Source of the DNA: an uncultured Bacilli bacterium
GTDB lineage: Bacteria; Bacillota_I; Bacilli_A; RF39; UBA660
Length of the DNA stretch: 64,000 nucleotides
Direction of reading: 5' to 3'
NCBI GenBank assembly: GCA_947598325.1
Contig: CANQFD010000007.1
Coordinates: forward strand, 1 to 64,000
Shown piece by piece: positions 1 to 64,000 of the stretch. A program made the position numbers and the translations under genes. Numbering within the stretch: position 1 is the first letter of the stretch; each line of letters opens with the position of its first letter. A model generated the notes under the pieces. That model was not told where the DNA came from. It made no database searches and saw only the letters and a program-made list of their open reading frames with translations.

Positions 1-3000
1 GTTAATATTACATTACCTTCCATTGAGCTTTCATCTATTGCATCATTTATTCCATGGCCTGATATGTATGATACTCCTCCGTAACCCTGTCCGCCTGATG
101 CTGCAGTAGTTGTACCACCATAGTAACCACCACCGCCAGCTCCAGAGCCAACATCATATGTTATTCCAGGTTGACCAGAACCAAAAGCATATATATGTTC
201 TTGTGGTTTTATAGATAATGGTTGTCCTCCAGATTCACCTGCAAGACCGCCACCTCCACCAGCTGCGACCATAATTCTACTCTTTAATGAATCAAAATTA
301 TTCCAATCGCCTGTTTCATTTATACTTAAACGGATATCAGTAGCTCCTCCTGAGCCTCCACCTGGATCTGGATTTGAGTCATGGTTTGCATCATTTCCAC
401 CATTGGCTCCTCCATTATAGCCACCTACGCCTCCGTTATATCTTCCTGTTGCTTTTGCAGTTCCTCCCATACATCCTACGTAAATATATATTTTTTGATT
501 AGCTGTTAATTTTATAGTTCCTTTGGTATATCCGCCAAAGCCACCTCTACTATAAGTATAATTATATATTCCAGAGCCGCCACCAGCTCCCCATAGTTCT
601 ACTTTAAATTTCCCTGTCGCAGGTACTATATATTCTTTGTATGTATTAGTACATTCATATGTATATTTTGGTTCTATTTCTACTTTTGTATAATTTATTG
701 TATATATTGTTGGCTCTACATGTGGTTCTGTTACTGTGATTGTTACTACTCCCTCATCAGCTTTTATATATCTATTTCCTTCTATTTTTATTTGTGCTTC
801 GTCATCATAACTTTCTGCATCTATAAATAAGTCTATTTCTCCTTCACTTACTGTTAAACTATACTCCGTTGTTAATGGATGAAATACTTTATCTATATCT
901 TCTTCATAGCCTTCTATTTCTAGTTTTGATAATTTACTTGAATGTTCTCCTGGTTTTAATTTTTCTCTTGTTACATTAATAGTATATGTTCTTACATCTC
1001 CATTTTCTGCGGTTACTATAATATCAACTGTCTTTGTTTCTCCAAATATTAATTTATATTGTTTATCTAAACCTATAACACTTGCATGTTCTGCATCGGA
1101 AAGAGTTCCACTTAATGTGAAATTTTGATCATATTTATCTAATGTCAATGTATATTTTTCTGTTAATGGATCAAATGTTGGACTTAATGTTCCATAATCT
1201 GATGATAAACTTGTTAAATAGTTATCTTCTGATGCTACTTGATATGGTGTTATTTTTGCATATCCATTTCCTTCATTTCCTACTTGTGTTCCTGTTCCAT
1301 CATATGTTGGCATTTTTTCTTCTCCAGATTTCATATCTGTATCATCAAATATTTTTTCACTATAATGGTATGAACACTCTATACTTTGTGTTCCATCCTC
1401 GCATCCTGCTTTTGGTGTTGTATCTTCTTCAGATGTTACTGCGACGCATCCAAGGTACCCTGATATATATGATGATCCTCCAGATCCTGAATCTACAGAT
1501 AAGCTAATATAGCCCCCGCCGGCTCCTCCATAGTATCCGCCTCCACCGGCTGATCCCCATGAAGATTCACCATTACCTCCGATACCAAATGTACCTACAG
1601 CTCCGTTTGTTGTTGTTCCACCTGTTGTTTGTGTTCCTCCTGTTGGAAACGTATTATCTACAATACCAGGATAGCTTCCACTTTTACCTGGTAAACCTTC
1701 TAAAGCTCCACCAGCTCCTCCATTAGCTGGAAATTGGTAGTCTGAACCACCGCCGCCTCCTGCTGCAACCATTATACGGCTTCTTAATGATTTTATTTCT
1801 TTTTCATTTTCTGAGGCAGTAAGTCTTACATCAGTAGCTCCTCCACCACCATATCCACATGGACCACCACCATTTTCAGTATTTGATTTGGATCCTCCTG
1901 TTGATCCTGCATTAAATGAGGCTGTTCTATCTGTTTTATGTTCTCCAGTATATATATATAATTTTTCATTTTTATCTAAGTTTATAGTTCCTTTTGTATA
2001 TGCTCCAAGTCCTCCAACTGAACGTTTTGATTCAACGTTATTTCCTTGGGCTCCCCAAAGTTCTATTTTATATTTTCCTGTCGTAGGTGCAATGAATTCT
2101 TGTACATTTGGGGCAAAAGAATAAGTTGTAGGTATTTGTTCTACATAATCTTTTGTATAATTTATTGTGTATACTGTTTCTTGAACATGTGGTTCTGTTA
2201 CTGTAATTGTTATTACTCCAGAATTTCCTTTCATATATTTATTACCTTGAATTTTTACTTCTGCTTCATTATCAAATACTTCGGTTTGTATATTTAAATC
2301 TATTTTACCATTTGGAATTTTTATATCATATGTATTTGTTAATGGATGGAATTCTGGATCTAACTTTCCATCATGCTCATCTATTATTAAATCTGATAAT
2401 TTACTTGAATGTTCTCCTTCAGCAAACCTTTCTCTTGTTGCTTTTATCTTATATGTTCTTACATCTCCTGATTCACTTGTTACTATAACATCAACTGTTT
2501 TTGTCTCTCCTGCATCTATTTTATATTTTTCAAGACCTATAACACTTGCTTTTTCTGCATCTGAAAGAGTTCCACTTAATGTGAAATTTTGATCGTATTT
2601 TCCTAATGTTAATGTATATTCTTCGGTTGTTGGGTCAAATGTTGGATTTAATGTTCCATTGTTACTTGTTAAATTTTCTAAATAATTATCTTTTGATAAT
2701 AACATTGGTGTAATTTTTGCATAACCGTTTCCTTCATTACCATACATTATACCTGTCCCATCATGTGTTGGCATTTTTTCATTTCCTGCTGACATTAATG
2801 TATCTGTAAAATATAAACCACTATAATGAATACTACTATCTTCTTTATGTATTATATTTCCTTCGATTGATTCTTCTTCTATTGCTTTACATCCATCATG
2901 ACCTGATATATATGATGAACCGCCGGCGCCAGCAGATTGCTTTCTTACATTTTGGGTTTTACCGCCATAATAGCCTGATCCACCACCACCTACACCATCT

Positions 3001-6000
3001 GAATCACCGGTTCCATTACCATCCATACCTTGTCCAAATTTATAGCCACTTGTTTGCGTTGCATATAATTTAGAATCAAAAACATCATCTGAAGATATAC
3101 CGCCGCCAGAACCAGGACTATATGTAAATGATGCTCCGCCTCCGCCGGCTGCTACCATTATTCGGGATTTTAAACTATTAAAACTATCCCAAGATCCTTC
3201 TTCTAGCCTTATATCTGTTGCTCCGCCTCCACCACCAGAAGTTTCATCATCAGAACCGTCCCAAGTACCTAAACCGCCACCATTATATCCACCTTTAGCA
3301 TTTTGATTTAGCACTCCATCTTCACCAGCACCACCAACATATATGAACAAGTTTAAACCTTTAGTTAAATATATTTCACCACTCGTATACGCTCCTTTAC
3401 CACGTATTGTTCCAACATTCTTGTTCATTAAGGATGCTCCACCGCTAGCGCCCCATAATTCTATTTTATATTCTCCTCTTATTGGAGCAATAAATGTTTT
3501 ATATTCTCCTGTATAGTCAAAAGTATATTCTTTTTCTACATCCACTTTTGTATAATTTATTGTATATACTGTTTCTGGAACATTTGGTGCAGTTACTGTG
3601 ATTGTAATAACTCCTGTTTTATCTTTTAGATGTTCATTCCCTTGAATTTTTACTTCTGCTTCACTATCAAATGTTTCTGTTATTATCTTTAATTCATATT
3701 CATTTTTTGGTATTTCTATATTATATTGATTTGTTAATGGATGAAAGTCTGGTTTTAAATCATTTTCATATCCATCTACTGTTAAATAGGATAATTCACT
3801 TGAATGTTCTCCTGGTTTTACTGTTTCTCTTGTTACATTAATAATGTATGTTCTTATGTTACCAAGTCTTCCTGTTACTGTTATACTTATTTGCTTTTTT
3901 TCTCCAAATTTTAATTCATATGTATCGAATCCTGTAACACTTGCATTTTCTGCATCTGAAAGAGTTCCACTTAACGTGAAATTTTGATCGTATTTTCCTA
4001 ATGCTAATGTATATTCTTCTATTGCTGGATCAAATGCTGGGCTTAATGTTCCATAATCTGATGTTAAATCACTTAAATAATTATCTTCTATTATTGTTAT
4101 AGGGAATATTTGTTTTGTTGATATATTTCCACTTCCACCATTTCCTGATTTTGCAGTTTGAGCTGGTGCTGCTGTATATCCTTGTTTACCTAATCCTCCA
4201 TTTGCTTGAATAGTTCCTTCTTCTATAAGTTTGTTATAAAATAAATTTATTGATCCTCCTCCTGAGGCTCCTCCAAATGATTGATTTCCATGTCCCGTAT
4301 CATATGTATCTATCCCATTTGATTCTATTGTTCCTTCATTTTTTAAACTATCTGAATATATTACAAGTAATCCACCTGTTCCTAGATTTACTGCAAGAGT
4401 ACCATAACCTTGTACTGCCCCAGTTGATGTTCCTACTCCTGTTTGGCATGGATTCCATTGATTCACTCCGAAACAATTTCCACCTATTGTTCCTTGTGCA
4501 TTACTCTGTGCATGCCATCCATGGTTTGCACTTCCTCCTCCAGCTCCACCAGAATATGATGTTCCTGCACTTCCAGCTCCTCCAATTGTTGTACTTGAAC
4601 TATATGATGACCATACATTGGCTCCTGCACCACCGCCACCTGTTTGTCTTCCTACTCCATCTTTTCCATTTTCTCCATTTATTCCATGATCTCCACCACT
4701 TGTTGATCCTAATCCTCCTTCTCCACCAACTTTTGGTACATATTCAAATGTACCATCTTCTTTTTGTAATAAGTATACATTTTCTCCTTCTATATTATGT
4801 GTTCCTCTTGCTGTCATACTTATTGTTCCTTTATTAGTTAGTGTTCCTTCTACATATATAAGCATTCCTTTTTTATATGTCAATCCACTTGTTGCATATG
4901 TGTTTGCTGTTAATGTTACCCCTTCTTCTATTGTTAAATCATTATGATATTTTACTATTAACATTCTATATTCGTCTGAATCATTTCCTAAGCTTACTAA
5001 CCCTTTTTCATCTGCATCTTCTGTTGTATATGTTTTATTCCCATAATAATTTATTAACTCTACTGGATATGTTATTGTTTCTATTTGACCTTCAGAACTC
5101 GTTTTTCCTGAAACTGTTATATCATATTTGCCATCTTGTGTTGGTGCATTTGTTACCCAAGAAATTATATCATTTAATGGAAGTGTTTTCTCGTAATTTA
5201 TTGTATATACTGTTTCTTGAACATTTGGTGCAGTTACTGTTATTGTTATTTTTCCAGAATCATTTTTAATATATTGATTGCCTTCAATTGTTACTTTAGC
5301 TTCTTTATCAAATGTTTCTGTTATTAAATTTAGGCCCATATCATCTTTTGAAATTTTTATATCGTATGTTTCTGTTAATGGGTGGAATTCTGGGTGCAAT
5401 AATCCTTCATGTCCTTCTATTTCTAATTTTGATAATTTACTATTATGTTCATCTTCTGGTAGTGTTTCTCTTGTTGCACTTATTTTATATGTTTTTATAT
5501 TTCCTGATTCACTTGTTATTACTATATTTATTTCTTTTGTTTCGCCTGATTTTATACTATATTTTCCAAGACCTGTTACTGTTAATTTTTCTGCATTTAA
5601 AAGAGTTCCACTTAATGTGAAATTTTGATCATATTTATCTAATGTTAATGTATATTCTTCTATTAATGGATTAAATGCTGGGCTTAGCTTTCCATAATCT
5701 GATGATAAATTTGTTAAATAATTATTTTCTGATAAAACTGGTGTAATTTTCGCATAGCCATTACTTTTTTTTGCATATTCGCTTATTGGAGTTTCAGATA
5801 CATTTGTAGTGCTTATTGTTCTTATTGACTCTTCAGTTGATTCTGGGCAGTTAAAACAATACATTGCTTTTCTATTTAATAATATATTTCCAATATATCC
5901 AGAGCCACCGCCAGCTCCACTTACATTAAAAGACGCTCCACCATAATAGCCACCGCCGCCACCTGGATAAGTAGAATTATTTGAATTAATCGAAAAATCT

Positions 6001-7110
6001 GCACCTTGTCCAAATGCAAATCCACTCTCTTGAGTTGCTAATTCACTATCATTAAAGCTAGAAAGAAATCTTCCTTCAGGTTTGTTTGTTGTAAAGCCTC
6101 CTGCATCTCCTCCTCGGCCATAATAATAGGTAGTGTTATTTAAAGCAGAATAATAGAAAGCTCCTCCACCTCCACCTGCGACGATTAAAATACTAGATTT
6201 TGAGTTTTCAAGTGAAGATAAAAGACCTGGTTCAGTTGCAATATGTGTAGCTCCTCCACCTCCTGATGGTGCACCATATCCATCAAGTGTCCAAGAAGTA
6301 CCTCCACCATTATATCCACCTGGCTTATAGGTACTAGCTGCTAACTCTGTTTGTGATCCTCCTTCTCCACCTACATTTATATATAATTTTGTACCTTTTA
6401 AAAGATTTACAAATCCTTTTGAGTAACTACCATAACCACCTCTGTATGTTTCGTTAAAACTTCCACCTTGTGCTCCCCATACTTCTAGTTTATATTTTCC
6501 TGTTACTGGTACAACAAACTCTTTTTCCGTTTCTTCATATTGATAAGTATATTCTTTTTCTACATCTACTTTTGTATAGTTTATTGTATATACTGTGTTT
6601 GATGTATTTGATTCTGTTACTGTAATTGTTATTACTCCTGTATTAGCACTTAGATCTTTATCACCTGTTATAGCTATTTTTGCCTCTGAATCAAATACTT
6701 CTGTATTTATCTTTAATTCATATTCATTTTTTGGTATTGTTATATTATAGTCATGTACTAAAGGTTTAAATTCTGGTTCTAATATTTTATCGTAACCATC
6801 TATTTCTAAATATGATAATTCACTTGAATGTTCTCCTTCTTTTAATGTTTCTCTTACTGCATTTATTTTATATGTTTTTATATCTCCTGATTCGCTTGTT
6901 ACTGTTATATTTATTTCTTTTGTTTCCCCTGATTTTATACTATATTTTCCAAATCCTGTTACTGTTAATTTTTCATCTGATAATTCTCCTGATATTGTAA
7001 AATATGGTTCCATTTTATCTAGTGTTAGTGTATATTCTTCTGTTATTGGGTCAAATGGTTTATCAAATGTACCTATATCTGATGTTAAATTTGTTAATAA
7101 TATAGTTTCT
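1..7110 (-). repeat. five tandem protein modules of about 1.4-1.6 kb
   Basis: Within the giant surface gene the same domain order recurs five times, with starts near 7110, 5730, 4090, 2705 and 1240. Unit lengths are about 1380, 1640, 1385, 1465 and more than 1240 bp. Identity is high in the beta-sandwich parts and lower in the glycine-rich parts. Such long repeats are recombination-prone and can mis-assemble in short-read data. Confidence 0.75.
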
Positions 7111-7223
7111 TCTGTTACTGGGTCCGCATATATATTATTAGGCATAATAAAAAGTGTTAGTAGTATTGCTAACAATTTCGTGATGAAACTAGAGATTTTG
7201 AACGTGTACACATTAAATTTCAT
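1..7223 (-). CDS. giant modular surface protein, cadherin-like plus glycine-rich domains (3' end outside window)
   Basis: The minus-strand frame is open from an ATG at 7223 to the window edge, giving more than 2400 residues without a stop. A Shine-Dalgarno AGGAG lies just upstream and residues 1 to about 36 form a signal peptide ending NIYA-DP. Five modules follow, starting near nt 7110, 5730, 4090, 2705 and 1240. Each opens with two roughly 80-residue beta-sandwich repeats (motifs such as FDPxxEEYTLTL and TVYTINYTK) of the cadherin-like bacterial type. Modules 1, 3, 4 and 5 then carry a glycine-rich domain with KLEVWGAQGG, YVGG, GGATDIR, AAGGGGG and GGYYGG motifs, resembling the glycine-rich domain known from bacterial surface proteins and the ALK/LTK ectodomain. 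Module 2 carries a different Gly/Asn-rich segment that looks like a beta-solenoid. An adhesin or cell-surface fibre is inferred; the ligand is unknown and any C-terminal anchor is outside the window. Confidence 0.85.
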   Translation of the reverse strand, partial: MKFNVYTFKISSFITKLLAILLTLFIMPNNIYADPVTEETILLTNLTSDIGTFDKPFDPITEEYTLTLDKMEPYFTISGELSDEKLTVTGFGKYSIKSGETKEINITVTSESGDIKTYKINAVRETLKEGEHSSELSYLEIDGYDKILEPEFKPLVHDYNITIPKNEYELKINTEVFDSEAKIAITGDKDLSANTGVITITVTESNTSNTVYTINYTKVDVEKEYTYQYEETEKEFVVPVTGKYKLEVWGAQGGSFNETYRGGYGSYSKGFVNLLKGTKLYINVGGEGGSQTELAASTYKPGGYNGGGTSWTLDGYGAPSGGGGATHIATEPGLLSSLENSKSSILIVAGGGGGAFYYSALNNTTYYYGRGGDAGGFTTNKPEGRFLSSFNDSELATQESGFAFGQGADFSINSNNSTYPGGGGGYYGGASFNVSGAGGGSGYIGNILLNRKAMYCFNCPESTEESIRTISTTNVSETPISEYAKKSNGYAKITPVLSENNYLTNLSSDYGKLSPAFNPLIEEYTLTLDKYDQNFTLSGTLLNAEKLTVTGLGKYSIKSGETKEINIVITSESGNIKTYKISATRETLPEDEHNSKLSKLEIEGHEGLLHPEFHPLTETYDIKISKDDMGLNLITETFDKEAKVTIEGNQYIKNDSGKITITVTAPNVQETVYTINYEKTLPLNDIISWVTNAPTQDGKYDITVSGKTSSEGQIETITYPVELINYYGNKTYTTEDADEKGLVSLGNDSDEYRMLIVKYHNDLTIEEGVTLTANTYATSGLTYKKGMLIYVEGTLTNKGTISMTARGTHNIEGENVYLLQKEDGTFEYVPKVGGEGGLGSTSGGDHGINGENGKDGVGRQTGGGGAGANVWSSYSSSTTIGGAGSAGTSYSGGAGGGSANHGWHAQSNAQGTIGGNCFGVNQWNPCQTGVGTSTGAVQGYGTLAVNLGTGGLLVIYSDSLKNEGTIESNGIDTYDTGHGNQSFGGASGGGSINLFYNKLIEEGTIQANGGLGKQGYTAAPAQTAKSGNGGSGNISTKQIFPITIIEDNYLSDLTSDYGTLSPAFDPAIEEYTLALGKYDQNFTLSGTLSDAENASVTGFDTYELKFGEKKQISITVTGRLGNIRTYIINVTRETVKPGEHSSELSYLTVDGYENDLKPDFHPLTNQYNIEIPKNEYELKIITETFDSEAEVKIQGNEHLKDKTGVITITVTAPNVPETVYTINYTKVDVEKEYTFDYTGEYKTFIAPIRGEYKIELWGASGGASLMNKNVGTIRGKGAYTSGEIYLTKGLNLFIYVGGAGEDGVLNQNAKGGYNGGGLGTWDGSDDETSGGGGGATDIRLEEGSWDSFNSLKSRIMVAAGGGGASFTYSPGSGGGISSDDVFDSKLYATQTSGYKFGQGMDGNGTGDSDGVGGGGSGYYGGKTQNVRKQSAGAGGSSYISGHDGCKAIEEESIEGNIIHKEDSSIHYSGLYFTDTLMSAGNEKMPTHDGTGIMYGNEGNGYAKITPMLLSKDNYLENLTSNNGTLNPTFDPTTEEYTLTLGKYDQNFTLSGTLSDAEKASVIGLEKYKIDAGETKTVDVIVTSESGDVRTYKIKATRERFAEGEHSSKLSDLIIDEHDGKLDPEFHPLTNTYDIKIPNGKIDLNIQTEVFDNEAEVKIQGNKYMKGNSGVITITVTEPHVQETVYTINYTKDYVEQIPTTYSFAPNVQEFIAPTTGKYKIELWGAQGNNVESKRSVGGLGAYTKGTINLDKNEKLYIYTGEHKTDRTASFNAGSTGGSKSNTENGGGPCGYGGGGATDVRLTASENEKEIKSLRSRIMVAAGGGGGSDYQFPANGGAGGALEGLPGKSGSYPGIVDNTFPTGGTQTTGGTTTNGAVGTFGIGGNGESSWGSAGGGGYYGGAGGGYISLSVDSGSGGSSYISGYLGCVAVTSEEDTTPKAGCEDGTQSIECSYHYSEKIFDDTDMKSGEEKMPTYDGTGTQVGNEGNGYAKITPYQVASEDNYLTSLSSDYGTLSPTFDPLTEKYTLTLDKYDQNFTLSGTLSDAEHASVIGLDKQYKLIFGETKTVDIIVTAENGDVRTYTINVTREKLKPGEHSSKLSKLEIEGYEEDIDKVFHPLTTEYSLTVSEGEIDLFIDAESYDDEAQIKIEGNRYIKADEGVVTITVTEPHVEPTIYTINYTKVEIEPKYTYECTNTYKEYIVPATGKFKVELWGAGGGSGIYNYTYSRGGFGGYTKGTIKLTANQKIYIYVGCMGGTAKATGRYNGGVGGYNGGANGGNDANHDSNPDPGGGSGGATDIRLSINETGDWNNFDSLKSRIMVAAGGGGGLAGESGGQPLSIKPQEHIYAFGSGQPGITYDVGSGAGGGGYYGGTTTAASGGQGYGGVSYISGHGINDAIDESSMEGNVIL

Positions 7224-7255
7224 TCTGCCTTACTCCTAACACTTATTATATATAT

Positions 7256-7285
7256 AGTATACCCCGTTTTAGACAAATTTGTCAA
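7256..7285 (-). promoter_or_regulatory. sigma-A promoter of the giant surface protein gene
   Basis: On the minus strand TTGACA (7285-7280) is separated by 18 nt from TATACT (7261-7256). This lies 33 nt upstream of the start codon at 7223, with an AGGAG ribosome site between. Confidence 0.7.
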
Positions 7286-7321
7286 TATAAATAGTCAGTA
7301 AATTAGCCTAATAAATAAAAT

Positions 7322-7350
7322 AAAAAATCTCCATTTTTTAATATGGAAAT
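7322..7350 (-). terminator. Rho-independent terminator after the SOS membrane peptide gene
   Basis: Minus-strand hairpin ATTTCCAT/ATGGAGAT (7350-7327, one wobble pair) is followed by a T run. It ends the small gene at 7441-7581 before the surface-protein promoter. The rest of 7224-7440 shows no further gene. Confidence 0.6.
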
Positions 7351-7440
7351 TTATGTAATTTATAAATAAAAATTACTCCAATAAATCTACTAGATATAAC
7401 AGATAATTATTACTTTGATTATTTACATAGTTGTTTATAA

Positions 7441-7581
7441 TTAGTAAAAAACAGAATTATTTTTTTGAACATTATCTTTTATGGATATATTTCTATCCAA
7501 GCTTTCAACCCTATACATCATTGATATTATGCATAATAAACCTATTAAATAAAATATTACGTATCCTAAAATCTTTTTCAT
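7441..7581 (-). CDS. small SOS-controlled membrane protein divergent from lexA
   Basis: A 46-residue protein starting MKKILGYVIFYLIGLL, with one N-terminal membrane helix (about residues 4-21) and a short polar tail. The start is set by AAAGGAG 9 nt upstream. Its promoter (TTGACC, 17 nt, TAAAAT) has an SOS box inside the spacer, and the gene diverges from lexA. In Bacillus and Staphylococcus that position holds yneA or sosA, small membrane proteins that block division during the SOS response. I see no LysM domain and no clear sequence match to either, so a division-inhibitor role is inferred from position, size and regulation only. Confidence 0.6.
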   Translation of the reverse strand: MKKILGYVIFYLIGLLCIISMMYRVESLDRNISIKDNVQKNNSVFY

Positions 7582-7606
7582 AATTATAACTCCTTTTTCT
7601 GATTTT

Positions 7607-7635
7607 ATTTTAGCACGAACATACTTTCGGGTCAA
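7607..7635 (-). promoter_or_regulatory. promoter of the divergent SOS gene with embedded SOS box
   Basis: Minus strand: TTGACC (7635-7630), 17-nt spacer, TAAAAT (7612-7607). The spacer holds CGAAAGTATGTTCG (7629-7616), one mismatch from the Gram-positive LexA box CGAAC-N4-GTTCG. Bound LexA would sit directly between the -35 and -10 elements. Confidence 0.7.
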
Positions 7636-7643
7636 TAGTCTTT

Positions 7644-7683
7644 CGAACAATTGTTTGACATTTTACAATAAATATGTTAAGAT
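7644..7683 (+). promoter_or_regulatory. lexA promoter with overlapping SOS box
   Basis: CGAACAATTGTTTG (7644-7657) is a near-consensus LexA box. Its right half overlaps the -35 hexamer TTGACA (7655-7660), which lies 17 nt from TAAGAT (7678-7683). This is the expected autoregulatory arrangement for lexA. Confidence 0.8.
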
Positions 7684-7705
7684 ACTTTATGAAAGGAAAA
7701 ACTAT

Positions 7706-8317
7706 ATGGAAAAATTAACTAGAAAACAAAATGATGTTTTAGATTTTTTAAAGAAAAGTATTGCAAAAAATGGATTTCCACCAACTGTTAGAGAAATCGG
7801 ATCAGCACTTGGTTTATCATCACCTGCTACTACTCATGCACATTTAAATACACTTGAACAAAAAGGATATATTAAGAAAGTTGGTTCTAAAAATAGAGCT
7901 ATTGAATTACTTGTAAATAACGAATATGAAAAAGAGAGTACAGTTGATGTTCCATTACTTGGAAAAGTAACTGCAGGTAGTCCAATAGAAGCTATAGAAA
8001 TGCCAAATGAATTTTTTACATTACCTACTTACTTAATACCAACAAAAAAAGAAGTATTTACTTTAAGAGTTAGTGGTGAATCTATGATAAATGCAGGTAT
8101 ACATGATGGAGATATAGTAATAGTACAAAGACAACAAACAGCAAATAATGGTGATATAGTTGTTGCAATGAATGATGATAATGAAGTTACACTTAAAACT
8201 TTTTATAAGGAAAATGGATATTTTAGACTTCAACCTGAAAATGACACAATGGACCCAATTATCTTAAATAATGTTAGCATTATAGGTAAGGCAATTGGCT
8301 TATATAGAAAAATGTAA
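7706..8317 (+). CDS. lexA: LexA, SOS response repressor and self-cleaving protease
   Basis: 203 residues, the normal LexA length. Residues 1-65 form the winged helix-turn-helix (LTRKQNDVLDFL, PPTVREIG, SSPATTHAHL). The cleavage bond is Ala90-Gly91 in KVTAGSP. The S24 peptidase domain carries catalytic Ser126 (GESM) and Lys164 (TLKTF). The ATG at 7706 is chosen because GAAAGGA precedes it and conserved LexA sequence begins there; an in-frame upstream extension would run through the promoter. It represses damage-inducible genes until RecA filaments trigger self-cleavage. An SOS box overlaps its own promoter, it diverges from a small membrane protein gene, and a terminator follows it at once. 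Confidence 0.96.
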   Translation: MEKLTRKQNDVLDFLKKSIAKNGFPPTVREIGSALGLSSPATTHAHLNTLEQKGYIKKVGSKNRAIELLVNNEYEKESTVDVPLLGKVTAGSPIEAIEMPNEFFTLPTYLIPTKKEVFTLRVSGESMINAGIHDGDIVIVQRQQTANNGDIVVAMNDDNEVTLKTFYKENGYFRLQPENDTMDPIILNNVSIIGKAIGLYRKM

Positions 8318-8341
8318 AAGGAACTGTTATAAGTTCCTTTT
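8316..8341 (+). terminator. lexA terminator
   Basis: Perfect 9-bp stem AAAAGGAAC (8316-8324) / GTTCCTTTT (8333-8341) beginning at the lexA stop codon and ending in T residues. Confidence 0.75.
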
Positions 8342-8351
8342 ATCTATATAA

Positions 8352-8424
8352 ACGCTAACACGGTAGCGTACTAATTAAATTATATGAAACAAAGTAATTA
8401 TATTTACTTTTTTTCATATAATTT
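8352..8424. repeat. two intergenic inverted repeats between lexA and comEC
   Basis: A short hairpin ACGCTA/TAGCGT (8352-8369) is followed by a long one. The long hairpin has a perfect 13-bp outer stem (8377-8389 with 8412-8424) enclosing an inner AAAGTAA/TTACTTT stem. It lies downstream of the comEC 3' end on the minus strand and could terminate that transcript. Confidence 0.5.
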
Positions 8425-8503
8425 TTCTTTAGTATATTCTATTTTTAATATATCTACTTTATTCAAATAATATTCATGTATTATTATTTTTTTGTATTTT
8501 CAT

Positions 8504-9086
8504 TTATAGTATATTCTTATAATTAAAATTAGTTTGGATTATATAACCATTTTTATTTAATTTTATTTTTATACTTCCATGTATATCTGTTCTATATATT
8601 TTTGAGTTTGATAAAATTTTTAATACAGATTCTTTTGGATGACCATATCTATTATTTTTTCCAACAGATATTATACTATTTTTAGGATTTATAGCATTTA
8701 TAAATTTTTTATGTGATGATGTGTTAGATCCATGATGTCCAACTTTTAAAAAGTCTATATTTTTTATATTGTATTTATCTAATATATCTTCTTCTTTTTC
8801 TATTCCAGCATCTCCCATAAAAAGAAATTTATAGTTATTTAACTTTAAATATATTACATTTGAATTATCATTTTCTGAATTATATTCTCTTGTATTTAAA
8901 AATTGTAATTTATATTTATCTACATTTAATTGTTTAATACATGAATAATTCTTTATTTTCTTTTTATCTAATACTTTTATTAAATCACTTTCTAAATTGT
9001 TATAGGTACCACAGTTAAATATTACGTTTTCTACTTTAAAGTTCTCTACTAAATTAATTGCTTCTCCCATGTGATCAAAATCACCA
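8504..9086 (-). pseudogene. comEC: comEC 3' fragment (metallo-beta-lactamase domain), separated by prophage
   Basis: The host part of this minus-strand frame begins at the TGTG core and reads HGDFDHMGEA, then GDAGIE, KVGHHGSNTS and ISVGKNNRYGHP. These are hallmarks of the ComEC C-terminal nuclease domain. It continues in frame from the 5' fragment at 38023-39538: 1516 + 4 + 583 nt = 701 codons including the stop. In the lysogen the only start is a GTG inside phage DNA (9109) with no visible ribosome site, so translation is doubtful. ComEC is the membrane channel for transforming DNA, and this domain is thought to degrade the non-transported strand. The copy is interrupted but intact, so precise excision would restore it. 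Confidence 0.93.
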
Positions 9087-9111
9087 TGTGGTGACTTCTT
9101 TTTATGCACTC
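9087..9111. other. prophage left attachment site, 4-bp core plus phage arm
   Basis: The core TGTG (9087-9090) joins comEC on the left to phage DNA on the right. The phage arm ends in TTATGCACTC (9102-9111), the exact reverse complement of GAGTGCATAA at the other end (37996-38005). Confidence 0.88.
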
Positions 9112-9126
9112 TATTTTTTATACATA

Positions 9127-9154
9127 AAAAAAGAAGTCAGATTTTACTCTGACT
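9127..9154 (-). terminator. terminator of the prophage late operon
   Basis: Minus-strand hairpin AGTCAGA/TCTGACT (9154-9135) overlapping the endolysin stop codon, followed by a T-rich run. It ends late transcription before attL and comEC. Confidence 0.75.
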
Positions 9155-10112
9155 ATCTTACTCTTAACTTTTGTCCTGCATATATCAAATTAGGATTTGC
9201 AATATTATTCCATGCTACTAATTGATTAACTGTAGTACCATATCTATTTGCTATTTTAGTAAGGTTATCACCTCGTTGTACTGTATAATATTCAGCACCA
9301 CTTGATTTACCAGCACCTAATTTTTGATTAACTATAGATTGTACTGCATAGTAGTCATATCCTGCTTGTGTTAGGCGATTCTTTCTATCTTCACCATTTC
9401 CCCACTTACCAGCAATCACTTCATTAGCAAGTTCTTCATTTGATTTTCTACTTGGTTGTGGTTGTGGTGCAGGACTAGGTGTTCCTTTTCCATAACCATT
9501 GAATCCACCATTTTTAATTATACTAGGGAAATCTACATAACAATAATCTTGGTCACAAGTAACACCTGCTATTTTATTAGTTCTTATATAATTAGTTTCA
9601 CCACCAAATTGCCACATTGGAAATCCACTAGGTTCTGCACTAGACCATTGTGCTAACCAACATGTAAATCTTTTAGAAAGTGATGCACCATTACAATAAT
9701 TATTATACCAGTTTCTATTCATATAGAATCCAGCATAATAACCAGCCTTTTCAAGTGTAGTTAATGCACTTGTTATAATAGCATCTACTTTTGCTTTACC
9801 TAGATTTTGTAAAAGACTATCTTCCACATCAATATAAATTGGGTATTCAAATTGTTTTCCTTTTAATACATTATCAATTAATATTTGTGCTTCTTCACTA
9901 GCTTGTGCTTCATTAACTGCACGTGTCCACCAATAAACACCAACACCTAAACCATTTGATTTAGCACGTTGATATAGTGTTTCAAATGCAGTATCTTTTT
10001 GATTTCCATAAGCACCTCGAATAATTGTAAAATTAACACCTTCTGCTTTTGCTTGTGTAAGGTTAATATCTCTTTGCCATACTGATATATCAATTCCAAA
10101 TAATTTACTCAT
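9153..10112 (-). CDS. phage endolysin: GH25 muramidase with CW_7-like and LysM domains
   Basis: 319 residues. Residues 2-205 are a glycoside hydrolase 25 lysozyme (FGIDISVWQ with the N-terminal catalytic-site Asp, and YIDVED carrying the acidic pair). Residues 222-265 ([25 protein letters not shown]) match the CW_7 wall-binding repeat of Cpl-7. Residues 275-319 ([24 protein letters not shown]) are a LysM. It cleaves peptidoglycan to release phage progeny. There is no signal peptide, so it depends on the neighbouring holin. It is the last gene of the late operon. Confidence 0.95.
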
Positions 10113-10127
10113 ATTATTTCACCATCC

Positions 10128-10376
10128 TTATTTTCTAATTATTTTTTCTAAATTATGTATTATGTCATACGTTCCACCTGCAATAAGACCACTTAATGCT
10201 ATTGCTGAATTAAAATCTTTAGTTATAATCCATTCAACTATTGCAACTATTGTTCCAATTAATAAGTTTTGAATTGGTATTATATTATTTCTAATTTTTG
10301 ATGATTTTTTAGAAATTACACCTAAAATTAAAGTTACAATAATTGTGATTAAACTAACTAATTCTTCTAAACCCAT
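10128..10376 (-). CDS. holin-like membrane protein
   Basis: 82 residues from the ATG at 10376 (MGLEELVSL). Two hydrophobic helices flank a charged loop (KKSSKIRN), and the C-terminus reads SGLIAGGTYDIIHNL, typical of small Gram-positive phage holins. It lies between another small membrane protein and the endolysin, in holin position. The upstream in-frame ATG at 10388 has its AAAGG too close, so the downstream start is preferred. Confidence 0.7.
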   Translation of the reverse strand: MGLEELVSLITIIVTLILGVISKKSSKIRNNIIPIQNLLIGTIVAIVEWIITKDFNSAIALSGLIAGGTYDIIHNLEKIIRK

Positions 10377-10377
10377 C

Positions 10378-10683
10378 CTATTCACCATCCTTTCTACTTG
10401 GTAATTCAAATGTATTATTTACTAATATTTCAATACCATGGTTACCACCCAATGCTTGATATTGCTTAAATAAATCTTCTAAACAATATCGTGCATATTC
10501 AGGCAAATAACCTTTATTTTGATAACTTTCGCATTTAGATACTATCTGACTACGAATTATAGATAATAATGCAAGTTTCACTGCCTTATTATCTTTATAT
10601 ATCTTTACAACTATGCCACTAATACCTGTTAATACAACTGGTATCAGCCACTTAAAAATTATCATCAATATTTCTTGTTCCAT
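10378..10683 (-). CDS. membrane-anchored phage lysis-module protein
   Basis: 101 residues starting MEQEILMIIFKWLIP, with one N-terminal membrane helix. A cytoplasmic region follows (SQIVSKCESYQNKGYLPEYARY, QALGGNHGIEILV). This arrangement is common in small proteins beside holins in clostridial and bacillar phages. The start is supported by AAAGGGG 6 nt upstream; a longer version from 10734 would overlap the preceding gene and hairpin. It may be a second holin-like or holin-modulating protein; the function is not established. Confidence 0.6.
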   Translation of the reverse strand: MEQEILMIIFKWLIPVVLTGISGIVVKIYKDNKAVKLALLSIIRSQIVSKCESYQNKGYLPEYARYCLEDLFKQYQALGGNHGIEILVNNTFELPSRKDGE

Positions 10684-10704
10684 AGTTTCCCCTTTCTTTA
10701 AAAT

Positions 10705-10730
10705 TAAAAGAAGAACATATTTCAGTTCTT
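10705..10730 (-). terminator. possible weak terminator between fibre genes and lysis genes
   Basis: Minus-strand hairpin AAGAAC/GTTCTT (10730-10711, 8-nt loop) followed by a T-rich stretch. It overlaps the stop codon of the preceding fibre-like gene. The short stem suggests partial attenuation only. Confidence 0.45.
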
Positions 10731-11105
10731 CCATCTTCCAATTACTAAATAATCAATTGTTGCACCATAATTACTTATATCACTTATAGCTATACCTTTT
10801 AGTGTATTATCATTTGAAATTAAATTAGAAAATCTAACATCAACTTTTCTTAAAGGATTTCCACTTACAACTTTTCCTTGTATCGTACCACTAATAAAAG
10901 TGATAGGAATTGTTTCAGTAAAACTAACATTATATTGACCATTTTGTGCAGAAGTACCAGTTGTGACATTAAAGTTGCCCCAACAAATAGCAGTTCCATC
11001 AATAAACTTTATGTAATTATTTCCACTATCGATTATGTTAGCAATGTTATTTTTATTTTCAGTAATTTGTTCTTGTAATTCTTTTGTTAATTTATCATTT
11101 ATCAT
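10722..11105 (-). CDS. short tail fibre/tip protein, variant 3
   Basis: 127 residues. The N-terminus MINDKLTKELQEQITENK is a predicted helix that is near-paralogous to the starts of the two preceding genes. Residues 35-127 form a beta-rich globular domain (AICWGNFNVTTGTS, TIPITFISGTIQG, ATIDYLVIGRWKN) of the kind that ends phage tail fibres. It is probably a receptor-binding or structural tip attached through the common N-terminal helix. No specific family is recognised. Confidence 0.6.
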   Translation of the reverse strand: MINDKLTKELQEQITENKNNIANIIDSGNNYIKFIDGTAICWGNFNVTTGTSAQNGQYNVSFTETIPITFISGTIQGKVVSGNPLRKVDVRFSNLISNDNTLKGIAISDISNYGATIDYLVIGRWKN

Positions 11106-11138
11106 ATTAATCTAGTCAATACTAGAAATTAGAATGTG

Positions 11139-11561
11139 TTATGAAAATAATCCTGTTTTATAACCAATTATATACAATGGAATACATGCATTTGGATTAT
11201 TAGTTACACTACCACCTAATTGATATATTTTACCATTTGTTAATGAATATGATGTATCACTAATATATTGCATTTCTCTCATGGCAAGTGTAGGTGTTCC
11301 CGAAATAGTAATTACTTCCATAGCACCAGTTTGCCCTTTTGGAAATCTGCATGAATTAGTTGTCTTTTGATTATTTATTGAGTATATAACTACAACTTCC
11401 AAAAAATCATAATCATCATCCAATAATGATATTGACATCTCTGACATTGATGTTGATGGTGAAATGTTTTTCCACAATATTTTCCCTTTAACATTATTTG
11501 TTTCAGTTTTATTTTCATTTATTAAATCTAATATATTTTTATTTAATTTTTCATTTATCAT
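11139..11561 (-). CDS. short tail fibre/tip protein, variant 2
   Basis: 140 residues beginning MINEKLNKNILDLINENK, the helix shared with its neighbours. A different C-terminal beta-rich domain follows (YDFLEVVVIYSINN, GAMEVITISGTPTLAM, YTSDTSY-like and PLYIIGYKTG motifs). The C-terminal half resembles the generic beta-sandwich tips that many phage fibres use to display a ligand-binding surface. The function is inferred from position after the baseplate genes and before lysis. Confidence 0.6.
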   Translation of the reverse strand: MINEKLNKNILDLINENKTETNNVKGKILWKNISPSTSMSEMSISLLDDDYDFLEVVVIYSINNQKTTNSCRFPKGQTGAMEVITISGTPTLAMREMQYISDTSYSLTNGKIYQLGGSVTNNPNACIPLYIIGYKTGLFS

Positions 11562-11593
11562 ATTAACGATACATATTAGTATCTATGTGATGT

Positions 11594-12019
11594 TTAATCA
11601 GTTGTTTTTGTGTATTCTAGTGTTATAAATCCCTTTAAATTACTTCTATCTTGTGTAGTTTTTATTTTAAATCCTGTTCTATCAGCATCAAATAAATATA
11701 TATTACTACCTGAATAATTGAACAAAGGTAATGGATTGGTAGATTGATTACTCTGTCCATAATTCCATATTCCAAAACATTTATCAAAATATATAATATC
11801 AACATCAGATATATTATGATTGTATGATGTAATATTATAATCATCTGGTAATGCATTTAAGAAGATTCCTTTTCTATATATAGGTTTACCATCAATCCAC
11901 TTTTTATTTGTTTTTATTTCACTTGTAGAATATATTTCACCATCTTTTATAACTTGTATATCAGATGTATTTATTCCAACTTGTTCACTTAATTCCTTAA
12001 TTAATAATTCATTAAGCAT
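11594..12019 (-). CDS. short tail fibre/tip protein, variant 1
   Basis: 141 residues from the ATG at 12019 (MLNELLIKELSEQVGINTSD). The N-terminal helix matches the next two genes. The tip domain is distinct (GKPIYRKGIFLNALPDDYN, VDIIYFDKCFGIWNYG, NIYLFDADRTGFKI). Three helix-plus-tip genes in tandem suggest a set of alternative or hetero-oligomeric tips. An upstream in-frame start would overlap the preceding 58-codon frame by a few more bases. Confidence 0.6.
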   Translation of the reverse strand: MLNELLIKELSEQVGINTSDIQVIKDGEIYSTSEIKTNKKWIDGKPIYRKGIFLNALPDDYNITSYNHNISDVDIIYFDKCFGIWNYGQSNQSTNPLPLFNYSGSNIYLFDADRTGFKIKTTQDRSNLKGFITLEYTKTTD

Positions 12020-12188
12020 AAACATCACGGGTAACTGATACTAAATAGTACCAATCACCCCACATTCTAAATAAAGGGATTCTAGTACGTAACTTGAACC
12101 CCCTTCCTGATAATTTTTGCATACAATAGTTTGCTTGCTTGCTTAAGCATACACGATTTTCAAATATCGTGTCAATAGTTTTTCTCAT
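12012..12188 (-). CDS. possible 58-residue protein of unknown function
   Basis: An open frame with a ribosome site (AAAGG) 9 nt before ATG 12188, overlapping the next gene by a few bases. The product (MRKTIDTIFENRVC, MWGDWYYLVS) is Cys/Trp/Arg-rich and less AT-biased than its neighbours, unlike tail proteins. The same DNA holds a promoter-like pair and three good hairpins, so the frame may be incidental to a structured RNA. I do not recognise a family. Confidence 0.35.
   Translation of the reverse strand: MRKTIDTIFENRVCLSKQANYCMQKLSGRGFKLRTRIPLFRMWGDWYYLVSVTRDVYA
12029..12175 (-). ncRNA. candidate structured RNA with its own promoter in the tail-fibre region
   Basis: Minus strand: TTGACA (12175-12170), 18 nt, TATGCT (12151-12146). 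The spacer holds a palindrome, ACACGAT/ATCGTGT. Two further stems follow: a 10-bp stem (12105-12096 with 12082-12073) and a 14-bp stem with ATTT loop (12060-12047 with 12042-12029). All five non-Watson-Crick pairs in these two stems are G.U in the minus-strand RNA and would be A.C in the plus strand, which points to selection on minus-strand RNA. The region is less AT-rich than its surroundings. Alternatives are a leader for the fibre genes or a chance effect of coding sequence. No known RNA family is recognised. Confidence 0.35.
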
Positions 12189-12202
12189 TTTTATCATCCT
12201 TT

Positions 12203-12973
12203 CTAACTATTATTTATTATTGGTACTAAATCCCATTTTGTAGAATCCCATGTACCAGTTGTATTATTAGTATTACAACTATATATCTTATGTTCATGTA
12301 CAGTTAAATCATTTTCACTATATGTATGACTTGAATCATAAGTATCAGTATATAATCCTAATGATATTCTTATGTCATTTATTTCATTTTGTAAATGACC
12401 TGCTTGACTTGAATCTAGTTCATCTTGTAATTCAGCAAACCAATCATCAAACCAAGCCTTATATTGTGCAAATATCTCTGATGTATCTAATTCTAATACT
12501 GCCTGAGTGACATTACCACAGTCAGTACCAAATCTAGTATCAGTAATCATTTCAGTAGTGATTCTTGTTGCACCTGCAGGTACTGATATATTTGCAAGTC
12601 TTAAATCATAAATAGTACCAGTTCTAGTAATACTAGGTTGAGATGGTGTAGTAGCATATTGACCCTCTAGTATTTGAGTTGTTATTTGCCTGTTAGTTAA
12701 ATCCAATCTAACTATAACCGAATCAATTCTACCTAATTCACTATCTGCCTCATCTATATCTAATGTAAGCGATTCAGTATTTTCATAACCATAACCATTT
12801 ATATTAGCATTACCAGTTGCTACACTAACAGTCATATTATCATTTGAACTTACTGCCAAACTATTATTAAATACCCCATTAGTAAAAAACTTAGATAAGA
12901 ACCTAGCAACATCAGATGCATCATAAACTCTATCGTTGTTTACTGAGTTAAAAAACCCATATTTTTGAGCCAT
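12203..12973 (-). CDS. baseplate/tail protein with C-terminal chitin-binding-like module
   Basis: 256 residues. Residues 1-165 (KYGFFNSVNNDRVYDASDVARF, FTNGVFNNSLAV, LGRIDSVIVRLDLTNRQI, RLANISVPAGAT) match a widespread N-terminal domain of Gram-positive phage baseplate proteins. A short helical linker (AQYKAWFDDWFAELQDEL) follows. Residues about 210-252 (YSENDLTVHEHKIYSC, TWDSTKWDLVP) resemble a type-3 chitin/carbohydrate-binding module. It lies directly after the Tal gene. It is likely a peripheral baseplate protein that touches cell-wall glycans. Confidence 0.75.
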   Translation of the reverse strand: MAQKYGFFNSVNNDRVYDASDVARFLSKFFTNGVFNNSLAVSSNDNMTVSVATGNANINGYGYENTESLTLDIDEADSELGRIDSVIVRLDLTNRQITTQILEGQYATTPSQPSITRTGTIYDLRLANISVPAGATRITTEMITDTRFGTDCGNVTQAVLELDTSEIFAQYKAWFDDWFAELQDELDSSQAGHLQNEINDIRISLGLYTDTYDSSHTYSENDLTVHEHKIYSCNTNNTTGTWDSTKWDLVPIINNS

Positions 12974-12986
12974 TATTTATTTCCTC

Positions 12987-14972
12987 CTATTCATCATCCC
13001 ATGCACTTGATAGAGGACTACCAAATGTAGGATATATTGTTTTCTTACCATCTTCTATGGTTTCTTCTACTTCAATTATTCTATATGTGGTGTAAACACC
13101 CCATTTTTCTTTTTTAATATTAACTATATCTCCTAAATTCCATTTTACTTTATAATCTTGTTGAACTAATGCAGTCACTTCTAATTGAAATGTTCCATCA
13201 GATAATAAACCCTCACCAACTGTTTTAAGCTTTTCTTTATATGCACTATCTGATAGATTTTCTTTTCTTATTCCTTTTTGGTCACTAAATATTTCATATC
13301 TATCAAATCCAGTTGCACCATCATCTACTGTCACAAGAACTCTAGAACTATCTTCGCCCTCACCACCGACTAGAACATAACTTGCTTTAGTTTTTTCACT
13401 CATAACAAGTTTCCCTTGTTCAATGTTATAGTTATCATCACTAAATGAATATTGTTCATTAATACTTTGTTCTGAAGTTCTATCTTTTCCTTCCCAAGCT
13501 TCAAACATATATACTTTAGAATCAACGTTTGGGACTACTCTAAAACCTATATTTGAATATTCAGCAAGTTTACATAGATATTTATATACATTTTTATAAG
13601 AAACTTGAAAATCAATATGTGGTGAAGTCATTGTAACTGCTTCAGTTTCCCATTGTGTAGTTAATGGTGTCATAGCATTTACAATTGTATTCATACCTTC
13701 AATTGTGTTTCCACTAAAATTGATTTTACTTTTTACAATTCTTCTTTCTAATAATGAACTTAAGAATCGACCACTAATAATTAATTCTTCATCAGTTGCA
13801 TTATCACTAAATTCAATTGTTTCAATTATTCCAGCTTCAGTATAATTATTTCTCATTACAAGTACATTTTTATCAATAAATTGCATAACATAATCATTTA
13901 CTGGTAGAACAATTTCAAATTCACCTGCTTTAAAGTATTTTCTTCGCCATCTTAATGAAATAAAATAATCTACTATTCCAAGTAGATTTAATTCTTTATC
14001 AAAGAAAAATAATGAAGAATCTTCATCACTATCAGCAGTAAGTTCACGAGATAAATTTAATAGATAAATAGGTATAGTTCCAGTTGAAGTATAACGATAT
14101 GCAGTTATTATCATTACATTAGCCTCATTATTATAGGCTAATCCATATCTAACACCTGTAGTACCATTATCAATGTCAGTCCATGAAACACCATCTATTG
14201 ATTGTAATATAGTACCATTATAACCACAGGCAATATACATACCATTAGCATATCTAGACCTAATTAAATATGCATCAGTCCCTGATTCTTGGTTTATCCA
14301 GTTTACACCATCGGTTGAAGTTAAAATTGTTCCTTTATCTCCAGTAATTACAAATTGCCCTTTACCATATGTGATGCCGACCAATTTTAATGTTGTTCCC
14401 GATGTTCTTCTTGTCCAATTACTTAAATTAGTTGAAGTAAAAATTGAACCAAGTTCACCAACTGACACATACATACCATTTTTATAATCAATGTCCATTG
14501 TGGCAGTACTTTTTGATTCTTGTATTGTATAATCATGTCTAGTGACATTTACACCATCAGTTGTTTCATAAAATTGTTTTGTAGAACTTATTTGTTGTCC
14601 TGAACGAGAGGTTTTATATCCTGTTGTAAATACAAATCTATTATTTATAAACTTACAAGTATTTGAATGCATTGAAAAGTTTTCACCAGTATTAAGAACT
14701 TTTGGTATCCAATTTACACCATCAGTTGAATAATAATAATATGTATTATTCGTTGTTCCTGCACTTCCTGTAATAAGAAATATTCCGTTTCCATATGATA
14801 TATGTGCTGGTTTTAAATAACTTTCATTCAATTGATATTCAGTCCAATTATCTAAATCTTCTGATACACATACTTTGGCTGGTGATTCTGATATTAAATA
14901 ATATTTGCCATCAACATATGCTATTTCTCTTCCTGCCCCTAATACACCACTATCTTTTTCTATAAGTTTCAT
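12987..14972 (-). CDS. tail-associated protein (Gp37-like) with N-terminal beta-propeller
   Basis: 661 residues. About residues 1-325 contain six or more repeats of the form YxNGxFxxxGxxGxxxxSxDGVNW (for example GITYGKGQFVITGDKG, LTSTDGVNWINQ), a WD40/BNR-like beta-propeller pattern. Residues about 330-661 (GIVDYFISLRWRRKYFKAGEFEI, IIETIEFSDNATDEELIISG, YVLVGGEGEDSSRV, WNLGDIVNIKKEKWGV) match the Siphovirus ReqiPepy6 Gp37-like tail protein family, a Tal-type baseplate hub. A propeller ahead of the hub domain is unusual and may add receptor or glycan recognition. It follows dit in standard tail order. Confidence 0.82.
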   Translation of the reverse strand: MKLIEKDSGVLGAGREIAYVDGKYYLISESPAKVCVSEDLDNWTEYQLNESYLKPAHISYGNGIFLITGSAGTTNNTYYYYSTDGVNWIPKVLNTGENFSMHSNTCKFINNRFVFTTGYKTSRSGQQISSTKQFYETTDGVNVTRHDYTIQESKSTATMDIDYKNGMYVSVGELGSIFTSTNLSNWTRRTSGTTLKLVGITYGKGQFVITGDKGTILTSTDGVNWINQESGTDAYLIRSRYANGMYIACGYNGTILQSIDGVSWTDIDNGTTGVRYGLAYNNEANVMIITAYRYTSTGTIPIYLLNLSRELTADSDEDSSLFFFDKELNLLGIVDYFISLRWRRKYFKAGEFEIVLPVNDYVMQFIDKNVLVMRNNYTEAGIIETIEFSDNATDEELIISGRFLSSLLERRIVKSKINFSGNTIEGMNTIVNAMTPLTTQWETEAVTMTSPHIDFQVSYKNVYKYLCKLAEYSNIGFRVVPNVDSKVYMFEAWEGKDRTSEQSINEQYSFSDDNYNIEQGKLVMSEKTKASYVLVGGEGEDSSRVLVTVDDGATGFDRYEIFSDQKGIRKENLSDSAYKEKLKTVGEGLLSDGTFQLEVTALVQQDYKVKWNLGDIVNIKKEKWGVYTTYRIIEVEETIEDGKKTIYPTFGSPLSSAWDDE

Positions 14973-14982
14973 CTAATCACCT

Positions 14983-15861
14983 CTATACTGCCTCATAATA
15001 GTTATAATAACTAATAGTACAATCTAGGTTCGATGAGCCACTATCTGCATCAGTCACATATTTATTTACACCATTTGGTGCTTGTAAAAACTTTGTACCA
15101 AATACTAATGCATTAGTTATATTATTTTCATTACCATTTGAATCAATATGAGTAATAGTCTTATCATTGTTATATGTAGTAATAACTATTTGTTCTCCTA
15201 ATTCTAATGTATAATTTAACTTCATAATTTCATTAGTTCTAGTATTTTTTAATGATGGATTTACTACTTCACCATTAGCCATAAATGTGATGGTTAAACC
15301 ATATGATATATGTGAATTATTTTCTATTTCAATTGCAGTTGCATTGTTCTGACTGCCAAACTCAATACCAGTGCCATCAGGGATTACAAGTGGAAATGTA
15401 AGTAATTTATCCCAATTTTGAAGTGTAGCAATAGTTTCTTTTGAATCCATAAAGTAAGGACTAGGACATAATAAATTAATTGTTGCATATACATAATTTG
15501 CTTTTCTTACCAAATTAACATTTTCAACATAATAATTTATCTTTCTTTCAATACTACCCTCATAATAATAAAGTGTACCATGGTCTTTTAATGGAAATAT
15601 GTTATATAGTTGTTGTTTTCTAGTGATTAAATCTGCACCATCTTTAAATGCTATTACTAGATTTATACTTCTTTGATTTACTGATGTTCCTATATAAGAT
15701 ACACCTACACCAAAAGCACTCTTTATTGTTGCTACGTTTCCATCATAACTATGTATTCCTGAATAAGAATCTAAATAGAAAGGGAAAGAATAGCCAAACT
15801 CTAATTTATAACCATAACTATTTTCACAAATAATTTTTTTAGTTCTTGAATAATATGCCAT
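14983..15861 (-). CDS. distal tail protein Dit (Sipho_tail family)
   Basis: 292 residues. The N-terminal region (LEFGYSFPFYLDSYSG, QRSINLVIAFKDGADLITRKQQLYNIF, GTLYYYEG) and C-terminal half (NLLCPSPYFMDSKET, FPLVIPDGTGIEFG, NNSHISYGLTITFMANG) fit the Dit fold, with an N-terminal ring domain and a C-terminal galectin-like domain. Dit forms the hexameric hub between tail tube and baseplate. Its stop and the tape-measure gene share position 15861, so the two are tightly coupled. Confidence 0.9.
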   Translation of the reverse strand: MAYYSRTKKIICENSYGYKLEFGYSFPFYLDSYSGIHSYDGNVATIKSAFGVGVSYIGTSVNQRSINLVIAFKDGADLITRKQQLYNIFPLKDHGTLYYYEGSIERKINYYVENVNLVRKANYVYATINLLCPSPYFMDSKETIATLQNWDKLLTFPLVIPDGTGIEFGSQNNATAIEIENNSHISYGLTITFMANGEVVNPSLKNTRTNEIMKLNYTLELGEQIVITTYNNDKTITHIDSNGNENNITNALVFGTKFLQAPNGVNKYVTDADSGSSNLDCTISYYNYYEAV

Positions 15862-18131
15862 TATCTAACCCCTCCATATTTCAATTTGTATAATTCATAT
15901 TCTTGTCTTAATAATCTAACATTCTCTGATGGAGATGTATATTTAGAATTATTATTTATAATAGCAGTAAATCCATCTTTACCCTCACTACCACTTGAAC
16001 TATTTTGATTTTGTCTTTCTAATAGCAAACTATTAGCATTAGGATTAACCATTGGATTTAGCGAGTTTTGTACACCATAGTTAAGTGTTTTCATAGCTCT
16101 AGTAGTATTTCCTACTAAATCATCGAAAGATAGTTTATTTGCCATTTTTTGAGCCATTCTGTCAGTTGCATTTTCAAGTAAATAACTAGATTTATTGATT
16201 CCTTTAACCATTCCTTTAATCATATCAGGCATCCATGTTTCATAATTACGAAGTGGTCCGATATCAGGTCTTGAGAAATGTAAGAAATTTTTGATTTTAT
16301 CAGCTACGCCTTTAACTGCATCGCCAACTTTTCCTATCATTTTCTTAATACCATCAATAAAGCCTTGTATCATATCTTTACCCCACTCTAGTGCTTTTGA
16401 GCCAAGATTACCAATTTTTTCTTTTATAGCATTGATGATATTACCCATCCATTCGCCTATTTTCCCATAATAAGTCATTATACCTTGACCTAATGATAAA
16501 AGTATTCTAGCACCAGCCTCTATTATCTTAGGTAGGCTCTTTATTACTGCCTCTACTATTTTGATAATTAAAATTGGAATTGTTTCCATTAGTTTTTCAA
16601 TAGTATCAGGGTCAGTCAAGCCCTCAATTAATCCAATTATTAACTGGATTCCAGCATCTATAATTAAATCAATATTATCAACTAAAACTTCTACTATTTT
16701 TAATACACAATCAATTATTTGTGGGATTAAAGTAGGTAGGCTCTCGGCAATACCTTTTGCAAGTGCGATTATGAGTTGTAAGCCTAATTCAATGATTTTT
16801 GGGAGGTTAGTAGTGAAAAACTCTACTATCTTATTTACAAGTAATGTTAGTGTTTCTTGAAGTCCACTTAGGTCTTGAGTGACCATATTGAGTAAACTAT
16901 CTATCATATTGCTAACTGCATCCAAAAGTTGTGGAACTAAGTCAACCAATATTTTTGCCACCTGTGGCAATAACTTTTCAACTAGAGTCACAATTCCACT
17001 TAGTATATTTGGTGCTAATTTAACTATTGCATCACTAACATTGCTTAACACATTAGTCACTGCACTAGCCAAATCTTCTGCACTACCACTACCGTTCAAG
17101 AAGTTATCAAATGATGCTTTCATTGATGTGATTGAACCACTTATTGTTTTTTCTGCCTCTTGAGCAGTCGTTCCAGTGACACCTAAATTTTCTTGAATAG
17201 CATGAATAGCATTATATACATCACTTAAATTATTAATATCGTATTTAACACCAGTAAGTTTTTCAGCATCAGATAACAATCTTTGCATTTCAGTTTTTGT
17301 ACCACCATAACCTAATTTCAAGTTATCAAGCATGGTATAGTTTTGTTTTGCAAAACCTTGATATGCCGTTTGTATTGATGACATATCAGTACCAAACTTA
17401 TTAGCATTATCCGACATATCTCTGAATGCCATATCGGCGACATCGGCTGCCTTTGATGTATCTCCACCTAATGATTGTAAAAGTGATGCACTAAATGAAG
17501 TGACACCTTGCATATATTCATTAGCACTAACACCTGCTGTTTTGTAAGCATTTTTGGCATTCTCTACTACCTTATCAGAACTATCTTTGAATAATGTTTC
17601 TACACCTCCTAGATTTTGTTCTAAATCGGCATATGATTTAACACCAGCACCGACTATACCTGCTAATGCTCCTGTTATCCCAGCAGTCACTGTGGCTAGT
17701 TTTTTACTAACATTTAAAGCAACATCTCCAACTTTAGATAATCCATCTTTAACTTTAGAAAAATCTATACTAGATTGACTTTTTAATTCATTATTCATCT
17801 TTTTAAGTGCAGATTCGCCTTTTACTATTTCTACACTTAAAGCTCTATATTTTTCTTTTTGTTCTTCTGTTAGAGATGAATAACTACCCATTTGTTTCTG
17901 AGCCTCTTTAAGAGTATTTAATCTATCAGTAGTTGCTTTAATATTATTCTTTAATACATCTTGTTTTTGGGATAACAATTCAGTATTTTTAGGGTCTAAT
18001 TTTAATGCCTGATTAAGTTGTCTTAATTCAGTATTAGTTGAATATACGACTTTATTAACATTTTTTAAGGCATCTTCTAATTTCGATGTATTACCACCAA
18101 TATCAATAGTTATACCTTTTATATTAGCCAT
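15861..18131 (-). CDS. tail tape measure protein
   Basis: 756 residues. The N-terminus is helical (GNTSKLEDALKNVNKVVYS, LRQLNQALKLDPKN). A TP901-type core (SYADLEQNLGGVETLF, ANEYMQGVTSFSASLLQSLGGD) follows, then long hydrophobic segments from about 370 to 560 (VKLAPNILSGIVTLVEKLLPQVA and similar amphipathic repeats). The conserved end motif FSRPDIGPLRNYE is near residue 635. It sets tail length; using the usual rule of roughly 0.15 nm per residue, a tail a little over 100 nm is expected. The assembly chaperone normally found just upstream is absent here and lies at 25864-26404. Confidence 0.95.
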   Translation of the reverse strand: MANIKGITIDIGGNTSKLEDALKNVNKVVYSTNTELRQLNQALKLDPKNTELLSQKQDVLKNNIKATTDRLNTLKEAQKQMGSYSSLTEEQKEKYRALSVEIVKGESALKKMNNELKSQSSIDFSKVKDGLSKVGDVALNVSKKLATVTAGITGALAGIVGAGVKSYADLEQNLGGVETLFKDSSDKVVENAKNAYKTAGVSANEYMQGVTSFSASLLQSLGGDTSKAADVADMAFRDMSDNANKFGTDMSSIQTAYQGFAKQNYTMLDNLKLGYGGTKTEMQRLLSDAEKLTGVKYDINNLSDVYNAIHAIQENLGVTGTTAQEAEKTISGSITSMKASFDNFLNGSGSAEDLASAVTNVLSNVSDAIVKLAPNILSGIVTLVEKLLPQVAKILVDLVPQLLDAVSNMIDSLLNMVTQDLSGLQETLTLLVNKIVEFFTTNLPKIIELGLQLIIALAKGIAESLPTLIPQIIDCVLKIVEVLVDNIDLIIDAGIQLIIGLIEGLTDPDTIEKLMETIPILIIKIVEAVIKSLPKIIEAGARILLSLGQGIMTYYGKIGEWMGNIINAIKEKIGNLGSKALEWGKDMIQGFIDGIKKMIGKVGDAVKGVADKIKNFLHFSRPDIGPLRNYETWMPDMIKGMVKGINKSSYLLENATDRMAQKMANKLSFDDLVGNTTRAMKTLNYGVQNSLNPMVNPNANSLLLERQNQNSSSGSEGKDGFTAIINNNSKYTSPSENVRLLRQEYELYKLKYGGVR

Positions 18132-18157
18132 AGTTTCACCTCCTTATAAATACTAAA

Positions 18158-18212
18158 AAAACTACTCTTTAGAGTAGCAATGAGTAGTCTTTTTACTACT
18201 CATAAGAGTAGT
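18158..18212 (-). terminator. nested hairpins between major tail and tape measure genes
   Basis: Minus strand: ATGAGTAGT/ACTACTCAT (18203-18180), then CTACTC/GAGTAG (18177-18162), then a run of T. An alternative long-range pairing joins 18212-18204 with 18169-18161. The structure can partly terminate transcription after the highly expressed major tail gene. Confidence 0.7.
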
Positions 18213-18218
18213 GTTTAA

Positions 18219-18788
18219 TTATACTGATACTACTGGTTCATATACTTCTTCAAAGAATCCATCATATGCAGTTGCATTTTCTTGAGTCTTTTCTAAGAAT
18301 GTTCTAACTTTATTATCAGTAATTCTTGGTGTAGCAGTAATATTTAATGTATCAGTGCTAGGCTCTTTAGATGCCTCGATTGTTTGTCCAGCAGTTGATG
18401 GTCTTTGAGCAGATACATTATAATACCAATATCTACGATTAGTTTTATCACCATCAATTTGGAATCCTAGTGCAAAATCACTTATAGTATCGTTTGTACT
18501 TTCAGTCATCGCACCATTTGAATCAACTTTTTCCCCTAGTATTTTTGTTCTGAACTCATCAGTTATTAATGCTATTTCTAATGAACCACTATATCCTTGA
18601 TTAGCAAATTCACTAAAATATTTAGTATTATCGCCATAGAAGTCAGCACTTTCTCCCTCAGGGTCAAGTGTTAAATTAACTGCACCTTTTATTGCAAATG
18701 GTTCACCATAAGTTATTGATGCTCCTGATACTGCAGTTATTGGTGCAATATGTACATTACTTAATCCAAATTTAACTTTATTTGCCAT
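18219..18788 (-). CDS. major tail tube protein (phi13 family)
   Basis: 189 residues. Motifs KFGLSNVHIAPIT, FAIKGAVNLTLDPEGE, DFYGDNTKYF, GYSGSLEIALITDEFR, FALGFQIDGDKTNRRYWYYNV and LNITATPRIT are typical of phi13-type major tail proteins of HK97-like siphophages. It polymerises into the tail tube. Its position between the tail terminator and the tape measure is canonical, and a strong hairpin with T run follows. Confidence 0.93.
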   Translation of the reverse strand: MANKVKFGLSNVHIAPITAVSGASITYGEPFAIKGAVNLTLDPEGESADFYGDNTKYFSEFANQGYSGSLEIALITDEFRTKILGEKVDSNGAMTESTNDTISDFALGFQIDGDKTNRRYWYYNVSAQRPSTAGQTIEASKEPSTDTLNITATPRITDNKVRTFLEKTQENATAYDGFFEEVYEPVVSV

Positions 18789-18833
18789 ATTTTAATCCTC
18801 CTATTTTCTTCTAAATAAAAAAGCACCTAGGTG

Positions 18834-19148
18834 CTATATTTCATAAAAATTATGAAATATTTTTTCTGCCTCATCCCATACTTCATCTGACTTATCGTAT
18901 GGAATGTTATTTGTATTTAATAATTCCTCAATAGTTTTTTCTAATGCAACATCTTTCTTTTCAGTCACAAGTTCTATTTCGAACTCATAAGGTCTATAAT
19001 AAGTTCTGCCATCAGCTTTAAATGTATCAGGGGTATTTTCTCTATATGCTATAAAAGGTGGTACTGCATTCTGACTCACATCAAAGTGGTTATATGCAAC
19101 TGGTATACCTAAAGTTTTTAATAAATCATATATTTCTTTATGTTCCAT
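18834..19148 (-). CDS. tail completion/terminator protein
   Basis: 104 residues (DLLKTLGIPVAYNHFD, PPFIAYRENTPDTFKADG, YEFEIELVTEKKDVALEK). The pattern of a PPFIAY-type strand plus a C-terminal helical ELLN segment is found in small proteins that cap the tail tube before head joining. It lies between the HK97 gp10-like protein and the major tail protein, and starts at the stop of the preceding gene. Confidence 0.8.
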   Translation of the reverse strand: MEHKEIYDLLKTLGIPVAYNHFDVSQNAVPPFIAYRENTPDTFKADGRTYYRPYEFEIELVTEKKDVALEKTIEELLNTNNIPYDKSDEVWDEAEKIFHNFYEI

Positions 19149-19534
19149 TAATTACCCTTTCTAATGCCATTCTCAACATTTTTTATATATTCTGATACAC
19201 ATTGTTCTTCAACTGGTTTTATATGAACTATTGGAGCAGTATACCCACCATTTCTTTTTAAATGAGGTTTTTCCAATAAATGAGTTAATTGATAATCAGT
19301 TGCATTATGAATAATACAGTGAACTTCTCCTCTTTTATTTTCTTTCTTGACTCTCCAACCTTTAGCATATTTTCCACGATTTGCAGTCGATTTCTTATTT
19401 TTTGGTGAAGTTGCTTTTAAAGTCTTAACACCCTCTTTTGCTATTTTTTCTGCCTCATCTTGGATTAATGTTTGAATATCGTCACCATAACCAGCAAGTA
19501 TATCATTTATATCTAATATTGAACTATTAGCCAT
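19148..19534 (-). CDS. HK97 gp10-like head-tail joining protein
   Basis: 128 residues. A helical N-terminus with DEAEKIAKEGVKTLKATSPK precedes KYAKGWRVKKE, HCIIHNATDYQLTHLLEKPH and APIVHIKPVEEQ, the classical HK97 gp10 motifs. It sits at the head-tail interface or takes part in tail completion. It overlaps the upstream head-closure gene by 8 nt. Confidence 0.88.
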   Translation of the reverse strand: MANSSILDINDILAGYGDDIQTLIQDEAEKIAKEGVKTLKATSPKNKKSTANRGKYAKGWRVKKENKRGEVHCIIHNATDYQLTHLLEKPHLKRNGGYTAPIVHIKPVEEQCVSEYIKNVENGIRKGN

Positions 19535-19841
19535 TTACACCAATTCTTTTCGTACATACTAAAACAATATCAAATTTATTCTTAGGGTCTATTGTCCTAA
19601 TTACTTGATATCGTTCATTATTCCACTCTAATTCTTCCTCACCATTGTAATTTAATTTTTTTATAACAAATTCACAATTTGGAGTCATACCAACTTCTAC
19701 TGCATTATAATATTCCCCAGTTTTAACACTTTGCTTTTTGGCATAACATTTATTTCTAGTTTCAGAGGATTTGATAATATTACCTATCTCATCCTCTGTT
19801 TTAACTAGATTTAATAAGTAAATAATCTCATTATATTCCAT
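19527..19841 (-). CDS. head closure / head-tail adaptor protein
   Basis: 104 residues from ATG 19841 (MEYNEIIYLL). It has the small beta-barrel pattern of SPP1 gp16-like head closure proteins (RNKCYAKKQSVKTGEYYNAVEVGM, EEELEWNNERYQVIRTI). The start overlaps the upstream stop by 11 nt. A start at 19868 is possible but would create a basic extension (NQKRKKKS) unlike the family. Confidence 0.8.
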   Translation of the reverse strand: MEYNEIIYLLNLVKTEDEIGNIIKSSETRNKCYAKKQSVKTGEYYNAVEVGMTPNCEFVIKKLNYNGEEELEWNNERYQVIRTIDPKNKFDIVLVCTKRIGVNG

Positions 19842-20145
19842 CGATTTCTTCTTCCTCTTTTGATTCATCTTTCAATAAACCATCAATAATATATTCAGAA
19901 GTATGTCTTAATACATCTTTTTGTAATGCATAACTATTTGCATACAAATCAGCATTAGAAACATCAGCAAAACTTAAAACATAAGTGATTATTGCAGTTT
20001 TTATTAAACTATTAGGATTATCAATTAAAGCATCGACTATGCCGATACTTTTAAGGTCTAATTTTGCAGATTCAATCCACATATTTATAGTTGAATCAAA
20101 TTCATTGTGATTTATACCTTGTATTTTTTTGATTTCTTCTAGCAT
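19831..20145 (-). CDS. head-tail connector protein (gp6/gp15-like)
   Basis: 104 residues from ATG 20145 (MLEEIKKIQGIN), which has AAAGG 9 nt upstream. It is all-helical with LDLKSIGIVDALID, IKTAIITYVLSFAD and ALQKDVLRHTSEYI, typical of the dodecameric ring protein beneath the portal in HK97-like phages. It follows the capsid gene, as expected. Confidence 0.82.
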   Translation of the reverse strand: MLEEIKKIQGINHNEFDSTINMWIESAKLDLKSIGIVDALIDNPNSLIKTAIITYVLSFADVSNADLYANSYALQKDVLRHTSEYIIDGLLKDESKEEEEIDGI

Positions 20146-20169
20146 AGTCAACATCCTTTCTTATTTTAA

Positions 20170-21225
20170 TTATGCACTAACATTTAATACTTGGAATGCA
20201 GTTGCATCAGCAAGTTTACCATCATAGATAGCAACACCTGAATAAGAATAAGTGTTATTACCGATATTATATTGAGTATGAATATTAATATCTTCTGCTA
20301 AATTACCAACGAATTTTTTAGCATTTCCGAATGATACTTTATTAGCTTTATCACTTATTGATACTTCATATCCAAGAATGAAATATTTACCATTTTCACG
20401 AGTCACTAATTCATTTTTAGATAAATCTTGTAATGCTAAGATATTGTTATAGAATAATGATTTATTAACATAGAACTTAGCACCATTTTCATATCCTGCA
20501 GGTAGTCCTGCTACTAAACTTCTTAATCCACTAGCATCTAATGAACCATCTACTGGAGTTCCAGTAGTTTCAATCTTATTTAAAATTTTACTTTCAATAG
20601 CATTTGCGATTGAATCTGATAACATATCAGTTAACCATTCTTCAAATGCTGAAATAGACATTGTTTTAACAGTATCACTAATAGTCACTAATTTAACTAT
20701 TTCAGTACCTGCTAAATCAACTTTTAATAAAGGCACTTCTGATTCAGTAATGTCTTGACCCTCTACATGGTCAGCACCATCAGTTCTAGTACCCTCAACA
20801 TAGAAAGATACATTTCCTTTTACATTTAATAATGTAATTTCATCTAGCATAGGTGCTTTTTTTACTACTTTTTCAAAAATTGTATTTTGAGTTTCAGTTG
20901 GGATAGCACCATCATTAGAAACTAGAATATCTCTTTCTTCTTCATTTAATTCTTTTCCCATTAATTTAGATAAGTATATATCTCTATACTCTTTTTTCTT
21001 TTCCATCTTTCTTTCCTCCATTTTAATTTCTTTTACTGCAGATTTTTTCTCTTCCATTTCAACTGCAATATCTTCATTTTTTTCTTGTTCCTCGATTTGA
21101 GTTTCTTCTTCATTTAAAGCATCAACTTCTTTATCAAGTTCTTTTACTTTTTCTATATCTTCTGTTGATTCAACTTCTTCACGAATTTCAACTTTACGAG
21201 CTTCAATTTCTTCTTTTCTTGTCAT
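20170..21225 (-). CDS. HK97-type major capsid protein with scaffolding delta domain
   Basis: 351 residues. Residues 1-95 are strongly charged and coiled-coil, the delta domain that scaffolds assembly and is removed by the protease encoded upstream. Residues about 105-351 show the HK97 fold (IPTETQNTIFEKVVKKAP, VKLVTISDTVKTMSISAFEEWLTD, SIANAIESKILNKIE, GAKFYVNKSLF, GNLAEDINIHTQYN). It forms the icosahedral shell. The gene has a strong AAGGAGG site and an unusual leader, and a terminator separates it from the protease gene. Confidence 0.95.
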   Translation of the reverse strand: MTRKEEIEARKVEIREEVESTEDIEKVKELDKEVDALNEEETQIEEQEKNEDIAVEMEEKKSAVKEIKMEERKMEKKKEYRDIYLSKLMGKELNEEERDILVSNDGAIPTETQNTIFEKVVKKAPMLDEITLLNVKGNVSFYVEGTRTDGADHVEGQDITESEVPLLKVDLAGTEIVKLVTISDTVKTMSISAFEEWLTDMLSDSIANAIESKILNKIETTGTPVDGSLDASGLRSLVAGLPAGYENGAKFYVNKSLFYNNILALQDLSKNELVTRENGKYFILGYEVSISDKANKVSFGNAKKFVGNLAEDINIHTQYNIGNNTYSYSGVAIYDGKLADATAFQVLNVSA

Positions 21226-21239
21226 AATTGACCTCCTTA

Positions 21240-21322
21240 TCTTTTAGTACTCTTTAGGGCGATACAATTCCCCAATATGGCTCTCCAGCCTTTATTAAAA
21301 CGACTTAGTTAGTGTCCACCAA
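21240..21322 (-). other. GC-richer leader upstream of the capsid gene
   Basis: Between the protease terminator and the capsid ribosome site lies about 80 nt that is much less AT-rich than its surroundings. A 34-nt stretch around 21256-21290 is 19/34 G+C. It contains GGCT-GGAG-AGCC and GGGGAATTGTATCGCCC. A weak promoter-like pair (TTGGTG, 17 nt, TTTAAT) overlaps its upstream edge. It is probably the capsid mRNA leader, possibly structured to control translation. Confidence 0.4.
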
Positions 21323-21323
21323 C

Positions 21324-21347
21324 AAAAAAAGAACTCTCCAGTTCTTT
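21324..21347 (-). terminator. terminator between protease and capsid genes
   Basis: Minus-strand 8-bp stem AAAGAACT/AGTTCTTT (21347-21328) with GGAG loop and seven T residues. Confidence 0.75.
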
Positions 21348-21360
21348 CTCCATCATCGTA

Positions 21361-21948
21361 TTAACCTAATTTTGCAATTAGTTTTTCTTTTGCCTCTTTT
21401 AAGGCTTTCTTTTCTTCATGTTGTTTTCTTAGTTCTTTTCTTCTTTCTAAGAAATCATCATTTTTACTAGCAATACTAACATCAGTTGCATTATAGAATG
21501 GTTGGTCTACTACCGATACATCGAATAATTTACCTATTTTAGTAATAGTTCTAGTATCAGTTTCATAGTCATATTCATCTTCTTCTACTGTAAATGCAAA
21601 TGATTGTTTATCAATTAATTTACTCTTTATAGCATTAAAAATATTTTTATGTTCAGTTATATCATCTTGTAATGTAGCATCCATAAATAAACCTTTTTTA
21701 TCTTTATCTAGTTTTAAACTATTATTTCGTGTTCTTGCTAATACCATAAAACTATCATTATGATTATATCTTAAGACTACATCTGACATATCTGCCTCAT
21801 CTAATGCATGTTCATCAATAACCTCAGTATATCCATAAGTTTCAGGACTATTGAATACTACTGCATATCCTTTAATTTCCATTTTTTCATCTTCATTTAT
21901 TTCTGCTCTAAATTGTAAATCTAATTTTCTAATTTCTTTTTCTTTCAT
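21361..21948 (-). CDS. HK97-family prohead maturation protease (S78)
   Basis: 195 residues from ATG 21948 (MKEKEIRKLDLQFRAE), placed 7 nt after AGAGGGTG; the upstream extension would be Met/Lys-rich. Motifs KMEIKGYAVVFNSPE, LRYNHNDSFMVLART (catalytic His), SKLIDKQSFAFTV (catalytic Ser) and LFDVSVVDQPFYNAT are typical. It cleaves the capsid delta domain during maturation. It overlaps the portal gene end by 20 nt. Confidence 0.92.
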   Translation of the reverse strand: MKEKEIRKLDLQFRAEINEDEKMEIKGYAVVFNSPETYGYTEVIDEHALDEADMSDVVLRYNHNDSFMVLARTRNNSLKLDKDKKGLFMDATLQDDITEHKNIFNAIKSKLIDKQSFAFTVEEDEYDYETDTRTITKIGKLFDVSVVDQPFYNATDVSIASKNDDFLERRKELRKQHEEKKALKEAKEKLIAKLG

Positions 21949-23170
21949 CATCTTCACCCTCTTTCTCATCATCATTTTTATTACCATTACCTACTTGATA
22001 ATCATTTGCTATTGAACTATCAATATGATTTAAATCTTGCATTATAACATCACCATCATCTCTAGGTGCTAAATTAAATATTTCTCTTAATTCATTGATT
22101 GTCATTATATTATTTGCATATCTCAATAAATTAACTTTTGTATTATTAGATACATATTGAAGTCTATTACTTTCAAATACTATTTCATTTCCAAAATGTT
22201 TTTCAGTAGGTGTAAATATTTTATTTGTAAATTCTAAACTCATTTGTAAGCCAATTGGTTCTAATACTGATTCATAGAAAGCATTCCATTCATCTTCACT
22301 ATATTTAGATTGAACAATAGCCTCATTTACACCAAAATAAGAGAGTATTTTATTATCAATACTCTTTACTTGACTATCACTTGCAGTAGTTGGTTCAATC
22401 TTAACTGGTGAAAACTCCGATGTTGCATCTAATCCACCAATACCACTTTTATCTGAATTATTAATAAAATCTTCAACAAATTGGTCACGCATCTTTTTAA
22501 CATCCTCAGGCTTTAACATTGCCTTAGTTGATTTAATGACACCTTTTATTGATTGAGTTGTTTTAATAGCATTTATAATACCCTCATCTAATATATGTTT
22601 CATAGATAAAGTTTTAATTATTGGTGTAGTAGAACCACCAGTAATGCCACTATCACTTATAAATCTTGTTAAATGAATACAACTATCATATGGCACAAAT
22701 TTTTCTTTTGAACGACCAAATTTAAATTTAATCCATATCTTTTTTTGATATTCATAAAGTTTACCCTCACTAAAATCTAATGGATATAAACCAGTTATTT
22801 TTAAATCTTTATCTCTTTGCATATATATAAAACTATCGTTATATAATTCTAAATTAGATATTACTTGATAATAAAATTGATATGCATTTTGCAATTCATT
22901 TGGTTGTTTTGCAATCAAACTATAAAGATTATCTTTTAGGTTTTCAAACTTTCCTTTAAAATTTCTGATATGTTTTGGATGCATTTTCGCACCATTTCTT
23001 GCAATAGCATCTACACAAGCCCTTACATCAGTATCATTTTTAAAGTCACCATTATATTTAGTAAAAACTGCTTTATTTCCATTTAACACTGTAAATTCAG
23101 TCGCATTTTGTGGAGTTATACTATTATCATCATTACCAAATAATCTGCTGAATAAACTTCTTTTAGCCAT
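21929..23170 (-). CDS. phage portal protein (HK97 family)
   Basis: 413 residues. Motifs DVRACVDAIARNGAKMHPK, LPYDSCIHLTRF-like segment at about 170, MLKPEDVKKMRDQFVED and LSYFGVNEAIVQSKYSEDEWNAFYESVLEPI are conserved in Phage_portal. It forms the dodecameric DNA gate at the unique vertex. It shares position 23170 with the end of terL and overlaps the protease gene downstream. The acidic/basic tail is common. Confidence 0.95.
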   Translation of the reverse strand: MAKRSLFSRLFGNDDNSITPQNATEFTVLNGNKAVFTKYNGDFKNDTDVRACVDAIARNGAKMHPKHIRNFKGKFENLKDNLYSLIAKQPNELQNAYQFYYQVISNLELYNDSFIYMQRDKDLKITGLYPLDFSEGKLYEYQKKIWIKFKFGRSKEKFVPYDSCIHLTRFISDSGITGGSTTPIIKTLSMKHILDEGIINAIKTTQSIKGVIKSTKAMLKPEDVKKMRDQFVEDFINNSDKSGIGGLDATSEFSPVKIEPTTASDSQVKSIDNKILSYFGVNEAIVQSKYSEDEWNAFYESVLEPIGLQMSLEFTNKIFTPTEKHFGNEIVFESNRLQYVSNNTKVNLLRYANNIMTINELREIFNLAPRDDGDVIMQDLNHIDSSIANDYQVGNGNKNDDEKEGEDDERKRN

Positions 23171-24855
23171 TATTTAACCTCCTCACTAACATAATCTAAA
23201 TATTCTTGTTGCTTATTAACATAGATTACATATGCATCCATTAAGCTAGATGCACCATCAATCCTTTGCCTTGATTTTTCTTTTGATAACATAATGTTTT
23301 CATTATCATCTACTTTTACAACTACATTTGATAGATTCCATTTTAATATTGGATTATTGTTGTAATTAATTTTTTTATCCATCAAATCAGCTTTCATTTG
23401 TTTCAGTGGTGCTGATTCAGTTTTATAACCTTGTCTTACTTCAACCATATCAAAGCCATTACTTTTCATTTCATCGCACCAAAATTGAGCGTTCCAACTA
23501 TCATATCCTACCCATAGTGGTCTTAAATCAAACTCTTGTACTTGTTCAGTAAACCATTTAGTTATATCGTGATAATCAATTTTAGAGTCACCACTTAATC
23601 TCAAATAACCAGCCTTTAACCATTTATCATATGGAATTTTATCTTCTGAAACTTTTTTTTCTAAAAAATTCGTTGGAATCCAATACATTTGCTTAACTCT
23701 TATTTTTCCTTTTACTACACCAAGTATAGTTGCACAAGTTAAGTCAGTAGTACTAGATAAATCACATCCACCTATACAATAAGAATCTTTCCAATCTGAA
23801 TATATTTCTTCATTATTCAAATCATCAAATGTAAGCCATGCATTAACACTATTTTGTCGAACATTAAAATCCTTACATAATAAATTAACTAATTCAATAG
23901 GATTAGCTTTAGCTCTTTGAACCTTTTCTCTTAATGCTTTAACTGATTTTATTTTTCCTAAAGATGGATTAGGCTTATACCATGCCTCTTCATTCACCCA
24001 TTCTTTTTCATCATCTAATTCATATATGACTGGTAGTAAAACTTCATCAGGTATAGTTCCATCAATAACTTGACTTGCATAGTCATACTCAATATCAAAG
24101 ACATTTTGTCTGATAGTTCCCATAGTACTTGTTTCAAGTAATATAGGTTGTTGTCTAGCACTCATAGAATCATACATAACATCAAGCAAATTTTTATCTT
24201 TCCATGCATGAACTTCATCGGCTATTACTAAATGACTATTTAAACCATCTAACGAATTACTATCACTAGCTAATGCTCTAAATGTTGAATCAGTTGCATC
24301 ATAATAAATACCACCAATCAAACAACGAATCCTTTTAGCTAAGCTGGGCGATTTCTTTATCATTTTTTTTGATTCTTCCCATACTATTTTTGATTGGTCA
24401 CGTTTAGTTGCAACTGAATATATTTCAGCTCCACCCTCTCCATCCTTAGTTAGCATATAATTTGCTATAGCTGAATCTAATACAGATTTTCCATTTTTTC
24501 TAGCAACAAATAATATCGCTTTTCTATATTTTCTAAAACCAGTATCTTTATCAACAAATCCAAATAAGGCTTGTACAAATGCTTTTTGAAATAGTTCTAA
24601 TTTCAATGGTTGTCCATTCCATTGACCTTTTGATTGTCGACAATATTTTTCAATAAAATGAATACATCTTAAACTTTTTCTTTCATCAAAGATATATGTA
24701 TGAGTTTCAGTTTCTCCAGTTTCTTGATTAGTAAAAGATACCACTTTTGGTGTCTTTATATCATCAACTAATCTTTTATAAATTGTTTTTACTTTTTTAC
24801 ATACCTTATTAGGATTTTTTTCTATCCACTTGTAATACTCTTCTATATATGTCAT
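23170..24855 (-). CDS. terL: terminase large subunit (HK97-like)
   Basis: 561 residues. The ATPase domain has a Walker A-like ARKNGKS near residue 128 and Walker B LVIADEVHA near residue 208, followed by the coupling motif LLETSTMG. The RNase H-like nuclease domain starts near residue 370 (GGCDLSSTTDLTC, with DGASSLMDAYV near the end supplying acidic residues). It powers genome packaging and cuts concatemers. Its start overlaps terS by 4 nt. Confidence 0.96.
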   Translation of the reverse strand: MTYIEEYYKWIEKNPNKVCKKVKTIYKRLVDDIKTPKVVSFTNQETGETETHTYIFDERKSLRCIHFIEKYCRQSKGQWNGQPLKLELFQKAFVQALFGFVDKDTGFRKYRKAILFVARKNGKSVLDSAIANYMLTKDGEGGAEIYSVATKRDQSKIVWEESKKMIKKSPSLAKRIRCLIGGIYYDATDSTFRALASDSNSLDGLNSHLVIADEVHAWKDKNLLDVMYDSMSARQQPILLETSTMGTIRQNVFDIEYDYASQVIDGTIPDEVLLPVIYELDDEKEWVNEEAWYKPNPSLGKIKSVKALREKVQRAKANPIELVNLLCKDFNVRQNSVNAWLTFDDLNNEEIYSDWKDSYCIGGCDLSSTTDLTCATILGVVKGKIRVKQMYWIPTNFLEKKVSEDKIPYDKWLKAGYLRLSGDSKIDYHDITKWFTEQVQEFDLRPLWVGYDSWNAQFWCDEMKSNGFDMVEVRQGYKTESAPLKQMKADLMDKKINYNNNPILKWNLSNVVVKVDDNENIMLSKEKSRQRIDGASSLMDAYVIYVNKQQEYLDYVSEEVK

Positions 24856-25178
24856 AGGTCGTCATTGTCAAAGTCGTCATAACTATCCATAGAATCTTTT
24901 GGCAACAAATCATTTATTTGTTTTACAGTGGATTGATAATTCTTAATCATAGAATTGTATTGTGTAAGAGCTGGATTTGCCCTTTCAATACTATACTTTC
25001 CTTGCGACATTTCAGTGACTACACCTTTATCAGTTAATTCTTTTTTTAATTTATTTAATGCCTTTTTCATAAACTCTAATTCTTTAATAAGTGCTAAACC
25101 TAACATACATTTTTCATTGTTCATTTCATTAAACAATTTTTTAAGGTTTTTAAAATTAATTGGCTTTATTTTGTCCAT
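24852..25178 (-). CDS. terS: terminase small subunit (P27 family)
   Basis: 108 residues, helical (LALIKELEFMKKALNKLKKEL) with the P27-type signature SIERANPALTQYNSMIKNYQSTVKQI and an acidic tail. It recognises the packaging site and recruits TerL. It lies between the putative cos region and terL, with a GGAG ribosome site. Confidence 0.85.
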   Translation of the reverse strand: MDKIKPINFKNLKKLFNEMNNEKCMLGLALIKELEFMKKALNKLKKELTDKGVVTEMSQGKYSIERANPALTQYNSMIKNYQSTVKQINDLLPKDSMDSYDDFDNDDL

Positions 25179-25195
25179 TTTGTTCTCCTTTCTAC

Positions 25196-25296
25196 AAAGT
25201 AGGGGGGATATGCACGAATCTGCACATTTTTTGAAGGCTCTCTCCTCGGTTTCTCATTAAGGCTTGATTTATCACCTCTAGGGGGGATATCAAGCC
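25196..25296. other. candidate cos/packaging region between HNH and terS
   Basis: Two copies of TAGGGGGGATAT (25200-25211 and 25279-25290) lie 79 bp apart in the only G-run-rich stretch of the late region. The second copy is inside a hairpin formed by GGCTTGAT (25261-25268) and ATCAAGCC (25289-25296). HK97-like cos phages place cos beside the HNH and terS genes, so this is the best packaging-site candidate. No cut site can be proven from sequence. Confidence 0.45.
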
Positions 25297-25631
25297 CTTT
25301 TTACTAGGTTTCCATCAGAATCAAACATATAATCTTTTCTTGTCACTTGGTCTTGATGATGTTCCAACTCATGACACTCTTTACATAATCCCTCAAGGTT
25401 GTTTTCATTAAGTGTAATATTATCATCATATACATTAGTGTTATCTAAGTATTCTTTATGATGTACTATTCCTATTCGTCTTTTATCTTTAGGAATCCAC
25501 TCACTTAATCCATCAACATAAACAGGCTTATGACATCTACTACATAAAAGATTCTGCTTTATCCATATATTTTTTCTAGCAGTTTTCCATGCCTTAGAAT
25601 TATAGAAATCTTTTCTTATTCCATAACTCAT
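25290..25631 (-). CDS. HNH endonuclease of the packaging module
   Basis: 113 residues. Motifs KDFYNSKAWKTARK, LCSRCHKPV (first CxxC), VHHKEY, ITLNENNLEGLCKECHELEHH (second CxxC and HNH core). This small HNH protein accompanies terS/terL in cos phages and is needed with terminase for cos cleavage in relatives such as HK97. It sits directly upstream of the candidate cos region and terS. Confidence 0.92.
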   Translation of the reverse strand: MSYGIRKDFYNSKAWKTARKNIWIKQNLLCSRCHKPVYVDGLSEWIPKDKRRIGIVHHKEYLDNTNVYDDNITLNENNLEGLCKECHELEHHQDQVTRKDYMFDSDGNLVKRA

Positions 25632-25846
25632 TTTGTTTTCTTACTTCTTACTGCTTTTTCAGTCTTGGTTTCTAACTTAGTATTTTCTTTTTTATCTTCT
25701 TTAATAACTTCTATTTGTCTAACTAATCCTAAAGATATTAACTCATCTGCTCTTTCCTTAGATACTACGATTTGTTCTCCTTTATTGATTTGTTTTTTTA
25801 ATTGTAAGTCATTATATGTAGTTGTACATTCCACTTTTACTTTCAT
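25628..25846 (-). CDS. small conserved phage protein, unknown function
   Basis: 72 residues. The N-terminal half (KVKVECTTTYNDLQLKKQINKGEQIVVSKERADELISLG) resembles a small beta-barrel-like domain common in phage structural operons. The C-terminal half is a Lys/Glu-rich disordered tail. It overlaps the HNH gene by 4 nt and follows the tail chaperone. The role is unknown. Confidence 0.6.
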   Translation of the reverse strand: MKVKVECTTTYNDLQLKKQINKGEQIVVSKERADELISLGLVRQIEVIKEDKKENTKLETKTEKAVRSKKTK

Positions 25847-25863
25847 ACTATATTCTCCTTTCT

Positions 25864-26404
25864 TTAACCAAATACTCTATCTATATCTTCTTGAGTTGCT
25901 TTTCTAGTTCCATCAGATGATGGTTCTATACTAGATAGAAGTATATTTAATAAACTAACAAATGACATTTCTTTCATATCATCTATAGCTATATTTAATC
26001 TTTTAGCGAGAGCCATTATTTCATATTCATCTATTGGTTCATCACTTTGCGAACTGTTGGGGATTTCCTTGATTTCCCCCTGATATGGGTGTCACTGCTA
26101 AATCAATAACTTCATCCACCCACTTCACATCATCAAATAATTTTTCAATTCCTTTTAAGAAATCTTCAAATGAGCCTACTTGTTTAACATCTGATTCTAT
26201 TATCATTACATATGTTATTTGTAATAATATTTCTAGAAAGTCATCTAACACTGCAAGTATGTCATCATTCTTTTCTCTTAAATCCTTTATTTTGTTAATG
26301 TCCTGCATTAACTTTCTACCAGTCATATCTCTATATTTGAATTGTGTTAATGCACTTGATTGCATAGTGTAATCTTTACCACCAATATTAATTATTTTTT
26401 TCAT
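25864..26404 (-). CDS. tail assembly chaperone with probable programmed frameshift, displaced
   Basis: Frame 0 runs 26404-26042 and gives 120 residues (INIGGKDYTMQSSALTQFKYRD, ILLQITYVMIIESD, SFEDFLKGIEKLFDDV), the pattern of Gram-positive gpG-type chaperones. A second frame (stop at 25864) lacks an early ATG. It encodes MALAKRLNIAIDDMKEM, LLNILLSSI and the typical gpGT ending RKATQEDIDRVFG. The frames can only join between an out-of-frame TGA near 26094 and the frame-0 stop. That window holds GGGGGA (26080-26075; a -2 slip gives a 180-residue fusion) and CCCC (26062-26059; a +1 slip). Both lead to the same frame. Such proteins bind the tape measure during tail assembly, but the gene normally lies just before the tape-measure gene, not at the head of the packaging genes as here. 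Confidence 0.78.
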
Positions 26405-26433
26405 ACGTTTCTCCTTTTCTAATTAATTTAAAA

Positions 26434-26460
26434 CAAAATAAAAGAGGTTATAATAACCTC
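26434..26460 (-). terminator. terminator between early and late regions
   Basis: Minus-strand 7-bp stem GAGGTTA/TAACCTC (26460-26444, 3-nt loop) followed by TTTTATTTTG. It ends early transcription just upstream of the first late gene. The gap 26405-26527 holds nothing else recognisable. Confidence 0.65.
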
Positions 26461-26527
26461 ACAAAATTAATGGAAATATAGTTATGTAGATAATTTTCTA
26501 CTCTAGTATTATGACACAAAAAATCTA

Positions 26528-26725
26528 TCATTTTCTATCATTTTCTATCATCTTTGATTTTTTTACTATATATTTTGATATATCTTTTATAAGTAAATTT
26601 CTAATACTTTTATCTTTTCCTATCATTCTATATATCTCTAATTCTTCTTCTAATTGTTTTATTTTATTTTTTAATTCTTTTATTTGATATTTTTGGTCAT
26701 AATATAATTGTTCATAATCTTTCAT
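26528..26725 (-). CDS. small coiled-coil phage protein
   Basis: 65 residues, highly charged with a predicted coiled coil (YQIKELKNKIKQLEEELEIY). No domain is recognised. Its 3' end and the following bases contain three tandem copies of a 10-bp TTTTCTATCA-like repeat. It overlaps the preceding HNH gene by 14 nt. Confidence 0.5.
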   Translation of the reverse strand: MKDYEQLYYDQKYQIKELKNKIKQLEEELEIYRMIGKDKSIRNLLIKDISKYIVKKSKMIENDRK

Positions 26726-27098
26726 TTTTTAATTTATTTCCTTTATCAATAACTTTTGCTATTAAAGAACCTGTATTAGTTATGTTTTTATCAGTAGTAA
26801 ATAGTTTATTTTTATTCATTATTAAATCTTCTGATTTACTAACTAATTTAAGATTTGATAAATCAATATTTTTTCTATTTCCATCGAGAAAAATTAAATT
26901 ATATCCTTTTGGAATCTTACCATATTTTTTTTCATAAATATATCTATGTTTTAACTGCCATTTATTAGGCTCTTTTATTTTAATTTCTATATATCCATCT
27001 TTAGTTATTCTTTCTGAGCCTACATCTCTATGATTTGCTGGAATATTCCCTTTTTTGAATCTAGTTGCTTTAGTTTTTTCTATTGATTCTATACTCAT
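26712..27098 (-). CDS. truncated HNH homing-type endonuclease, probably inactive
   Basis: 128 residues from ATG 27098. RFKKGNIPANHRDVGSERI, EIKIKEPNKWQLKHRYIYEKK, IPKGYNLIFLDGNRKNIDLSNL and SEDLIMNKN match the common phage HNH family (PF13392-like). Two oddities are visible. The frame upstream of the ATG still reads GNIPHNKGKRQNDY, a family motif, until a TAA at about 27138, so the normal N-terminal DNA-binding segment has been lost. The usual His of PKGH is Tyr (PKGY). It looks like a decaying selfish gene joined to the 30-codon frame upstream. Confidence 0.75.
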   Translation of the reverse strand: MSIESIEKTKATRFKKGNIPANHRDVGSERITKDGYIEIKIKEPNKWQLKHRYIYEKKYGKIPKGYNLIFLDGNRKNIDLSNLKLVSKSEDLIMNKNKLFTTDKNITNTGSLIAKVIDKGNKLKNERL

Positions 27099-27123
27099 AT
27101 AATCATTTTGTCTTTTTCCTTTA

Positions 27124-27216
27124 TTATGTGGGATATTCCCTTAGTTCTTCTTCATCATTTAGCCTTTCCAATTCTTCAAATAAATAATTATTTAAATCAA
27201 CTAAACTATTTTTCAT
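27124..27216 (-). CDS. truncated 30-residue phage protein
   Basis: A strong AGGAGG precedes ATG 27216. The product MKNSLVDLNNYLFEELERLN continues for ten residues and stops. The first 25 residues resemble the N-terminus of a small phage protein family that is normally longer. Its end falls on the remnant of the adjacent HNH gene, suggesting that a deletion fused the two. Confidence 0.5.
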   Translation of the reverse strand: MKNSLVDLNNYLFEELERLNDEEELREYPT

Positions 27217-27382
27217 AATACCTCCTATATATAGTTTTTAATTTATAAAACCATAGGAGTTTAACATATCTTTTTATTTGTTCTTCTAAAACTACAACTC
27301 TATTATTAGTTTTTGCAAATTTTATTCCTATCATTAAAATTATAGATAATACAATTCCTGTTATAATTATTGTTTTTTTCAT
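27206..27382 (-). CDS. small membrane protein, unknown function
   Basis: 58 residues starting MKKTIIITGIVLSIILMIGI, one N-terminal membrane helix and a basic tail. The start overlaps the upstream stop (ATGA) and the end overlaps the next gene, so it is translationally coupled. No family is recognised. Confidence 0.55.
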   Translation of the reverse strand: MKKTIIITGIVLSIILMIGIKFAKTNNRVVVLEEQIKRYVKLLWFYKLKTIYRRYYEK

Positions 27383-27819
27383 TTTTCTTTCCTCTCTTTC
27401 AATGTTTTTTTAATTTCTTCTAATTTTCTATACACTTGAGCCTCTTCATATGGCACTAGATGTATTATTTTTCTAACTTGTAGATTTTCTATATATTTAT
27501 ATACATATATCTTATCAATCCACTCTTTACTTTTTCTAAGTTCATCTTCTTTAGCATCTAATAATTTTTTTCTATCTTCTGATATTATTTTTATTTCATC
27601 TAGTCTTTTATCTATTTGTTTTTTTTCTTTTATAATTAAATAATCATCGAATGAATTACTTATGTTTCCACCATCTACATTAATTTTGTCGAATTTTGTC
27701 GATTTAGGTTGAGTTTTTGCGAACAATTTTTCTTTTTCTTCTAATATCTCATTATATAATTTTTGAACTTTATAATAGTTCCTTTTATATTCTTCATATG
27801 TTAAATAAATACTACTCAT
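27379..27819 (-). CDS. phage late transcription regulator-like protein (ArpU/RinA type)
   Basis: 146 residues from ATG 27819, six nt after GGAG. A long charged helical N-terminal region precedes SKEWIDKIYVYKYIENLQVRKI and YEEAQVYRKLEEIKK, which looks like the sigma-70 region-4-type helix-turn-helix of DUF1492/ArpU/RinA late regulators. These sit at the end of the early operon and switch on packaging and morphogenesis genes, which is its position here. Confidence 0.65.
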   Translation of the reverse strand: MSSIYLTYEEYKRNYYKVQKLYNEILEEKEKLFAKTQPKSTKFDKINVDGGNISNSFDDYLIIKEKKQIDKRLDEIKIISEDRKKLLDAKEDELRKSKEWIDKIYVYKYIENLQVRKIIHLVPYEEAQVYRKLEEIKKTLKERKEK

Positions 27820-28054
27820 AATATTCTCCATCGTATTCACTAACATTCATATAATAGTTATCCCATAAAGCCTCATTTTCAGCTCTTAATTTTACTATTG
27901 TTCTACCTTGTTGTTCTATTAATTCATCTTTTAATTCGATTGTTGATTCAAATTCTTTTATTTTGTTTTCATCTATAACTATTGTTATAACTAAACCACT
28001 AACAATTAGTATTATTCCTATAATTGCTAGGATATGTGCTATTTTTTTACTCAT
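27812..28054 (-). CDS. small membrane protein with coiled coil
   Basis: 80 residues from ATG 28054 (MSKKIAHILAIIGIILIVSG) with AGGTG upstream. One N-terminal membrane helix is followed by a coiled-coil segment (ELKDELIEQQGRTIVKLRAENEAL). It is coupled to the regulator gene downstream. Function unknown. Confidence 0.55.
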   Translation of the reverse strand: MSKKIAHILAIIGIILIVSGLVITIVIDENKIKEFESTIELKDELIEQQGRTIVKLRAENEALWDNYYMNVSEYDGEYYE

Positions 28055-28055
28055 A

Positions 28056-28211
28056 CTATTCACCTACCGTTTCTAATGCTGATACTAATTCAAATAAGAT
28101 ATTTCCTGATATTTTATATTCGCTCCATGGTTCATAATCTAAATCGTTTTTATGTTTTCTTAATAGTTTTTTAATTTCAATTAATGTATTATTTAATAAT
28201 TCATTATTCAT
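28056..28211 (-). CDS. small phage protein, unknown function
   Basis: 51 residues (MNNELLNNTLIEIKKLLRKH, DYEPWSEYKISGNILFEL), preceded by AAGGAAG. It ends two bases upstream of the next start. Mostly helical; not recognised. Confidence 0.55.
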   Translation of the reverse strand: MNNELLNNTLIEIKKLLRKHKNDLDYEPWSEYKISGNILFELVSALETVGE

Positions 28212-28241
28212 TTTATTTCACTTCCTTATTTAATGAATTAT

Positions 28242-29633
28242 CTATCCCCCAACATAAACACCATTTTTATGTGTTATTCCTTCAATTTGCGGAATTATAC
28301 TATATATTTCGTCATTTTCAATACTATTTATTACATCACATACATATTTACTGGATTCCGCTAAATAGTCTGAAACTTCTTGAATATTACCAATAAAATC
28401 AAGCTTATTTGTCTTTTTATTTATACAACATACATTTCCTTTATATTTGCTAGTAAAAACAATTTTTTCATCTTGACTTTTAAACATAGAATTGAATTTT
28501 TCTATTGCTTTTAATTTTGCTTGTTGGGATATATGAGTATAAGTTTTTAATGTAATAGAAATATCAGAATGTCCTAAAATGTCACTGATGGTTTTTACAT
28601 CGATTCCATTTTCAATATTAATACTAGCGAATGTATGCCTTAAAGCATGAAATTTTATAGGTTCTACTCCTACTTTTTTCATAAAACTATTATAAAATTT
28701 TCTATATGATCTTGGTTCGATTGGCTTATGCGAATTGCTTAATATATAATCACTTTCATCTTTTTTTATTGTTTTTAATATTTCTATAATTTCATTTGTG
28801 ATTGGTATTTGTCTAATTGAATTTTTAGTCTTCCCAGGAGTAATAATTATTTTTGTTGGTTCTAATTCATCTAGTGGATTATATATTCTTTGTATTGTTT
28901 TATTAACATTTATAATTTTTTCTTCAAAATTAACATCTTTATATTGCAAAGCGCAAATTTCTCCAATTCTCATTCCTGTATATATACCTAACAAAATGCC
29001 AACACTTTTTGAAGATACATTTTTTAAAATATAGTCAATTATTTTTTTATATTCTTTTTCAGTATAAACTTGCTTTTTAGTTTCAATTTGTAATGTTTTT
29101 GGTATTTTAATTTGTTTAAATGCAAAATCAGGAAATATATGTTCTTCTTGTCCATCTCTTATAACTGCTTTAACTAGCAATAATGAATCCCTTATATAAT
29201 GTTCTGAAATACCTTTTTTCTCTTTACCACCTTTTTCCTTACACCAATATGCAAACATTTGAAGTAATTTATTATTAAATTGTTCACAAGGTATATCACC
29301 TAAACAAGGTATTATATTATACATAAATAAATTAACATAATTAGCATAAGTACTTTCTCTTATTTCATATTTCTTTTTTTCTAACCAGTATCCAGCATAA
29401 TACTTAAATATCTTCGTATTTACTTCTGTTGACAGTTCATATTTAATTATTTTATCTGGATTATCTGCAAGTTCTATTCCTAAATAATCAAATAACTTTT
29501 GTAAATCATCTAAACATACTGTTCCATTATTATTTAATATTTCTTCTACTCCCCATTCACTTGTATTTAATATTGGAGCAATATCTTTAAAATGATTATC
29601 AATTTTTTTAATTAATAATTCTTTTATTTTCAT
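28242..29633 (-). CDS. tyrosine recombinase with C-terminal NUMOD1-like domain
   Basis: 463 residues. Residues about 70-175 form the SAM-like core-binding domain (YAGYWLEKKKYEIRESTYANY). Residues about 190-385 hold a complete catalytic set: Arg in YTGMRIGE, His-x-x-Arg in HALRHTF, His in LGHSDIS and Tyr in KTYTHIS. The C-terminal 75 residues (CINKKTNKLDFIGNIQEVSDYL) resemble a NUMOD1-like DNA-binding module, an unusual addition. It is not next to either attachment site, and a serine integrase is present, so a role other than phage integration is inferred (element resolution, a nested element or DNA inversion). Confidence 0.85.
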   Translation of the reverse strand: MKIKELLIKKIDNHFKDIAPILNTSEWGVEEILNNNGTVCLDDLQKLFDYLGIELADNPDKIIKYELSTEVNTKIFKYYAGYWLEKKKYEIRESTYANYVNLFMYNIIPCLGDIPCEQFNNKLLQMFAYWCKEKGGKEKKGISEHYIRDSLLLVKAVIRDGQEEHIFPDFAFKQIKIPKTLQIETKKQVYTEKEYKKIIDYILKNVSSKSVGILLGIYTGMRIGEICALQYKDVNFEEKIINVNKTIQRIYNPLDELEPTKIIITPGKTKNSIRQIPITNEIIEILKTIKKDESDYILSNSHKPIEPRSYRKFYNSFMKKVGVEPIKFHALRHTFASINIENGIDVKTISDILGHSDISITLKTYTHISQQAKLKAIEKFNSMFKSQDEKIVFTSKYKGNVCCINKKTNKLDFIGNIQEVSDYLAESSKYVCDVINSIENDEIYSIIPQIEGITHKNGVYVGG

Positions 29634-29802
29634 TTTTCAATTTTCTAATATCCTCCTCTATATTTTCAATTTGTCTTTTTTTATATCCAAAACCATTATC
29701 ACCATTTGCTTTAATATCTTCTTGTATTCTTTTGATACACTCTTCTTTAAATTTAATTTGATTTGCAATAGATGGGTCTTTAATTAATTCTTTAAATTTC
29801 AT
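29608..29802 (-). CDS. small charged phage protein
   Basis: 64 residues (MKFKELIKDPSIANQIKFKE), helical and charged throughout with no known domain. It overlaps the downstream recombinase start by 26 nt. Function unknown. Confidence 0.5.
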   Translation of the reverse strand: MKFKELIKDPSIANQIKFKEECIKRIQEDIKANGDNGFGYKKRQIENIEEDIRKLKNENKRIIN

Positions 29803-29869
29803 TTTTACCTCTTTCTAATATTTCTAATATTTCCATAATATCAGTTCCCATAATAGCCCATTTTTCCAT
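29792..29869 (-). CDS. possible 25-residue peptide or frameshifted tail of the repeat protein
   Basis: Frame MEKWAIMGTDIMEILEILER continues upstream without a stop into the end of the repeat gene (NEVFNKIETLR). It may be a separate tiny gene or the original C-terminus of that protein, now out of frame. The ribosome site is weak. Confidence 0.3.
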   Translation of the reverse strand: MEKWAIMGTDIMEILEILERGKNEI

Positions 29870-29880
29870 TCGTAAAGTTT

Positions 29881-30528
29881 CTATTTTATTAAATACCTCG
29901 TTAATAATCTTGTCGTTTTGTTCCAATCTCCTGTGTTCCTATCTCCTGTGTTACAATCTCCTGTGTTCCTATATCCTGTGTTACAATCTCCTGTGTTCCT
30001 ATATCCTGTGTTCCAATCTCCTGTGTTCCTATCTCCTGTGTTACAATCTCCTGTGTTCCTATCTCCTGTGTTCCTATCTCCTGTGTTCCTATATCCTGTG
30101 TTACAATCTCCTGTGTTCCTATATCCTGTGTTCCTATCTCCTGTGTTCCTATATCCTGTGTTCCTATATCCTGTGTTACAAAAACCAGAATTTCCTGTAC
30201 CTGTATTTGCCATCTGCATAAATTCTTCTTTAGGTATTTCTCTAACTATTTTTATTTTGTTAGTTACTGATTTTGTTCCATCTTCAGAATCTTTTACTTC
30301 TCCTAATGCTTCTATTTCACAAAATCTATTTGTTTCAACATTAAAACTATAATAATTATCTACATCAAATAAACTTTTACAAAAGTGAAATCCATAATTA
30401 CAAATACCTATTGGTTCTTTTGTTTCATAAGTCTTTCCTACTTCATATTGAAATGGTTTATATCCTCCTGTACAACATAAATTTTCATTAAATCCTTTAT
30501 ATCCTTTTACTTTTTCAGTTTTCTTCAT
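29881..30528 (-). CDS. phage protein with 17 tandem NTG-type pentapeptides
   Basis: 215 residues. Residues 1-115 (VKGYKGFNENLCC, GICNYGFHFCKSLFDV, RFCEIEALGEV, KIKIVREIPKEEF) match a widespread DUF7666-like N-terminal domain. Then come 17 pentapeptides of the form N-T-G-(D/Y)-(R/C/W), likely a beta-helix, encoded by 15-bp tandem repeats. The end is abrupt (TTRLLTRYLIK), unlike related proteins that have a further C-terminal domain, so a frameshift at the repeat end is suspected. Function unknown. Pentapeptide-type helices can mimic DNA or bind protein, but nothing here shows that. Confidence 0.7.
   Translation of the reverse strand: MKKTEKVKGYKGFNENLCCTGGYKPFQYEVGKTYETKEPIGICNYGFHFCKSLFDVDNYYSFNVETNRFCEIEALGEVKDSEDGTKSVTNKIKIVREIPKEEFMQMANTGTGNSGFCNTGYRNTGYRNTGDRNTGYRNTGDCNTGYRNTGDRNTGDRNTGDCNTGDRNTGDWNTGYRNTGDCNTGYRNTGDCNTGDRNTGDWNKTTRLLTRYLIK
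29927..30181 (-). repeat. 15-bp tandem repeat, 17 units
   Basis: Seventeen contiguous 15-bp units (plus-strand consensus CTCCTGTGTTCCTAT), varying only at the positions that set the fourth and fifth residues of each pentapeptide. The length is likely to change by slippage or recombination. Confidence 0.9.
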
Positions 30529-30529
30529 A

Positions 30530-30838
30530 CTATAATTCCCTTTCTACTATTTTTAGTAACTTTATACAAAAATCGTATAAATTTTCTTCCTTAATTTTTA
30601 CTATTATTTTTTTATTATTTTTCTTATTTTCTATATACTTTCTTAATTTCATTTCTGTTAATATTTCTAATGCTCTTTCTTTTGTTTTGTAAAATCCTAA
30701 TGGAACATCACAATCATCTAAATCATCATATCTTATATCATATATTCCAAAACCATTTTCTTCTTCACAAGTAGCAACATATAATTTATTTACTTTTTCT
30801 AATATGTTTTTATCTTGACTTCTAATCCATAATTCCAT
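30530..30838 (-). CDS. conserved small phage/mobile-element protein
   Basis: 102 residues beginning MELWIRSQDKNILEKVN, with FGIYDIRYDDLDD and LGFYKTKERALEILTEM. This MELWIRSQD...YKTKERA pattern is common in small uncharacterised proteins of Firmicute mobile elements. Function unknown. It lies one base upstream of the repeat-protein gene. Confidence 0.6.
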   Translation of the reverse strand: MELWIRSQDKNILEKVNKLYVATCEEENGFGIYDIRYDDLDDCDVPLGFYKTKERALEILTEMKLRKYIENKKNNKKIIVKIKEENLYDFCIKLLKIVEREL

Positions 30839-30840
30839 AA

Positions 30841-31044
30841 TTATTCACCATCCTCAATAATACCTATTGTTTCGATTGGCTCATCATCTAGTGCTTTTAA
30901 AATACACTCTACATTTTGAATATCTAATCTATTTTCTTTTATTAATAAATTAAGATATCTTCTTAATGTTAAATATCTATCTTCAATTATTTTATAAGTA
31001 TCAATTGATTTATTATTTAAAACGTTATTCATTGCATCTATCAT
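30841..31044 (-). CDS. small phage protein, unknown function
   Basis: 67 residues from ATG 31044 (MIDAMNNVLNNKSIDTYKII), with AAGGAAG 8 nt upstream. Helical with an acidic end. It overlaps the upstream gene by 20 nt. No family is recognised. Confidence 0.5.
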   Translation of the reverse strand: MIDAMNNVLNNKSIDTYKIIEDRYLTLRRYLNLLIKENRLDIQNVECILKALDDEPIETIGIIEDGE

Positions 31045-31294
31045 TTTTTTCACTTCCTTGTAATATATTTAGTAGTTCATATACCTTATCAGTAGTAGAT
31101 AAATAAGGTAGTATATTTTTAATAAACACTATTGCTTTTTCATTTCTTGTTTTATATTTTTTGGTATCTGCTCTTGATACATTTAAAAATTGTTCTAATT
31201 GGTTTCTATAAAACTTACTATAATCTAAACTATCTCTTTCAAGTAAAGCCCTGCACCAATGTTCGTTCATTATTGATGTAATCTTTTCACCCAT
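31025..31294 (-). CDS. small phage protein, unknown function
   Basis: 89 residues (MGEKITSIMNEHWCRALLER, FYRNQLEQFLNVSRADTKKYKT). The TAATG overlap with the recombinase stop and the AAAGGATT site support this start. Mostly helical; not recognised. Confidence 0.5.
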   Translation of the reverse strand: MGEKITSIMNEHWCRALLERDSLDYSKFYRNQLEQFLNVSRADTKKYKTRNEKAIVFIKNILPYLSTTDKVYELLNILQGSEKNDRCNE

Positions 31295-32136
31295 TAATAT
31301 CGAATCCTTTCTAATTTATTTTTCTTTTCTTTGTTAGATGTCATAGTATATATTGCAGTTGTTTTTATATCGTTATGTCCTAAAATATCTCTTAGTTCAT
31401 CTAAATCAATACCATTTTCTTTACATTTTTTAGCGAATAAATGTCGCCATGCATGAGGATGTATTTTATTAGGATTAATTTTTGCTTGTTTAGATATTTT
31501 TTTTAATCTTCGCCATATGGTGCTATTATTTAACATCTTATCTTTTTTTACTGGACTAATAAAAATGTAGCCACTACTGATTTTATTTTCTTTACAATAA
31601 TTCTTTAATTCTCTTTTTAATTCATTTGTCATAATCAAAGTTCTTTCTTTTCCTTTGTTGTATGCACCTTTTATAAAATTACTATCTAGTGATTCTACTG
31701 TGAAATATTTTAATTCATCAATTCTAGCACCAGTATGAGCAAATATTTTGATAATAAAATACATATCCATCATATTTAGTTTTTTCGCCCATCTTAACAT
31801 TCTTTTATGTTCTTGTTCCCATATAGGGTCATCAATAGATGTTTTTTGTTGTTCTTTAAACTTTTTTAATGTACAATCATTTAATTTTAAGTATTTTAAA
31901 AACTTATTAACTATAACTATATATTTATTTTTTGATTTAACTTTAAATCCTTTTTCAGTTAGATTTTCTTTAAAATCAATCATTAAACTTTTATTAAGTT
32001 CAAACTCATCAGGCAAGAAGTCAATTAACTTATTTACTGCATTTCTATAATCACCTATTGTTCTTTTTGATTTTTCATCTAATCTTTCAGAATCAATAAA
32101 ATTATCTAGTTCTTTTTTTATTTCTTCTTTAGTCAT
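31294..32136 (-). CDS. second tyrosine recombinase (XerC/D-like)
   Basis: 280 residues. Residues 1-95 form a SAM-like N-terminal domain. The catalytic domain has Arg in HTGARIDE, HAWRH, LGHNDIK and Tyr in AIYTMTS, all intact. It lies among early replication genes rather than at a phage end. A role in resolving or circularising replicating phage DNA is possible, since no RecT/Erf-type recombinase was seen; this is inference. The gap 32137-32268 upstream holds nothing recognisable. Confidence 0.85.
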   Translation of the reverse strand: MTKEEIKKELDNFIDSERLDEKSKRTIGDYRNAVNKLIDFLPDEFELNKSLMIDFKENLTEKGFKVKSKNKYIVIVNKFLKYLKLNDCTLKKFKEQQKTSIDDPIWEQEHKRMLRWAKKLNMMDMYFIIKIFAHTGARIDELKYFTVESLDSNFIKGAYNKGKERTLIMTNELKRELKNYCKENKISSGYIFISPVKKDKMLNNSTIWRRLKKISKQAKINPNKIHPHAWRHLFAKKCKENGIDLDELRDILGHNDIKTTAIYTMTSNKEKKNKLERIRY

Positions 32137-32268
32137 ATTGACTTTACCTCTCTTTCTTCTTTATATACCTAGCAAGATAACCATAATATTATATTGCACC
32201 TATCAAATATCTATCTTTGCTTTATTTAATAAGGTTTTTTAGCATTTTTTAATAATCTATACTTTTTG

Positions 32269-32469
32269 CTATTTTTTAATTGGTTTTATCTTGGATAAAT
32301 CAACTAATTTACTACCATCTATATCAGATGGACAAGCTTTAATAATTGCTTTCGGAATTAAATTTTCTTTAAAATAGAAAAATGTATTTAATACTTCTTC
32401 TTTAGTAGATGAAGTATTCTTTTTGGATTCAATATATATTCTAGTAAGTTCTAATGCTATTTCACCCAC
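32269..32469 (-). CDS. small phage protein, unknown function
   Basis: 66 residues from GTG 32469 (VGEIALELTRIYIESK), chosen because GGAGGTG lies immediately upstream; the longer TTG-initiated version would include that site. Contains NTSSTKEEVLNTFFYFKENL. No family is recognised. Confidence 0.5.
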   Translation of the reverse strand: MGEIALELTRIYIESKKNTSSTKEEVLNTFFYFKENLIPKAIIKACPSDIDGSKLVDLSKIKPIKK

Positions 32470-32488
32470 TATAACACCTCCCAAAATT

Positions 32489-32746
32489 TTAATTATCTAA
32501 ATAATCATCTATTTTTCTTCTGAGTTTATCATCATATGTTCTAAATCCAATTAAATCTAATGCAATAAAATTATTTTCTATGTGATGTAAATTTTCATCA
32601 CTTACTTTTGTTTTATCTTTCATATTTTTAAATAAATCTCTAATCAATTGTTCATTGTATGTTATCGCTGGTGCTAATACTTTTAATTGTTCTGCATATG
32701 TAATTAAATATTCTAATTCTTTTTCACTAAACTTCACTTTTTTCAC
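32489..32746 (-). CDS. small helical phage protein
   Basis: 85 residues (MKKVKFSEKELEYLITYAEQ, LIRDLFKNMKDK, RTYDDKLRRKIDDYLDN). It overlaps the upstream gene by 20 nt and lies in a run of tightly packed early genes. Function unknown. Confidence 0.5.
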   Translation of the reverse strand: MKKVKFSEKELEYLITYAEQLKVLAPAITYNEQLIRDLFKNMKDKTKVSDENLHHIENNFIALDLIGFRTYDDKLRRKIDDYLDN

Positions 32747-32939
32747 CTACCATCTTTATTAATTCTTCATATTCTTCAATAGTCATATGAGTTTTCATAC
32801 AATACTTCTTTATTGATTCAATTAAATGAAATTGTCTATTTACTTCTTCATCAAACTTAATTAATAAATCCTCAACTTTTTGTTTTTCTTTTTTTAGTTT
32901 TTCTAGTTCTTGTTTTAGATTCAGTATTTCTTGTTCCAT
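32727..32939 (-). CDS. small coiled-coil phage protein
   Basis: 70 residues. The first 40 are a predicted coiled coil (LNLKQELEKLKKEKQKVEDL), then CMKTHMTIEEYEELIKMVG. It overlaps both neighbours. Function unknown. Confidence 0.5.
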   Translation of the reverse strand: MEQEILNLKQELEKLKKEKQKVEDLLIKFDEEVNRQFHLIESIKKYCMKTHMTIEEYEELIKMVGEKSEV

Positions 32940-33189
32940 CTTTCTCTCCTTTTTTTAATTCTTTTATTTCTTTTTTTAATTTAATTATTTCTTGATGTAG
33001 GTCAATAGTACTTTCAGTAAGGTCTTTTATTCTTTGTTCATATAAATCTCGTTGTAAAAGTTTTGTTTTTTTCTCAGTATTATATTGAATTATCTTTTCT
33101 TCTAATTCATCACATTTAACATTGTATTTCACTTGTAAAGTATTATATTTTTTTCTTGTCTTTAGATGTTCATATATATGATTAATCAT
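32872..33189 (-). CDS. coiled-coil protein with basic tail
   Basis: 105 residues from ATG 33189 (MINHIYEHLKTRKKYNTLQV), with GGAG 6-7 nt upstream. Long helical coiled coil (CDELEEKIIQYNTEKKTKL, DLHQEIIKLKKEIKELKKG) and a Lys/Arg/Thr-rich C-terminus. It overlaps the replisome organizer stop by 8 nt. It may bind nucleic acid through the tail; no family is recognised. Confidence 0.5.
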   Translation of the reverse strand: MINHIYEHLKTRKKYNTLQVKYNVKCDELEEKIIQYNTEKKTKLLQRDLYEQRIKDLTESTIDLHQEIIKLKKEIKELKKGEKDGTRNTESKTRTRKTKKRKTKS

Positions 33190-33994
33190 CTTCATTCTCC
33201 TCACCATCATTTCCCTCATTTAACCAATCATAATCAAATATTTCGTTTATTTCTTTTTGTTCTTCTTCTGATAATTCTCTATGTTTAGGTAGTTCATTAT
33301 CTTTTATTTCTTGTAGTGTTTTATATCCTGCAGTTTTCCAATTTCTTAATATTCCATTAACATAGTTAAATGTCCTTTTATTATTTAAAGTAGATATTTC
33401 TATTGCATATTTAATTATTTCTTCATCATACGACAACAACCAGTCATCTATCTTTTCTACTTCTATTGAACTTAAAGTTCTTCCAAAATTATTTTCTATA
33501 TACTCATATATAGTTGTAGTTTTAGATATAACTATATCTTTATCTTTATCTTTTAACTTTAGTTCTAGTTCTATCTTTGGTGGACACTTGTCCACCTCTT
33601 GTCTTCTTAATAATCTTTGTTGTTGTTTTTTAAATGCACCGAGGCTTTTAGAACCAATAAGATTTTCTAATTGAGTAAGATATATTTCACCATTATCTAA
33701 TATTTTTATTAATCCTATTTTTTTAAGTAATTCCATAGCGATTGTGACTGTGTCAAAATCCATTTTTGTCATCTCAGATAATTTTTTATTATCATATGGT
33801 ATTAACATATTTCCTACATTGCGAATTAAAATACCATTTGTTTTTAAACTTTTTAAACACAATTTTAAGTAAAAATAAGCATAATCTCGACCATTAGGTT
33901 TTTGGCTTTCTAACCAATCTATAGCATCATCATCAAAGAAATCTTCTTTTAATAATAACCAATAAAACTTTGTGTCTTTATCGTATTTAGCCAT
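33182..33994 (-). CDS. phage replisome organizer, DnaD-like
   Basis: 270 residues. Residues 1-120 form the Phage_rep_org_N winged-helix domain (DTKFYWLLLKEDFFDDDAIDWL, LSEMTKMDFDTV). A linker (QEVDKCPPKIELELKLKDKD) follows, then about 165-235 a DnaD/DnaB_2 C-terminal domain (YEYIENNFGRTLSSIEVEKIDDW, FNYVNGILRNWKTAGYKT). It opens the phage origin and loads the host helicase. The linker DNA holds a perfect palindrome, a candidate origin element. Confidence 0.9.
   Translation of the reverse strand: MAKYDKDTKFYWLLLKEDFFDDDAIDWLESQKPNGRDYAYFYLKLCLKSLKTNGILIRNVGNMLIPYDNKKLSEMTKMDFDTVTIAMELLKKIGLIKILDNGEIYLTQLENLIGSKSLGAFKKQQQRLLRRQEVDKCPPKIELELKLKDKDKDIVISKTTTIYEYIENNFGRTLSSIEVEKIDDWLLSYDEEIIKYAIEISTLNNKRTFNYVNGILRNWKTAGYKTLQEIKDNELPKHRELSEEEQKEINEIFDYDWLNEGNDGEENEDD
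33579..33596. other. candidate phage replication origin palindrome
   Basis: GGTGGACA-CT-TGTCCACC, a perfect 8-bp inverted repeat inside the replisome-organizer linker codons (EVDKCPP), followed by AAAGAT direct repeats. Origins inside the initiator gene are common in Gram-positive siphophages. Confidence 0.45.
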
Positions 33995-34105
33995 TTATTT
34001 TTTCCTTAATTCTTTAATTACTGTCTTAATCATTATTAGGATAATTGATATTCCTAATGTTATGATGATTGCTAATGCCAGTATTTCTAATGTTTTTAAT
34101 ATCAT
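33995..34105 (-). CDS. 36-residue single-span membrane peptide
   Basis: AGGAGG lies 7 nt before ATG 34105. The product MILKTLEILALAIIITLGIS continues to a basic KELRKK end, forming one membrane helix. It overlaps the upstream stop (ATGA). Function unknown. Confidence 0.55.
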   Translation of the reverse strand: MILKTLEILALAIIITLGISIILIMIKTVIKELRKK

Positions 34106-34341
34106 TTCTCGTCCTCCTCAATATCTTTGATTAAATGATAGATAGCATAATTACTAATATGTCCATATCTATTTTTACCTTGTGTCATTTCAGTTTCTAT
34201 ACCGAATCCTTTTTCTTGTAAAATAAATATTATTCCTGATAATCTAGTTGCACCATATCTTTTTATAGCCTCATTAGATGTAATTGATTTATATTTTCTT
34301 AAATGTGCGATGATATCAGTTATCTGACTTCTTTTAGTCAT
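34102..34341 (-). CDS. small helix-turn-helix protein of the early operon
   Basis: 79 residues from ATG 34341 (MTKRSQITDIIAHLRKYKSI), with GGGTGA upstream. TSNEAIKRYGATRLSGIIFILQEKGF is a winged-helix pattern seen in small phage DNA-binding proteins. It probably regulates early genes or assists replication. It overlaps the preceding membrane-protein gene. Confidence 0.6.
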   Translation of the reverse strand: MTKRSQITDIIAHLRKYKSITSNEAIKRYGATRLSGIIFILQEKGFGIETEMTQGKNRYGHISNYAIYHLIKDIEEDEK

Positions 34342-34555
34342 TTTCATCACCCACATTACATGTATAGAACTTATCGCCATCTTTTGTATGATAGGCTTTG
34401 ATTCCATATCCTTTTTCTGCACATTGCATTGATACTTTTTCAATGTGTTTTTCCATATCGTTATTTAAAATTGTTATTAATCCTAGAATTACAATTACTA
34501 ATCCTATTATTGCTAGTGAGTATTTTACCCGTGGTTTTAATCTATATCTTTTCAT
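34334..34555 (-). CDS. small membrane protein, early operon
   Basis: 73 residues. A basic N-terminus and one membrane helix (YSLAIIGLVIVILGLITIL) precede a short outer domain with two cysteines (QCAEKGYGI, FYTCNVGDEN). Function unknown. It overlaps both neighbours. Confidence 0.55.
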   Translation of the reverse strand: MKRYRLKPRVKYSLAIIGLVIVILGLITILNNDMEKHIEKVSMQCAEKGYGIKAYHTKDGDKFYTCNVGDEND

Positions 34556-34655
34556 TCTTTTTACCTCTTTCTTTTATTACATATTTAACCTTTATATTTT
34601 CTTGTTTTTCATAAAGTTCAATGAGTTTTTTTAAGAGGCTTTTTTCATCTTTCAT
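34542..34655 (-). CDS. 37-residue phage peptide, first gene of the early operon
   Basis: A strong AAGGAGG lies 6 nt before ATG 34655. The product (MKDEKSLLKKLIELYEKQEN) is helical and charged. It overlaps the next gene. The upstream 34666-34699 element is shared with the integrase leader. Confidence 0.55.
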   Translation of the reverse strand: MKDEKSLLKKLIELYEKQENIKVKYVIKERGKKNEKI

Positions 34656-34665
34656 AAAAATCCTC

Positions 34666-34699
34666 CTTATTTTGTTTTAATTTAGTTTAGCGACTAATT
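34666..34699 (-). promoter_or_regulatory. 20-bp regulatory element, early-operon copy
   Basis: Plus-strand 34680-34699 is the exact reverse complement of 36481-36500, and similarity extends imperfectly for about 13 more bases. On the minus strand it starts AATTAGTCGCTAAACTAAAT, with a TTAG-TCG-CTAA palindrome, directly upstream of the first early gene. It is probably a shared binding site for a phage regulator. Confidence 0.55.
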
Positions 34700-34931
34700 A
34701 TTGAGTTTTCTCAACTTTTTCTTTAAAAAAATATTCACTTATCTCATCATCATTAATTTCAAGCAATGCTGCCATTTTCTTTATTTCTGATGAATCAAAT
34801 TGAACTTGATTATTTATTCTCTTACTAAATACTTGTTCTGACATGTTTAATTTTTTTACAAAATTTGATTGAGAATTAAATTTTTCCTTTATTCTACCCT
34901 TTAATTTAGAATAATCAAATTCATACTTCAT
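34698..34931 (-). CDS. Cro-like/DUF739 helix-turn-helix regulator
   Basis: 77 residues (KLKGRIKEKFNSQSNFVKKLNM, SEQVFSKRINNQVQFDSSEIKKMAALL), a compact helix-turn-helix of the DUF739 type. It diverges from the CI-like repressor and shares its operators. Its own 3' end contains another operator (34701-34714). Expected role: lytic-side repressor. Confidence 0.85.
   Translation of the reverse strand: MKYEFDYSKLKGRIKEKFNSQSNFVKKLNMSEQVFSKRINNQVQFDSSEIKKMAALLEINDDEISEYFFKEKVEKTQ
34701..34714. promoter_or_regulatory. operator O1 at the 3' end of the cro-like gene
   Basis: TTGAGTTTTCTCAA, a perfect inverted repeat identical to O2 at 34958-34971. It adjoins the 20-bp shared element and could control the early operon start. 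Confidence 0.65.
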
Positions 34932-34957
34932 ATTCTTTTCACTTCCTTTCTTCGTGG

Positions 34958-35090
34958 TTGAGTTTTCTCAACCTCTATTATCAGTTTACACACTCTTTTT
35001 TATAAAGTCAACACTTTTTGTTGAGTTTTTTCAATTATTTACGCATATTATTGTTTTAATGTTGATTTTTCTCATTTTTATGTTTATAAT
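34958..35090. promoter_or_regulatory. divergent cro/cI control region with three operators
   Basis: Operators TTGAGTTTTCTCAA (34958-34971), TTGAGTTTTTTCAA (35021-35034) and TTGATTTTTCTCAT (35062-35075). The minus-strand cro promoter is TTGACT (35011-35006), 17 nt, TAAACT (34988-34983). The plus-strand repressor promoter is TTGATT (35062-35067), 17 nt, TATAAT (35085-35090). The third operator covers the repressor -35 and the first lies just downstream of the cro promoter. Confidence 0.8.
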
Positions 35091-35111
35091 AATAATGAAA
35101 GGAGATATAAT

Positions 35112-35786
35112 ATGGACAATAGTTTTTCTACTAGATTAAAAAAAGCAATGGCTCTACGAGGTATTAAGCAGTCAGAACTATCTAGTAAGGCTCATTTAGA
35201 TAAATCACTTATCAGTAATTATGTAAATGGAAATTATAATGCCAAGCAAGAAAACATTCATGCTATTGCCCTAGCACTTGATGTTGATGAGGGATGGTTA
35301 ATGGGATATGATACTTCATTAGAAAGAAAAGATGACATATCTTCTATTAATATAGATAATGCTAGATACATAAAAACATCTACTCAGATGGTTAAAATAC
35401 CTATTCTCGGGAAAATACCTGCTGGAATACCCATTGAGGCTATAGAGGATGTTTTAGGATACGAAGAAATCCCTATATCAATGTTAAATAATGATACTAA
35501 TTTTTTTGCACTTAGAGTTGAGGGCGACAGTATGTTCCCTGATTACAAAGAGGGAGATGTACTTATAGTAAAACAACAAAACGATTGTAATTCAGGTGAT
35601 GACTGTGTAGTAATGGTTAATAGCAACGATGCTACTTTTAAGCGAGTTATAAAACAAAATAATACTTTAATTTTAAAACCTTTAAATAATCAATATGAAC
35701 CTTATGTATTCACTAGAGAAGATGTTATTAATATTCCAGTTAAAGTTTTAGGTGTTGTTATCGAAATAAGGAGAAGAAAAAAATGA
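35112..35786 (+). CDS. CI/LexA-type phage repressor with S24 autoprotease domain
   Basis: 224 residues. Residues 4-63 form an HTH_3 (FSTRLKKAMALRGIKQSELS, SLISNYVNGNYNAKQE). The hinge carries the Ala104-Gly105 cleavage bond, and the peptidase domain has Ser140 (GDSM) and Lys177 (TFKRV). It maintains lysogeny by binding the TTGAG-N4-CTCAA operators. RecA-stimulated self-cleavage would link induction to the host SOS response. The downstream gene overlaps its end by 4 nt. Confidence 0.94.
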   Translation: MDNSFSTRLKKAMALRGIKQSELSSKAHLDKSLISNYVNGNYNAKQENIHAIALALDVDEGWLMGYDTSLERKDDISSINIDNARYIKTSTQMVKIPILGKIPAGIPIEAIEDVLGYEEIPISMLNNDTNFFALRVEGDSMFPDYKEGDVLIVKQQNDCNSGDDCVVMVNSNDATFKRVIKQNNTLILKPLNNQYEPYVFTREDVINIPVKVLGVVIEIRRRKK

Positions 35787-36436
35787 ATAAATATGCAATT
35801 GAATTGAAAATATTAAAATGGAAACCATGGATACATATAGCATTAGGATTATTTACTTATCTTATATGGTTTGTTATTCTACTAATTATTTATATAGATT
35901 ATAATAATTCAAACAAAGACTCAACAAAAACAATAAAAACCATAAATAATACAACTGTTAAACATCCAGTAAAAGCAGTTTATTTCAAAGTTGCTGGTAT
36001 AACATATGAAGATAGACAAGAAGAAATAAAAAAAATATTAAGAGATGCTTTTAAATTAGGATATTATGAAAAATATGATGGTATGACAAATGCTGAAATA
36101 AAAGACTTTGGTGATACTATCTATGAGGCAAACAATATATATTTTAATAACTTGAAATTAGTTCCTACTAAATATGAAGATAAAGATGCCATTGAGATTC
36201 ATGTGGATGATTTATCCGACAAAAATAAATTAATAATGGTAGGATATGTACCTAAAAAAAATATAAATGAAGTATCAGACTTCTTAAAATATAAAGAAGA
36301 ACATCCTGAATATGAATATAAAGAAAATGTTAATTTAACTGGTGGAAAAGGTAAAAGAGTTAATTTTGATGATGAGATGGAAACAGTTGAATTAAACTAT
36401 GGAATTGATATTGCATTAGAATTATATGAACAATAA
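35783..36436 (+). CDS. membrane-anchored HIRAN-domain protein
   Basis: 217 residues. One hydrophobic helix at about 19-40 (IALGLFTYLIWFVILLIIY) is followed by a HIRAN-like domain at about 63-165 (YFKVAGITYEDRQEEIKKIL, LKLVPTKYEDKDAIEIHVDD, IMVGYVPKKN). HIRAN domains bind DNA ends or modified DNA in helicases and phage proteins. Co-transcribed with the repressor, it is probably expressed in the lysogen, so a superinfection or lysogenic-conversion role is plausible but unproven. Confidence 0.65.
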   Translation: MNKYAIELKILKWKPWIHIALGLFTYLIWFVILLIIYIDYNNSNKDSTKTIKTINNTTVKHPVKAVYFKVAGITYEDRQEEIKKILRDAFKLGYYEKYDGMTNAEIKDFGDTIYEANNIYFNNLKLVPTKYEDKDAIEIHVDDLSDKNKLIMVGYVPKKNINEVSDFLKYKEEHPEYEYKENVNLTGGKGKRVNFDDEMETVELNYGIDIALELYEQ

Positions 36437-36463
36437 AAAAAGACTTACTGCTGGAACAGTAAG
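36437..36463 (-). terminator. minus-oriented terminator between HIRAN and integrase genes
   Basis: CTTACTG/CAGTAAG stem (36463-36444) followed on the minus strand by TCTTTTTT. It would stop transcripts entering antisense from the comEA-comEC side. Confidence 0.55.
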
Positions 36464-36480
36464 CCGAATGAAAAATCACA

Positions 36481-36514
36481 AATTAGTCGCTAAACTAAAT
36501 AAAAAAAATAAGGT
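36481..36514 (+). promoter_or_regulatory. 20-bp regulatory element, integrase copy
   Basis: Exact inverted copy of 34680-34699. It is followed by an inverted repeat GTTATAATG (36513-36521) / CATTATAAC (36541-36549) before the integrase ribosome site AGAGG. Confidence 0.55.
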
Positions 36515-36584
36515 TATAATGTTTATGGATTTTTCTATATCATTATAACAAATTTTCAATAAAAAGAAAAGAGGTTATAATAAA

Positions 36585-37991
36585 ATGAATAAAATAATTA
36601 GAGTTGGAATATATATAAGAGTATCTACTGAGGAACAAGCCAAACATGGTTATTCAATAGATAGTCAAAAAACTAGATTAATAACCTGGGCAAAAGAACA
36701 TAATTATCAAATAGTAGATGTCTATGCAGATGAGGGAAAGTCTGCTCGTACTAAGATTTTTAATCGTAAAGAATTGTTGCGATTACTTGATGATGTTAAA
36801 GATGATAAAATTGATAGAATTATCATTTGGCGACTTGATAGATGGTTTCGTAATGTCGCTGATTATTATCGTATTCAAGATATTCTTGATAAACACAATG
36901 TTGATTGGGAATGTTCTGATGAAGATTTTAATACATCTACTTCTAATGGTCGTTTATATCTTAACATTAAGTTATCTATCGCACAAAATGAATCAGACCA
37001 AACATCTGATAGGATTAAATTTAATTTTGAAAATATGGTACGAAATAAAAGACCTATTTCAGGTGCTTTGCCTGTAGGATATATGGTAGCAGGTGAAAAA
37101 CAAAATAAGAGAGTTGTGAAAGACCCTTCCCTATCTCAAATGGCTATTGATATGTTTGAAAAGTTTGAAGAAACATTATCTTTAAGAGCCACTACTCAAT
37201 ATCTTAACGAAACATATCCTCATAGACCTATTGGCTATGAGAGAGTTAAAAAGATGCTACAAAATAGTATGTATCATGGTGTCTATCGTGATGTCGAAGA
37301 TTATTGCGAACCATATATCACTAAAGAAAGACAAGATAATATCATTAAACTCATTAAGAAAAACCATAGACCTAATAAACCATCAGGACATGTATTTATT
37401 TTTAGTGGATTAATTAGGTGCTATGATTGTGGTCGTAGAATGGGTGGCTCTAGAGCATCTAGAAAACATACTAAACGAGGTGTAGTGACTGAAATTATAA
37501 GATATGGTACTTATAAATGTTGTAATCATTTTTTAGATTGTAGATGTTCTAATAATCATACTATTAACGAAGATAAACTTGAAAGATGGATGATTGATAA
37601 TTTTCTTGCTAAATTAAATGAACATGTTATTTCAATAGAAACTGCAGAAGAGAAAAAAACTAAAACTAATAACATTAATAAAATAACTAATCTTAAAGAT
37701 AAATTAGAGAGATTAAATGAGTTATATCTTGATGGTAGAATATCTAGAGAAAAATATGATAATGATTATTTAGATACAAAAAACAAAATTAAAGAACTAA
37801 ATATAGATGATGAACTTGATTCTAATCGTAATCTTTCTAAATATAAAGAAATAATTAAAGATGCCAATGTCGTAGATATTTATAATAAATTAGATAGAAA
37901 ACATAAGAGATTGTTTTGGTATGAATATATTGACCATATTGAACAAGATTTTGATAATATTAATGATAATTGGTTAGTTTTTTTTAAATAA
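36585..37991 (+). CDS. int: large serine recombinase, phage integrase
   Basis: 468 residues. The N-terminal resolvase domain has catalytic Ser14 in IRVST, followed by DEGKSARTKIFNR, IIIWRLDRWFRN and SIAQNESDQTSDRI. A recombinase domain (GALPVGYMV, RATTQYLNE) follows. A zinc ribbon (CYDCGRRM and CC...CRC) and a coiled coil complete the large serine integrase layout. It catalyses attP x attB strand exchange and, with a directionality factor, excision. No excisionase partner is obvious. It lies 4 bp from the attR phage arm. Confidence 0.96.
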   Translation: MNKIIRVGIYIRVSTEEQAKHGYSIDSQKTRLITWAKEHNYQIVDVYADEGKSARTKIFNRKELLRLLDDVKDDKIDRIIIWRLDRWFRNVADYYRIQDILDKHNVDWECSDEDFNTSTSNGRLYLNIKLSIAQNESDQTSDRIKFNFENMVRNKRPISGALPVGYMVAGEKQNKRVVKDPSLSQMAIDMFEKFEETLSLRATTQYLNETYPHRPIGYERVKKMLQNSMYHGVYRDVEDYCEPYITKERQDNIIKLIKKNHRPNKPSGHVFIFSGLIRCYDCGRRMGGSRASRKHTKRGVVTEIIRYGTYKCCNHFLDCRCSNNHTINEDKLERWMIDNFLAKLNEHVISIETAEEKKTKTNNINKITNLKDKLERLNELYLDGRISREKYDNDYLDTKNKIKELNIDDELDSNRNLSKYKEIIKDANVVDIYNKLDRKHKRLFWYEYIDHIEQDFDNINDNWLVFFK

Positions 37992-37995
37992 TTTT

Positions 37996-38022
37996 GAGTG
38001 CATAACACTAGGTGTCCTTGTG
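37996..38022. other. prophage right attachment site, phage arm plus 4-bp core
   Basis: Phage arm GAGTGCATAA (37996-38005), 13 nt, then core TGTG (38019-38022) joined to comEC. Ligated to the other end it forms a 48-bp attP with perfect 10-bp inverted arms around a 28-nt centre. Confidence 0.88.
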
Positions 38023-39538
38023 TTAATAATATATAATCTATTTTTTTTACTCCAATTGATTTTAAATATGGAATAGTAATAGTTTTAACTATACTATATG
38101 CATTTCTTCTTTTTTTCCAAGTTATATTATCATATGTCTTTTGCCCTCCTGTATCTATTAAGATATTTTTATTATTAAATCTAATTAAGGCGCTATCACC
38201 TTGTCCAACATCTATAAAAGTTACTGAAGGCATAATGGTTACTTTTTTATAATTGATAAATAATATTAAAAATAATAATAGAATAATTATATATATTTTT
38301 TTAAATTTAGTTATTAAAAAATATATATTTATGTAATAAATAATAATAAATATAAAAGGTACTTTTGCGCAGGTAAATGATAGAATTTTTATATTTGCTA
38401 GAAACAGTGTAATTGATTCAAATAAATCAATAATAATATTATTGATATAATTTAAATTTGGAAAAATTAGAATAAGTATATTTAATGGAAATATTATAAA
38501 TGAAACAAATGGTACATAAAATAAATTATAAATAATACTTAATAAATTAAATTGATAAAAATTATTTATAAGTATTGGAAGTGATATAAAAAAAGATATT
38601 AGTGATGTTATAAAAAGTTTATTTATATACCCTTTTATATTTTTTAAATATTTCATAAAAAATATTAAACTAAAACTTATTGAAAATGAAAATAAAAATC
38701 CAATATCATATATATAGTATGGATTATAAAATAATAAAATACTTATCAAAAATAAAATAATATTTGTATTTTTTATATTTAAATTAAATATCTTATTTAA
38801 TGCAAATAATATAAACTGAAAACTAGCTCTAATCATGGAAATAGCATAATTAGTTATAAATAAATAAAATAGTAAAAATAAGCTTATAATTAGGTACTTT
38901 AATTTGTTTTTAAATTTTGGTAATAGTTTTAATAATATTGATGATAATAGTGTAACATGCATCCCTGATATTGCAAGTAAATGACTAACTCCTAAAAATT
39001 GATATGATTCAAAAATATTATTTTCTATTGATTTTTTATTACCTAATATAAAAGTTTTTATATACTCATTATTATTTATTTTATTTATTCTATTATAAAT
39101 TTTATTTTTTAAATCATATATAATAGATTTATTAGTATTTATAATATTAATACTACTTGCATTAAATATATAATTTATCTTTTTTGTATATAAATATCTT
39201 CTATAATTAAATGTATTAAAATTACTATTTTCATTTGGAATAGATATTTTTCCTAATACTTTTATATAATCTCCATATGATAATTTAATTTTTTCTTTTT
39301 CTTCTTTACTCTTAAAATAATAATTAACTATTATATTTTCTTTTGCTTTAAGAATAATAGATAATTTATCTCCATCTATTTCATAATTTATTATATTTCC
39401 ATATATTTCTAATGTATTAATATCATAATAAGAATATCTTTTTATATAGTTAACAGTTATGAATGTATATATTATTGAAATAGAAAAAATAATATAATAA
39501 ATATAATTAGATTGCAATAAACTCTTTAATTTTTTCAT
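38023..39538 (-). pseudogene. comEC: comEC 5' fragment (OB and channel domains), cut by prophage
   Basis: 505 host codons. N-terminal membrane helices and an OB-like region (GDYIKVLGKISIPNENSNFN) are followed by the competence channel (HLLAISGMHVTLLSSILLKLL, many helices). The start of the metallo-beta-lactamase domain (FIDVGQGDSALIRF, IDYILLT) then runs into phage DNA. In the lysogen the frame continues with 48 phage-encoded residues to a stop at 37880. The product would retain the channel but lack the nuclease core. The ATG overlaps comEA by 32 nt. The missing half is at 8504-9086, and the junction restores exactly in frame. Confidence 0.94.
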
Positions 39539-40187
39539 ATAATGATTTACCTATACCTGATACATTCATTATATCTTCTATTTTTTCAAAAGGACCATTT
39601 TCTTCTCTATATTTTATTATAGAATTAGCCTTACTTTCCCCTATTCCTGATATTGTCATTAATTCTTCTTTAGTTGCCTGATTAATGTATACTATCTCAT
39701 TACCAGTATTATCACTGTCAATATTATTAATATTAGCATCATTAAAATTATCTGTCTTAATAGAATCATTTTCTAGTTCTTCTTTTATTTCATTTACAGT
39801 TAACATTTTATCTTTATACTTTTTTAACTCTTCTACTGTATATATTATAACGCACATTTCATCTGTTAATCGTTTACTTAAATTTATAATACTTGTATCT
39901 GCATTTTCTTTTAGACCTCCAGCCATATTTATTACATCTATTACTCTAGAATATTTTTTTACTTCATATACTCCTGGATTATTAACCGCACCTTTTATAT
40001 CTACATAAAATGTATTTTCTTCCCCGCTTACATTTTTATCTTGTTTCTTTATTATTTTGTCTTCTTTTTTAATACTTGTATCTACCTCTTTTTTATCAAA
40101 GTTTGAATAATAAGCCCCAAGTACTATTATAAAAATAATAATAACTGTTAATAATATATATTTATAAAATTTACTATAGTTATCCAA
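39507..40187 (-). CDS. comEA: ComEA, DNA-binding competence receptor
   Basis: 226 residues. One N-terminal membrane anchor (YILLTVIIIFIIVLGAYYS), an SLBB-type region at about 60-105 (FYVDIKGAVNNPGVYEVKKYSR) and a C-terminal helix-hairpin-helix pair at about 165-226 (INQATKEELMTISGIGESKA, IMNVSGIGKSLYEKI). It binds double-stranded DNA at the cell surface and delivers it to ComEC. The start codon is TTG, 5-6 nt after AGGAGGTG. That ribosome site lies inside a hairpin. Confidence 0.95.
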   Translation of the reverse strand: MDNYSKFYKYILLTVIIIFIIVLGAYYSNFDKKEVDTSIKKEDKIIKKQDKNVSGEENTFYVDIKGAVNNPGVYEVKKYSRVIDVINMAGGLKENADTSIINLSKRLTDEMCVIIYTVEELKKYKDKMLTVNEIKEELENDSIKTDNFNDANINNIDSDNTGNEIVYINQATKEELMTISGIGESKANSIIKYREENGPFEKIEDIMNVSGIGKSLYEKIKEFIAI

Positions 40188-40224
40188 AAAAACACCTCCT
40201 ATAGTTATATTAACTATAAGAGGT
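40186..40224 (-). terminator. terminator-like hairpin covering the comEA ribosome site
   Basis: Minus strand: ACCTC/GAGGT plus TATAGTT/AACTATA arms (40224-40194, one internal mismatch), followed by seven T. The 3' arm includes AGGAGGT, the comEA Shine-Dalgarno, and the T run abuts the TTG start. Confidence 0.7.
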
Positions 40225-40233
40225 TGTTTTCCT

Positions 40234-41376
40234 CTATTTTAATACTCTTTTTTTAGCAAAATTATAGTTTTCTATTGCTACTCTTTGTACTAGTGATAAT
40301 CCTACTACTAAACTTAATGCAAATGAACCTCCATAACTTAAAAATGGTAATGGTACACCTGTTAATGGCAATATTCCAAGTATTCCTGTTAAGTTTATAG
40401 TTACATGTAAAAATATATATCCTGCAACACCAAAACAAATAATTGCATTTCTTAAATTATAGGATTTTTGTCCAATAAATATTATTCTAAGTATAATTAT
40501 CATATAAATAATTATAACAATTATTCCTGTTAATAACCCCATTTCTTCAACAATTATTGGAAATATAAAATCAGTATGTGCTTCTGGCAAATATAAAAAT
40601 TTTTGTTTACTATTTCCTGGTTCAATACTAAATAATTTACCACTGTTAATTGCTATATATCCATTACAAACCTGATAGCCTGTATCTTCTTGATATCTAG
40701 TACAAGGATTAAGATAATTAAATCTATTTTGTTGCATTTTAGATAAAGGACTTTTTCCAGTTACTACTATCAAAAATAATACAAGAACAAGAAAAATTAA
40801 ACCAGAAATAGTAACTTTAACTTTTATACCTTTATTTACTGGTGATAGATAAAAAAGCATAACAGTTATTCCAAATAATATAAGTCCAGTTCCTCCATCT
40901 GGTTGAAGTAAAGTTAATAAAGTAAATATAGCACCTACTATTAAAGGTATTATACAAATAACTATATTATCTAGTTTTCTAATATTCATATTATAGTAAT
41001 ATGCTGTAAATAATATAATTGCAACTTTTGCAAATTCACTAGGTTGAATTCCAAATGATCCTATATAAAACCAGCTTTTTGAATTGTTCGTTGCAACACC
41101 AGAAATTAATAAAGATATGAGCATAAAAATGATTACAAGTACTACTAAATATATAATTGAATTATATTTTTTAAGTGGTATTCTCATGATAATAAAAAAT
41201 AAAATAAAGCTTCCAATTAATATTACTAATTGTTTTGTAAAGTAAGTTGTATTGGATCCAGAACTTAAAAATGATCTCATGCTAGATGCATCTAATATCA
41301 TAAATAATCCAAAAACGAACATAAATATTGATAATATTAATAAAGTTTTGTCCATTTTATTAAGTATTCTAATCAT
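40234..41376 (-). CDS. SEDS-family peptidoglycan polymerase, FtsW/RodA type
   Basis: 380 residues with about ten membrane helices. Conserved SEDS motifs are present: SWFYIGSFGIQPSEFAKVA, QPDGGTGLILFG, EAHTDFIFPIIVEEMG and GILPLTGVPLPFLSYGGS. It polymerises lipid II glycan strands with a class B PBP partner at the septum or side wall. FtsW fits better than RodA by motif and length, but this cannot be settled here. It lies upstream of comEA. Confidence 0.9.
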   Translation of the reverse strand: MIRILNKMDKTLLILSIFMFVFGLFMILDASSMRSFLSSGSNTTYFTKQLVILIGSFILFFIIMRIPLKKYNSIIYLVVLVIIFMLISLLISGVATNNSKSWFYIGSFGIQPSEFAKVAIILFTAYYYNMNIRKLDNIVICIIPLIVGAIFTLLTLLQPDGGTGLILFGITVMLFYLSPVNKGIKVKVTISGLIFLVLVLFLIVVTGKSPLSKMQQNRFNYLNPCTRYQEDTGYQVCNGYIAINSGKLFSIEPGNSKQKFLYLPEAHTDFIFPIIVEEMGLLTGIIVIIIYMIIILRIIFIGQKSYNLRNAIICFGVAGYIFLHVTINLTGILGILPLTGVPLPFLSYGGSFALSLVVGLSLVQRVAIENYNFAKKRVLK

Positions 41377-41502
41377 TTTAATTAACTCCTCTATTATTAT
41401 GATAACATAAATAAATAAATTTACCTATATTTAGGTAAATTAAATAACATTTTATTTACATCATTAATACAATATAATAGAAAAGATAAAGGAGGTTTTA
41501 GT

Positions 41503-41703
41503 ATGTATTATTACGGATATAGTGGCGGTTATGGATATAATAATCCATGTTGCGGTGGCCAAGGTGGTTATGCTTATCCAGTAAATAGTGGTTATGGATA
41601 TGGTTCTAATTCTGGATATGGTGCTGCTATAATATTAGTATTATTCATCTTACTTGTAATTGTTATAGGTGCAGGATTTTTCAATCGTGGAAATAACTTC
41701 TAG
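41503..41703 (+). CDS. YjcZ-like tiny membrane protein with Gly/Tyr-rich head
   Basis: 66 residues. Residues 1-40 are Gly/Tyr-rich (GYSGGYGYNNPCCGGQGGYA). Residues 41-60 form one membrane helix (AAIILVLFILLVIVIGAGFF), the hallmark of the tiny YjcZ/YjcZ-like family annotated as sporulation-linked in Bacillus. AAGGAGG precedes the ATG. It is monocistronic, with a terminator directly after it. A spore or envelope role is inferred from family only. Confidence 0.7.
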   Translation: MYYYGYSGGYGYNNPCCGGQGGYAYPVNSGYGYGSNSGYGAAIILVLFILLVIVIGAGFFNRGNNF

Positions 41704-41707
41704 TGAA

Positions 41708-41737
41708 AGTATCTCTTAAATAGAGGTACTTTTTTTA
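41708..41737 (+). terminator. terminator after the YjcZ-like gene
   Basis: 9-bp stem AGTATCTCT (41708-41716) / AGAGGTACT (41722-41730) with one wobble, followed by seven T. Confidence 0.8.
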
Positions 41738-41791
41738 CAATTTTTATAATTTATGGTAATATATATATTAGTTTATAGGGGTGATTTAAAG

Positions 41792-42340
41792 ATGATTAAA
41801 TCAAAACAAATATTAGACGAAAAAGATAAAAGACTTAGAAAAAAAAGTGTAGATGTTACTTTTCCACTAGATAAGAAATATATAGATTTTATTAATGATT
41901 CTATCGAAATGCTTACATTAAGTCAAATTGAGGAAGAAGCTAAAAAGTATAATTTAAGACCTGGTATGGGGTTATCTGCTATTCAAATTGGAATTGATAA
42001 GAGAATATTCGTAATAGTTCTTGAAGTTGATGAAGGAAAATTTGAAAATTATATATTTATAAATCCTAAAATAATAAGTCATTCTGAAGAAATGATATAT
42101 GTTGATGGTGGTGAAGGATGTCTTAGTATTAATAGAGAAACAAAAGGAATCGTTCCAAGATATGCAAGGTTAACTACTGAGTTTTATGATATAGATGGAA
42201 ATATAAAAACATTAAGACTTAGAGAAGAATTAGCAATAGCATTTCAACATGAATTTGATCATTTAAACGGAATATTATTTATTGATAAAATTGATAAAAA
42301 TGACCCTTATAAAAATGCTAATAATATGAGAGCAATATAA
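41792..42340 (+). CDS. def: peptide deformylase
   Basis: 182 residues from ATG 41792 (MIKSKQILDEKD), preceded by AGGGGTGA; upstream extension has no ribosome site. The three metal-site motifs are GMGLSAIQIG, EGCLSI and HEFDHLNG. It removes the formyl group from nascent proteins. The length and the EGCLS form suit the Gram-positive type. It converges on trxA through a shared hairpin. Confidence 0.95.
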   Translation: MIKSKQILDEKDKRLRKKSVDVTFPLDKKYIDFINDSIEMLTLSQIEEEAKKYNLRPGMGLSAIQIGIDKRIFVIVLEVDEGKFENYIFINPKIISHSEEMIYVDGGEGCLSINRETKGIVPRYARLTTEFYDIDGNIKTLRLREELAIAFQHEFDHLNGILFIDKIDKNDPYKNANNMRAI

Positions 42341-42380
42341 AAAAATTTATAATTATTTATTACTAATTATAAATTTTTTT
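42339..42380. terminator. bidirectional terminator between def and thioredoxin
   Basis: Perfect 16-bp AT-only stem (42339-42354 with 42365-42380), rich in A on one side and T on the other, serving both convergent genes. Confidence 0.75.
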
Positions 42381-42664
42381 AATTCTTCTTTATTTAAAAA
42401 TCCAACTGATTTTGATATTAATTTTCCATCTTTAAATAATATTAAGGTTGGAATACTCATAACTTTATATAAATTTGCTGTTTTATTATTTTCATCTATA
42501 TTTATTTTTAAAAATGTTACATCATCCATTTCATTTGATACTTGCTCTATAACTGGTGATAACATTTTGCATGGTCCACACCAATCAGCAAAAAAGTCTA
42601 ATAAAACTATACCCTTATTTAAATAATTGTTTAATTCATTGTCATTAACTTTTTTTACGCTCAT
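42353..42664 (-). CDS. trxA: thioredoxin
   Basis: 103 residues. Active site WCGPC at 28-32, VLLDFFADWCGPCKMLSPVIE and the cis-Pro strand MSIPTLILFKDG are present. It is a cytoplasmic disulfide reductant. It lies downstream of cvpA with an 18-nt gap, so it is probably co-transcribed. Confidence 0.96.
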   Translation of the reverse strand: MSVKKVNDNELNNYLNKGIVLLDFFADWCGPCKMLSPVIEQVSNEMDDVTFLKINIDENNKTANLYKVMSIPTLILFKDGKLISKSVGFLNKEELKKFIISNK

Positions 42665-42682
42665 ATTTATTCTCCATTCTTA

Positions 42683-43387
42683 TTATTCTAACTTACAGCC
42701 TTGATCTATTTTTCCCTCAGAATATAAATAATCTGCAGATTCTATATCTAATAATTTATTATCAACCATTATATTTAGTGCCTCGCAATCAAATTGTTCT
42801 TTAGACATATTTCCTCTATTTTGAATTAATGAGTCTATTTCTTTAAATGTATCTATAGTGTCATCCACTAAACTAGACATAAATGGTGTATTTGATATTA
42901 TTATATTATTTAACTTAGATTCTGATATAAAATTCATTCCATTAAATTTAAAAGCTGGACTTGAAAGTATAAATAATATTATAAATGCTAATAAATAATA
43001 TTCAATAAATCCTAAAATAGCACCTAGTATTTTTGATGGAATGGCTAAAATAACTGTCATTTTAAGAAGTGTTTCTACTATTGAGCTTACCTTAACAAGT
43101 ATTGAGAAAAGTACACTTAATATAGAGAATACAATTAAAAATGCAATTATTTCGTATACTAAAATATTTACAACACTTAATCCCCCAAATAAACCATCAA
43201 AATTATAAAATGGTAATGATCTATACATTATCTCTGATAGAGGGTTTTTAAGTATAAATGATAAAATTATAACAATTAACATACCTATTGTCATAACTCC
43301 TTGTTTTATAACTCCCCTTTTCATACCTATTATTATTCCTGAAAGTAAAATAAAAATAATAATTATATCTAAAATATTAAAATTCAT
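42683..43387 (-). CDS. CvpA-family membrane protein
   Basis: 234 residues with four membrane helices in the first 160 (NILDIIIIFILLSGIIIGMKRG, GAILGFIEYYLLAFIILF), the CvpA/colicin V production pattern. The C-terminal cytoplasmic tail (about 165-234) is acidic and ends in QGCKLE. Its biochemical role is poorly defined. It diverges from rnhC, a pairing also seen in Bacillus. Confidence 0.82.
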   Translation of the reverse strand: MNFNILDIIIIFILLSGIIIGMKRGVIKQGVMTIGMLIVIILSFILKNPLSEIMYRSLPFYNFDGLFGGLSVVNILVYEIIAFLIVFSILSVLFSILVKVSSIVETLLKMTVILAIPSKILGAILGFIEYYLLAFIILFILSSPAFKFNGMNFISESKLNNIIISNTPFMSSLVDDTIDTFKEIDSLIQNRGNMSKEQFDCEALNIMVDNKLLDIESADYLYSEGKIDQGCKLE

Positions 43388-43478
43388 AAAAATAGCCTCC
43401 TAGTATATAAATATTATATTATATTTTTTTCAAAAAATAAAGATATTATGTTAAAATATTATTAAGAGGTGACCATAT

Positions 43479-44408
43479 ATGACAATATCTTTCTCTGTAA
43501 GTGATAAAACGAAAGAAAAAATGATTGAACACTATAAATATTTAAGAAGAGAAAAAACTCCTAATTATGCTATATTCCAAGCTAAAGAAGCTGATACTAT
43601 AATTACTTTATATGAATCAGGTAAAGTAGTATTTCAAGGTATATCTGCAGATATTGATGCTAATTTTTGGAAGGAAACTGAAGTTTTATTAACGGGAAAA
43701 AGTGTAGTTGAAAAAGAGAAAGATAAAAAGAAAAAGGATAATGATGATAAAACTGATTATTATTTTATTAATTCATTTGGGTCTGATGAAGTTGGTACAG
43801 GAGATTATTTTGGACCACTAGTTGTAACAGCAGCTTATGTAAATAAAAATGATATTTCTTTTTTGGAAGATTTAGGTGTTCGTGATTCAAAGAAATTAAC
43901 AGATGAAAAAATAATCAAAATAGCACCTGAAATAATTAAAAGAATTCCTCATTATTCATATATATTAAAATGTATAGATTATAATAAAATGCAAAATAAC
44001 GGTTATAATATGAACAAAATAAAGGCTATTTTACATAATAAAGTTTTATTAAGTCTTATGAAAAAAGATAATTATTCATATGATATGGTTGTAGTAGATC
44101 AGTTTACTCCTAAAAGAAATTATTATAATTATTTAAAAGATGAAGATAATGTTTTTAGAAAAATAGTATTTACTACAAAAGCAGAAGATAAGTGCCTATC
44201 AGTTGCATGTGCTTCTATCATTAGTAGATATTTATTCTTAAATGAAATAAAAGCAATGGAAGATAAATTAGGTGCATTTGTTCCAAAAGGAGCTAGTAAT
44301 ATAGTTGATGAATTTGGTAAAAAGATTGTAAAAAAATATGGAAAAGATATATTGAATGAAATTGCAAAAGTTAATTTTAAAAATACAGAAAAAATCCTAA
44401 ATGATTAG
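43479..44408 (+). CDS. rnhC: ribonuclease HIII
   Basis: 309 residues. An N-terminal TBP-like domain (residues 1-85, KTEKMIEHYKYLRRE-type start) is linked to a catalytic domain beginning SFGSDEVGTGDYFGPLVV, with the acidic active-site residues and VRDSKKLTDEKI. It degrades RNA in RNA-DNA hybrids. AGAGGTGA precedes the ATG, and the stop lies inside the terminator hairpin. Confidence 0.95.
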   Translation: MTISFSVSDKTKEKMIEHYKYLRREKTPNYAIFQAKEADTIITLYESGKVVFQGISADIDANFWKETEVLLTGKSVVEKEKDKKKKDNDDKTDYYFINSFGSDEVGTGDYFGPLVVTAAYVNKNDISFLEDLGVRDSKKLTDEKIIKIAPEIIKRIPHYSYILKCIDYNKMQNNGYNMNKIKAILHNKVLLSLMKKDNYSYDMVVVDQFTPKRNYYNYLKDEDNVFRKIVFTTKAEDKCLSVACASIISRYLFLNEIKAMEDKLGAFVPKGASNIVDEFGKKIVKKYGKDILNEIAKVNFKNTEKILND

Positions 44409-44414
44409 GATTTT
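44391..44414. terminator. bidirectional terminator between rnhC and rhomboid genes
   Basis: 10-bp stem AAAATCCTAA (44391-44400) / TTAGGATTTT (44405-44414), ending in T on the plus strand and serving the convergent pair. Confidence 0.75.
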
Positions 44415-45569
44415 TTATTTTATAAAACCAATATAAATCATAAATATAGTTAATATTATAGTTAGTATTATACCACTTACTTTTTTATTATCTTGATCTT
44501 GTTCATCTATTCCAAATGCCATAGAAATTATATATCCTCCAATTAGTCCACCGATATGTGCAGCATTTCCTATTCCTGGTGTTGAGAAACCTATTAATAT
44601 ATTTAATAAAACTACTGGTATAACTTGATTTATTATTGAATTTCCTATATATCCTCTATAATTATATCCAAAATAAAGCATTGCTCCAAGTAATCCAAAT
44701 ATAGCGCCAGATGCCCCTGCAGCAACAGTATTATCTGGTGATAAAGCTACTGTAAATAATGAACCCATTATTGCACTAAATATATAGATAAAACCGTATT
44801 TAAATCTTCCATATAAATATTCAATTTGGGTTCCTACTATAATAAGTGCATACATGTTAAACAATAAATGTAAAAATCCAATATGCAAGAATGCTGATGC
44901 AATTAATCTATAATATTCTCCATTTTTTATAAATGGTGTATACACCGCACCAAAATTTATTAGTGTTTCAGTATCTTCACTACCCCTTCCATAAATATAC
45001 ATAAGTATAAATATAAATACATTTGCTATTATTAACAAATAAGTTAATATTGGTTTTCTTTGTTTAATCATCTTTTCTCTCTTCTCCGCTTCTTCTATAT
45101 TTTTTTTACTAATATCATTAGTTATCTTACTAATGAGTTCAAAATCATCTTCTCCTAATATTATTTTATTTTCTATATCTTTAAATACATTATTTATTAT
45201 ATCATTATTATACAAATCATTTTGGTTTTCTAAAACAATATTAACAAATTTTTTATCATCGCTATATTTTATATCATTTTTATTTTCTACATCTACATAT
45301 ATAGAAAGTACATTCATTGAAAATGAAAATGTTTTTCTTTTTATTTGCTTAACAATATTTTTAGTTTTTAGAAAATCGTATTTAAACTGTTCTTCGTTAT
45401 GAATATGCTTCGATACTAATCTTATTATATTATAATTTTGATTTTTATTTTCTAACCATATTTCATCATCTATTCCATGTATTATTAATGGTATATAATT
45501 TTCATTCATCATAAAATAATGTATTAGTTTCATAACAAGTAAATCTTTTTCATTTACTGCACTTTTCAC
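44415..45569 (-). CDS. rhomboid intramembrane serine protease
   Basis: 384 residues. Residues 1-170 form a soluble N-terminal domain like that of Bacillus YqgP. Residues about 174-384 are a seven-helix rhomboid with HIGFLHLLFNM, catalytic Ser287 in GASGAIFG and His338 in NAAHIGG. It cleaves membrane proteins within the bilayer. It lies 12 nt after rluD, likely in the same operon. Confidence 0.93.
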   Translation of the reverse strand: MKSAVNEKDLLVMKLIHYFMMNENYIPLIIHGIDDEIWLENKNQNYNIIRLVSKHIHNEEQFKYDFLKTKNIVKQIKRKTFSFSMNVLSIYVDVENKNDIKYSDDKKFVNIVLENQNDLYNNDIINNVFKDIENKIILGEDDFELISKITNDISKKNIEEAEKREKMIKQRKPILTYLLIIANVFIFILMYIYGRGSEDTETLINFGAVYTPFIKNGEYYRLIASAFLHIGFLHLLFNMYALIIVGTQIEYLYGRFKYGFIYIFSAIMGSLFTVALSPDNTVAAGASGAIFGLLGAMLYFGYNYRGYIGNSIINQVIPVVLLNILIGFSTPGIGNAAHIGGLIGGYIISMAFGIDEQDQDNKKVSGIILTIILTIFMIYIGFIK

Positions 45570-45581
45570 TTTATCACCTCT

Positions 45582-46487
45582 TTAAACATTTTTATATTTT
45601 TCAAGAATGGAATTAAATTCTTTAGGCAAATCACTATCAAATTCTAAATACTCTTTTGTTGTTGGATGAACAAATCCAATTGTCTTTGCATGAAGCATTT
45701 GTCCAAAATCATTTATTTTTTGCTTTCCATATATTGGATCATTTACAACTGGATGCCCTATATATTTCATATGAACTCTAATTTGATGTGTCCTTCCAGT
45801 TTCTAGTTTACATTCAACTAAAGTAGCGTTTTTATATCTATCAATTACTCTAAAATGTGTAATAGCATTTTTAGAGTTACTACTAGTTACAGCCATTTTT
45901 TTTCTATCATTTAAATCTCTTCCTATAGGAGCATCAATAGTACCTGTATCATGGTTTATTACACCTTCAACTAGTGCTATATATTTTCTTGTTATAGTTT
46001 TATTTTTAAGTTGTAAAGAAAGATCAACATGAGCTTTATCATTTTTTGCTATTAAAAGAAGTCCACTAGTATCTTTATCTATACGATGTACTATTCCTGG
46101 TCTAAATTTACCATTTACATTACTTAGACTTTTACCATAATGTAAAAGACCATTAACAAGGGTTTTATCATAATTCCCAGGTGCAGGATGAACAACTACT
46201 CCACTTTTTTTATTAACAACCATAACATCATCATCTTCATATACTATATCTATATCCATTTTACAAGGAATTATTTTTTCTTCTTCTTGTAAAGGATGTA
46301 TTTCAATTATATCATCATTTTTTACTTTATAGCTATTTTTTACTATTTTATTATTTACTAATATTAAATTATGGTCTATTAGTTTTTGAACTTTTGATCT
46401 TGTATAACTAATATTATCAACTTCAGATAAATATTTATCTATTCTAACTAAACCATCAATATTATCTACTTTAATTTCTATTTTCAT
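45582..46487 (-). CDS. rluD: RluD-family 23S rRNA pseudouridine synthase
   Basis: 301 residues from ATG 46487, preceded by AAGGGTGA. An N-terminal S4 domain (VRIDKYLSEVDNISYTRSKVQ) is followed by the catalytic domain with GIVHRIDKDTSGLLLIAK (catalytic Asp) and ETGRTHQIRVHMKYIGHPV. It modifies uridines in 23S rRNA. It overlaps lspA by 17 nt, the lspA-rluD order common in Firmicutes. Confidence 0.95.
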   Translation of the reverse strand: MKIEIKVDNIDGLVRIDKYLSEVDNISYTRSKVQKLIDHNLILVNNKIVKNSYKVKNDDIIEIHPLQEEEKIIPCKMDIDIVYEDDDVMVVNKKSGVVVHPAPGNYDKTLVNGLLHYGKSLSNVNGKFRPGIVHRIDKDTSGLLLIAKNDKAHVDLSLQLKNKTITRKYIALVEGVINHDTGTIDAPIGRDLNDRKKMAVTSSNSKNAITHFRVIDRYKNATLVECKLETGRTHQIRVHMKYIGHPVVNDPIYGKQKINDFGQMLHAKTIGFVHPTTKEYLEFDSDLPKEFNSILEKYKNV

Positions 46488-46929
46488 TTTTTTCACCCTT
46501 ATCAAACATTATAATTAATATTGCTCCTAATATTATACACACATCCGCAAAATTAAATATAGCAAAATCTATTTTAAATATTATAAAATCTAAATAATCT
46601 ATAACGTATCCATAAAATATTCTATCTATAAGATTGGAAATAATCCCTCCTAACAATATTCCATAAGAAATAGATTGTATTTTATTCATTTGCTTTGATT
46701 TAATAAATTTTAATATAAAAAATAATACTATTATGGTTATTGCTATTAATAATAATACATTATTATTTAATATACTAAATGCTGCGCCTTTATTATGGCA
46801 ATGTGTTATAAAAAAAAAGTTATCTATAATCTCATAATTATAATTTAATTTAAAATTATTACTTATAAATATTTTAATTATTCTATCAATGATAAATACA
46901 ATTGTTGTTATTAACCCAACTTTTTTCAT
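46471..46929 (-). CDS. lspA: lipoprotein signal peptidase (SPase II)
   Basis: 152 residues from ATG 46929 with AAAGGTGA upstream. Four membrane helices; the conserved motifs are HCHNKGAAFSIL and the aspartyl pair in GGIISNLIDR and FNFADVCI. It cleaves prolipoprotein signal peptides at the membrane. Translationally coupled to rluD. Confidence 0.95.
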   Translation of the reverse strand: MKKVGLITTIVFIIDRIIKIFISNNFKLNYNYEIIDNFFFITHCHNKGAAFSILNNNVLLLIAITIIVLFFILKFIKSKQMNKIQSISYGILLGGIISNLIDRIFYGYVIDYLDFIIFKIDFAIFNFADVCIILGAILIIMFDKGEKNENRN

Positions 46930-46971
46930 TTCGTTCACCTTTTATATTATAACATGACATTATAATATAAA

Positions 46972-46997
46972 ACATCTAATTTATTAAAATTAGATGT
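46972..46997 (-). terminator. terminator of the ABC transporter gene
   Basis: 11-bp stem ACATCTAATTT (46972-46982) / AAATTAGATGT (46987-46997), followed on the minus strand by TTTTATATT. Confidence 0.75.
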
Positions 46998-47004
46998 AAA
47001 TATT

Positions 47005-48918
47005 TTATAATTCGTATCTAAGTGCCTTAATAGGATCAATTTTAGATGCTTTTTTAGATGGACTTATAGTTGCTAATACTACGACTATTATACTTATAAA
47101 AATTCCAAATAATATATATTCTATATCAATACTTATTATTTTTATTTTAAACATATTATTTAGTATATCATCAAATACACTTCCTATATTTATTGATAAT
47201 ACAGAAGAGAAAAGTCCTATAAATATACCAATAATAAATGCTTCTAATGTAAATATTCTTCTAATATCTTTTTTTCTAAGTCCAATTGATCTTAATATTC
47301 CTATTTCCTTTGTTCTTTCAATAACATTTATATACATAACAATTGTTATCATTATTATTGATACAATTAAAGATATAGAACAAAACAATGATAATATAAT
47401 AGTTATAATATCTAAATAATTATATATTTCTTTTTCAAATTTAGTTTTACTTACTATTTCAAAGTCCATGTTTAAAAATTCTTTTTTTACTTTATCTATA
47501 TCATCTTTTTTATTAATCTTAATACTTAAATTATTTGGATATAAACTTTTTCCATTTAATAAGTATATATCTTTTAATTTATCGTATGAAATATATGCGT
47601 ATGAAGAATTTTCAATTAAATCAATATTACTCTTTTTTATAATACCCGCTATTTTTAGATTCACATTTATTATGAAGGGTTCTTTTTTGGAATTATCTAC
47701 TATATAAAGTGATATATCATTTCCTATTAAATTTTTTGATGGTAAATTTTTTGATATTTTATCTGCTAAATACTCACTTATAAAAATCCCATTTTTATCT
47801 ATTGTTCCATTTTTAAGTTTAATTTCACTAATATTATTTATACTTGATAAACTAACTAAATCATATTTTTCTTCATTATAGGTTATTAATGAATTAGATG
47901 ATATTATTATACTCTTATTTATTTTTTTTACTCCATTAATTTTCTTTATACTGTTTATATCATCATTTGAATAGTAATAACTATCATATAACTCATTAAT
48001 ATTTTTCTTTTTAACATCAAATGTAAGAGGATCCATATTAGTATTTATTTCATTTTTAACATATTTTTTAACTCCACTACCAAGAGACATAGTTAATATA
48101 ATTCCTATTATTCCTATTGATGAACCAATTGAGATTAGAAAATTTCTTTTTAAATTTTTAAATATATTATTTAATGAAATATTAAAACATGAAAATAAGC
48201 CTAATTTTTTTGATTTATTAAAACAAAATATATCTCCCTTATATGGATCTCTTATCTTCTCTTCTACATATTCATTTCTCTTTGTAAACTCAATTATTTT
48301 AGTTGAATAATCTATTACTTTTTTTGAATGAGTTACAACTATTACGAGTCTACCTTGTTTTGCAATATCAGATAATATTTCAAGTATCATTTTTGAATTA
48401 TCGTAATCAAGTGCTCCTGTTGGTTCATCACATAAAATTATTTTAGGCTCTCTTATAAGAGCCCTTGCTATTGCTACTCTTTGTTTTTGTCCACCTGATA
48501 ATTCATTTGGTCTTTTATTTGAAACTTCTGTTAATCCAAGTTTATTTAACATTTTTTTAACTTTAATTCTTTTCTTTATTTTACTACCCTTCATCATATC
48601 AAGTACTAATAAAATATTTTCAAAAACTGTTATATTAGGTATTAAATTATAATTTTGAAATACAAATCCTATATCGTTTCTTCTATAATCATCAAGATTA
48701 ATATTTTTTAAATTCTTACCATCTATAGTAATTAATCCTTTATAATCTAAATCAAGACCCCCAATTAAATTCATTAAGGTTGATTTCCCACATCCAGATT
48801 CTCCAAGTATACAAACAAATTCACCATAATCAAGCTCTAAATTTAAATCATCAAATATTTTTTCTCTACTTGTTTTATTAATTTTATATTCTTTTTTCAA
48901 ATTAATAATCTTCAGCAT
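47005..48918 (-). CDS. fused ABC transporter ATPase-permease (MacB/FtsX type)
   Basis: 637 residues. Residues 1-225 form the ATPase (Walker A GESGCGKS, signature LSGGQKQRVAIARAL, Walker B IILCDEPTGALD). After a linker come one helix at about 260-285, a large extracytoplasmic loop and three C-terminal helices (about 500-630, FtsX-like, ERTKEIGILRSIGLRKKDI). This class moves peptides, antibiotics or lipoproteins across the envelope rather than small nutrients. No sensor kinase or peptide gene lies beside it, so the substrate is unknown. Confidence 0.88.
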   Translation of the reverse strand: MLKIINLKKEYKINKTSREKIFDDLNLELDYGEFVCILGESGCGKSTLMNLIGGLDLDYKGLITIDGKNLKNINLDDYRRNDIGFVFQNYNLIPNITVFENILLVLDMMKGSKIKKRIKVKKMLNKLGLTEVSNKRPNELSGGQKQRVAIARALIREPKIILCDEPTGALDYDNSKMILEILSDIAKQGRLVIVVTHSKKVIDYSTKIIEFTKRNEYVEEKIRDPYKGDIFCFNKSKKLGLFSCFNISLNNIFKNLKRNFLISIGSSIGIIGIILTMSLGSGVKKYVKNEINTNMDPLTFDVKKKNINELYDSYYYSNDDINSIKKINGVKKINKSIIISSNSLITYNEEKYDLVSLSSINNISEIKLKNGTIDKNGIFISEYLADKISKNLPSKNLIGNDISLYIVDNSKKEPFIINVNLKIAGIIKKSNIDLIENSSYAYISYDKLKDIYLLNGKSLYPNNLSIKINKKDDIDKVKKEFLNMDFEIVSKTKFEKEIYNYLDIITIILSLFCSISLIVSIIMITIVMYINVIERTKEIGILRSIGLRKKDIRRIFTLEAFIIGIFIGLFSSVLSINIGSVFDDILNNMFKIKIISIDIEYILFGIFISIIVVVLATISPSKKASKIDPIKALRYEL

Positions 48919-49037
48919 ATATTCCCTCCTACTTTAAAATATTTGCTAAAGATTTAATTTTTCTCCTAAAGACATATAAAAAATATATAATTTTAGTAAT
49001 AAAATTATATATTTAATAAATTAAAATTAATTTTGTT

Positions 49038-49259
49038 TTACCTAATACTACTTTTATAAACTTTTTTATTTAATCCAATTCCATTAAGTTCTAATTTTAT
49101 TATTATATTATTTATTTGGGAATCTTTTAACCCAAGTTTTTTTAATTTACTTCTATCTAATATCCATAAATCGTAAATAACTAATATATTATTAGCAATT
49201 AAAATATCTCTAATACTGCTATCTAAATTTAACTTAATTATTTCTTCTTTCAAATCCAT
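49038..49259 (-). CDS. stand-alone protein resembling RNA polymerase alpha C-terminal domain
   Basis: 73 residues. LNLDSSIRDILIANNILVIYDLWILDRSKLKKLGLKDSQI and LELNGIGL follow the alpha-CTD helix-hairpin-helix pattern. A free copy outside rpoA is uncommon, and it may modulate transcription or bind DNA non-specifically. Relatedness is by motif only. Confidence 0.5.
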   Translation of the reverse strand: MDLKEEIIKLNLDSSIRDILIANNILVIYDLWILDRSKLKKLGLKDSQINNIIIKLELNGIGLNKKVYKSSIR

Positions 49260-49346
49260 CTATATCACCTACAATATTACTTTAACTATATATATTTTTT
49301 TAATAAAGTCTTTAATCATAAAAAAACTACAAATAAATTATACCAC

Positions 49347-49374
49347 AAAAAAAATGATATTTTCTCATTTTTTT
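49347..49374 (-). terminator. yebC terminator
   Basis: Minus-strand AAAAAATGA/TCATTTTTTTT hairpin (49374-49347) with a T run overlapping the yebC stop codon. Confidence 0.7.
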
Positions 49375-50089
49375 AAAGTTCCACATTGTGATAAACATTT
49401 TGTACATCTTCTATATCTTCTAACATATTTAATAATTTATTAAATACTTCTAGGTCTTCTTTTTCAAGTTTTATTTTTTCAAGTGGAAGCATACTTATTT
49501 CATCTAGTTCAAAATCTATATCTTTTTTTACGTTTTGAATCGCATTTTTGATTTTATGTAAATCTTTTGGATCACCATAAATAACAACTAAATCATCTTC
49601 TGTTTCTATATCATTTATATTTATATCATCCATCATTACAGCATCTAATGCATCTTCTTCACTTATTCCTTTAAATCCTACAACAGCTAAATTTTCATAT
49701 GAATGTGATACTGAATTTATTGAACCTAATTTACATTTGCATTTTGTAAATGCTGTTCTAACAAGACTTACAGTTCTATTAACATTATCTGTTAAACAAT
49801 CAATTATTATAGTTGAAGCACCTGGTCCAAAGCCTTCATATCTACATGATGTATAACTCTCATCACAGCCACTATTTACTTTATCTATTGCTCTATTTAT
49901 AATTTCACTTGGTACCTGACTTTTTTTAGCTTTTTCAACTAATCTTTTTAAATTTTGATTAGCATCTAAATTAGTTCCTCCATTTTTAGCTACCAAATAT
50001 ATTTCTTTTGCAAAATTTGAATAAAGTTTTGCTTTAGCTGCGCCTGTTTTTTGTATAGATGCTTTTCTAACTTCATATGCTCTGCCCAT
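49373..50089 (-). CDS. yebC: YebC/PmpR-family protein
   Basis: 238 residues. MGRAYEVRKASIQKTGAAKAK, KLYSNFAKEIYLVAKNGG, YEGFGPGASTIIIDCLTDN and NRTVSLVRTAFTKCKCKLG are family signatures; the usual MAGHSKW start is replaced by GRAYEVR, as in the short YeeN/YebC branch. Members act as transcription regulators or relieve ribosome stalling at proline runs. Monocistronic. Confidence 0.93.
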   Translation of the reverse strand: MGRAYEVRKASIQKTGAAKAKLYSNFAKEIYLVAKNGGTNLDANQNLKRLVEKAKKSQVPSEIINRAIDKVNSGCDESYTSCRYEGFGPGASTIIIDCLTDNVNRTVSLVRTAFTKCKCKLGSINSVSHSYENLAVVGFKGISEEDALDAVMMDDININDIETEDDLVVIYGDPKDLHKIKNAIQNVKKDIDFELDEISMLPLEKIKLEKEDLEVFNKLLNMLEDIEDVQNVYHNVEL

Positions 50090-50182
50090 ATTAACACTTC
50101 CTTAACTTATTATATTTTACTACAAGTAAATAAAAAATACAACTGTGTATTATTTATTAAAAATTTTAGAATATAATTTAGT

Positions 50183-50581
50183 ATGAGTGATCACAGTAAA
50201 GAAGAAAATGTATTATTATTAAACCTTAATCTTATTTCGTCTGTTGTTTTTATTTTAGCATCTTTGGTATCTCTTGGTATTACATTTGATGAAAGAGGAG
50301 ATTTAATTAAAGGAAAAAGATATTTTACTAATAAACAGGTATTAGATTTATCACTTTATAATAGAATTGTTATATTAGTTGCGGTTTTAATATCTCTATA
50401 TGTAGGATATAAAAATTATGAAGGAGAACAAAGTAAAACAAAAGGTAAATATAAAAGTGGATTATTATTATCTACAAACGTATTAACTCTTGTTGGTGCG
50501 GTTATAATATTATATGTTTCATATCTTAATAGAAAAGAACAATCACTTACTCCATCTGACGTTGAAAATCCATTAATTTAA
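50183..50581 (+). CDS. three-helix membrane protein, unknown function
   Basis: 132 residues with membrane helices at about 14-33, 61-78 and 97-115. The loop GITFDERGDLIKGKRYFTNKQ and the tail KEQSLTPSDVENPLI are polar. No family is recognised. It diverges from yebC and converges on the ATP-grasp gene. Confidence 0.6.
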   Translation: MSDHSKEENVLLLNLNLISSVVFILASLVSLGITFDERGDLIKGKRYFTNKQVLDLSLYNRIVILVAVLISLYVGYKNYEGEQSKTKGKYKSGLLLSTNVLTLVGAVIILYVSYLNRKEQSLTPSDVENPLI

Positions 50582-50609
50582 AAAATATGAATTATAATTT
50601 CATATTTTT
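50581..50609. terminator. bidirectional terminator
   Basis: 11-bp stem AAAAATATGAA (50581-50591) / TTCATATTTTT (50599-50609) between convergent genes. Confidence 0.75.
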
Positions 50610-51620
50610 TATTTCATCTTCTCCTATTATATCTTGTATTTCTTTTAAATGACCTGTTGTCTTATTTTTAAGTTTATAAAATTGAAATATTCCATAACCA
50701 GGATATTCATTTCCTTCTACTATAAGAGGTCCCCTATTTGAAAATGCAACATCCCATCCAACATACCTAACATTAGGTACTTCAAGAGCTGCTTTTTTGC
50801 ACATATCAAATGCTTCCTTTATTTCTTTTACTCTTACATCACTAAATTTTTTCCCTGTAAGAGGATGACTTTCGTATATATTTCCATAATCATCTATTAC
50901 ATTACTATCTATAAATCCTTCTTCATTAAAACTGAAATATATATCATTTGTACAACCAATAACATTTGCATCATCTTGATTAACTCTAAGGGAATTATTT
51001 ACTATATATGCTTTCCCATCTTTTACTAAAGTTACTATCCTAAAAGAATTAACTACATTTGGATTAATCTCATTTAATTCCTTGCTTTGAATTATTTCTT
51101 CCTCAACTAAAAATTGTTTATTTTTTATTAAATTATTATATAATTTATCTTTATTCTTAATATCACTTACTATTATTTTTTCAATTCCATGTCCACATTC
51201 TCCAACTGGGTCTTTGGCAAACACAGTTTTATGTTTATCTATAAATTTAATAAAATCGTCTTTGCTTGCTTTTTTTAAATTAATATAATCTCTCTTTATG
51301 TATTCAGAAAAACATTTATTAAAAATAAGTTTATCATGAAATATACAAATATAATTATAATCATTTAGATAATGAATTATTTTATAAAATGATTTAGCAG
51401 TTACAAATGTATCTTTTTCTTTGTTTGTAAGATTTATATAATTACCTCTAAAATAGTCTGTATAACCAATTCCTCTTTTTATAAAATTCCTTATAATATC
51501 GAATTTAATATATAGTTTGGATTTATTATTTTCTTTTGATATTATATCTACTATTTTATTCATTTTGCTGTGGTTAATATCTTTAATTTTTTTTAGCATT
51601 CTTTTTGTTGAATATTTCAT
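50592..51620 (-). CDS. ATP-grasp protein of the sugar-transfer-associated type
   Basis: 342 residues. The N-terminus is basic and helical. An ATP-grasp fold is suggested by FAKDPVGECGHGIEKI, FLVEEEIIQSKELNEINP, NSFRIVTLVKDGKAYIVNNSLR and VGWDVAFSNRGPLIVEGNEYPG (metal-binding Glu/Asn). It matches proteins found in polysaccharide loci that join a carboxylate to an amine. No glycan genes lie nearby, so the substrate is unknown. Confidence 0.8.
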   Translation of the reverse strand: MKYSTKRMLKKIKDINHSKMNKIVDIISKENNKSKLYIKFDIIRNFIKRGIGYTDYFRGNYINLTNKEKDTFVTAKSFYKIIHYLNDYNYICIFHDKLIFNKCFSEYIKRDYINLKKASKDDFIKFIDKHKTVFAKDPVGECGHGIEKIIVSDIKNKDKLYNNLIKNKQFLVEEEIIQSKELNEINPNVVNSFRIVTLVKDGKAYIVNNSLRVNQDDANVIGCTNDIYFSFNEEGFIDSNVIDDYGNIYESHPLTGKKFSDVRVKEIKEAFDMCKKAALEVPNVRYVGWDVAFSNRGPLIVEGNEYPGYGIFQFYKLKNKTTGHLKEIQDIIGEDEIKNMKL

Positions 51621-51712
51621 AAAATCACCTATTTATATTATATCATTTTATTTTATTTATATCTAGATATTATAAAAATAAAATGGTCGTTAATACTATA
51701 ATTAGAGGTTAA

Positions 51713-51741
51713 TTGACAATTTTTGCAAGTTATATTATAGT
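51713..51741 (+). promoter_or_regulatory. promoter of the CofE-like gene
   Basis: TTGACA (51713-51718), 17 nt, TATAGT (51736-51741), about 30 nt before the ATG at 51771. Confidence 0.7.
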
Positions 51742-51770
51742 TTATATATAATGACGAAAGAAGGTTTTTT

Positions 51771-52520
51771 ATGAAATTTGAGGCAATTGAAAATAAAAAG
51801 GTAGAAATAAAAGTAAATAATAATACTTATCTAAGACATGCGATTAAAACGCATTATGTTCAAATAGGAGAAAGTTATATTGATTTAATTGAAAAGTATG
51901 TTAAAGATATATATGAAAAAGATGATATATTATCAATTAGTGAAAAAGTAATAAGTTTATGTCAAAAAAGAATCGTTTATAAAAAAGATTTAAAAGTTGG
52001 TTTTTTAGCTAAATTTCTATCTAAATTTGCAATGAAAACTGATGCAGGTGTTGGAGTTAGTAATATATATAAAATGCAATTTGCTATAAATATGTGTGGA
52101 AAATTAAAAGTAATTTGGGCTGCTATCTGTAGTGCTGTTGGAAAGTTATTCAAAAAGAAAGGTATTTTTTATAAGATAGTTGGACAAGAAGTCAGTGGAC
52201 TTGATGGATTTTATGGGCATATATTTTCTGATTATGAGGACTTTGGAATAAGAATTCCTGAAAATCCAACAGGTGTTTGTAATGAGATATTCGATAAAAC
52301 TGGTGTAAAGTGTATGATAGTTGATGCTAATGATTTGGATGTTGAAATACTTGGTAAATCAAATAATATATCATTATCTGAAGAAACATTAAAAAAGATT
52401 ATAAAGGATAATCCTGCTGGTCAATCAAAAACATTAACACCTTTTATATTAATACGTATGGAAAAAAAGAAAACTACAAAGAAAAAGAAACAAAGTAACA
52501 AGAAAAAAATATCTGATTAA
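51771..52520 (+). CDS. F420-0:glutamyl ligase-like (CofE) protein
   Basis: 249 residues. KTHYVQIGESYIDLIEKYV, DILSISEKVISLCQKR, KTDAGVGVSNIYKMQFAIN, GLDGFYGHIFSDYEDFGIRIPENPTG and CMIVDANDLDVEILGKSNN follow the CofE-like family. A Lys-rich tail (about 232-249) is added. F420 biosynthesis genes are not otherwise seen, so it likely makes another gamma-glutamyl-type bond or has a different role. Confidence 0.8.
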   Translation: MKFEAIENKKVEIKVNNNTYLRHAIKTHYVQIGESYIDLIEKYVKDIYEKDDILSISEKVISLCQKRIVYKKDLKVGFLAKFLSKFAMKTDAGVGVSNIYKMQFAINMCGKLKVIWAAICSAVGKLFKKKGIFYKIVGQEVSGLDGFYGHIFSDYEDFGIRIPENPTGVCNEIFDKTGVKCMIVDANDLDVEILGKSNNISLSEETLKKIIKDNPAGQSKTLTPFILIRMEKKKTTKKKKQSNKKKISD

Positions 52521-52529
52521 GATATTTTT
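52505..52529. terminator. bidirectional terminator
   Basis: 10-bp stem AAAAATATCT (52505-52514) / AGATATTTTT (52520-52529) at the ends of two convergent genes. Confidence 0.7.
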
Positions 52530-53367
52530 ATTTTTGAGTAATATTTGCTCTACTATAATTTTCTCCACTTTGATTAATTATTTTATTACCTATTAGAAAT
52601 ATTAAAAATATACATAATAATATTATTATAAAATTAAATAAAAATGAAACATATTTATTTTGTTTAGGAATATTTGTAACAACTATATTGTTATCATATT
52701 TAACTTCATTTTGTTTATTTCCTGATATTTCAAATAATATATCCTTATTTATAAGAATACCACAATTTGTACATATTATAGCGTCTTTATCTAGTTTATT
52801 TCCACATTTTGGGCACTTTATATATTCATCTAAATTATTCATATTATTTGATTTATTTATATTATTCATATAATCAATATCATCATCTAATAAAAGAATT
52901 TCTATATCTTCATCTGTATCAATTACCTTTGCTTTAATTGTATTTCCAATAATAGGTTCTGATAATCTAACTTTTATAACTCTATTATTTTTTATATCTT
53001 TTATAAAATTTGATTCTACTTTATTATATATCATTTCATTATTTTTTATTGTTGATTTAAATTTATCATCAATATTTTCATTTTCATAATGAACTGATGC
53101 ATAATTTGGTTTCTGGTTAGGCATATTTTCATTATAATTTGATGAATGAACTAAAAGTAAAATCTTTTTAAATAAAACAATACCAAGACCTATAAATAAA
53201 GATATGAATAAAACAATTAAATATTGATTAAGAGTCTCTTTTACTTGATCTGTCATAACTAAATTTGAATCTAGTTTAAACATTATTGTATATTTTAAAT
53301 ATAAAATTAGAGCTCCTATTGATACACAAAAAGGTATCCAACCTAAATATTTTATATATTTTTTCAT
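52528..53367 (-). CDS. membrane protein with zinc-ribbon domain
   Basis: 279 residues. Two N-terminal membrane helices (about 8-28 and 48-70), a long polar middle, a zinc ribbon at about 185-205 (CPKCGNKLDKDAIICTNCG) and a C-terminal membrane helix (about 243-263). Function unknown. The zinc ribbon faces the same side as the polar loop. Confidence 0.65.
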   Translation of the reverse strand: MKKYIKYLGWIPFCVSIGALILYLKYTIMFKLDSNLVMTDQVKETLNQYLIVLFISLFIGLGIVLFKKILLLVHSSNYNENMPNQKPNYASVHYENENIDDKFKSTIKNNEMIYNKVESNFIKDIKNNRVIKVRLSEPIIGNTIKAKVIDTDEDIEILLLDDDIDYMNNINKSNNMNNLDEYIKCPKCGNKLDKDAIICTNCGILINKDILFEISGNKQNEVKYDNNIVVTNIPKQNKYVSFLFNFIIILLCIFLIFLIGNKIINQSGENYSRANITQK

Positions 53368-53436
53368 AATATCCCCTTCTTCAAATGCTATTTATTATAT
53401 ATAAAACATATAGTTTTGTCAAATTTTTAAATAAAA

Positions 53437-53463
53437 ATATAAGTTCTTAAAAAGAACTTATAT
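53437..53463 (-). terminator. terminator after khpA
   Basis: 12-bp stem ATATAAGTTCTT (53437-53448) / AAGAACTTATAT (53452-53463), followed on the minus strand by TTTTTATTT; it overlaps the khpA stop. Confidence 0.75.
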
Positions 53464-53692
53464 TAATTTTAACTTTTTTATTATCTTTTAAATATGAACT
53501 TGCTTGAACTACTGTTCTAATAGCATTTGCATTTTTTCCTTCTTTTCCAATAACTGAACCAATTTCATTTTCTGGTACTACTACTTCTATAATTATAGAA
53601 TCTTCTTCCCCTTCAAATTGTTTTACTGATATTGAATCAGGATCACTAACAATTGATTTTACAATCATTTCTGTTAATTCAATTAAAGACAT
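53447..53692 (-). CDS. khpA: KH-domain RNA-binding protein KhpA
   Basis: 81 residues with a KH core (VVPENEIGSVIGKEGKNANAIRTVVQ; the GxxG loop is GKEG). It partners KhpB in binding RNA and affects cell division in Firmicutes. It starts two bases after rpsP, the usual rpsP-khpA pair. Confidence 0.93.
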   Translation of the reverse strand: MSLIELTEMIVKSIVSDPDSISVKQFEGEEDSIIIEVVVPENEIGSVIGKEGKNANAIRTVVQASSYLKDNKKVKINISSF

Positions 53693-53694
53693 TA

Positions 53695-53961
53695 TTACTT
53701 ACCTCTTTTTTCTTCATGAAATTTAGTCATTATCCCTACTTTTGATAAAATATTTCTTGCAGTATCAGTTGGTATTGCACCTTCTCTTAAACATTTTAAA
53801 GTTTTTTCCTCATCAATTTTTATTTCATCATTTAATGGATTATAATATCCTAGACTATTTATTACTTTTCCATCTCTTGGGCTTCTAGAATCTGCTGCTA
53901 CTACTCTATAAAAAGGTCTTTTCTTTGCTCCCATTCTTTTTAATCTTATTTTAACAGCCAT
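53695..53961 (-). CDS. rpsP: ribosomal protein S16
   Basis: 88 residues ([53 protein letters not shown]), the full S16 length. Component of the 30S subunit. Strong GGAGG site. Co-transcribed with khpA. Confidence 0.97.
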
Positions 53962-54010
53962 AATTTATACCTCCTTCTTCATTTGTACTTATATAATACT
54001 ATAAAAAAAT

Positions 54011-54041
54011 AATAGTGTCAACTGTTTTTGTTGACACTATT
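54011..54041 (-). terminator. cotE terminator
   Basis: 12-bp stem AATAGTGTCAAC (54011-54022) / GTTGACACTATT (54030-54041), followed on the minus strand by ATTTTTTTAT. Confidence 0.8.
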
Positions 54042-54567
54042 GTAAAAATTCTTCATTAACCTCTTCTTCTATTTCATTCATTGTTTCATCTGTTGCAGTA
54101 TCCTCAAATACTTCCCAACTATCTTCATCATCTTCAACCATTATTTTAACCTTTGTATCTCCAACTACTTCTATTCCAAGTTCTTTTTCTATATCAAAAT
54201 CTATTGTATTATCATTTATTTGTACATTTCCACAAGCTGGTTGTTTTAAAGCTCTAACAATTATCTCTGAATCATTAAAATCAACATCTAGTTTTGTTCT
54301 TACATTTATTATTTCATTATATTTTATAGTTTTATTTATAACATTAGTTTTTGTATCATTATCATATGAATACCATAGATTTATATCAAATGACCCGTCA
54401 ACAACAACATCATCGCCTTGAACATATCCCCTAAATTTATGATTTATAATCCAACAACCAAGTATAGTTGTTGGTTTTGTTTCACTTGTTACCGAATATT
54501 TATTCTTAAAATATTTTTTACCTTTACCAATTATAGCTTTTGTTACAATTTCTTTGTAATTAGACAT
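54037..54567 (-). CDS. cotE: CotE-like outer spore coat morphogenetic protein
   Basis: 176 residues. SNYKEIVTKAIIGKGKKYFKN, TTILGCWIINHKFRG, GSFDINLWYSYDNDTKTNV, KYNEIINVRTKLDVDF and EIIVRALKQPACG align closely with Bacillus CotE, and the acidic tail (EDDEDSWEVFEDTA) also matches. CotE directs assembly of the outer coat on the forespore. Monocistronic with a strong terminator. It implies that the lineage sporulates or recently did. Confidence 0.88.
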   Translation of the reverse strand: MSNYKEIVTKAIIGKGKKYFKNKYSVTSETKPTTILGCWIINHKFRGYVQGDDVVVDGSFDINLWYSYDNDTKTNVINKTIKYNEIINVRTKLDVDFNDSEIIVRALKQPACGNVQINDNTIDFDIEKELGIEVVGDTKVKIMVEDDEDSWEVFEDTATDETMNEIEEEVNEEFLQ

Positions 54568-54604
54568 TTTATCACTCCTCTAGTTTAATTTATGATAAAA
54601 AATA

Positions 54605-54633
54605 AAAAAAGTGCCTATAAAGTGCACTTTTTT
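54605..54633 (-). terminator. terminator after the membrane-anchored protein gene
   Basis: 10-bp stem AAAAAAGTGC (54605-54614) / GCACTTTTTT (54624-54633), followed by T residues on the minus strand. Confidence 0.7.
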
Positions 54634-54637
54634 ATTT

Positions 54638-55357
54638 TTATTTTTCAAAAGGTAAATCGATAAGATTATTATTATTAATATTTTTATTAATTATTTGCAT
54701 GTTATATTTTAACTTATATTTATCATTATCCATATTATTTATATTATCAATATTGTATTCAACCATACCTATAATTTTTGTATCAATATCTATATAAACT
54801 TTAACATCTATTTTCTTATCAATATCCTTCTTACTTAAAATATTCTTATCATATATTAAATTATATGCTGAATATGCATCCATCTTAATTAAATATTCAT
54901 AATGTTTTTTGTCATTTATGATTTTTTCACCCATGTACTTAACATAATATATATTTTTCTTTAACTTAGAATAATCAATATTAAAGATTTTATCTATTTT
55001 TTTTACTTTTCTTTCTTTATAATTATTTCCTTCATTTGTGTAATCTATAATTTCTTTATCTTTTATAACATAATATTTCTCTATATTGCTTAACATCTTA
55101 TTATTTTTATATTGTTCATAATTTATATATGTTACACCATTAGATTTTTTCATGTTATATACTATTTTTAAATTTTCATCATTACTTTTAGCATCTAAAT
55201 AAATGTAAGAGTCATAATTAATCTTATTAATATATTCAACAGTATTATTTACATAAGATTTAAACTTTTGTCTTACAAAAATTTTAAACATTAAAAACAA
55301 TACTATTATAATTATAAGAACTATTATTATAATCTTAAATATTTTATTTTTATTCAT
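54638..55357 (-). CDS. membrane-anchored extracytoplasmic protein, unknown function
   Basis: 239 residues. A hydrophobic anchor at 7-27 with no lipobox is followed by a Lys/Asn/Tyr-rich domain (SYIYLDAKSNDENLKIVYNMKK, KKHYEYLIKMDAYSAYNLIYD, KVYIDIDTKIIGMVEYNI). The alternating strands resemble the curved beta-sheet folds of LolA/LppX-type or sigma-factor regulator outer domains. No confident family. It lies 20 nt downstream of frr. Confidence 0.55.
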   Translation of the reverse strand: MNKNKIFKIIIIVLIIIIVLFLMFKIFVRQKFKSYVNNTVEYINKINYDSYIYLDAKSNDENLKIVYNMKKSNGVTYINYEQYKNNKMLSNIEKYYVIKDKEIIDYTNEGNNYKERKVKKIDKIFNIDYSKLKKNIYYVKYMGEKIINDKKHYEYLIKMDAYSAYNLIYDKNILSKKDIDKKIDVKVYIDIDTKIIGMVEYNIDNINNMDNDKYKLKYNMQIINKNINNNNLIDLPFEK

Positions 55358-55377
55358 AATATTACTATAGGAATATA

Positions 55378-55926
55378 TTATATTGTCATTAATTCCTTTT
55401 CTTTTTCCTCTAACCTTTCATCAACTTTTTTATTAAAACAATTAATTAGTTCTTGAACTTTATTTATACTACTTTTTTCCTCATCTTCATTAATTTCTAA
55501 TTTTTTTATCGCATTATTTGATTCTTGTCTTATATTTCTAAGGTTTATCTTTGCTTCTTCCGCGATTGTTTTTGCTTGCTTAACAAATTCTTTTCTTCTT
55601 TCCTCTGTAAGTTCTGGAATTGATATAAATATTAAATCTCCTGTATTATTTGGTGTAAGACCTAAATTTGCTTCATAAATAGCTTTCTCTATTTCACTTA
55701 AATATGTTTTATCAAAGGCCTTAATTTGAAGTTTTCTTGCTTCTGGAACAGAAATAGTTGCGAGTTGATTAAGTGGTGTTAAAGAACCATAATAATCTAC
55801 TTTAACACTATCAAGCATTGAAGGGTTTGCTCTTCCTGCCCTAATATTTCTTAACCTATTATCTAAATTTTCTAATGCTTTTTCCATTTTACTTTCTGTT
55901 TCTAATAAAATTTCATCTTTTTCCAT
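55378..55926 (-). CDS. frr: ribosome recycling factor
   Basis: 182 residues from ATG 55926 (MEKDEILLETESKMEKALEN). IRAGRANPSMLDSVKVDYYG, TPLNQLATISVPEAR, IPELTEERRKEFVKQAK and NIRQESNNAIKKLE are signatures. It splits post-termination ribosomes with EF-G. In most Firmicutes pyrH lies between tsf and frr; here a thioredoxin-like gene takes that place. Confidence 0.96.
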   Translation of the reverse strand: MEKDEILLETESKMEKALENLDNRLRNIRAGRANPSMLDSVKVDYYGSLTPLNQLATISVPEARKLQIKAFDKTYLSEIEKAIYEANLGLTPNNTGDLIFISIPELTEERRKEFVKQAKTIAEEAKINLRNIRQESNNAIKKLEINEDEEKSSINKVQELINCFNKKVDERLEEKEKELMTI

Positions 55927-55990
55927 TTTCATCTTCCTCTCTAGTTAATTTTACTATATATAATATTATTATTCAATATATTTATTTATA

Positions 55991-56608
55991 TTAACAGCCT
56001 GAATCACATTTATTTGGATATACTTTTTCCATTTTGCTATTTAGTACATTTATTATATCATTTTCTTGGCTCTTCGTTAAATCTTCTAAATACATTTTTT
56101 TATTACCATCTTTATCTATTTTTTCTTTTAATACATGACCTTCATATGTTCCACTATGATATGAAACAATATTTCCTTTATTTATAAATAATACAAGTGG
56201 TACTCTTATTATATTATCTTTAACAATATCTGATCCTATTAAATCAACTAATTGTTTATATTCTTCTTTATTAATAGGATTATCATTTTTATCTGGCCTC
56301 ATTTTATAAAAATCTTCTATATAATAAATACTATCTACTCCACTTGCCTTTGCAGATTTATTTAAAAGAGGAACTAATTGTTTACACCAAGGACAATCAG
56401 GATAACCCAAATACAATATTCCTGTTTTATTTTTTACTAATTTAACTGCATCTTCTGCACTAATTTTTTTAAATACATTATCTTTTGGAACATTACTATA
56501 TTTTTTTGAAAACTGTCTAGATCCATCATCTTTAATTAAAAATATCACTAAAAAAATAACAATAAGTATTACTATTAACAATATTATATATTTTAAATAT
56601 TTTTTCAT
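55991..56608 (-). CDS. membrane-anchored thioredoxin-like protein (CPWC)
   Basis: 205 residues from ATG 56608, five nt after GGGAAGTG. Membrane anchor at 5-25. A thioredoxin-like domain begins with ILYLGYPDCPWCKQLVPLLN (active-site Cys72 and Cys75) and IIRVPLVLFINKG as the cis-Pro strand. It ends with two more cysteines (KCDSGC). It is probably an extracytoplasmic thiol-disulfide oxidoreductase. Confidence 0.75.
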   Translation of the reverse strand: MKKYLKYIILLIVILIVIFLVIFLIKDDGSRQFSKKYSNVPKDNVFKKISAEDAVKLVKNKTGILYLGYPDCPWCKQLVPLLNKSAKASGVDSIYYIEDFYKMRPDKNDNPINKEEYKQLVDLIGSDIVKDNIIRVPLVLFINKGNIVSYHSGTYEGHVLKEKIDKDGNKKMYLEDLTKSQENDIINVLNSKMEKVYPNKCDSGC

Positions 56609-56667
56609 TATAACACTTCCCATTTTCATTTTTATTATATCATGTATAATTTAATTTCTAATAAAAA

Positions 56668-56690
56668 AAAGTTACCTATACAGTAACTTT
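56668..56690 (-). terminator. rpsB-tsf operon terminator
   Basis: 8-bp stem AAAGTTAC (56668-56675) / GTAACTTT (56683-56690) followed on the minus strand by eight T, directly after the tsf stop. Confidence 0.8.
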
Positions 56691-56695
56691 ACATG

Positions 56696-57562
56696 TTATT
56701 TAATTTGACTCATAACTTCGTCTCTAAAGTTTTCTTCTTTTTTCTCTATACCTTCACCAACAGCATATCTAATCATAGATTCAATTGAACAATTTTTTGA
56801 TTTAACGAACTCTCCTACAGTTTGGTCTGAATTTTTTACAAATTCTTGTTCTTCTAAACATATTTCTTTGTAGAATTTATTTATTCTTCCCTTAACCATT
56901 TTATCTGCTATATCAGCTGGTTTTCCTTCATTAATTGCTTGTTCTTTTAAAATAGCTGTTTCTTTTTCTATTTCAGATGATGGAACTTCTTCTCTTCTAA
57001 CATATAATGGATTCATAGCAGCAGAATGCATTGCTACATCTCTTGCTACATCTTCTTCTTTTCCATTTATTAAAACTAAAGATGAAATTTTTCCACCCAT
57101 ATGAATATATTTTCCAAATGTTTGAGAATCATTTTTTGTTATACGATTAAATCTTCTAAAACTTATTTTTTCACCAATAGTTGCAGTTAAACTAACAATA
57201 GTATCATTTAAAGTTCCTTCACTTGTTTTTAAATTCATTGCATCTTCCATTGTATTTATATCATTTTCTGCAACTAAATCAGCTATCATGTTAACTAAAT
57301 TAACAAATTTTTCATTCTTTGCAACAAAATCTGTTTCACAATTTACTTCTACTATAGATGCAAAATTACCTTTTATTGCTATTGTTGATAATCCTTCAGC
57401 TGCTATTCTATTAGCTTTTTTTGCTGCTTTACTAATACCTTTTTCTCTTAAATAATCCATAGCTTTTTCAAGATCACCATTAGTTGCTTCTAGTGCTTTT
57501 TTGCAATCCATAAGTCCTGCTGATGACATATCTCTTAGCTCTTTAATTAAATTTGTATCCAT
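56696..57562 (-). CDS. tsf: elongation factor Ts
   Basis: 288 residues. LIKELRDMSSAGLMDCKKALE, DLEKAMDYLREKGISKAAKK, IVEVNCETDFVAKNEKFV, MHSAAMNPLYVRREEVPSSE and GRINKFYKEICLEEQEFVKN are diagnostic. Guanine exchange factor of EF-Tu. Follows rpsB by 20 nt and ends in a strong terminator. Confidence 0.97.
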   Translation of the reverse strand: MDTNLIKELRDMSSAGLMDCKKALEATNGDLEKAMDYLREKGISKAAKKANRIAAEGLSTIAIKGNFASIVEVNCETDFVAKNEKFVNLVNMIADLVAENDINTMEDAMNLKTSEGTLNDTIVSLTATIGEKISFRRFNRITKNDSQTFGKYIHMGGKISSLVLINGKEEDVARDVAMHSAAMNPLYVRREEVPSSEIEKETAILKEQAINEGKPADIADKMVKGRINKFYKEICLEEQEFVKNSDQTVGEFVKSKNCSIESMIRYAVGEGIEKKEENFRDEVMSQIK

Positions 57563-57582
57563 TTTTATTCCTCCTTACAATA

Positions 57583-58575
57583 TTATTTATTTAAAACTTC
57601 TATAAGTTCACTTTTCTTAAGTTTACTATAACCTTCAATACCTTTTTTCTTTGCTAATTCTTTAAGTTCTACAACTGTCTTTTTAGAAAGATCTTCTTTT
57701 TCATTTGAAGTTGTTTCTACTTTTTCTTTTTTTGTTTCTTTCTTAACTTCTTTCTTTTCTTCTTTTACTTTTTTTGTAGTTTTAGGTTTTTCATCTGTTT
57801 TTTCTTCTTTTTTAACTTCCTTCTTTGTTTCAGTTTTTTCTTCTTTAGAAGTACTTTTTACTTTATCTTCATCAGTTAAGAAATCCATCATTTCTCTATC
57901 TGTATTCTCATTTATTGCATTTGCAAGAACACCTAATATTATCTTAACAGCTCTAACTGCATCATCATTAGCAGGTATTACATAATCAACTAAATCTGGA
58001 TCACAATTAGTATCAACGATACCAAATACTGGTATACCAAGTTTTCTTGCTTCTTTTATTGCAATATATTCCTTTTTTGGATCTACAATAATCATTGCAT
58101 CTGGTATTTTTTTCATATTTCTAATACCGCAAAAATAAGAATTTAATTTATCATATTCCTTTTTTATTTTAATTACTTCTTTTTTTGGAAGTAAATCAAA
58201 TGTACCATTTGCTTCCATTTTTTCAACTTGATCTAGATAATTAATTCTTCTTCTAATTGTTCTAAAATTAGTTAAAGTTCCTCCAAGCCATCTTTCGGTA
58301 ACATAGTAACTATCTGATCTTATTGCTTCTTCTTTTGAAGCATCTTGTGCTTGTTTTTTTGTACCAACAAAAATAACCTTTCCACCATTTGATGCTATTT
58401 CCTTTAATGCATTATATGCTTCCTCTATCTTTTTTACTGTTTTTTGTAAATCTATAATATAGATTCCCTCTCTAGCTGTAAAGATGTATTCCTTCATTTT
58501 TGGATTCCATCTTTTTGTTTGATGTCCAAAGTGAACACCAGCTTCTAATAAATATCCCATTGAAACTACTGACAT
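57583..58575 (-). CDS. rpsB: ribosomal protein S2 with long basic/SAP-like C-terminal extension
   Basis: 330 residues. Residues 1-235 are a normal S2 ([90 protein letters not shown]). Residues about 240-295 are Lys/Glu-rich. Residues 296-330 ([36 protein letters not shown]) form a SAP/Rho-N-like helix pair that could bind nucleic acid. Such extensions occur in some low-GC lineages; their role is unknown. Confidence 0.95.
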
Positions 58576-58712
58576 ATCTTATATTCCTCCTTTTGTTTTT
58601 TCTTCCAAATATCTCTTTTTTACTCCCCACCATATGGCACTAGGTTTGTAAATCAATATTTGTGTTTTTTAAAAGCCAAAGCTATTATAACATATGATTT
58701 TTTTAAAGTAAA
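58576..58712 (-). promoter_or_regulatory. rpsB promoter and probable autoregulatory leader
   Basis: TTTACT (58712-58707), 17 nt, TATAAT (58689-58684), then a leader of about 100 nt. The leader contains the palindrome CCATATGG and the GC-richer motif CCTAGTGCCATATGGTGGGG before AGGAGG. A leader of this length before rpsB suggests feedback by S2; no exact family is assigned. Confidence 0.6.
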
Positions 58713-58760
58713 TGGCTTTCACCTTATATTATATAGATTTTTACGTATTTTAGACTAAAA

Positions 58761-58779
58761 AAGAACTAATTTAGTTCTT
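58761..58779 (-). terminator. priA terminator
   Basis: AAGAACTAA/TTAGTTCTT stem (58779-58761) followed on the minus strand by TTTTTTAG. Confidence 0.75.
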
Positions 58780-58793
58780 ATAGTCTCTATCTT

Positions 58794-60962
58794 TTATAAA
58801 CTAATTGGATTAATATCTATATCTAAGTTTATTTTTGAATTATTTTCTGTAATTATTATTAGATTATTTAATAATTCTTGGATTTTTTCTTTATTTCTAA
58901 ACTTAATAATTATTTGAAAATAATAAATATTATTTATTCTAGATACATTTGAAACTGATGGTCCAAGTACTATCATATCTTCTGATTTATTTTTTTTTGC
59001 ATAATCACTTATTTTTTTTGATTCATTAAGTGAAATATTAAATTCTTTGCCACTTATTTTAAGTAGTGCTATAAAAAAGTATGGTGGATATTTTAAATTT
59101 TTTCTTATTTTTATTTCTTCATTATAAAATCCAATATAATCATGATTTTTAGCATAATTTATACTATAATTATCAGGATTAAAGGTTTGAATTATTACCT
59201 TTCCTTCCAAATTTGATCTTCCTGCCCTCCCTGATGTTTGACTAATTAATTGAAATGTCTTTTCTGCTGATCTAAAATCAGGTAAATTAAGTATTGTATC
59301 TGCATTTATTACTCCAACTAATGTAACAAGTGGAAAATCAAGACCTTTTGATATCATTTGTGTACCAATAAGTATATCAGCTTTATGACTCATAAATAGA
59401 TTTATTATTTTTTCATGTGAACCTTTTTTACTAGTAGTATCTATATCCATTCTAAGTATTCTAGAATTTGGAAATATCTTTTTTATTTCTTCTTCTACTC
59501 TCTCAGTTCCTATTCCAAAACTTTTAAGTTCCCCTTGTTTACAAAATGGACATTTATCTACTTTATTTTGGGCATAACCACAATAATGACATCTATTCAT
59601 ACCACTTGTTTTATGATAAGTTAGTGTAATATCACAATTTGGACATTTTAATACCTCACCACAATTACTACACATTAGATAGCTAGAATACCCTCTTTTA
59701 TTTAAAAGTAACATTATTTGTTCTTTTTTTTCTAATCTATCATTTATATTTTCTAATAATTCTCTTGAAAAAATACTATTTCCGCATTTTATTTCTTCCT
59801 TCATGTCAATAATTTTCACTTTTGGAAGTTTAGCTTCATTCGCCCTTTTTCCAAGTTCTACAAGTTCATAATAACCTTTTTTACTTCTTGCATAAGATTC
59901 TATGCTAGGGGTTGCACTTCCAAGTATTACTTTTGCATTATGATATTTACATCTTTTAATTGCAACATCAATTGCATTATACTTTGGATTATGATCTTGT
60001 TTATATGTTGTTGAATGCTCTTCATCGATTATTATTATTCCAATATTTTTAAAAGGTGCGAATACTGCACTTCTAGCACCTATTACAATTGATACTTCTC
60101 CTTTTAATATTTTTCTATATTCGTCATATCTCTCTGCATTAGATAAACCACTATGTAAAATTGCAATTTTGTTTGAAAAATGATTTTTAAATCTACTTAT
60201 AATTTGAGGTGTTAAACTTATTTCTGGTACTAGTAAAATTGCTTGTTTATTATTTTGTATAACTTCATTAATTAAATGCATGTATATTTCAGTTTTACCT
60301 GATCCAGTTATTCCATTTAATAAAATAACGTCTTTTTCACTATTTTTTATTTTATTTAATGCTTCAGTTTGATAAGGATTAAGTTTTCTTAATTCTTCAC
60401 ATTCATTTTTATCATATATTCTATATACTTCCTCTTTTTCTTCTTTTATAATATTTTTTGACAATAAAGATCTTACTACATATGATTCATATTTATTTTT
60501 TAATTCTTTATTTTTATTAAGTAAATCAGTAATTAACTCTTTTTGTTTAACACTTTTTGTTTTACTTAAATAATTTTTTGATAAAGTTTTATCAGTTAAT
60601 GATATAAAAGTTACTACCTTTGGTTTGATATTTGTTTTAATAGAAGCTTTATATGCTTTAGGAAGCATAGATTGATATACAGAAATTAAATTACATAAAT
60701 TTTCTTTAGCAATCATTTTTCCAAGATTTAAAAGTTCTTTATTTAAAATAGGTTCTTCATCTATAATAGATATTATTTCCCTTAGTTCATAATCACTTTT
60801 TTCTTTTATTTCTATAATAAATCCTTCCAATTTTTGTTTTCCAAAAGGAACTAATACTCTCTTACCTATTTCAATTTTATCTATCATTACAGATGGTACT
60901 ATATAATCAAACGTTTTCTCTTTTTGTTTAAATTTTATTTCAACTAAAACACTGATAATCAT
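58794..60962 (-). CDS. priA: primosomal protein N' (PriA helicase)
   Basis: 722 residues. DNA-binding N-terminal domain (about 1-180); helicase with Walker A GITGSGKTEIY near 213, DEEH near 305 and SGRAGRSNLEGKVI near 580. Zinc-binding cysteines lie at about 430-470 (CSNCGEVLKCPNCDITLTYH, CHYCG, CPFC). It restarts stalled replication forks by reloading the helicase. The start is right after a GGAGG. Confidence 0.96.
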   Translation of the reverse strand: MIISVLVEIKFKQKEKTFDYIVPSVMIDKIEIGKRVLVPFGKQKLEGFIIEIKEKSDYELREIISIIDEEPILNKELLNLGKMIAKENLCNLISVYQSMLPKAYKASIKTNIKPKVVTFISLTDKTLSKNYLSKTKSVKQKELITDLLNKNKELKNKYESYVVRSLLSKNIIKEEKEEVYRIYDKNECEELRKLNPYQTEALNKIKNSEKDVILLNGITGSGKTEIYMHLINEVIQNNKQAILLVPEISLTPQIISRFKNHFSNKIAILHSGLSNAERYDEYRKILKGEVSIVIGARSAVFAPFKNIGIIIIDEEHSTTYKQDHNPKYNAIDVAIKRCKYHNAKVILGSATPSIESYARSKKGYYELVELGKRANEAKLPKVKIIDMKEEIKCGNSIFSRELLENINDRLEKKEQIMLLLNKRGYSSYLMCSNCGEVLKCPNCDITLTYHKTSGMNRCHYCGYAQNKVDKCPFCKQGELKSFGIGTERVEEEIKKIFPNSRILRMDIDTTSKKGSHEKIINLFMSHKADILIGTQMISKGLDFPLVTLVGVINADTILNLPDFRSAEKTFQLISQTSGRAGRSNLEGKVIIQTFNPDNYSINYAKNHDYIGFYNEEIKIRKNLKYPPYFFIALLKISGKEFNISLNESKKISDYAKKNKSEDMIVLGPSVSNVSRINNIYYFQIIIKFRNKEKIQELLNNLIIITENNSKINLDIDINPISL

Positions 60963-61028
60963 ATTATACCTCCATAATTTTTTTCTCTTTATAAAATAAT
61001 TATACCACTAAAAAAAGATAAACCAAAA

Positions 61029-62912
61029 CTAGTCTATCTTAATTTTTCTTGTTTGATTTGCATATACCCAATCTCCACCTGGATCTTTATCAAACCACTT
61101 ACTTTCAGTTTTTGTCTTACTATTATAATATTTATATTTATATTGTGTACGTTTTTCAATATTATAAGTATATTCTGAAAGTTCAGATTTACTGTTAACC
61201 CATTTTCCTAAATCTGCATAAGAAGTTTTTGTATTTGTCTTCTTTTCACCAGTATAAGTATATCCTGAAGGTGAAGTTTGTGATGTTGTCCAAACGGTAT
61301 CAGATATATATTTTTCTGGATTATTATATCTATATTTATACTGCACTCTAGTAGCTACATCTTCTGTATATTCTCCTAGCTTGCTTGTATTACTAACCCA
61401 TTTTCCTAAATTAACATATTTTATAATTATTGATTTTGTCTTTTCTTTTGTATACTCATATCCACTTGGTGGTGTAGATGAAGTAGTCCACTTAGTATCT
61501 GCTAAATATTTTTCTCTATTATTTATTTTATATTTATATTCTGTCTTAACAATTTTATATCCTTTTGAAGTATAACTTGATGGATTAGATACAACCTTTT
61601 CATCTGTTGAAGTGCTTGTTTTTGTAGAATATGTTCTATATTGATAACGGTAAGAATATGTTGTAGATTTTTTATATTTACGATAATAATAAATTTTTAC
61701 TTTTGACTTTCCGCCACAATCTGAATAACAAGCTTCTTCTTTTGAGTATAAGAATTCATATTTAGTATCACCACTAATTGATGGTAATGTAGATCTAGAT
61801 GTAATATCTCCTACTACATTCCATGAAGATGATGAACTAGTATCCCAAGCATCACCCCATTGTTTAGATGATGTATTTGCTGGTCTTGAACTTCTCCATG
61901 TATAATCTTTTTGCCATGAACTCCATGTTCCTGTAGTATTGTTTTGTGTTTTTCTAACAGTATATCTCGTATCTACTAATTTTACTGTGTCTGATGTTTT
62001 TCTTTTAGTTGTAGACCATCCAAGAGTCTCCCAATTATCTTTATATGCATATTTTACATGTTTATATTTAATTTCTTCTGTTTCAGTTTTCTTTCTTCCT
62101 GTATATAAAGTTCTTTTAGCATATAATTTTAAATTATCACTTATAGTTTTTACTTCATCAGTCCAATCAGTATCATGAGTCCAGTTATTTTTATAAGAAT
62201 ATTTTATATGTTTATATAAAGTTGTCCCTTTAGATACCTTCTTTTGACCAGTATACTGAGTTCTTGTATCAACTAATTTTACTGTACTTGATTCTTTTTC
62301 TTTACTAGTTTGCCAGCTACCTTCTACCCAAGTTCCACTTTTTAAAGTTCTCTTATATAAATATTGTAATTTATATTTAGAACCTGGTGTTGGAGTAGTT
62401 GTATTATTAGTTATTTTATTATTAGTTGGAACCTTTACAGTTACTTGCCCATTTGTTGGATTTGTTTCAACTAAAGGAACTGTACAATTACCCTCTGGAC
62501 AGAAATTATAACAACCTATTGGCTCAATAATATAATCAGATTTACCATTACAAGATAAATATACTTTTAATATATACTCTTTTTCTTCTTTTTTAACTGT
62601 TACATATGATTTTTCTGTATCACACTCTTTACCATCTTTATCTAGGAAAGGTAAAATTAATTTTTTATCAAGCATTTCTTGAAGAGTTAATGTCTCTTGA
62701 GCTCCAACTTCCTTTGGCATCCTTTCTGTTGTAAACCAATCTTCTGCTGCATCTTTCATTGTTTGAACATTATTGTTAAACACAGCATCATAGAATGTTG
62801 TTAAATTTGGCATTGGAAATACAAACATAAGTAAAAATACAAATAAAACTATTAGTACTATTTTAACTAATATATCCCTTATAAAATTTGAGTTTCTTCT
62901 TTCAATTTCCAT
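61029..62912 (-). CDS. surface protein with pilin-like N-terminal region and Trp/Tyr-rich repeats
   Basis: 627 residues. Signal anchor at about 14-34 (VLIVLFVFLLMFVFPMP-like). Residues 40-135 (DAAEDWFTTERMPKEV, LTLQEMLDKKLILPFLDKDG) resemble the globular part of type IV pilin-like proteins. After a Thr/Asn/Pro linker (about 155-180), several roughly 60-residue repeats carry YKHIKYSYKNNWTHDTDW, YSDCGGKSKVKIYYYRKYKK and WTTSSTPPSGYEYT motifs up to the end. No sortase signal is seen. A cell-surface or appendage role is inferred; not a recognised family as a whole. Confidence 0.6.
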   Translation of the reverse strand: MEIERRNSNFIRDILVKIVLIVLFVFLLMFVFPMPNLTTFYDAVFNNNVQTMKDAAEDWFTTERMPKEVGAQETLTLQEMLDKKLILPFLDKDGKECDTEKSYVTVKKEEKEYILKVYLSCNGKSDYIIEPIGCYNFCPEGNCTVPLVETNPTNGQVTVKVPTNNKITNNTTTPTPGSKYKLQYLYKRTLKSGTWVEGSWQTSKEKESSTVKLVDTRTQYTGQKKVSKGTTLYKHIKYSYKNNWTHDTDWTDEVKTISDNLKLYAKRTLYTGRKKTETEEIKYKHVKYAYKDNWETLGWSTTKRKTSDTVKLVDTRYTVRKTQNNTTGTWSSWQKDYTWRSSRPANTSSKQWGDAWDTSSSSSWNVVGDITSRSTLPSISGDTKYEFLYSKEEACYSDCGGKSKVKIYYYRKYKKSTTYSYRYQYRTYSTKTSTSTDEKVVSNPSSYTSKGYKIVKTEYKYKINNREKYLADTKWTTSSTPPSGYEYTKEKTKSIIIKYVNLGKWVSNTSKLGEYTEDVATRVQYKYRYNNPEKYISDTVWTTSQTSPSGYTYTGEKKTNTKTSYADLGKWVNSKSELSEYTYNIEKRTQYKYKYYNSKTKTESKWFDKDPGGDWVYANQTRKIKID

Positions 62913-62943
62913 ATATATCCCCCTTCGTAAATTAACGAGTCAT

Positions 62944-62972
62944 ATAATAACACAAGTAATATCATTTGTCAA
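62944..62972 (-). promoter_or_regulatory. promoter of the 627-residue surface protein gene
   Basis: TTGACA (62972-62967), 17 nt, TATTAT (62949-62944), 31 nt before the start codon; GGGGG ribosome site follows. Confidence 0.7.
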
Positions 62973-63070
62973 CTATTGCTAGTTCATTATCAATTTACTA
63001 AATAAAATTTTAATTATATTAATATTTTGAAAAATAAGTTTTTTAAATTGTGAAAATAGTTTTAAAGTTC

Positions 63071-64000
63071 TTATTTTTTTCTAGCATCATATTTTTTTCT
63101 CTCTTCAGTATTAAGAATTTTCTTTCTAATTCTAAAATTCTCTGGTGTTACCTCAACTAGTTCATCAGAATTAATATATTCTAAAGCTGATTCTAAAGTT
63201 AATGCTCTAGTTTTCTTAAGTACAACTGTGTGATCTTTACCAGCACTTCTTGTATTAGTTAGATTTTTTCCTTTTACTACATTAACTGCTAAATCGTTAT
63301 CTCTATTATTCTCACCAACTATCATACCTTCATATACTTCAACACCTGGTTCAACAAACATAACTCCTCTATCCTCAAGAGCTCCAAGTGCATAGGCAGT
63401 TGTTTTCCCATTTTCCATTGAAACTAAAACTCCAAGTTTTCTTTCTCCTACTTCTGCTTCTGTTTTTGGTAAATACTCTCTATAAGTATGATTAAGTATT
63501 CCATAGCCTTTAGTCATGGTCATAAAATCAGTAGTAAATCCTATTAATCCTCTTGATGGTACTATATAATTAAGTCTAACTATACCTGGTAAATTAGTCA
63601 TACTTTCCATAGTTCCACCTCTAATACCTAATGCTTCAATTACTGGTCCTACATTTTCTTCAGGTACTTCTATTTGAACATCCTCATATGGTTCACACAA
63701 TTTACCATCTATTTCTTTTAATATAACTTTTGGTTTAGATACTTCTAATTCATAACCTTCTCTTCTCATGTTTTCAATTAATATTGATAAGTGAAGTTCT
63801 CCTCTACCTGATACAATAAAACTTTCTGAATCATTTGGTTCAACTTTAAGTGAAACATCACTTTCTGCTTGCTTTCTAAGTCTTTCTTCTATTTTGGATG
63901 CTGTTACAAACTTTCCTTCTCTTCCTACAAATGGTGATGTATTTACTCCAAATGTCATTTGAAGAGTAGGCTCATCTATTCTAAGTTTTTTTAATGCTTC
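63071..64000 (-). CDS. typA: TypA/BipA GTPase, C-terminal part (5' end outside window)
   Basis: The frame is open to the window edge; 309 codons are visible. GVNTSPFVGREGKFVTASKI, IVSGRGELHLSILIENMRREGYEL, EVPEENVGPVIEALGIRGG, NYIVPSRGLIGFTTDFMTMT and ALGALEDRGVMFVEPG are TypA domain III-V and C-terminal signatures. The GTPase domain lies beyond 64000. It is a ribosome-associated GTPase for stress and low-temperature ribosome assembly. Confidence 0.96.
   Translation of the reverse strand, partial: EALKKLRIDEPTLQMTFGVNTSPFVGREGKFVTASKIEERLRKQAESDVSLKVEPNDSESFIVSGRGELHLSILIENMRREGYELEVSKPKVILKEIDGKLCEPYEDVQIEVPEENVGPVIEALGIRGGTMESMTNLPGIVRLNYIVPSRGLIGFTTDFMTMTKGYGILNHTYREYLPKTEAEVGERKLGVLVSMENGKTTAYALGALEDRGVMFVEPGVEVYEGMIVGENNRDNDLAVNVVKGKNLTNTRSAGKDHTVVLKKTRALTLESALEYINSDELVEVTPENFRIRKKILNTEERKKYDARKK

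Follow-up and report, generated by a model that had tools for sequence, protein, structure and literature searches.

Why should a temperate phage that integrates by means of a serine integrase carry two more site-specific recombinases in the interior of its genome? The question is raised by a prophage of an uncultured Bacilli bacterium, contained in the 64,000-nucleotide stretch of DNA analysed here as a whole (hereafter, the window). The first-pass annotation counted three recombinase genes in it and suggested that the two internal ones, here called rec1 and rec2, might serve genome circularisation or dimer resolution, or be relics of nested elements. The answer that we arrive at differs between the two genes.

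The prophage and its integration enzyme

The 28.9-kb prophage splits comEC, and its ends are defined by a CACA core (Table 1). When the flanks are joined in silico at CACA, the ComEC sequence (...YILLTHGDFDHMGEA...) is back and the metal-binding motif LTHGDFDH is regained; in congeneric genomes comEC is uninterrupted, encodes ~700 residues and aligns with the split gene to residue ~509. The interruption falls inside the HxDxDH metal-binding motif. Excision of the prophage would restore comEC, and lysogeny may switch competence; A118-like phages are known to switch competence through comK.

All three recombinase genes are indeed present and intact, and both tyrosine recombinases are catalytically complete, with the R..K..HxxR..H..Y set kept in each. 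As had also been noted, neither adjoins a phage end: Rec1 and Rec2 are both internal, in the early operon, and show neither of the hallmarks of an integrase, a gene at the phage end and a core common with the chromosome. The att core goes with the serine integrase, not with Rec1 or Rec2, and it is this enzyme in comEC, not the Rec2 module, that is the integration system. The reported absence of RecT/Erf and SSB agrees with the lack of any match among the proteins scanned. That of a DnaC homologue has to be revised, given that a DnaC-type function is present in the form of a DnaD/DnaB_2-type replisome organiser. An HNH endonuclease gene (25290-25631) adjoins the terminase genes and is suggestive of cos-type packaging. 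Elsewhere in the prophage, a DUF7666 protein (29881-30528) includes an NTGxRNTGD pentapeptide-like repeat run, with at least 16 tandem 15-bp units in its coding sequence.

Table 1. Features of the prophage and of the putative Rec2 site (window coordinates)
Feature	Position	Strand	Basis
attL core CACA (comEC strand)	9087..9090	.	Flank joining restores comEC; alignment with congener comEC
Rec1, phage-integrase-type tyrosine recombinase, 463 aa, with N- and C-terminal extensions	28242..29633	-	Pfam Phage_integrase and Phage_int_SAM_3
64-aa ORF overlapping the rec1 start and travelling with rec1	29608..29802	-	70-81% identical in L050 and L051, with the same overlap
Rec2, Xer-type tyrosine recombinase, 280 aa	31294..32136	-	Pfam, PDB profiles, AlphaFold/Foldseek, catalytic residues
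Conserved noncoding element, proposed Rec2 recombination site, ~120 nt (core and accessory part)	32155..32285	-	Start of blastn block, nhmmer, model R1
Element core	32171..32198	-	Exact pattern match; alignment of 62 cores; coordinates checked
Core right arm TTATCTTGCT	32171-32180	-	
Core central region TATTATGG, 8 bp	32181-32188	-	
Core left arm TGCAATATAA	32189-32198	-	
Accessory motif AAAAAGTAT, at near-fixed spacing from the core	32259..32267	-	Invariant or near-invariant alignment columns
DnaD/DnaB_2-type replisome organiser, accompanies Rec2	33182..33994	-	Pfam Phage_rep_org_N and DnaB_2, PHROG 186; synteny with L001 and L002
Large serine integrase, the integration enzyme	36585..37991	+	Pfam Resolvase, Zn_ribbon_recom and Recombinase; ends 28 bp from attR
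attR core CACA (comEC strand)	38019..38022	.	Flank joining restores comEC; alignment with congener comEC

Rec2, a Xer-type partner of the replication module

Rec2 matches the Pfam family Phage_integrase (E 2e-24) and, over nearly its whole length, PDB profiles of XerC-like, XerA and XerD proteins, the XerC-like 4a8e covering positions 7-278 of 279. The AlphaFold model (pLDDT 89) consists of two domains, with XerA giving the best Foldseek matches and with matches to Cre-like folds too. By sequence and predicted fold, Rec2 is a simple Xer-type enzyme, with a core-binding and a catalytic domain, no arm-binding domain, and a complete R, K, H, R, H/W, Y set (R138, K161/K163, H228, R231, H254 and Y263), these catalytic residues being invariant in alignments of 14 and of 16 homologues. 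The dN/dS values, 0.04-0.11, show a gene that is under purifying selection and not decaying.

Relatives at 93 to 68% identity come from seven viral contigs and the genomes G006, G010 and G016, and a profile search brings the viral contigs to 89 in all; among 147 relative genomes, Rec2 is found in G000, G006, G010, G016 and G044, plus a distant form in G104. The DnaD-type organiser upstream of Rec2 is kept in the phages L001 and L002, and the enzyme of integration varies beside it: a serine integrase in L002, a tyrosine-integrase-like protein near the repressor end in L001 and L004-L006. Judged by this synteny, Rec2 is a conserved partner of the DnaD-type replication module, whatever the type of integrase.

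A conserved noncoding element beside rec2

When Rec2 regions are compared by blastn, the matches repeatedly start 140 bp upstream of the gene (window 32276). The cause is a noncoding element that nhmmer finds in the window (E 2e-21) and at most Rec2 loci (E-values down to 1e-24), and that consists, in the window, of a 10-8-10 imperfect dyad, TGCAATATAA-TATTATGG-TTATCTTGCT, with accessory sequence at fixed spacing. Across the relatives, the layout is AAAAAGTAT, A-rich blocks and a core TGCAATATAA-N8-TTATCTTGCA, with nearly fixed spacing, and the alignment of 62 cores shows inner ATAA/TTAT arms like those of dif and cer. An additional small upstream dyad is present in about half of the sites and absent from the one in the window. 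At L058/L059 the spacer is one base shorter. Scans of the collection and of the genomes run with a wrong spacer length, or with a wrong spacing for the ATTCGTTGC arm, were not counted as negatives.

How specific is the association with Rec2? The element model R1 gives 66 bits for the window site, which is its sole significant match in the window and in the whole genome; in a whole-genome scan the site count is 1, and the host chromosome outside the phage has none. A search of the 147 relative genomes with the element only returned G000, G006, G010, G016 and G044 and one weak match, so that the element alone picks out Rec2-bearing genomes. Likewise, the DNA pattern alone leads to contigs that mostly encode Rec2 homologues, down to ~45% identity, and the element persists between phages that have unrelated flanks and as little as ~40% protein identity. 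The association is imperfect in both directions. The element is missing at some Rec2 loci, mostly the more distant ones, and occurs without Rec2 in some records, several of which are fragments and six of which carry or resemble the clade with a replacement recombinase described below.

All 82 scored sites, near-duplicate contigs included, lie on the rec2 strand. The element stands before rec2 (n=32) or after it (n=27), up to several kb away, and the next start codon follows at a median of 21 nt. The first-pass annotation had called for a search for core repeats; this was the right test, but no core repeats were found inside the window alone, and the site comes into view only by comparison with relatives. 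The hairpin-like arms prompted an RNA reading, which was rejected: Rfam gave no match, the core does not covary, and the sites share no consensus fold.

Probable traces of recombination at the core

If the element is a recombination site, exchanges at its core might have left traces in related phages. In one clade of isolate prophages, what comes after the same site is either Rec2 (L152, L153, L171) or another tyrosine recombinase, shorter at ~217 aa (PHROG 216, E 2e-39; L148, L150, L151, L154, L157, L165). The flanks reach 98-99.7% identity, and it is at the core end that one gene gives way to the other. Two phages that are 99.96% identical over 4.7 kb (L098/L099) cease to match just past the core, and in another pair (L116/L119) 100% identity over at least 300 bp stops at the core end; in L186/L188, the match also switches at +27. 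These junctions are those seen when assembled contigs are compared, as distinct from recombination products, and on the right, the swaps of small genes and recombinases that follow the core stop at gene ends or ribosome-binding sites, with no second core. A breakpoint scan places 3 of 104 ends of high-identity blocks near the core against ~1 expected, a weak enrichment, and phage mosaicism combined with selection that keeps the element could place breakpoints there as well.

In L185-L188, the small genes directly 3' of a C-type core differ between otherwise similar phages. In L157, the central 8-mer of the core near 3699, CCTAAATA, is the exact reverse complement of that of its sister phages, TATTTAGG, with unchanged flanks; hairpin template switching could also explain this flip.

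A different kind of evidence comes from the central region. Among 38 whole records, 21 have a single site (palindrome-artefact weak matches removed) and nine have several co-directional ones. In none of 11 genomes with two or three co-directional sites is the central 8-mer repeated, and in 10 of the 11 the first spacer base differs between the sites (T/C, or T, C and G in G148); in single-site genomes this base is T in 24 of 25 cases. The contrast is significant (Fisher 5e-7, or ~1e-4 after lineages were collapsed by eye), although these statistics treat kinship loosely and the collapsed value depends on our own grouping of lineages. The two sites of L077 and L078 differ by the first spacer base alone (TATTATGG/CATTATGG). 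Because strand exchange requires a matching central region, sites with different spacers in one genome should not recombine together. Taken together, the replacement of the recombinase, the junctions, the spacer differences and the orientation indicate a working recombination site, and we consider it probable that the element is the true site of Rec2.

Rec1, an accessory gene

The case of Rec1 is different. The protein matches Pfam Phage_integrase (E 5e-33), with the catalytic residues R222, H329, R332, H355 and Y365, and has a dN/dS of 0.09-0.14, again a mark of purifying selection; its AlphaFold model has a pLDDT of 33. A NUMOD1-like C-terminus was considered and dropped for want of Pfam support. 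Copies that are 91-93% identical are found only in L050 and L051, two otherwise divergent phages that both have Rec2; there Rec1 precedes Rec2, and in the window phage it follows it. In the close relatives L001 and L002, Rec1 is missing and the interval, ~450-470 bp, holds other small genes, and no close relatives elsewhere were detected among the viral contigs and 291 family genomes. On this pattern of gene content, rec1 and the overlapping 64-aa ORF form an accessory two-gene module that is exchanged between phages.

The proposals for the two genes accordingly fare differently. Among related phages, Rec2 is conserved beside its replication module and Rec1 is not. The idea of circularisation or dimer resolution, advanced for both, gains in the case of Rec2 from the replication-module partner and the site-like element. 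The shared flanks of the three Rec1 copies contain no attachment site of its own, and we do not find both genes to be recent insertions with such sites. Furthermore, with dN/dS at ~0.1, neither Rec2 nor Rec1 is decaying, and the notion of relics of nested elements is unsupported for either.

What does the Rec2 module do?

With one site in the phage and none in the host chromosome, the reaction can only join one phage genome copy with another. Rec2, presumably as a tetramer, would bring two copies of the element together, cut where the 8-bp central region meets the imperfect inverted arm on either side and exchange the strands. The AT-rich accessory sequence beside the left arm would probably allow only the correct geometry, as it does in cer and irs. 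Acting on two phage genome copies, the reaction would interconvert multimers and monomers, the most likely outcome being the resolution of multimers produced by DnaD-type circular replication. Where a phage has several sites, central regions that differ, mainly in the first base, would keep the intervening DNA from being deleted. We infer catalysis by Rec2, the direction of the reaction and its biological role from what is observed, namely conservation of the element, its association with Rec2, orientation, natural junctions at the core, spacer differences and catalytic residues. Multimer resolution as the role of the module, an analogy with known systems, we rate at about even chances; the explanation as a whole, a site-specific recombination module owned by the phage that mostly resolves multimers, seems to us somewhat better than that. 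A point against resolution is the HNH gene by the terminase: it suggests cos packaging, to which monomers would bring no obvious advantage.

Could the element instead be a promoter, an operator or a leader RNA of the early genes, with Rec2 as a regulator that binds to it? The core contains TATAAT, the sites are always co-directional with the genes and usually just 5' of a start codon, a co-orientation and a 21-nt distance that fit a regulatory element as well as a recombination site, and MrpR of SPbeta is a regulator with a tyrosine-recombinase fold (PMC10516654). However, in the 62 sites a -35 motif is not enriched (mean match 2.26; shuffled sequences, 2.58) and an extended -10 is absent, the transcript start would fall in the conserved right arm and dyad, and the catalytic residues that MrpR has lost are all kept by Rec2 in 16 homologues. 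Regulation does not predict the first-base differences among three copies (T, C, G), and the RNA variant has neither an Rfam match nor core covariation, nor a hairpin in the accessory part of the window site. We therefore deem this reading unlikely; given that promoters are also found inside the TnpI and cer sites (PMC7157771, PMC5357621), a promoter may nevertheless lie within the recombination site. The same small probability attaches to the possibility that the module is chiefly a device for exchange between co-infecting phages, in which matched sites recombine and heterospecific pairs swap the intervening cassette. Near-identical phages do differ by swaps of the recombinase or of small genes 3' of the core, the left junction being at the core end, and laboratory cassette exchange relies on heterospecific sites, but the right junctions lack a second core, most genomes have one site, and the benefit to the phage would be indirect.

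Still less probable, in our estimate, is circularisation by Rec2 of terminally redundant linear DNA after injection, as with Cre/lox in P1. This role would suit an enzyme that is catalytically complete, resembles Cre in its two domains and has a single site in each genome; yet the HNH gene suggests cos ends joined by ligase, and the site lies in the early operon, ~7 kb from the terminase genes, where a short terminal redundancy is unlikely to include it. Finally, extra integrase-like genes are common in phages, and streptococcal phages have a mid-genome recombinase with no assigned role, so both genes might be leftover integrases and the element an intergenic region conserved by descent only. 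This is highly improbable, considering the dN/dS of ~0.1, the conservation of the element where proteins fall to ~40% identity amid unrelated flanks, and its movement relative to rec2. Multimer resolution at a site of its own thus remains the reading that we prefer for Rec2.

Likeness to known systems

The closest parallel in the organisation of the site is the TnpI/irs system of Tn4430 and Tn5401, with a single tyrosine recombinase and a core of inverted motifs plus accessory motifs by its gene (PMC7157771), an arrangement that the Rec2 element reproduces. In these transposons a TnpA transposase and terminal inverted repeats are linked to the recombinase, whereas the genes around Rec2 in the window include no transposase; here the context is a phage replication module, the accessory motifs are not obviously arm repeats, and a second recombinase family can replace Rec2. 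XerS/difSL, XerH/difH and XerA/dif also have one Xer-type enzyme and a site that can adjoin its gene (PMC5357621), but these systems are chromosomal with 6- or 11-bp central regions, whereas Rec2 comes with an 8-bp centre, an accessory part of ~75 nt and temperate phages as carriers. Nor does the element conform to Xer/dif (11-bp arms, 6-bp centre, chromosome terminus), being phage-borne, 10-8-10 and one per genome, or to integron IntI/attC, there being no cassette array and no conserved fold. ColE1 cer (XerCD, ArgR, PepA) shares the 8-bp centre, the long accessory sequence on the left-arm side and, on the reading preferred here, multimer resolution (PMC5357621), but uses the host XerCD, whereas Rec2 is encoded by the phage.

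Among phages, the tyroviruses of Bacillus have three tyrosine recombinases, a dyad site by one of them and a proposed role in dimer resolution (PMC9703825). They resemble the window phage in the three recombinases and the dyad site beside one, but differ in genome size (160-170 kb), in an 11-6-11 site and in the location of the gene in the structural module. Erysipelothrix phage SE-1 has a Rec2 homologue (34%) beside DnaD, a separate integrase and two sites, TATACAGG and CATACAGG, that differ by one base; its gene is annotated only as integrase, and the arms have diverged. P1 encodes a simple tyrosine recombinase, Cre, that acts on loxP, a dyad site with an 8-bp spacer. The likeness to Rec2 lies in this combination; loxP, however, has no accessory sequence, and P1 is a plasmid prophage whereas the window phage integrates by a serine integrase. 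In the Streptococcus phages Javan64, Javan214 and Javan565 (L207, L208, L209), noncoding TGCAATATA/TTGCAT-like dyads lie just 3' of a mid-genome recombinase that resembles the Rec2 replacement; many streptococcal phages may be organised on the same principle.

Implications

Simple tyrosine recombinases on mobile elements have already been catalogued (PMC8138268). In the open-access literature that we searched, no published account of the site, of the heterospecific rule or of the recombinase replacement was found. To our knowledge, additional 'integrase' genes in phage interiors mostly go without explanation; for Rec2 there is now a proposed partner site, a reaction that can be tested and a rule, set by the first base of the spacer, that predicts which sites recombine. 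One may speculate that many temperate Firmicutes phages have a Xer-like module with deliberately incompatible sites (T, C or G first) that allows natural cassette exchange between co-infecting phages besides multimer resolution, an extension that we regard as rather doubtful. If the explanation proposed here is true, temperate phages would have, next to integration and homologous recombination, a third layer of DNA handling of their own, some mosaic breakpoints of phage genomes would gain a mechanism, and sites with matching or differing spacers would provide new orthogonal tools for recombinase work.

Follow-up and report, generated by a model that had tools for sequence, protein, structure and literature searches.

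A split attachment site of a serine-integrase phage in comEC of an uncultured Bacilli bacterium, and matching half-sites at the ends of comEC cassettes

Two short stretches of the window (the whole 64-kb piece of DNA analyzed here) carry the same ten letters in opposite orientation, which raises the question of what they form when joined and what separated them. The earlier note had joined 37996-38022 to 9091-9111 and read a 48-bp site composed of GAGTGCATAA, 13 nt, TGTG, 11 nt and TTATGCACTC, and the letters agree with that description throughout. We assign a probability of roughly 85% to the reading that this is the split attP of a temperate phage, recombined with an attB in comEC by a large serine recombinase (LSR), and that in the same bacterial family the P' half of such sites also ends small non-phage gene cassettes at this point of comEC, movement of which we infer to be due to phage LSRs. 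The elements of the site are as follows.

37996-38022, P-side stretch of the split attP, letters GAGTGCATAACACTAGGTGTCCTTGTG
9091-9111, P'-side stretch of the split attP, letters GTGACTTCTTTTTATGCACTC
37996..38018, plus strand, attP left half (P arm, 23 nt), now in attR; outer 10 nt GAGTGCATAA
9089..9111, minus strand, attP right half (P' arm, minus-strand reading GAGTGCATAAAAAGAAGTCACCA), now in attL
38019..38020, plus strand, crossover dinucleotide TG in attR (dyad center), from the intersection of common runs in four lysogens
9087..9088, plus strand, crossover dinucleotide TG in attL, from the same intersection
38021..38043, attB half on the comEC 5' side
9064..9086, attB half on the comEC 3' side, encoding GDFDHMG of the metal-binding motif

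The ends of the joined site are perfectly inverted over 10 bp and the whole is nearly symmetric, as had been claimed, with 16 of the 23 arm positions matching across the dyad. GAGTGCATAA occurs exactly twice in the window, both times at the split-site stretches and in opposite orientation, against an expectation of 0.12, and none of 100 shuffles contained it twice. Among 200,000 random junctions drawn from TGTG sites of the window, 78 gave a perfect inverted run of at least 10 near the core and 17 had perfect 10-bp arms at the exact observed offset. With a length of about 50 bp and symmetric arms about a central dinucleotide, the site has the form of an LSR attP.

The core itself required correction. 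The earlier note had given it as the 4 bp TGTG; the runs common to attL and attR are TGTG in the window, CCATG in L004, TG in L005 and CCATG in L006, and the only part that the runs of all four lysogens have in common is TG. The crossover dinucleotide is therefore TG (38019-38020 and 9087-9088), which makes a shared core of 2 bp. The second TG of TGTG is common to attL and attR by chance, in the window lysogen only. The TG shared by the four lysogens is the dyad center, which is where the dyad had been placed. The claim that the phage ends are fixed to the base holds once the lysogens are compared, which narrows the exchange to TG; the window lysogen alone leaves a 4-bp ambiguity.

Head, tail and packaging genes lie between the two crossover points, and the end of the integrase gene falls 4 bp short of the attP site.

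9087..38018, prophage, 28,932 bp between crossover points, with head, tail and packaging genes
36585..37991, plus strand, large serine recombinase (integrase), 468 aa: Resolvase (PF00239, 8.4e-31), Recombinase (PF07508, 1.6e-06) and zinc ribbon (PF13408, 2e-09)
35112..35786, plus strand, repressor with HTH and S24-peptidase domains
28242-29633 and 31294-32136, minus strand, two phage tyrosine recombinases (PF00589) of the early region
23170..24855, minus strand, terminase large subunit (phrog_9, 9.3e-156)
21929..23170, minus strand, portal protein (PF04860, phrog_12)
20170..21225, minus strand, major head protein (phrog_10)
15861..18131, minus strand, tape measure protein (phrog_58)
9153..10112, minus strand, endolysin (GH25, CW_7, LysM), the gene adjoining attL

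The prophage also encodes, at 29881-30528 on the minus strand, a protein with DUF7666 and pentapeptide repeats, in a stretch of DNA that repeats every 15 nt through at least 16 registers. The host genome has two additional large serine recombinases, far from comEC (G000:C4:53563-53922 and G000:C2:61175-61441).

The gene that the phage interrupts is comEC, and its two parts lie outward of the crossover points.

37880..39538, minus strand, comEC 5' fragment (PF03772, 3.7e-43; PF13567; start of PF00753); the ORF extends into phage DNA and the comEC part ends at 38021
8504..9109, minus strand, comEC 3' fragment, metallo-beta-lactamase nuclease domain (PF00753, 1.5e-08); the ORF start lies inside the P' arm
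39507..40187, minus strand, comEA-like gene upstream of comEC (SLBB and helix-hairpin-helix), a name inferred from the domains

The 5' part holds the Competence and DUF4131 domains and the 3' part the metallo-beta-lactamase domain. Joining the flanks to recreate the empty site gives one 700-aa ORF, reading LLTHGDFDHMGEA across the join, and thus restores the host gene; an intact comEC of the same genus (G006) is a frame of 701 aa. The crossover point falls within the codons of the metal-binding motif LTHGDFDH in the ComEC nuclease domain. The sequence across the join belongs to the motif II region of this domain, whose aspartates, according to the available part of one study (PMC8579336), bind metal and are important for transformation of B. 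subtilis. Directly downstream of comEC, and convergent with it, lies lexA (7655-8317, plus strand).

Relatives of the integrase were found in both bacterial and viral contigs, and they bear out the earlier assignment of the site to a large serine recombinase. In addition to the adjoining 468-aa LSR, integrase relatives occupy the same point of comEC elsewhere, with four loci (L004-L007) running into comEC past the integrase stop, and the unsplit attP is present in two viral contigs, L012 and L013. Over the outer 10 positions, the two arms of each of six phages match one another at 10, 8, 10, 10, 8 and 9 positions (mean 9.17), compared with a mean of 6.7 when arms were swapped among the phages, and the own-arm value was reached in only 2 of 720 pairings; the two attP arms thus change together between phages. 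The perfect arms in the window occupy positions 15-24 from the center, and the A118-type integrases, according to the available part of the source (PMC3783163), have their zinc-domain motif at positions 16-24 of the attP half-site. A search for the zinc-domain motif in attB gave a mean of 4.12 matches at a shift of 5, which is the expected inward shift, and an equal value at a shift of 7. A separate relative of the integrase in L009 (49% identity) is followed, from position 3589, by a 20/23 symmetric site whose letters differ and which may be an attP for a different target.

These comparisons also bear on two other explanations of the locus. A role of the inverted arms as a terminator or a hairpin of regulatory function, instead of attachment-site arms, finds some encouragement in the endolysin-side hairpin and T-run close to them, and is nevertheless extremely improbable: a distance of 28.9 kb separates the arms in the lysogen, where pairing is impossible, and in 6/6 phages they remain inverted about the crossover despite changed letters. 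Integration by one of the two tyrosine recombinases of the phage is suggested by the presence of the PF00589 proteins, yet we consider it very improbable, as the site is directly adjoined by the LSR gene in this lysogen, in the comEC lysogens L004-L007 and in L011-L013, and as the 2-bp overlap at the dyad center, a feature of serine integrases, points to such an enzyme.

The comEC of the window contains the phage and no cassette, its 3' fragment being followed by lexA. Elsewhere in the family, a search with the comEC 3' fragment (180/193 genomes matched; the genome sample consists of assemblies, one per species) revealed some genomes that have a whole comEC together with extra, tandem 3' halves. 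Every cassette unit read follows a uniform plan: it opens, exactly at the crossover, with a comEC 3' half, behind which come a YhcG or DinD-like gene, in most cases a single variable gene, and a 23-nt half-arm that precedes the next 3' half. The genes of the YhcG/DUF1016 kind carry PF06250 and PF17761, and the alternative gene has a Bro-N domain (PF02498) and is what we take to be DinD-like. Among the variable genes are those for a GNAT acetyltransferase, a NUDIX protein, an alpha/beta hydrolase, an MFS transporter, HD and Fic proteins, a peptidase S51 and a C39-like peptidase, with others unassigned. After four of 31 core-to-core units were set aside as not real units (L112, L115, L127 and L137), the remaining 27 measure 1,048-3,452 nt (median 2,127) and include 24 tagged ORFs, 8 DinD-like and 16 YhcG-like; the gene lists of the 27 cassettes contain no integrase and no ccr-type serine recombinase.

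Cassettes are frequent in the loci sampled. A YhcG/DinD-like gene follows within 400 nt in 37 of 69 full-length comEC loci, an orphan 3' half stands behind an arm in 16, and one or the other sign is present in 38, frequencies that are biased upward because 80 loci were picked from the best comEC-3'-half matches listed (180/193 genomes). Loci L087 and L206 are the same DNA, and L206 was left out of the cassette and arm counts. The reading frame is open over 180 aa in 9/15 first orphans and 0/2 second orphans, few arrays being traceable. If the last orphan of an array were the native comEC 3' end, its similarity should follow that of the 5' half, and this expectation was not borne out (r = -0.03; 240 pairs, 8 arrays by 30 cassette-free genes). 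At the level of the class, 115/296 genomes matched at E <= 1e-30, and the multiple matches outside the family, judged from the match table, look like paralogues, being mostly long frames.

To relate the cassette ends to the phage, the 23 nt before the core of each orphan were compared with 13 phage arms, without a preset arm pattern; the comparison passed over five candidates that lack a CAYGG core, and the 33 kept include L112 and L134, which are probably not orphans. A phage attP arm is reproduced letter for letter in the outer 10 nt of 23/33 orphans and of 0/71 full-length genes. Six more of the 33 orphans are one letter away from a phage arm, the 71 full-length genes never coming closer than 3 letters, and the P' arm of phage L012 is matched over 23/23 nt by 6/33 orphans. 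The arm classes of the cassettes are those of L012, L007, L004 and the window phage together with L005. One arm class, searched as a 32-letter pattern, is present in 27/386 family genomes and 25/150 genera (the reversed-pattern control gave 0 among the matches listed), and an integrase at E <= 1e-100 in only 7/386, far below the number of genomes with cassettes.

Viral contigs searched for comEC 3' halves and cassette genes yielded no phage carrying a cassette; one such search returned two loci, with 50% identity over half of the cassette-type protein. A search of the viral contigs for cassette half-sites picked out the L012 phage and L103 alone; L103 belongs to the same phage, and its first base lies 3 nt ahead of the TG core. 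Similarly, the array contig of an integrase-bearing genome (G011/G734) begins exactly at the core (CACATGG). Both starts fit an assembly that stops at points where integrated and free forms come together, which is only suggestive.

A comparison of two genomes of one genus, G195 and G764, captures a single change at the crossover. They have one cassette in common, 99.6% identical over 1,853 nt from core to core: the in-place 3' half, DinD-like gene and cargo of G195 make up the second unit of G764, and the in-place 3' half of G195 is the orphan behind GACTTACTTTTTGACAATCAGCA in G764. Between the comEC 5' half and this unit, G764 contains an extra cassette of 2,092 nt. To the left of the core of the shared unit the two genomes have zero identical bases; their comEC 5' halves are 88% identical and their in-place 3' halves 78%. 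One cassette has thus been gained in G764, or exactly lost in G195, at the crossover. The orphan 3' half of G764 (L196) reads HGDYNHI where the in-place copy of G195 (L099) reads HGDYDHM, which suggests that the metal-binding motif is being lost from the displaced copy.

Cassette parts also recur across genera at 93-97% identity (1,440 nt at 96.5% between L092 and L198, 1,610 nt at 94.2% between L198 and L210, and 989 nt at 93.0% between L087 and L203). Across 2,145 pairs of 66 comEC genes, the identities of two parts of the 5' half are correlated with r = 0.62, a value reached by 0/2,000 permutations, compared with r = 0.12 for the 5' and 3' halves, reached by 167/2,000. The comEC 3' halves travel and do not track the 5' halves. 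Mean 3'-half similarity is 0.74 in the 37 genes with a cassette sign versus 0.61 in the 29 without, at equal 5' similarity, and the excess identity of similar 3' halves is found only downstream of the core.

In the mechanism that we propose, two integrase subunits would occupy the two symmetric arms, with the zinc-ribbon domain expected at the outer 10 bp, and the integrase would cut at the central TG before strand exchange. In the lysogen comEC is split, and the 700-aa ComEC would be regained by precise excision. A new cassette would supply its own 3' half to the comEC 5' half, keeping comEC whole, and the older 3' half would become an orphan behind the arm. For the movement of cassettes, the likeliest route, one that would use canonical steps only, is probably transport by a prophage: the phage would integrate in comEC upstream of a cassette array; its attR could then find a partner either in its own attL or in the arm-flanked site past the first cassette; choice of the wrong, downstream attL would produce a phage circle with the cassette; and integration into another comEC, followed by exact excision, would leave the cassette there, with the old 3' half behind the arm. 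The available part of the literature on serine integrases (PMC3783163) reports recombination of attP with attB, or of attL with attR in the presence of a directionality factor, and of no other pairings, and this rule favors transport by a prophage over a direct reaction of attB with attL.

Such a direct, integron-like reaction, in which a free circle joining P' to a comEC 3' half would be inserted without a phage carrier, is a possible but doubtful route. The product it predicts, with the new cassette first, attB restored and the old 3' half displaced, is the arrangement seen in G764, and the failure of the viral-contig searches to return a cassette-carrying phage is in its favor; the reported inactivity of serine integrases on such pairs (PMC3783163, as far as the available part of that source goes) and the lack of an integrase gene from the 27 gene lists both argue against it. 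It is unlikely that homologous recombination between comEC 3' halves is what spreads the cassettes, the half-arms being fossils of old phage integrations. The 3' halves are alike enough across genera (mean 67% aa) for occasional recombination, and some exchange may take this route, but the break between G764 and G195 coincides with the crossover, to the left of which not one base is identical, the excess identity of similar 3' halves is confined to the region downstream of the core, and the G764 orphan tracks the G195 3' half from its start (90% over the first 30 nt, then 97-100%) and not the new in-place one (50-90%). 

We did not find the system of comEC cassettes described in the literature by title or abstract, within a limited coverage of subscription papers and preprints, but several known systems resemble it in part. 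The LSRs of A118 and phiC31, in the available part of their description (PMC3783163), share with the present one the three-domain architecture, attP half-sites with a distal zinc-domain motif, the central dinucleotide and insertion into a gene. They differ in that here a nuclease motif of comEC is the target, and in that close relatives with a constant target have at least four classes of arm letters. The SCC and ECC elements at rlmH likewise use an LSR to enter the 3' part of a host gene, and have dyad att sites and variable cargo (PMC6222049, from the part available). Those elements have their own ccr recombinases and span tens of kb, whereas the comEC cassettes are of 1-3.5 kb, lack a ccr-type recombinase in the 27 gene lists, bring a 570-nt replacement gene end, and have comEC, not rlmH, as their target. 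Composite and ccr-less SCC/ECC elements also exist.

Integrons are similar in that they gather small cassettes, mostly of one or two genes, in arrays at one fixed insertion point, the newest cassette first; the comEC arrays stand at a fixed point too, but their cassettes end in serine-integrase half-sites and each contains half of a host gene. Neither an IntI tyrosine integrase nor attC sites were noticed in the cassette units read. Competence genes are known as targets of mobile elements, as with the prophage in comK of Listeria. In pneumococcus, prophages in comYC and transposons in comEC are described in the available part of PMC12637031. As in those cases, the mobile element of the window splits the gene and should block transformation; unlike them, comEC is split at nuclease-motif codons, and the gene stays whole where cassettes have entered at that point.

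The attP alone is a good but ordinary result, a new LSR target defined to the base, and the variation of arm classes among close relatives with a constant attB makes these phages useful for learning how LSRs read DNA. If phage LSRs move the cassettes, cassettes are gathered outside integrons and inside a DNA-uptake gene, in a host group known mainly through metagenome assemblies. Which integrase moves which cassette is testable, as is the effect on transformation of a swapped nuclease domain or of a YhcG/DinD-like gene. More tentatively, and at a little under even odds, the system may be a serine-integrase counterpart of integrons, in which phage-type LSRs and P' half-sites maintain, across the family, a pool of cassettes that lack a recombinase and enter the nuclease-motif codons of comEC, each with its own 3' end. 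If so, arrays of foreign genes would build up in these bacteria while comEC stays whole, and the nuclease domain of ComEC would be swapped at each insertion.
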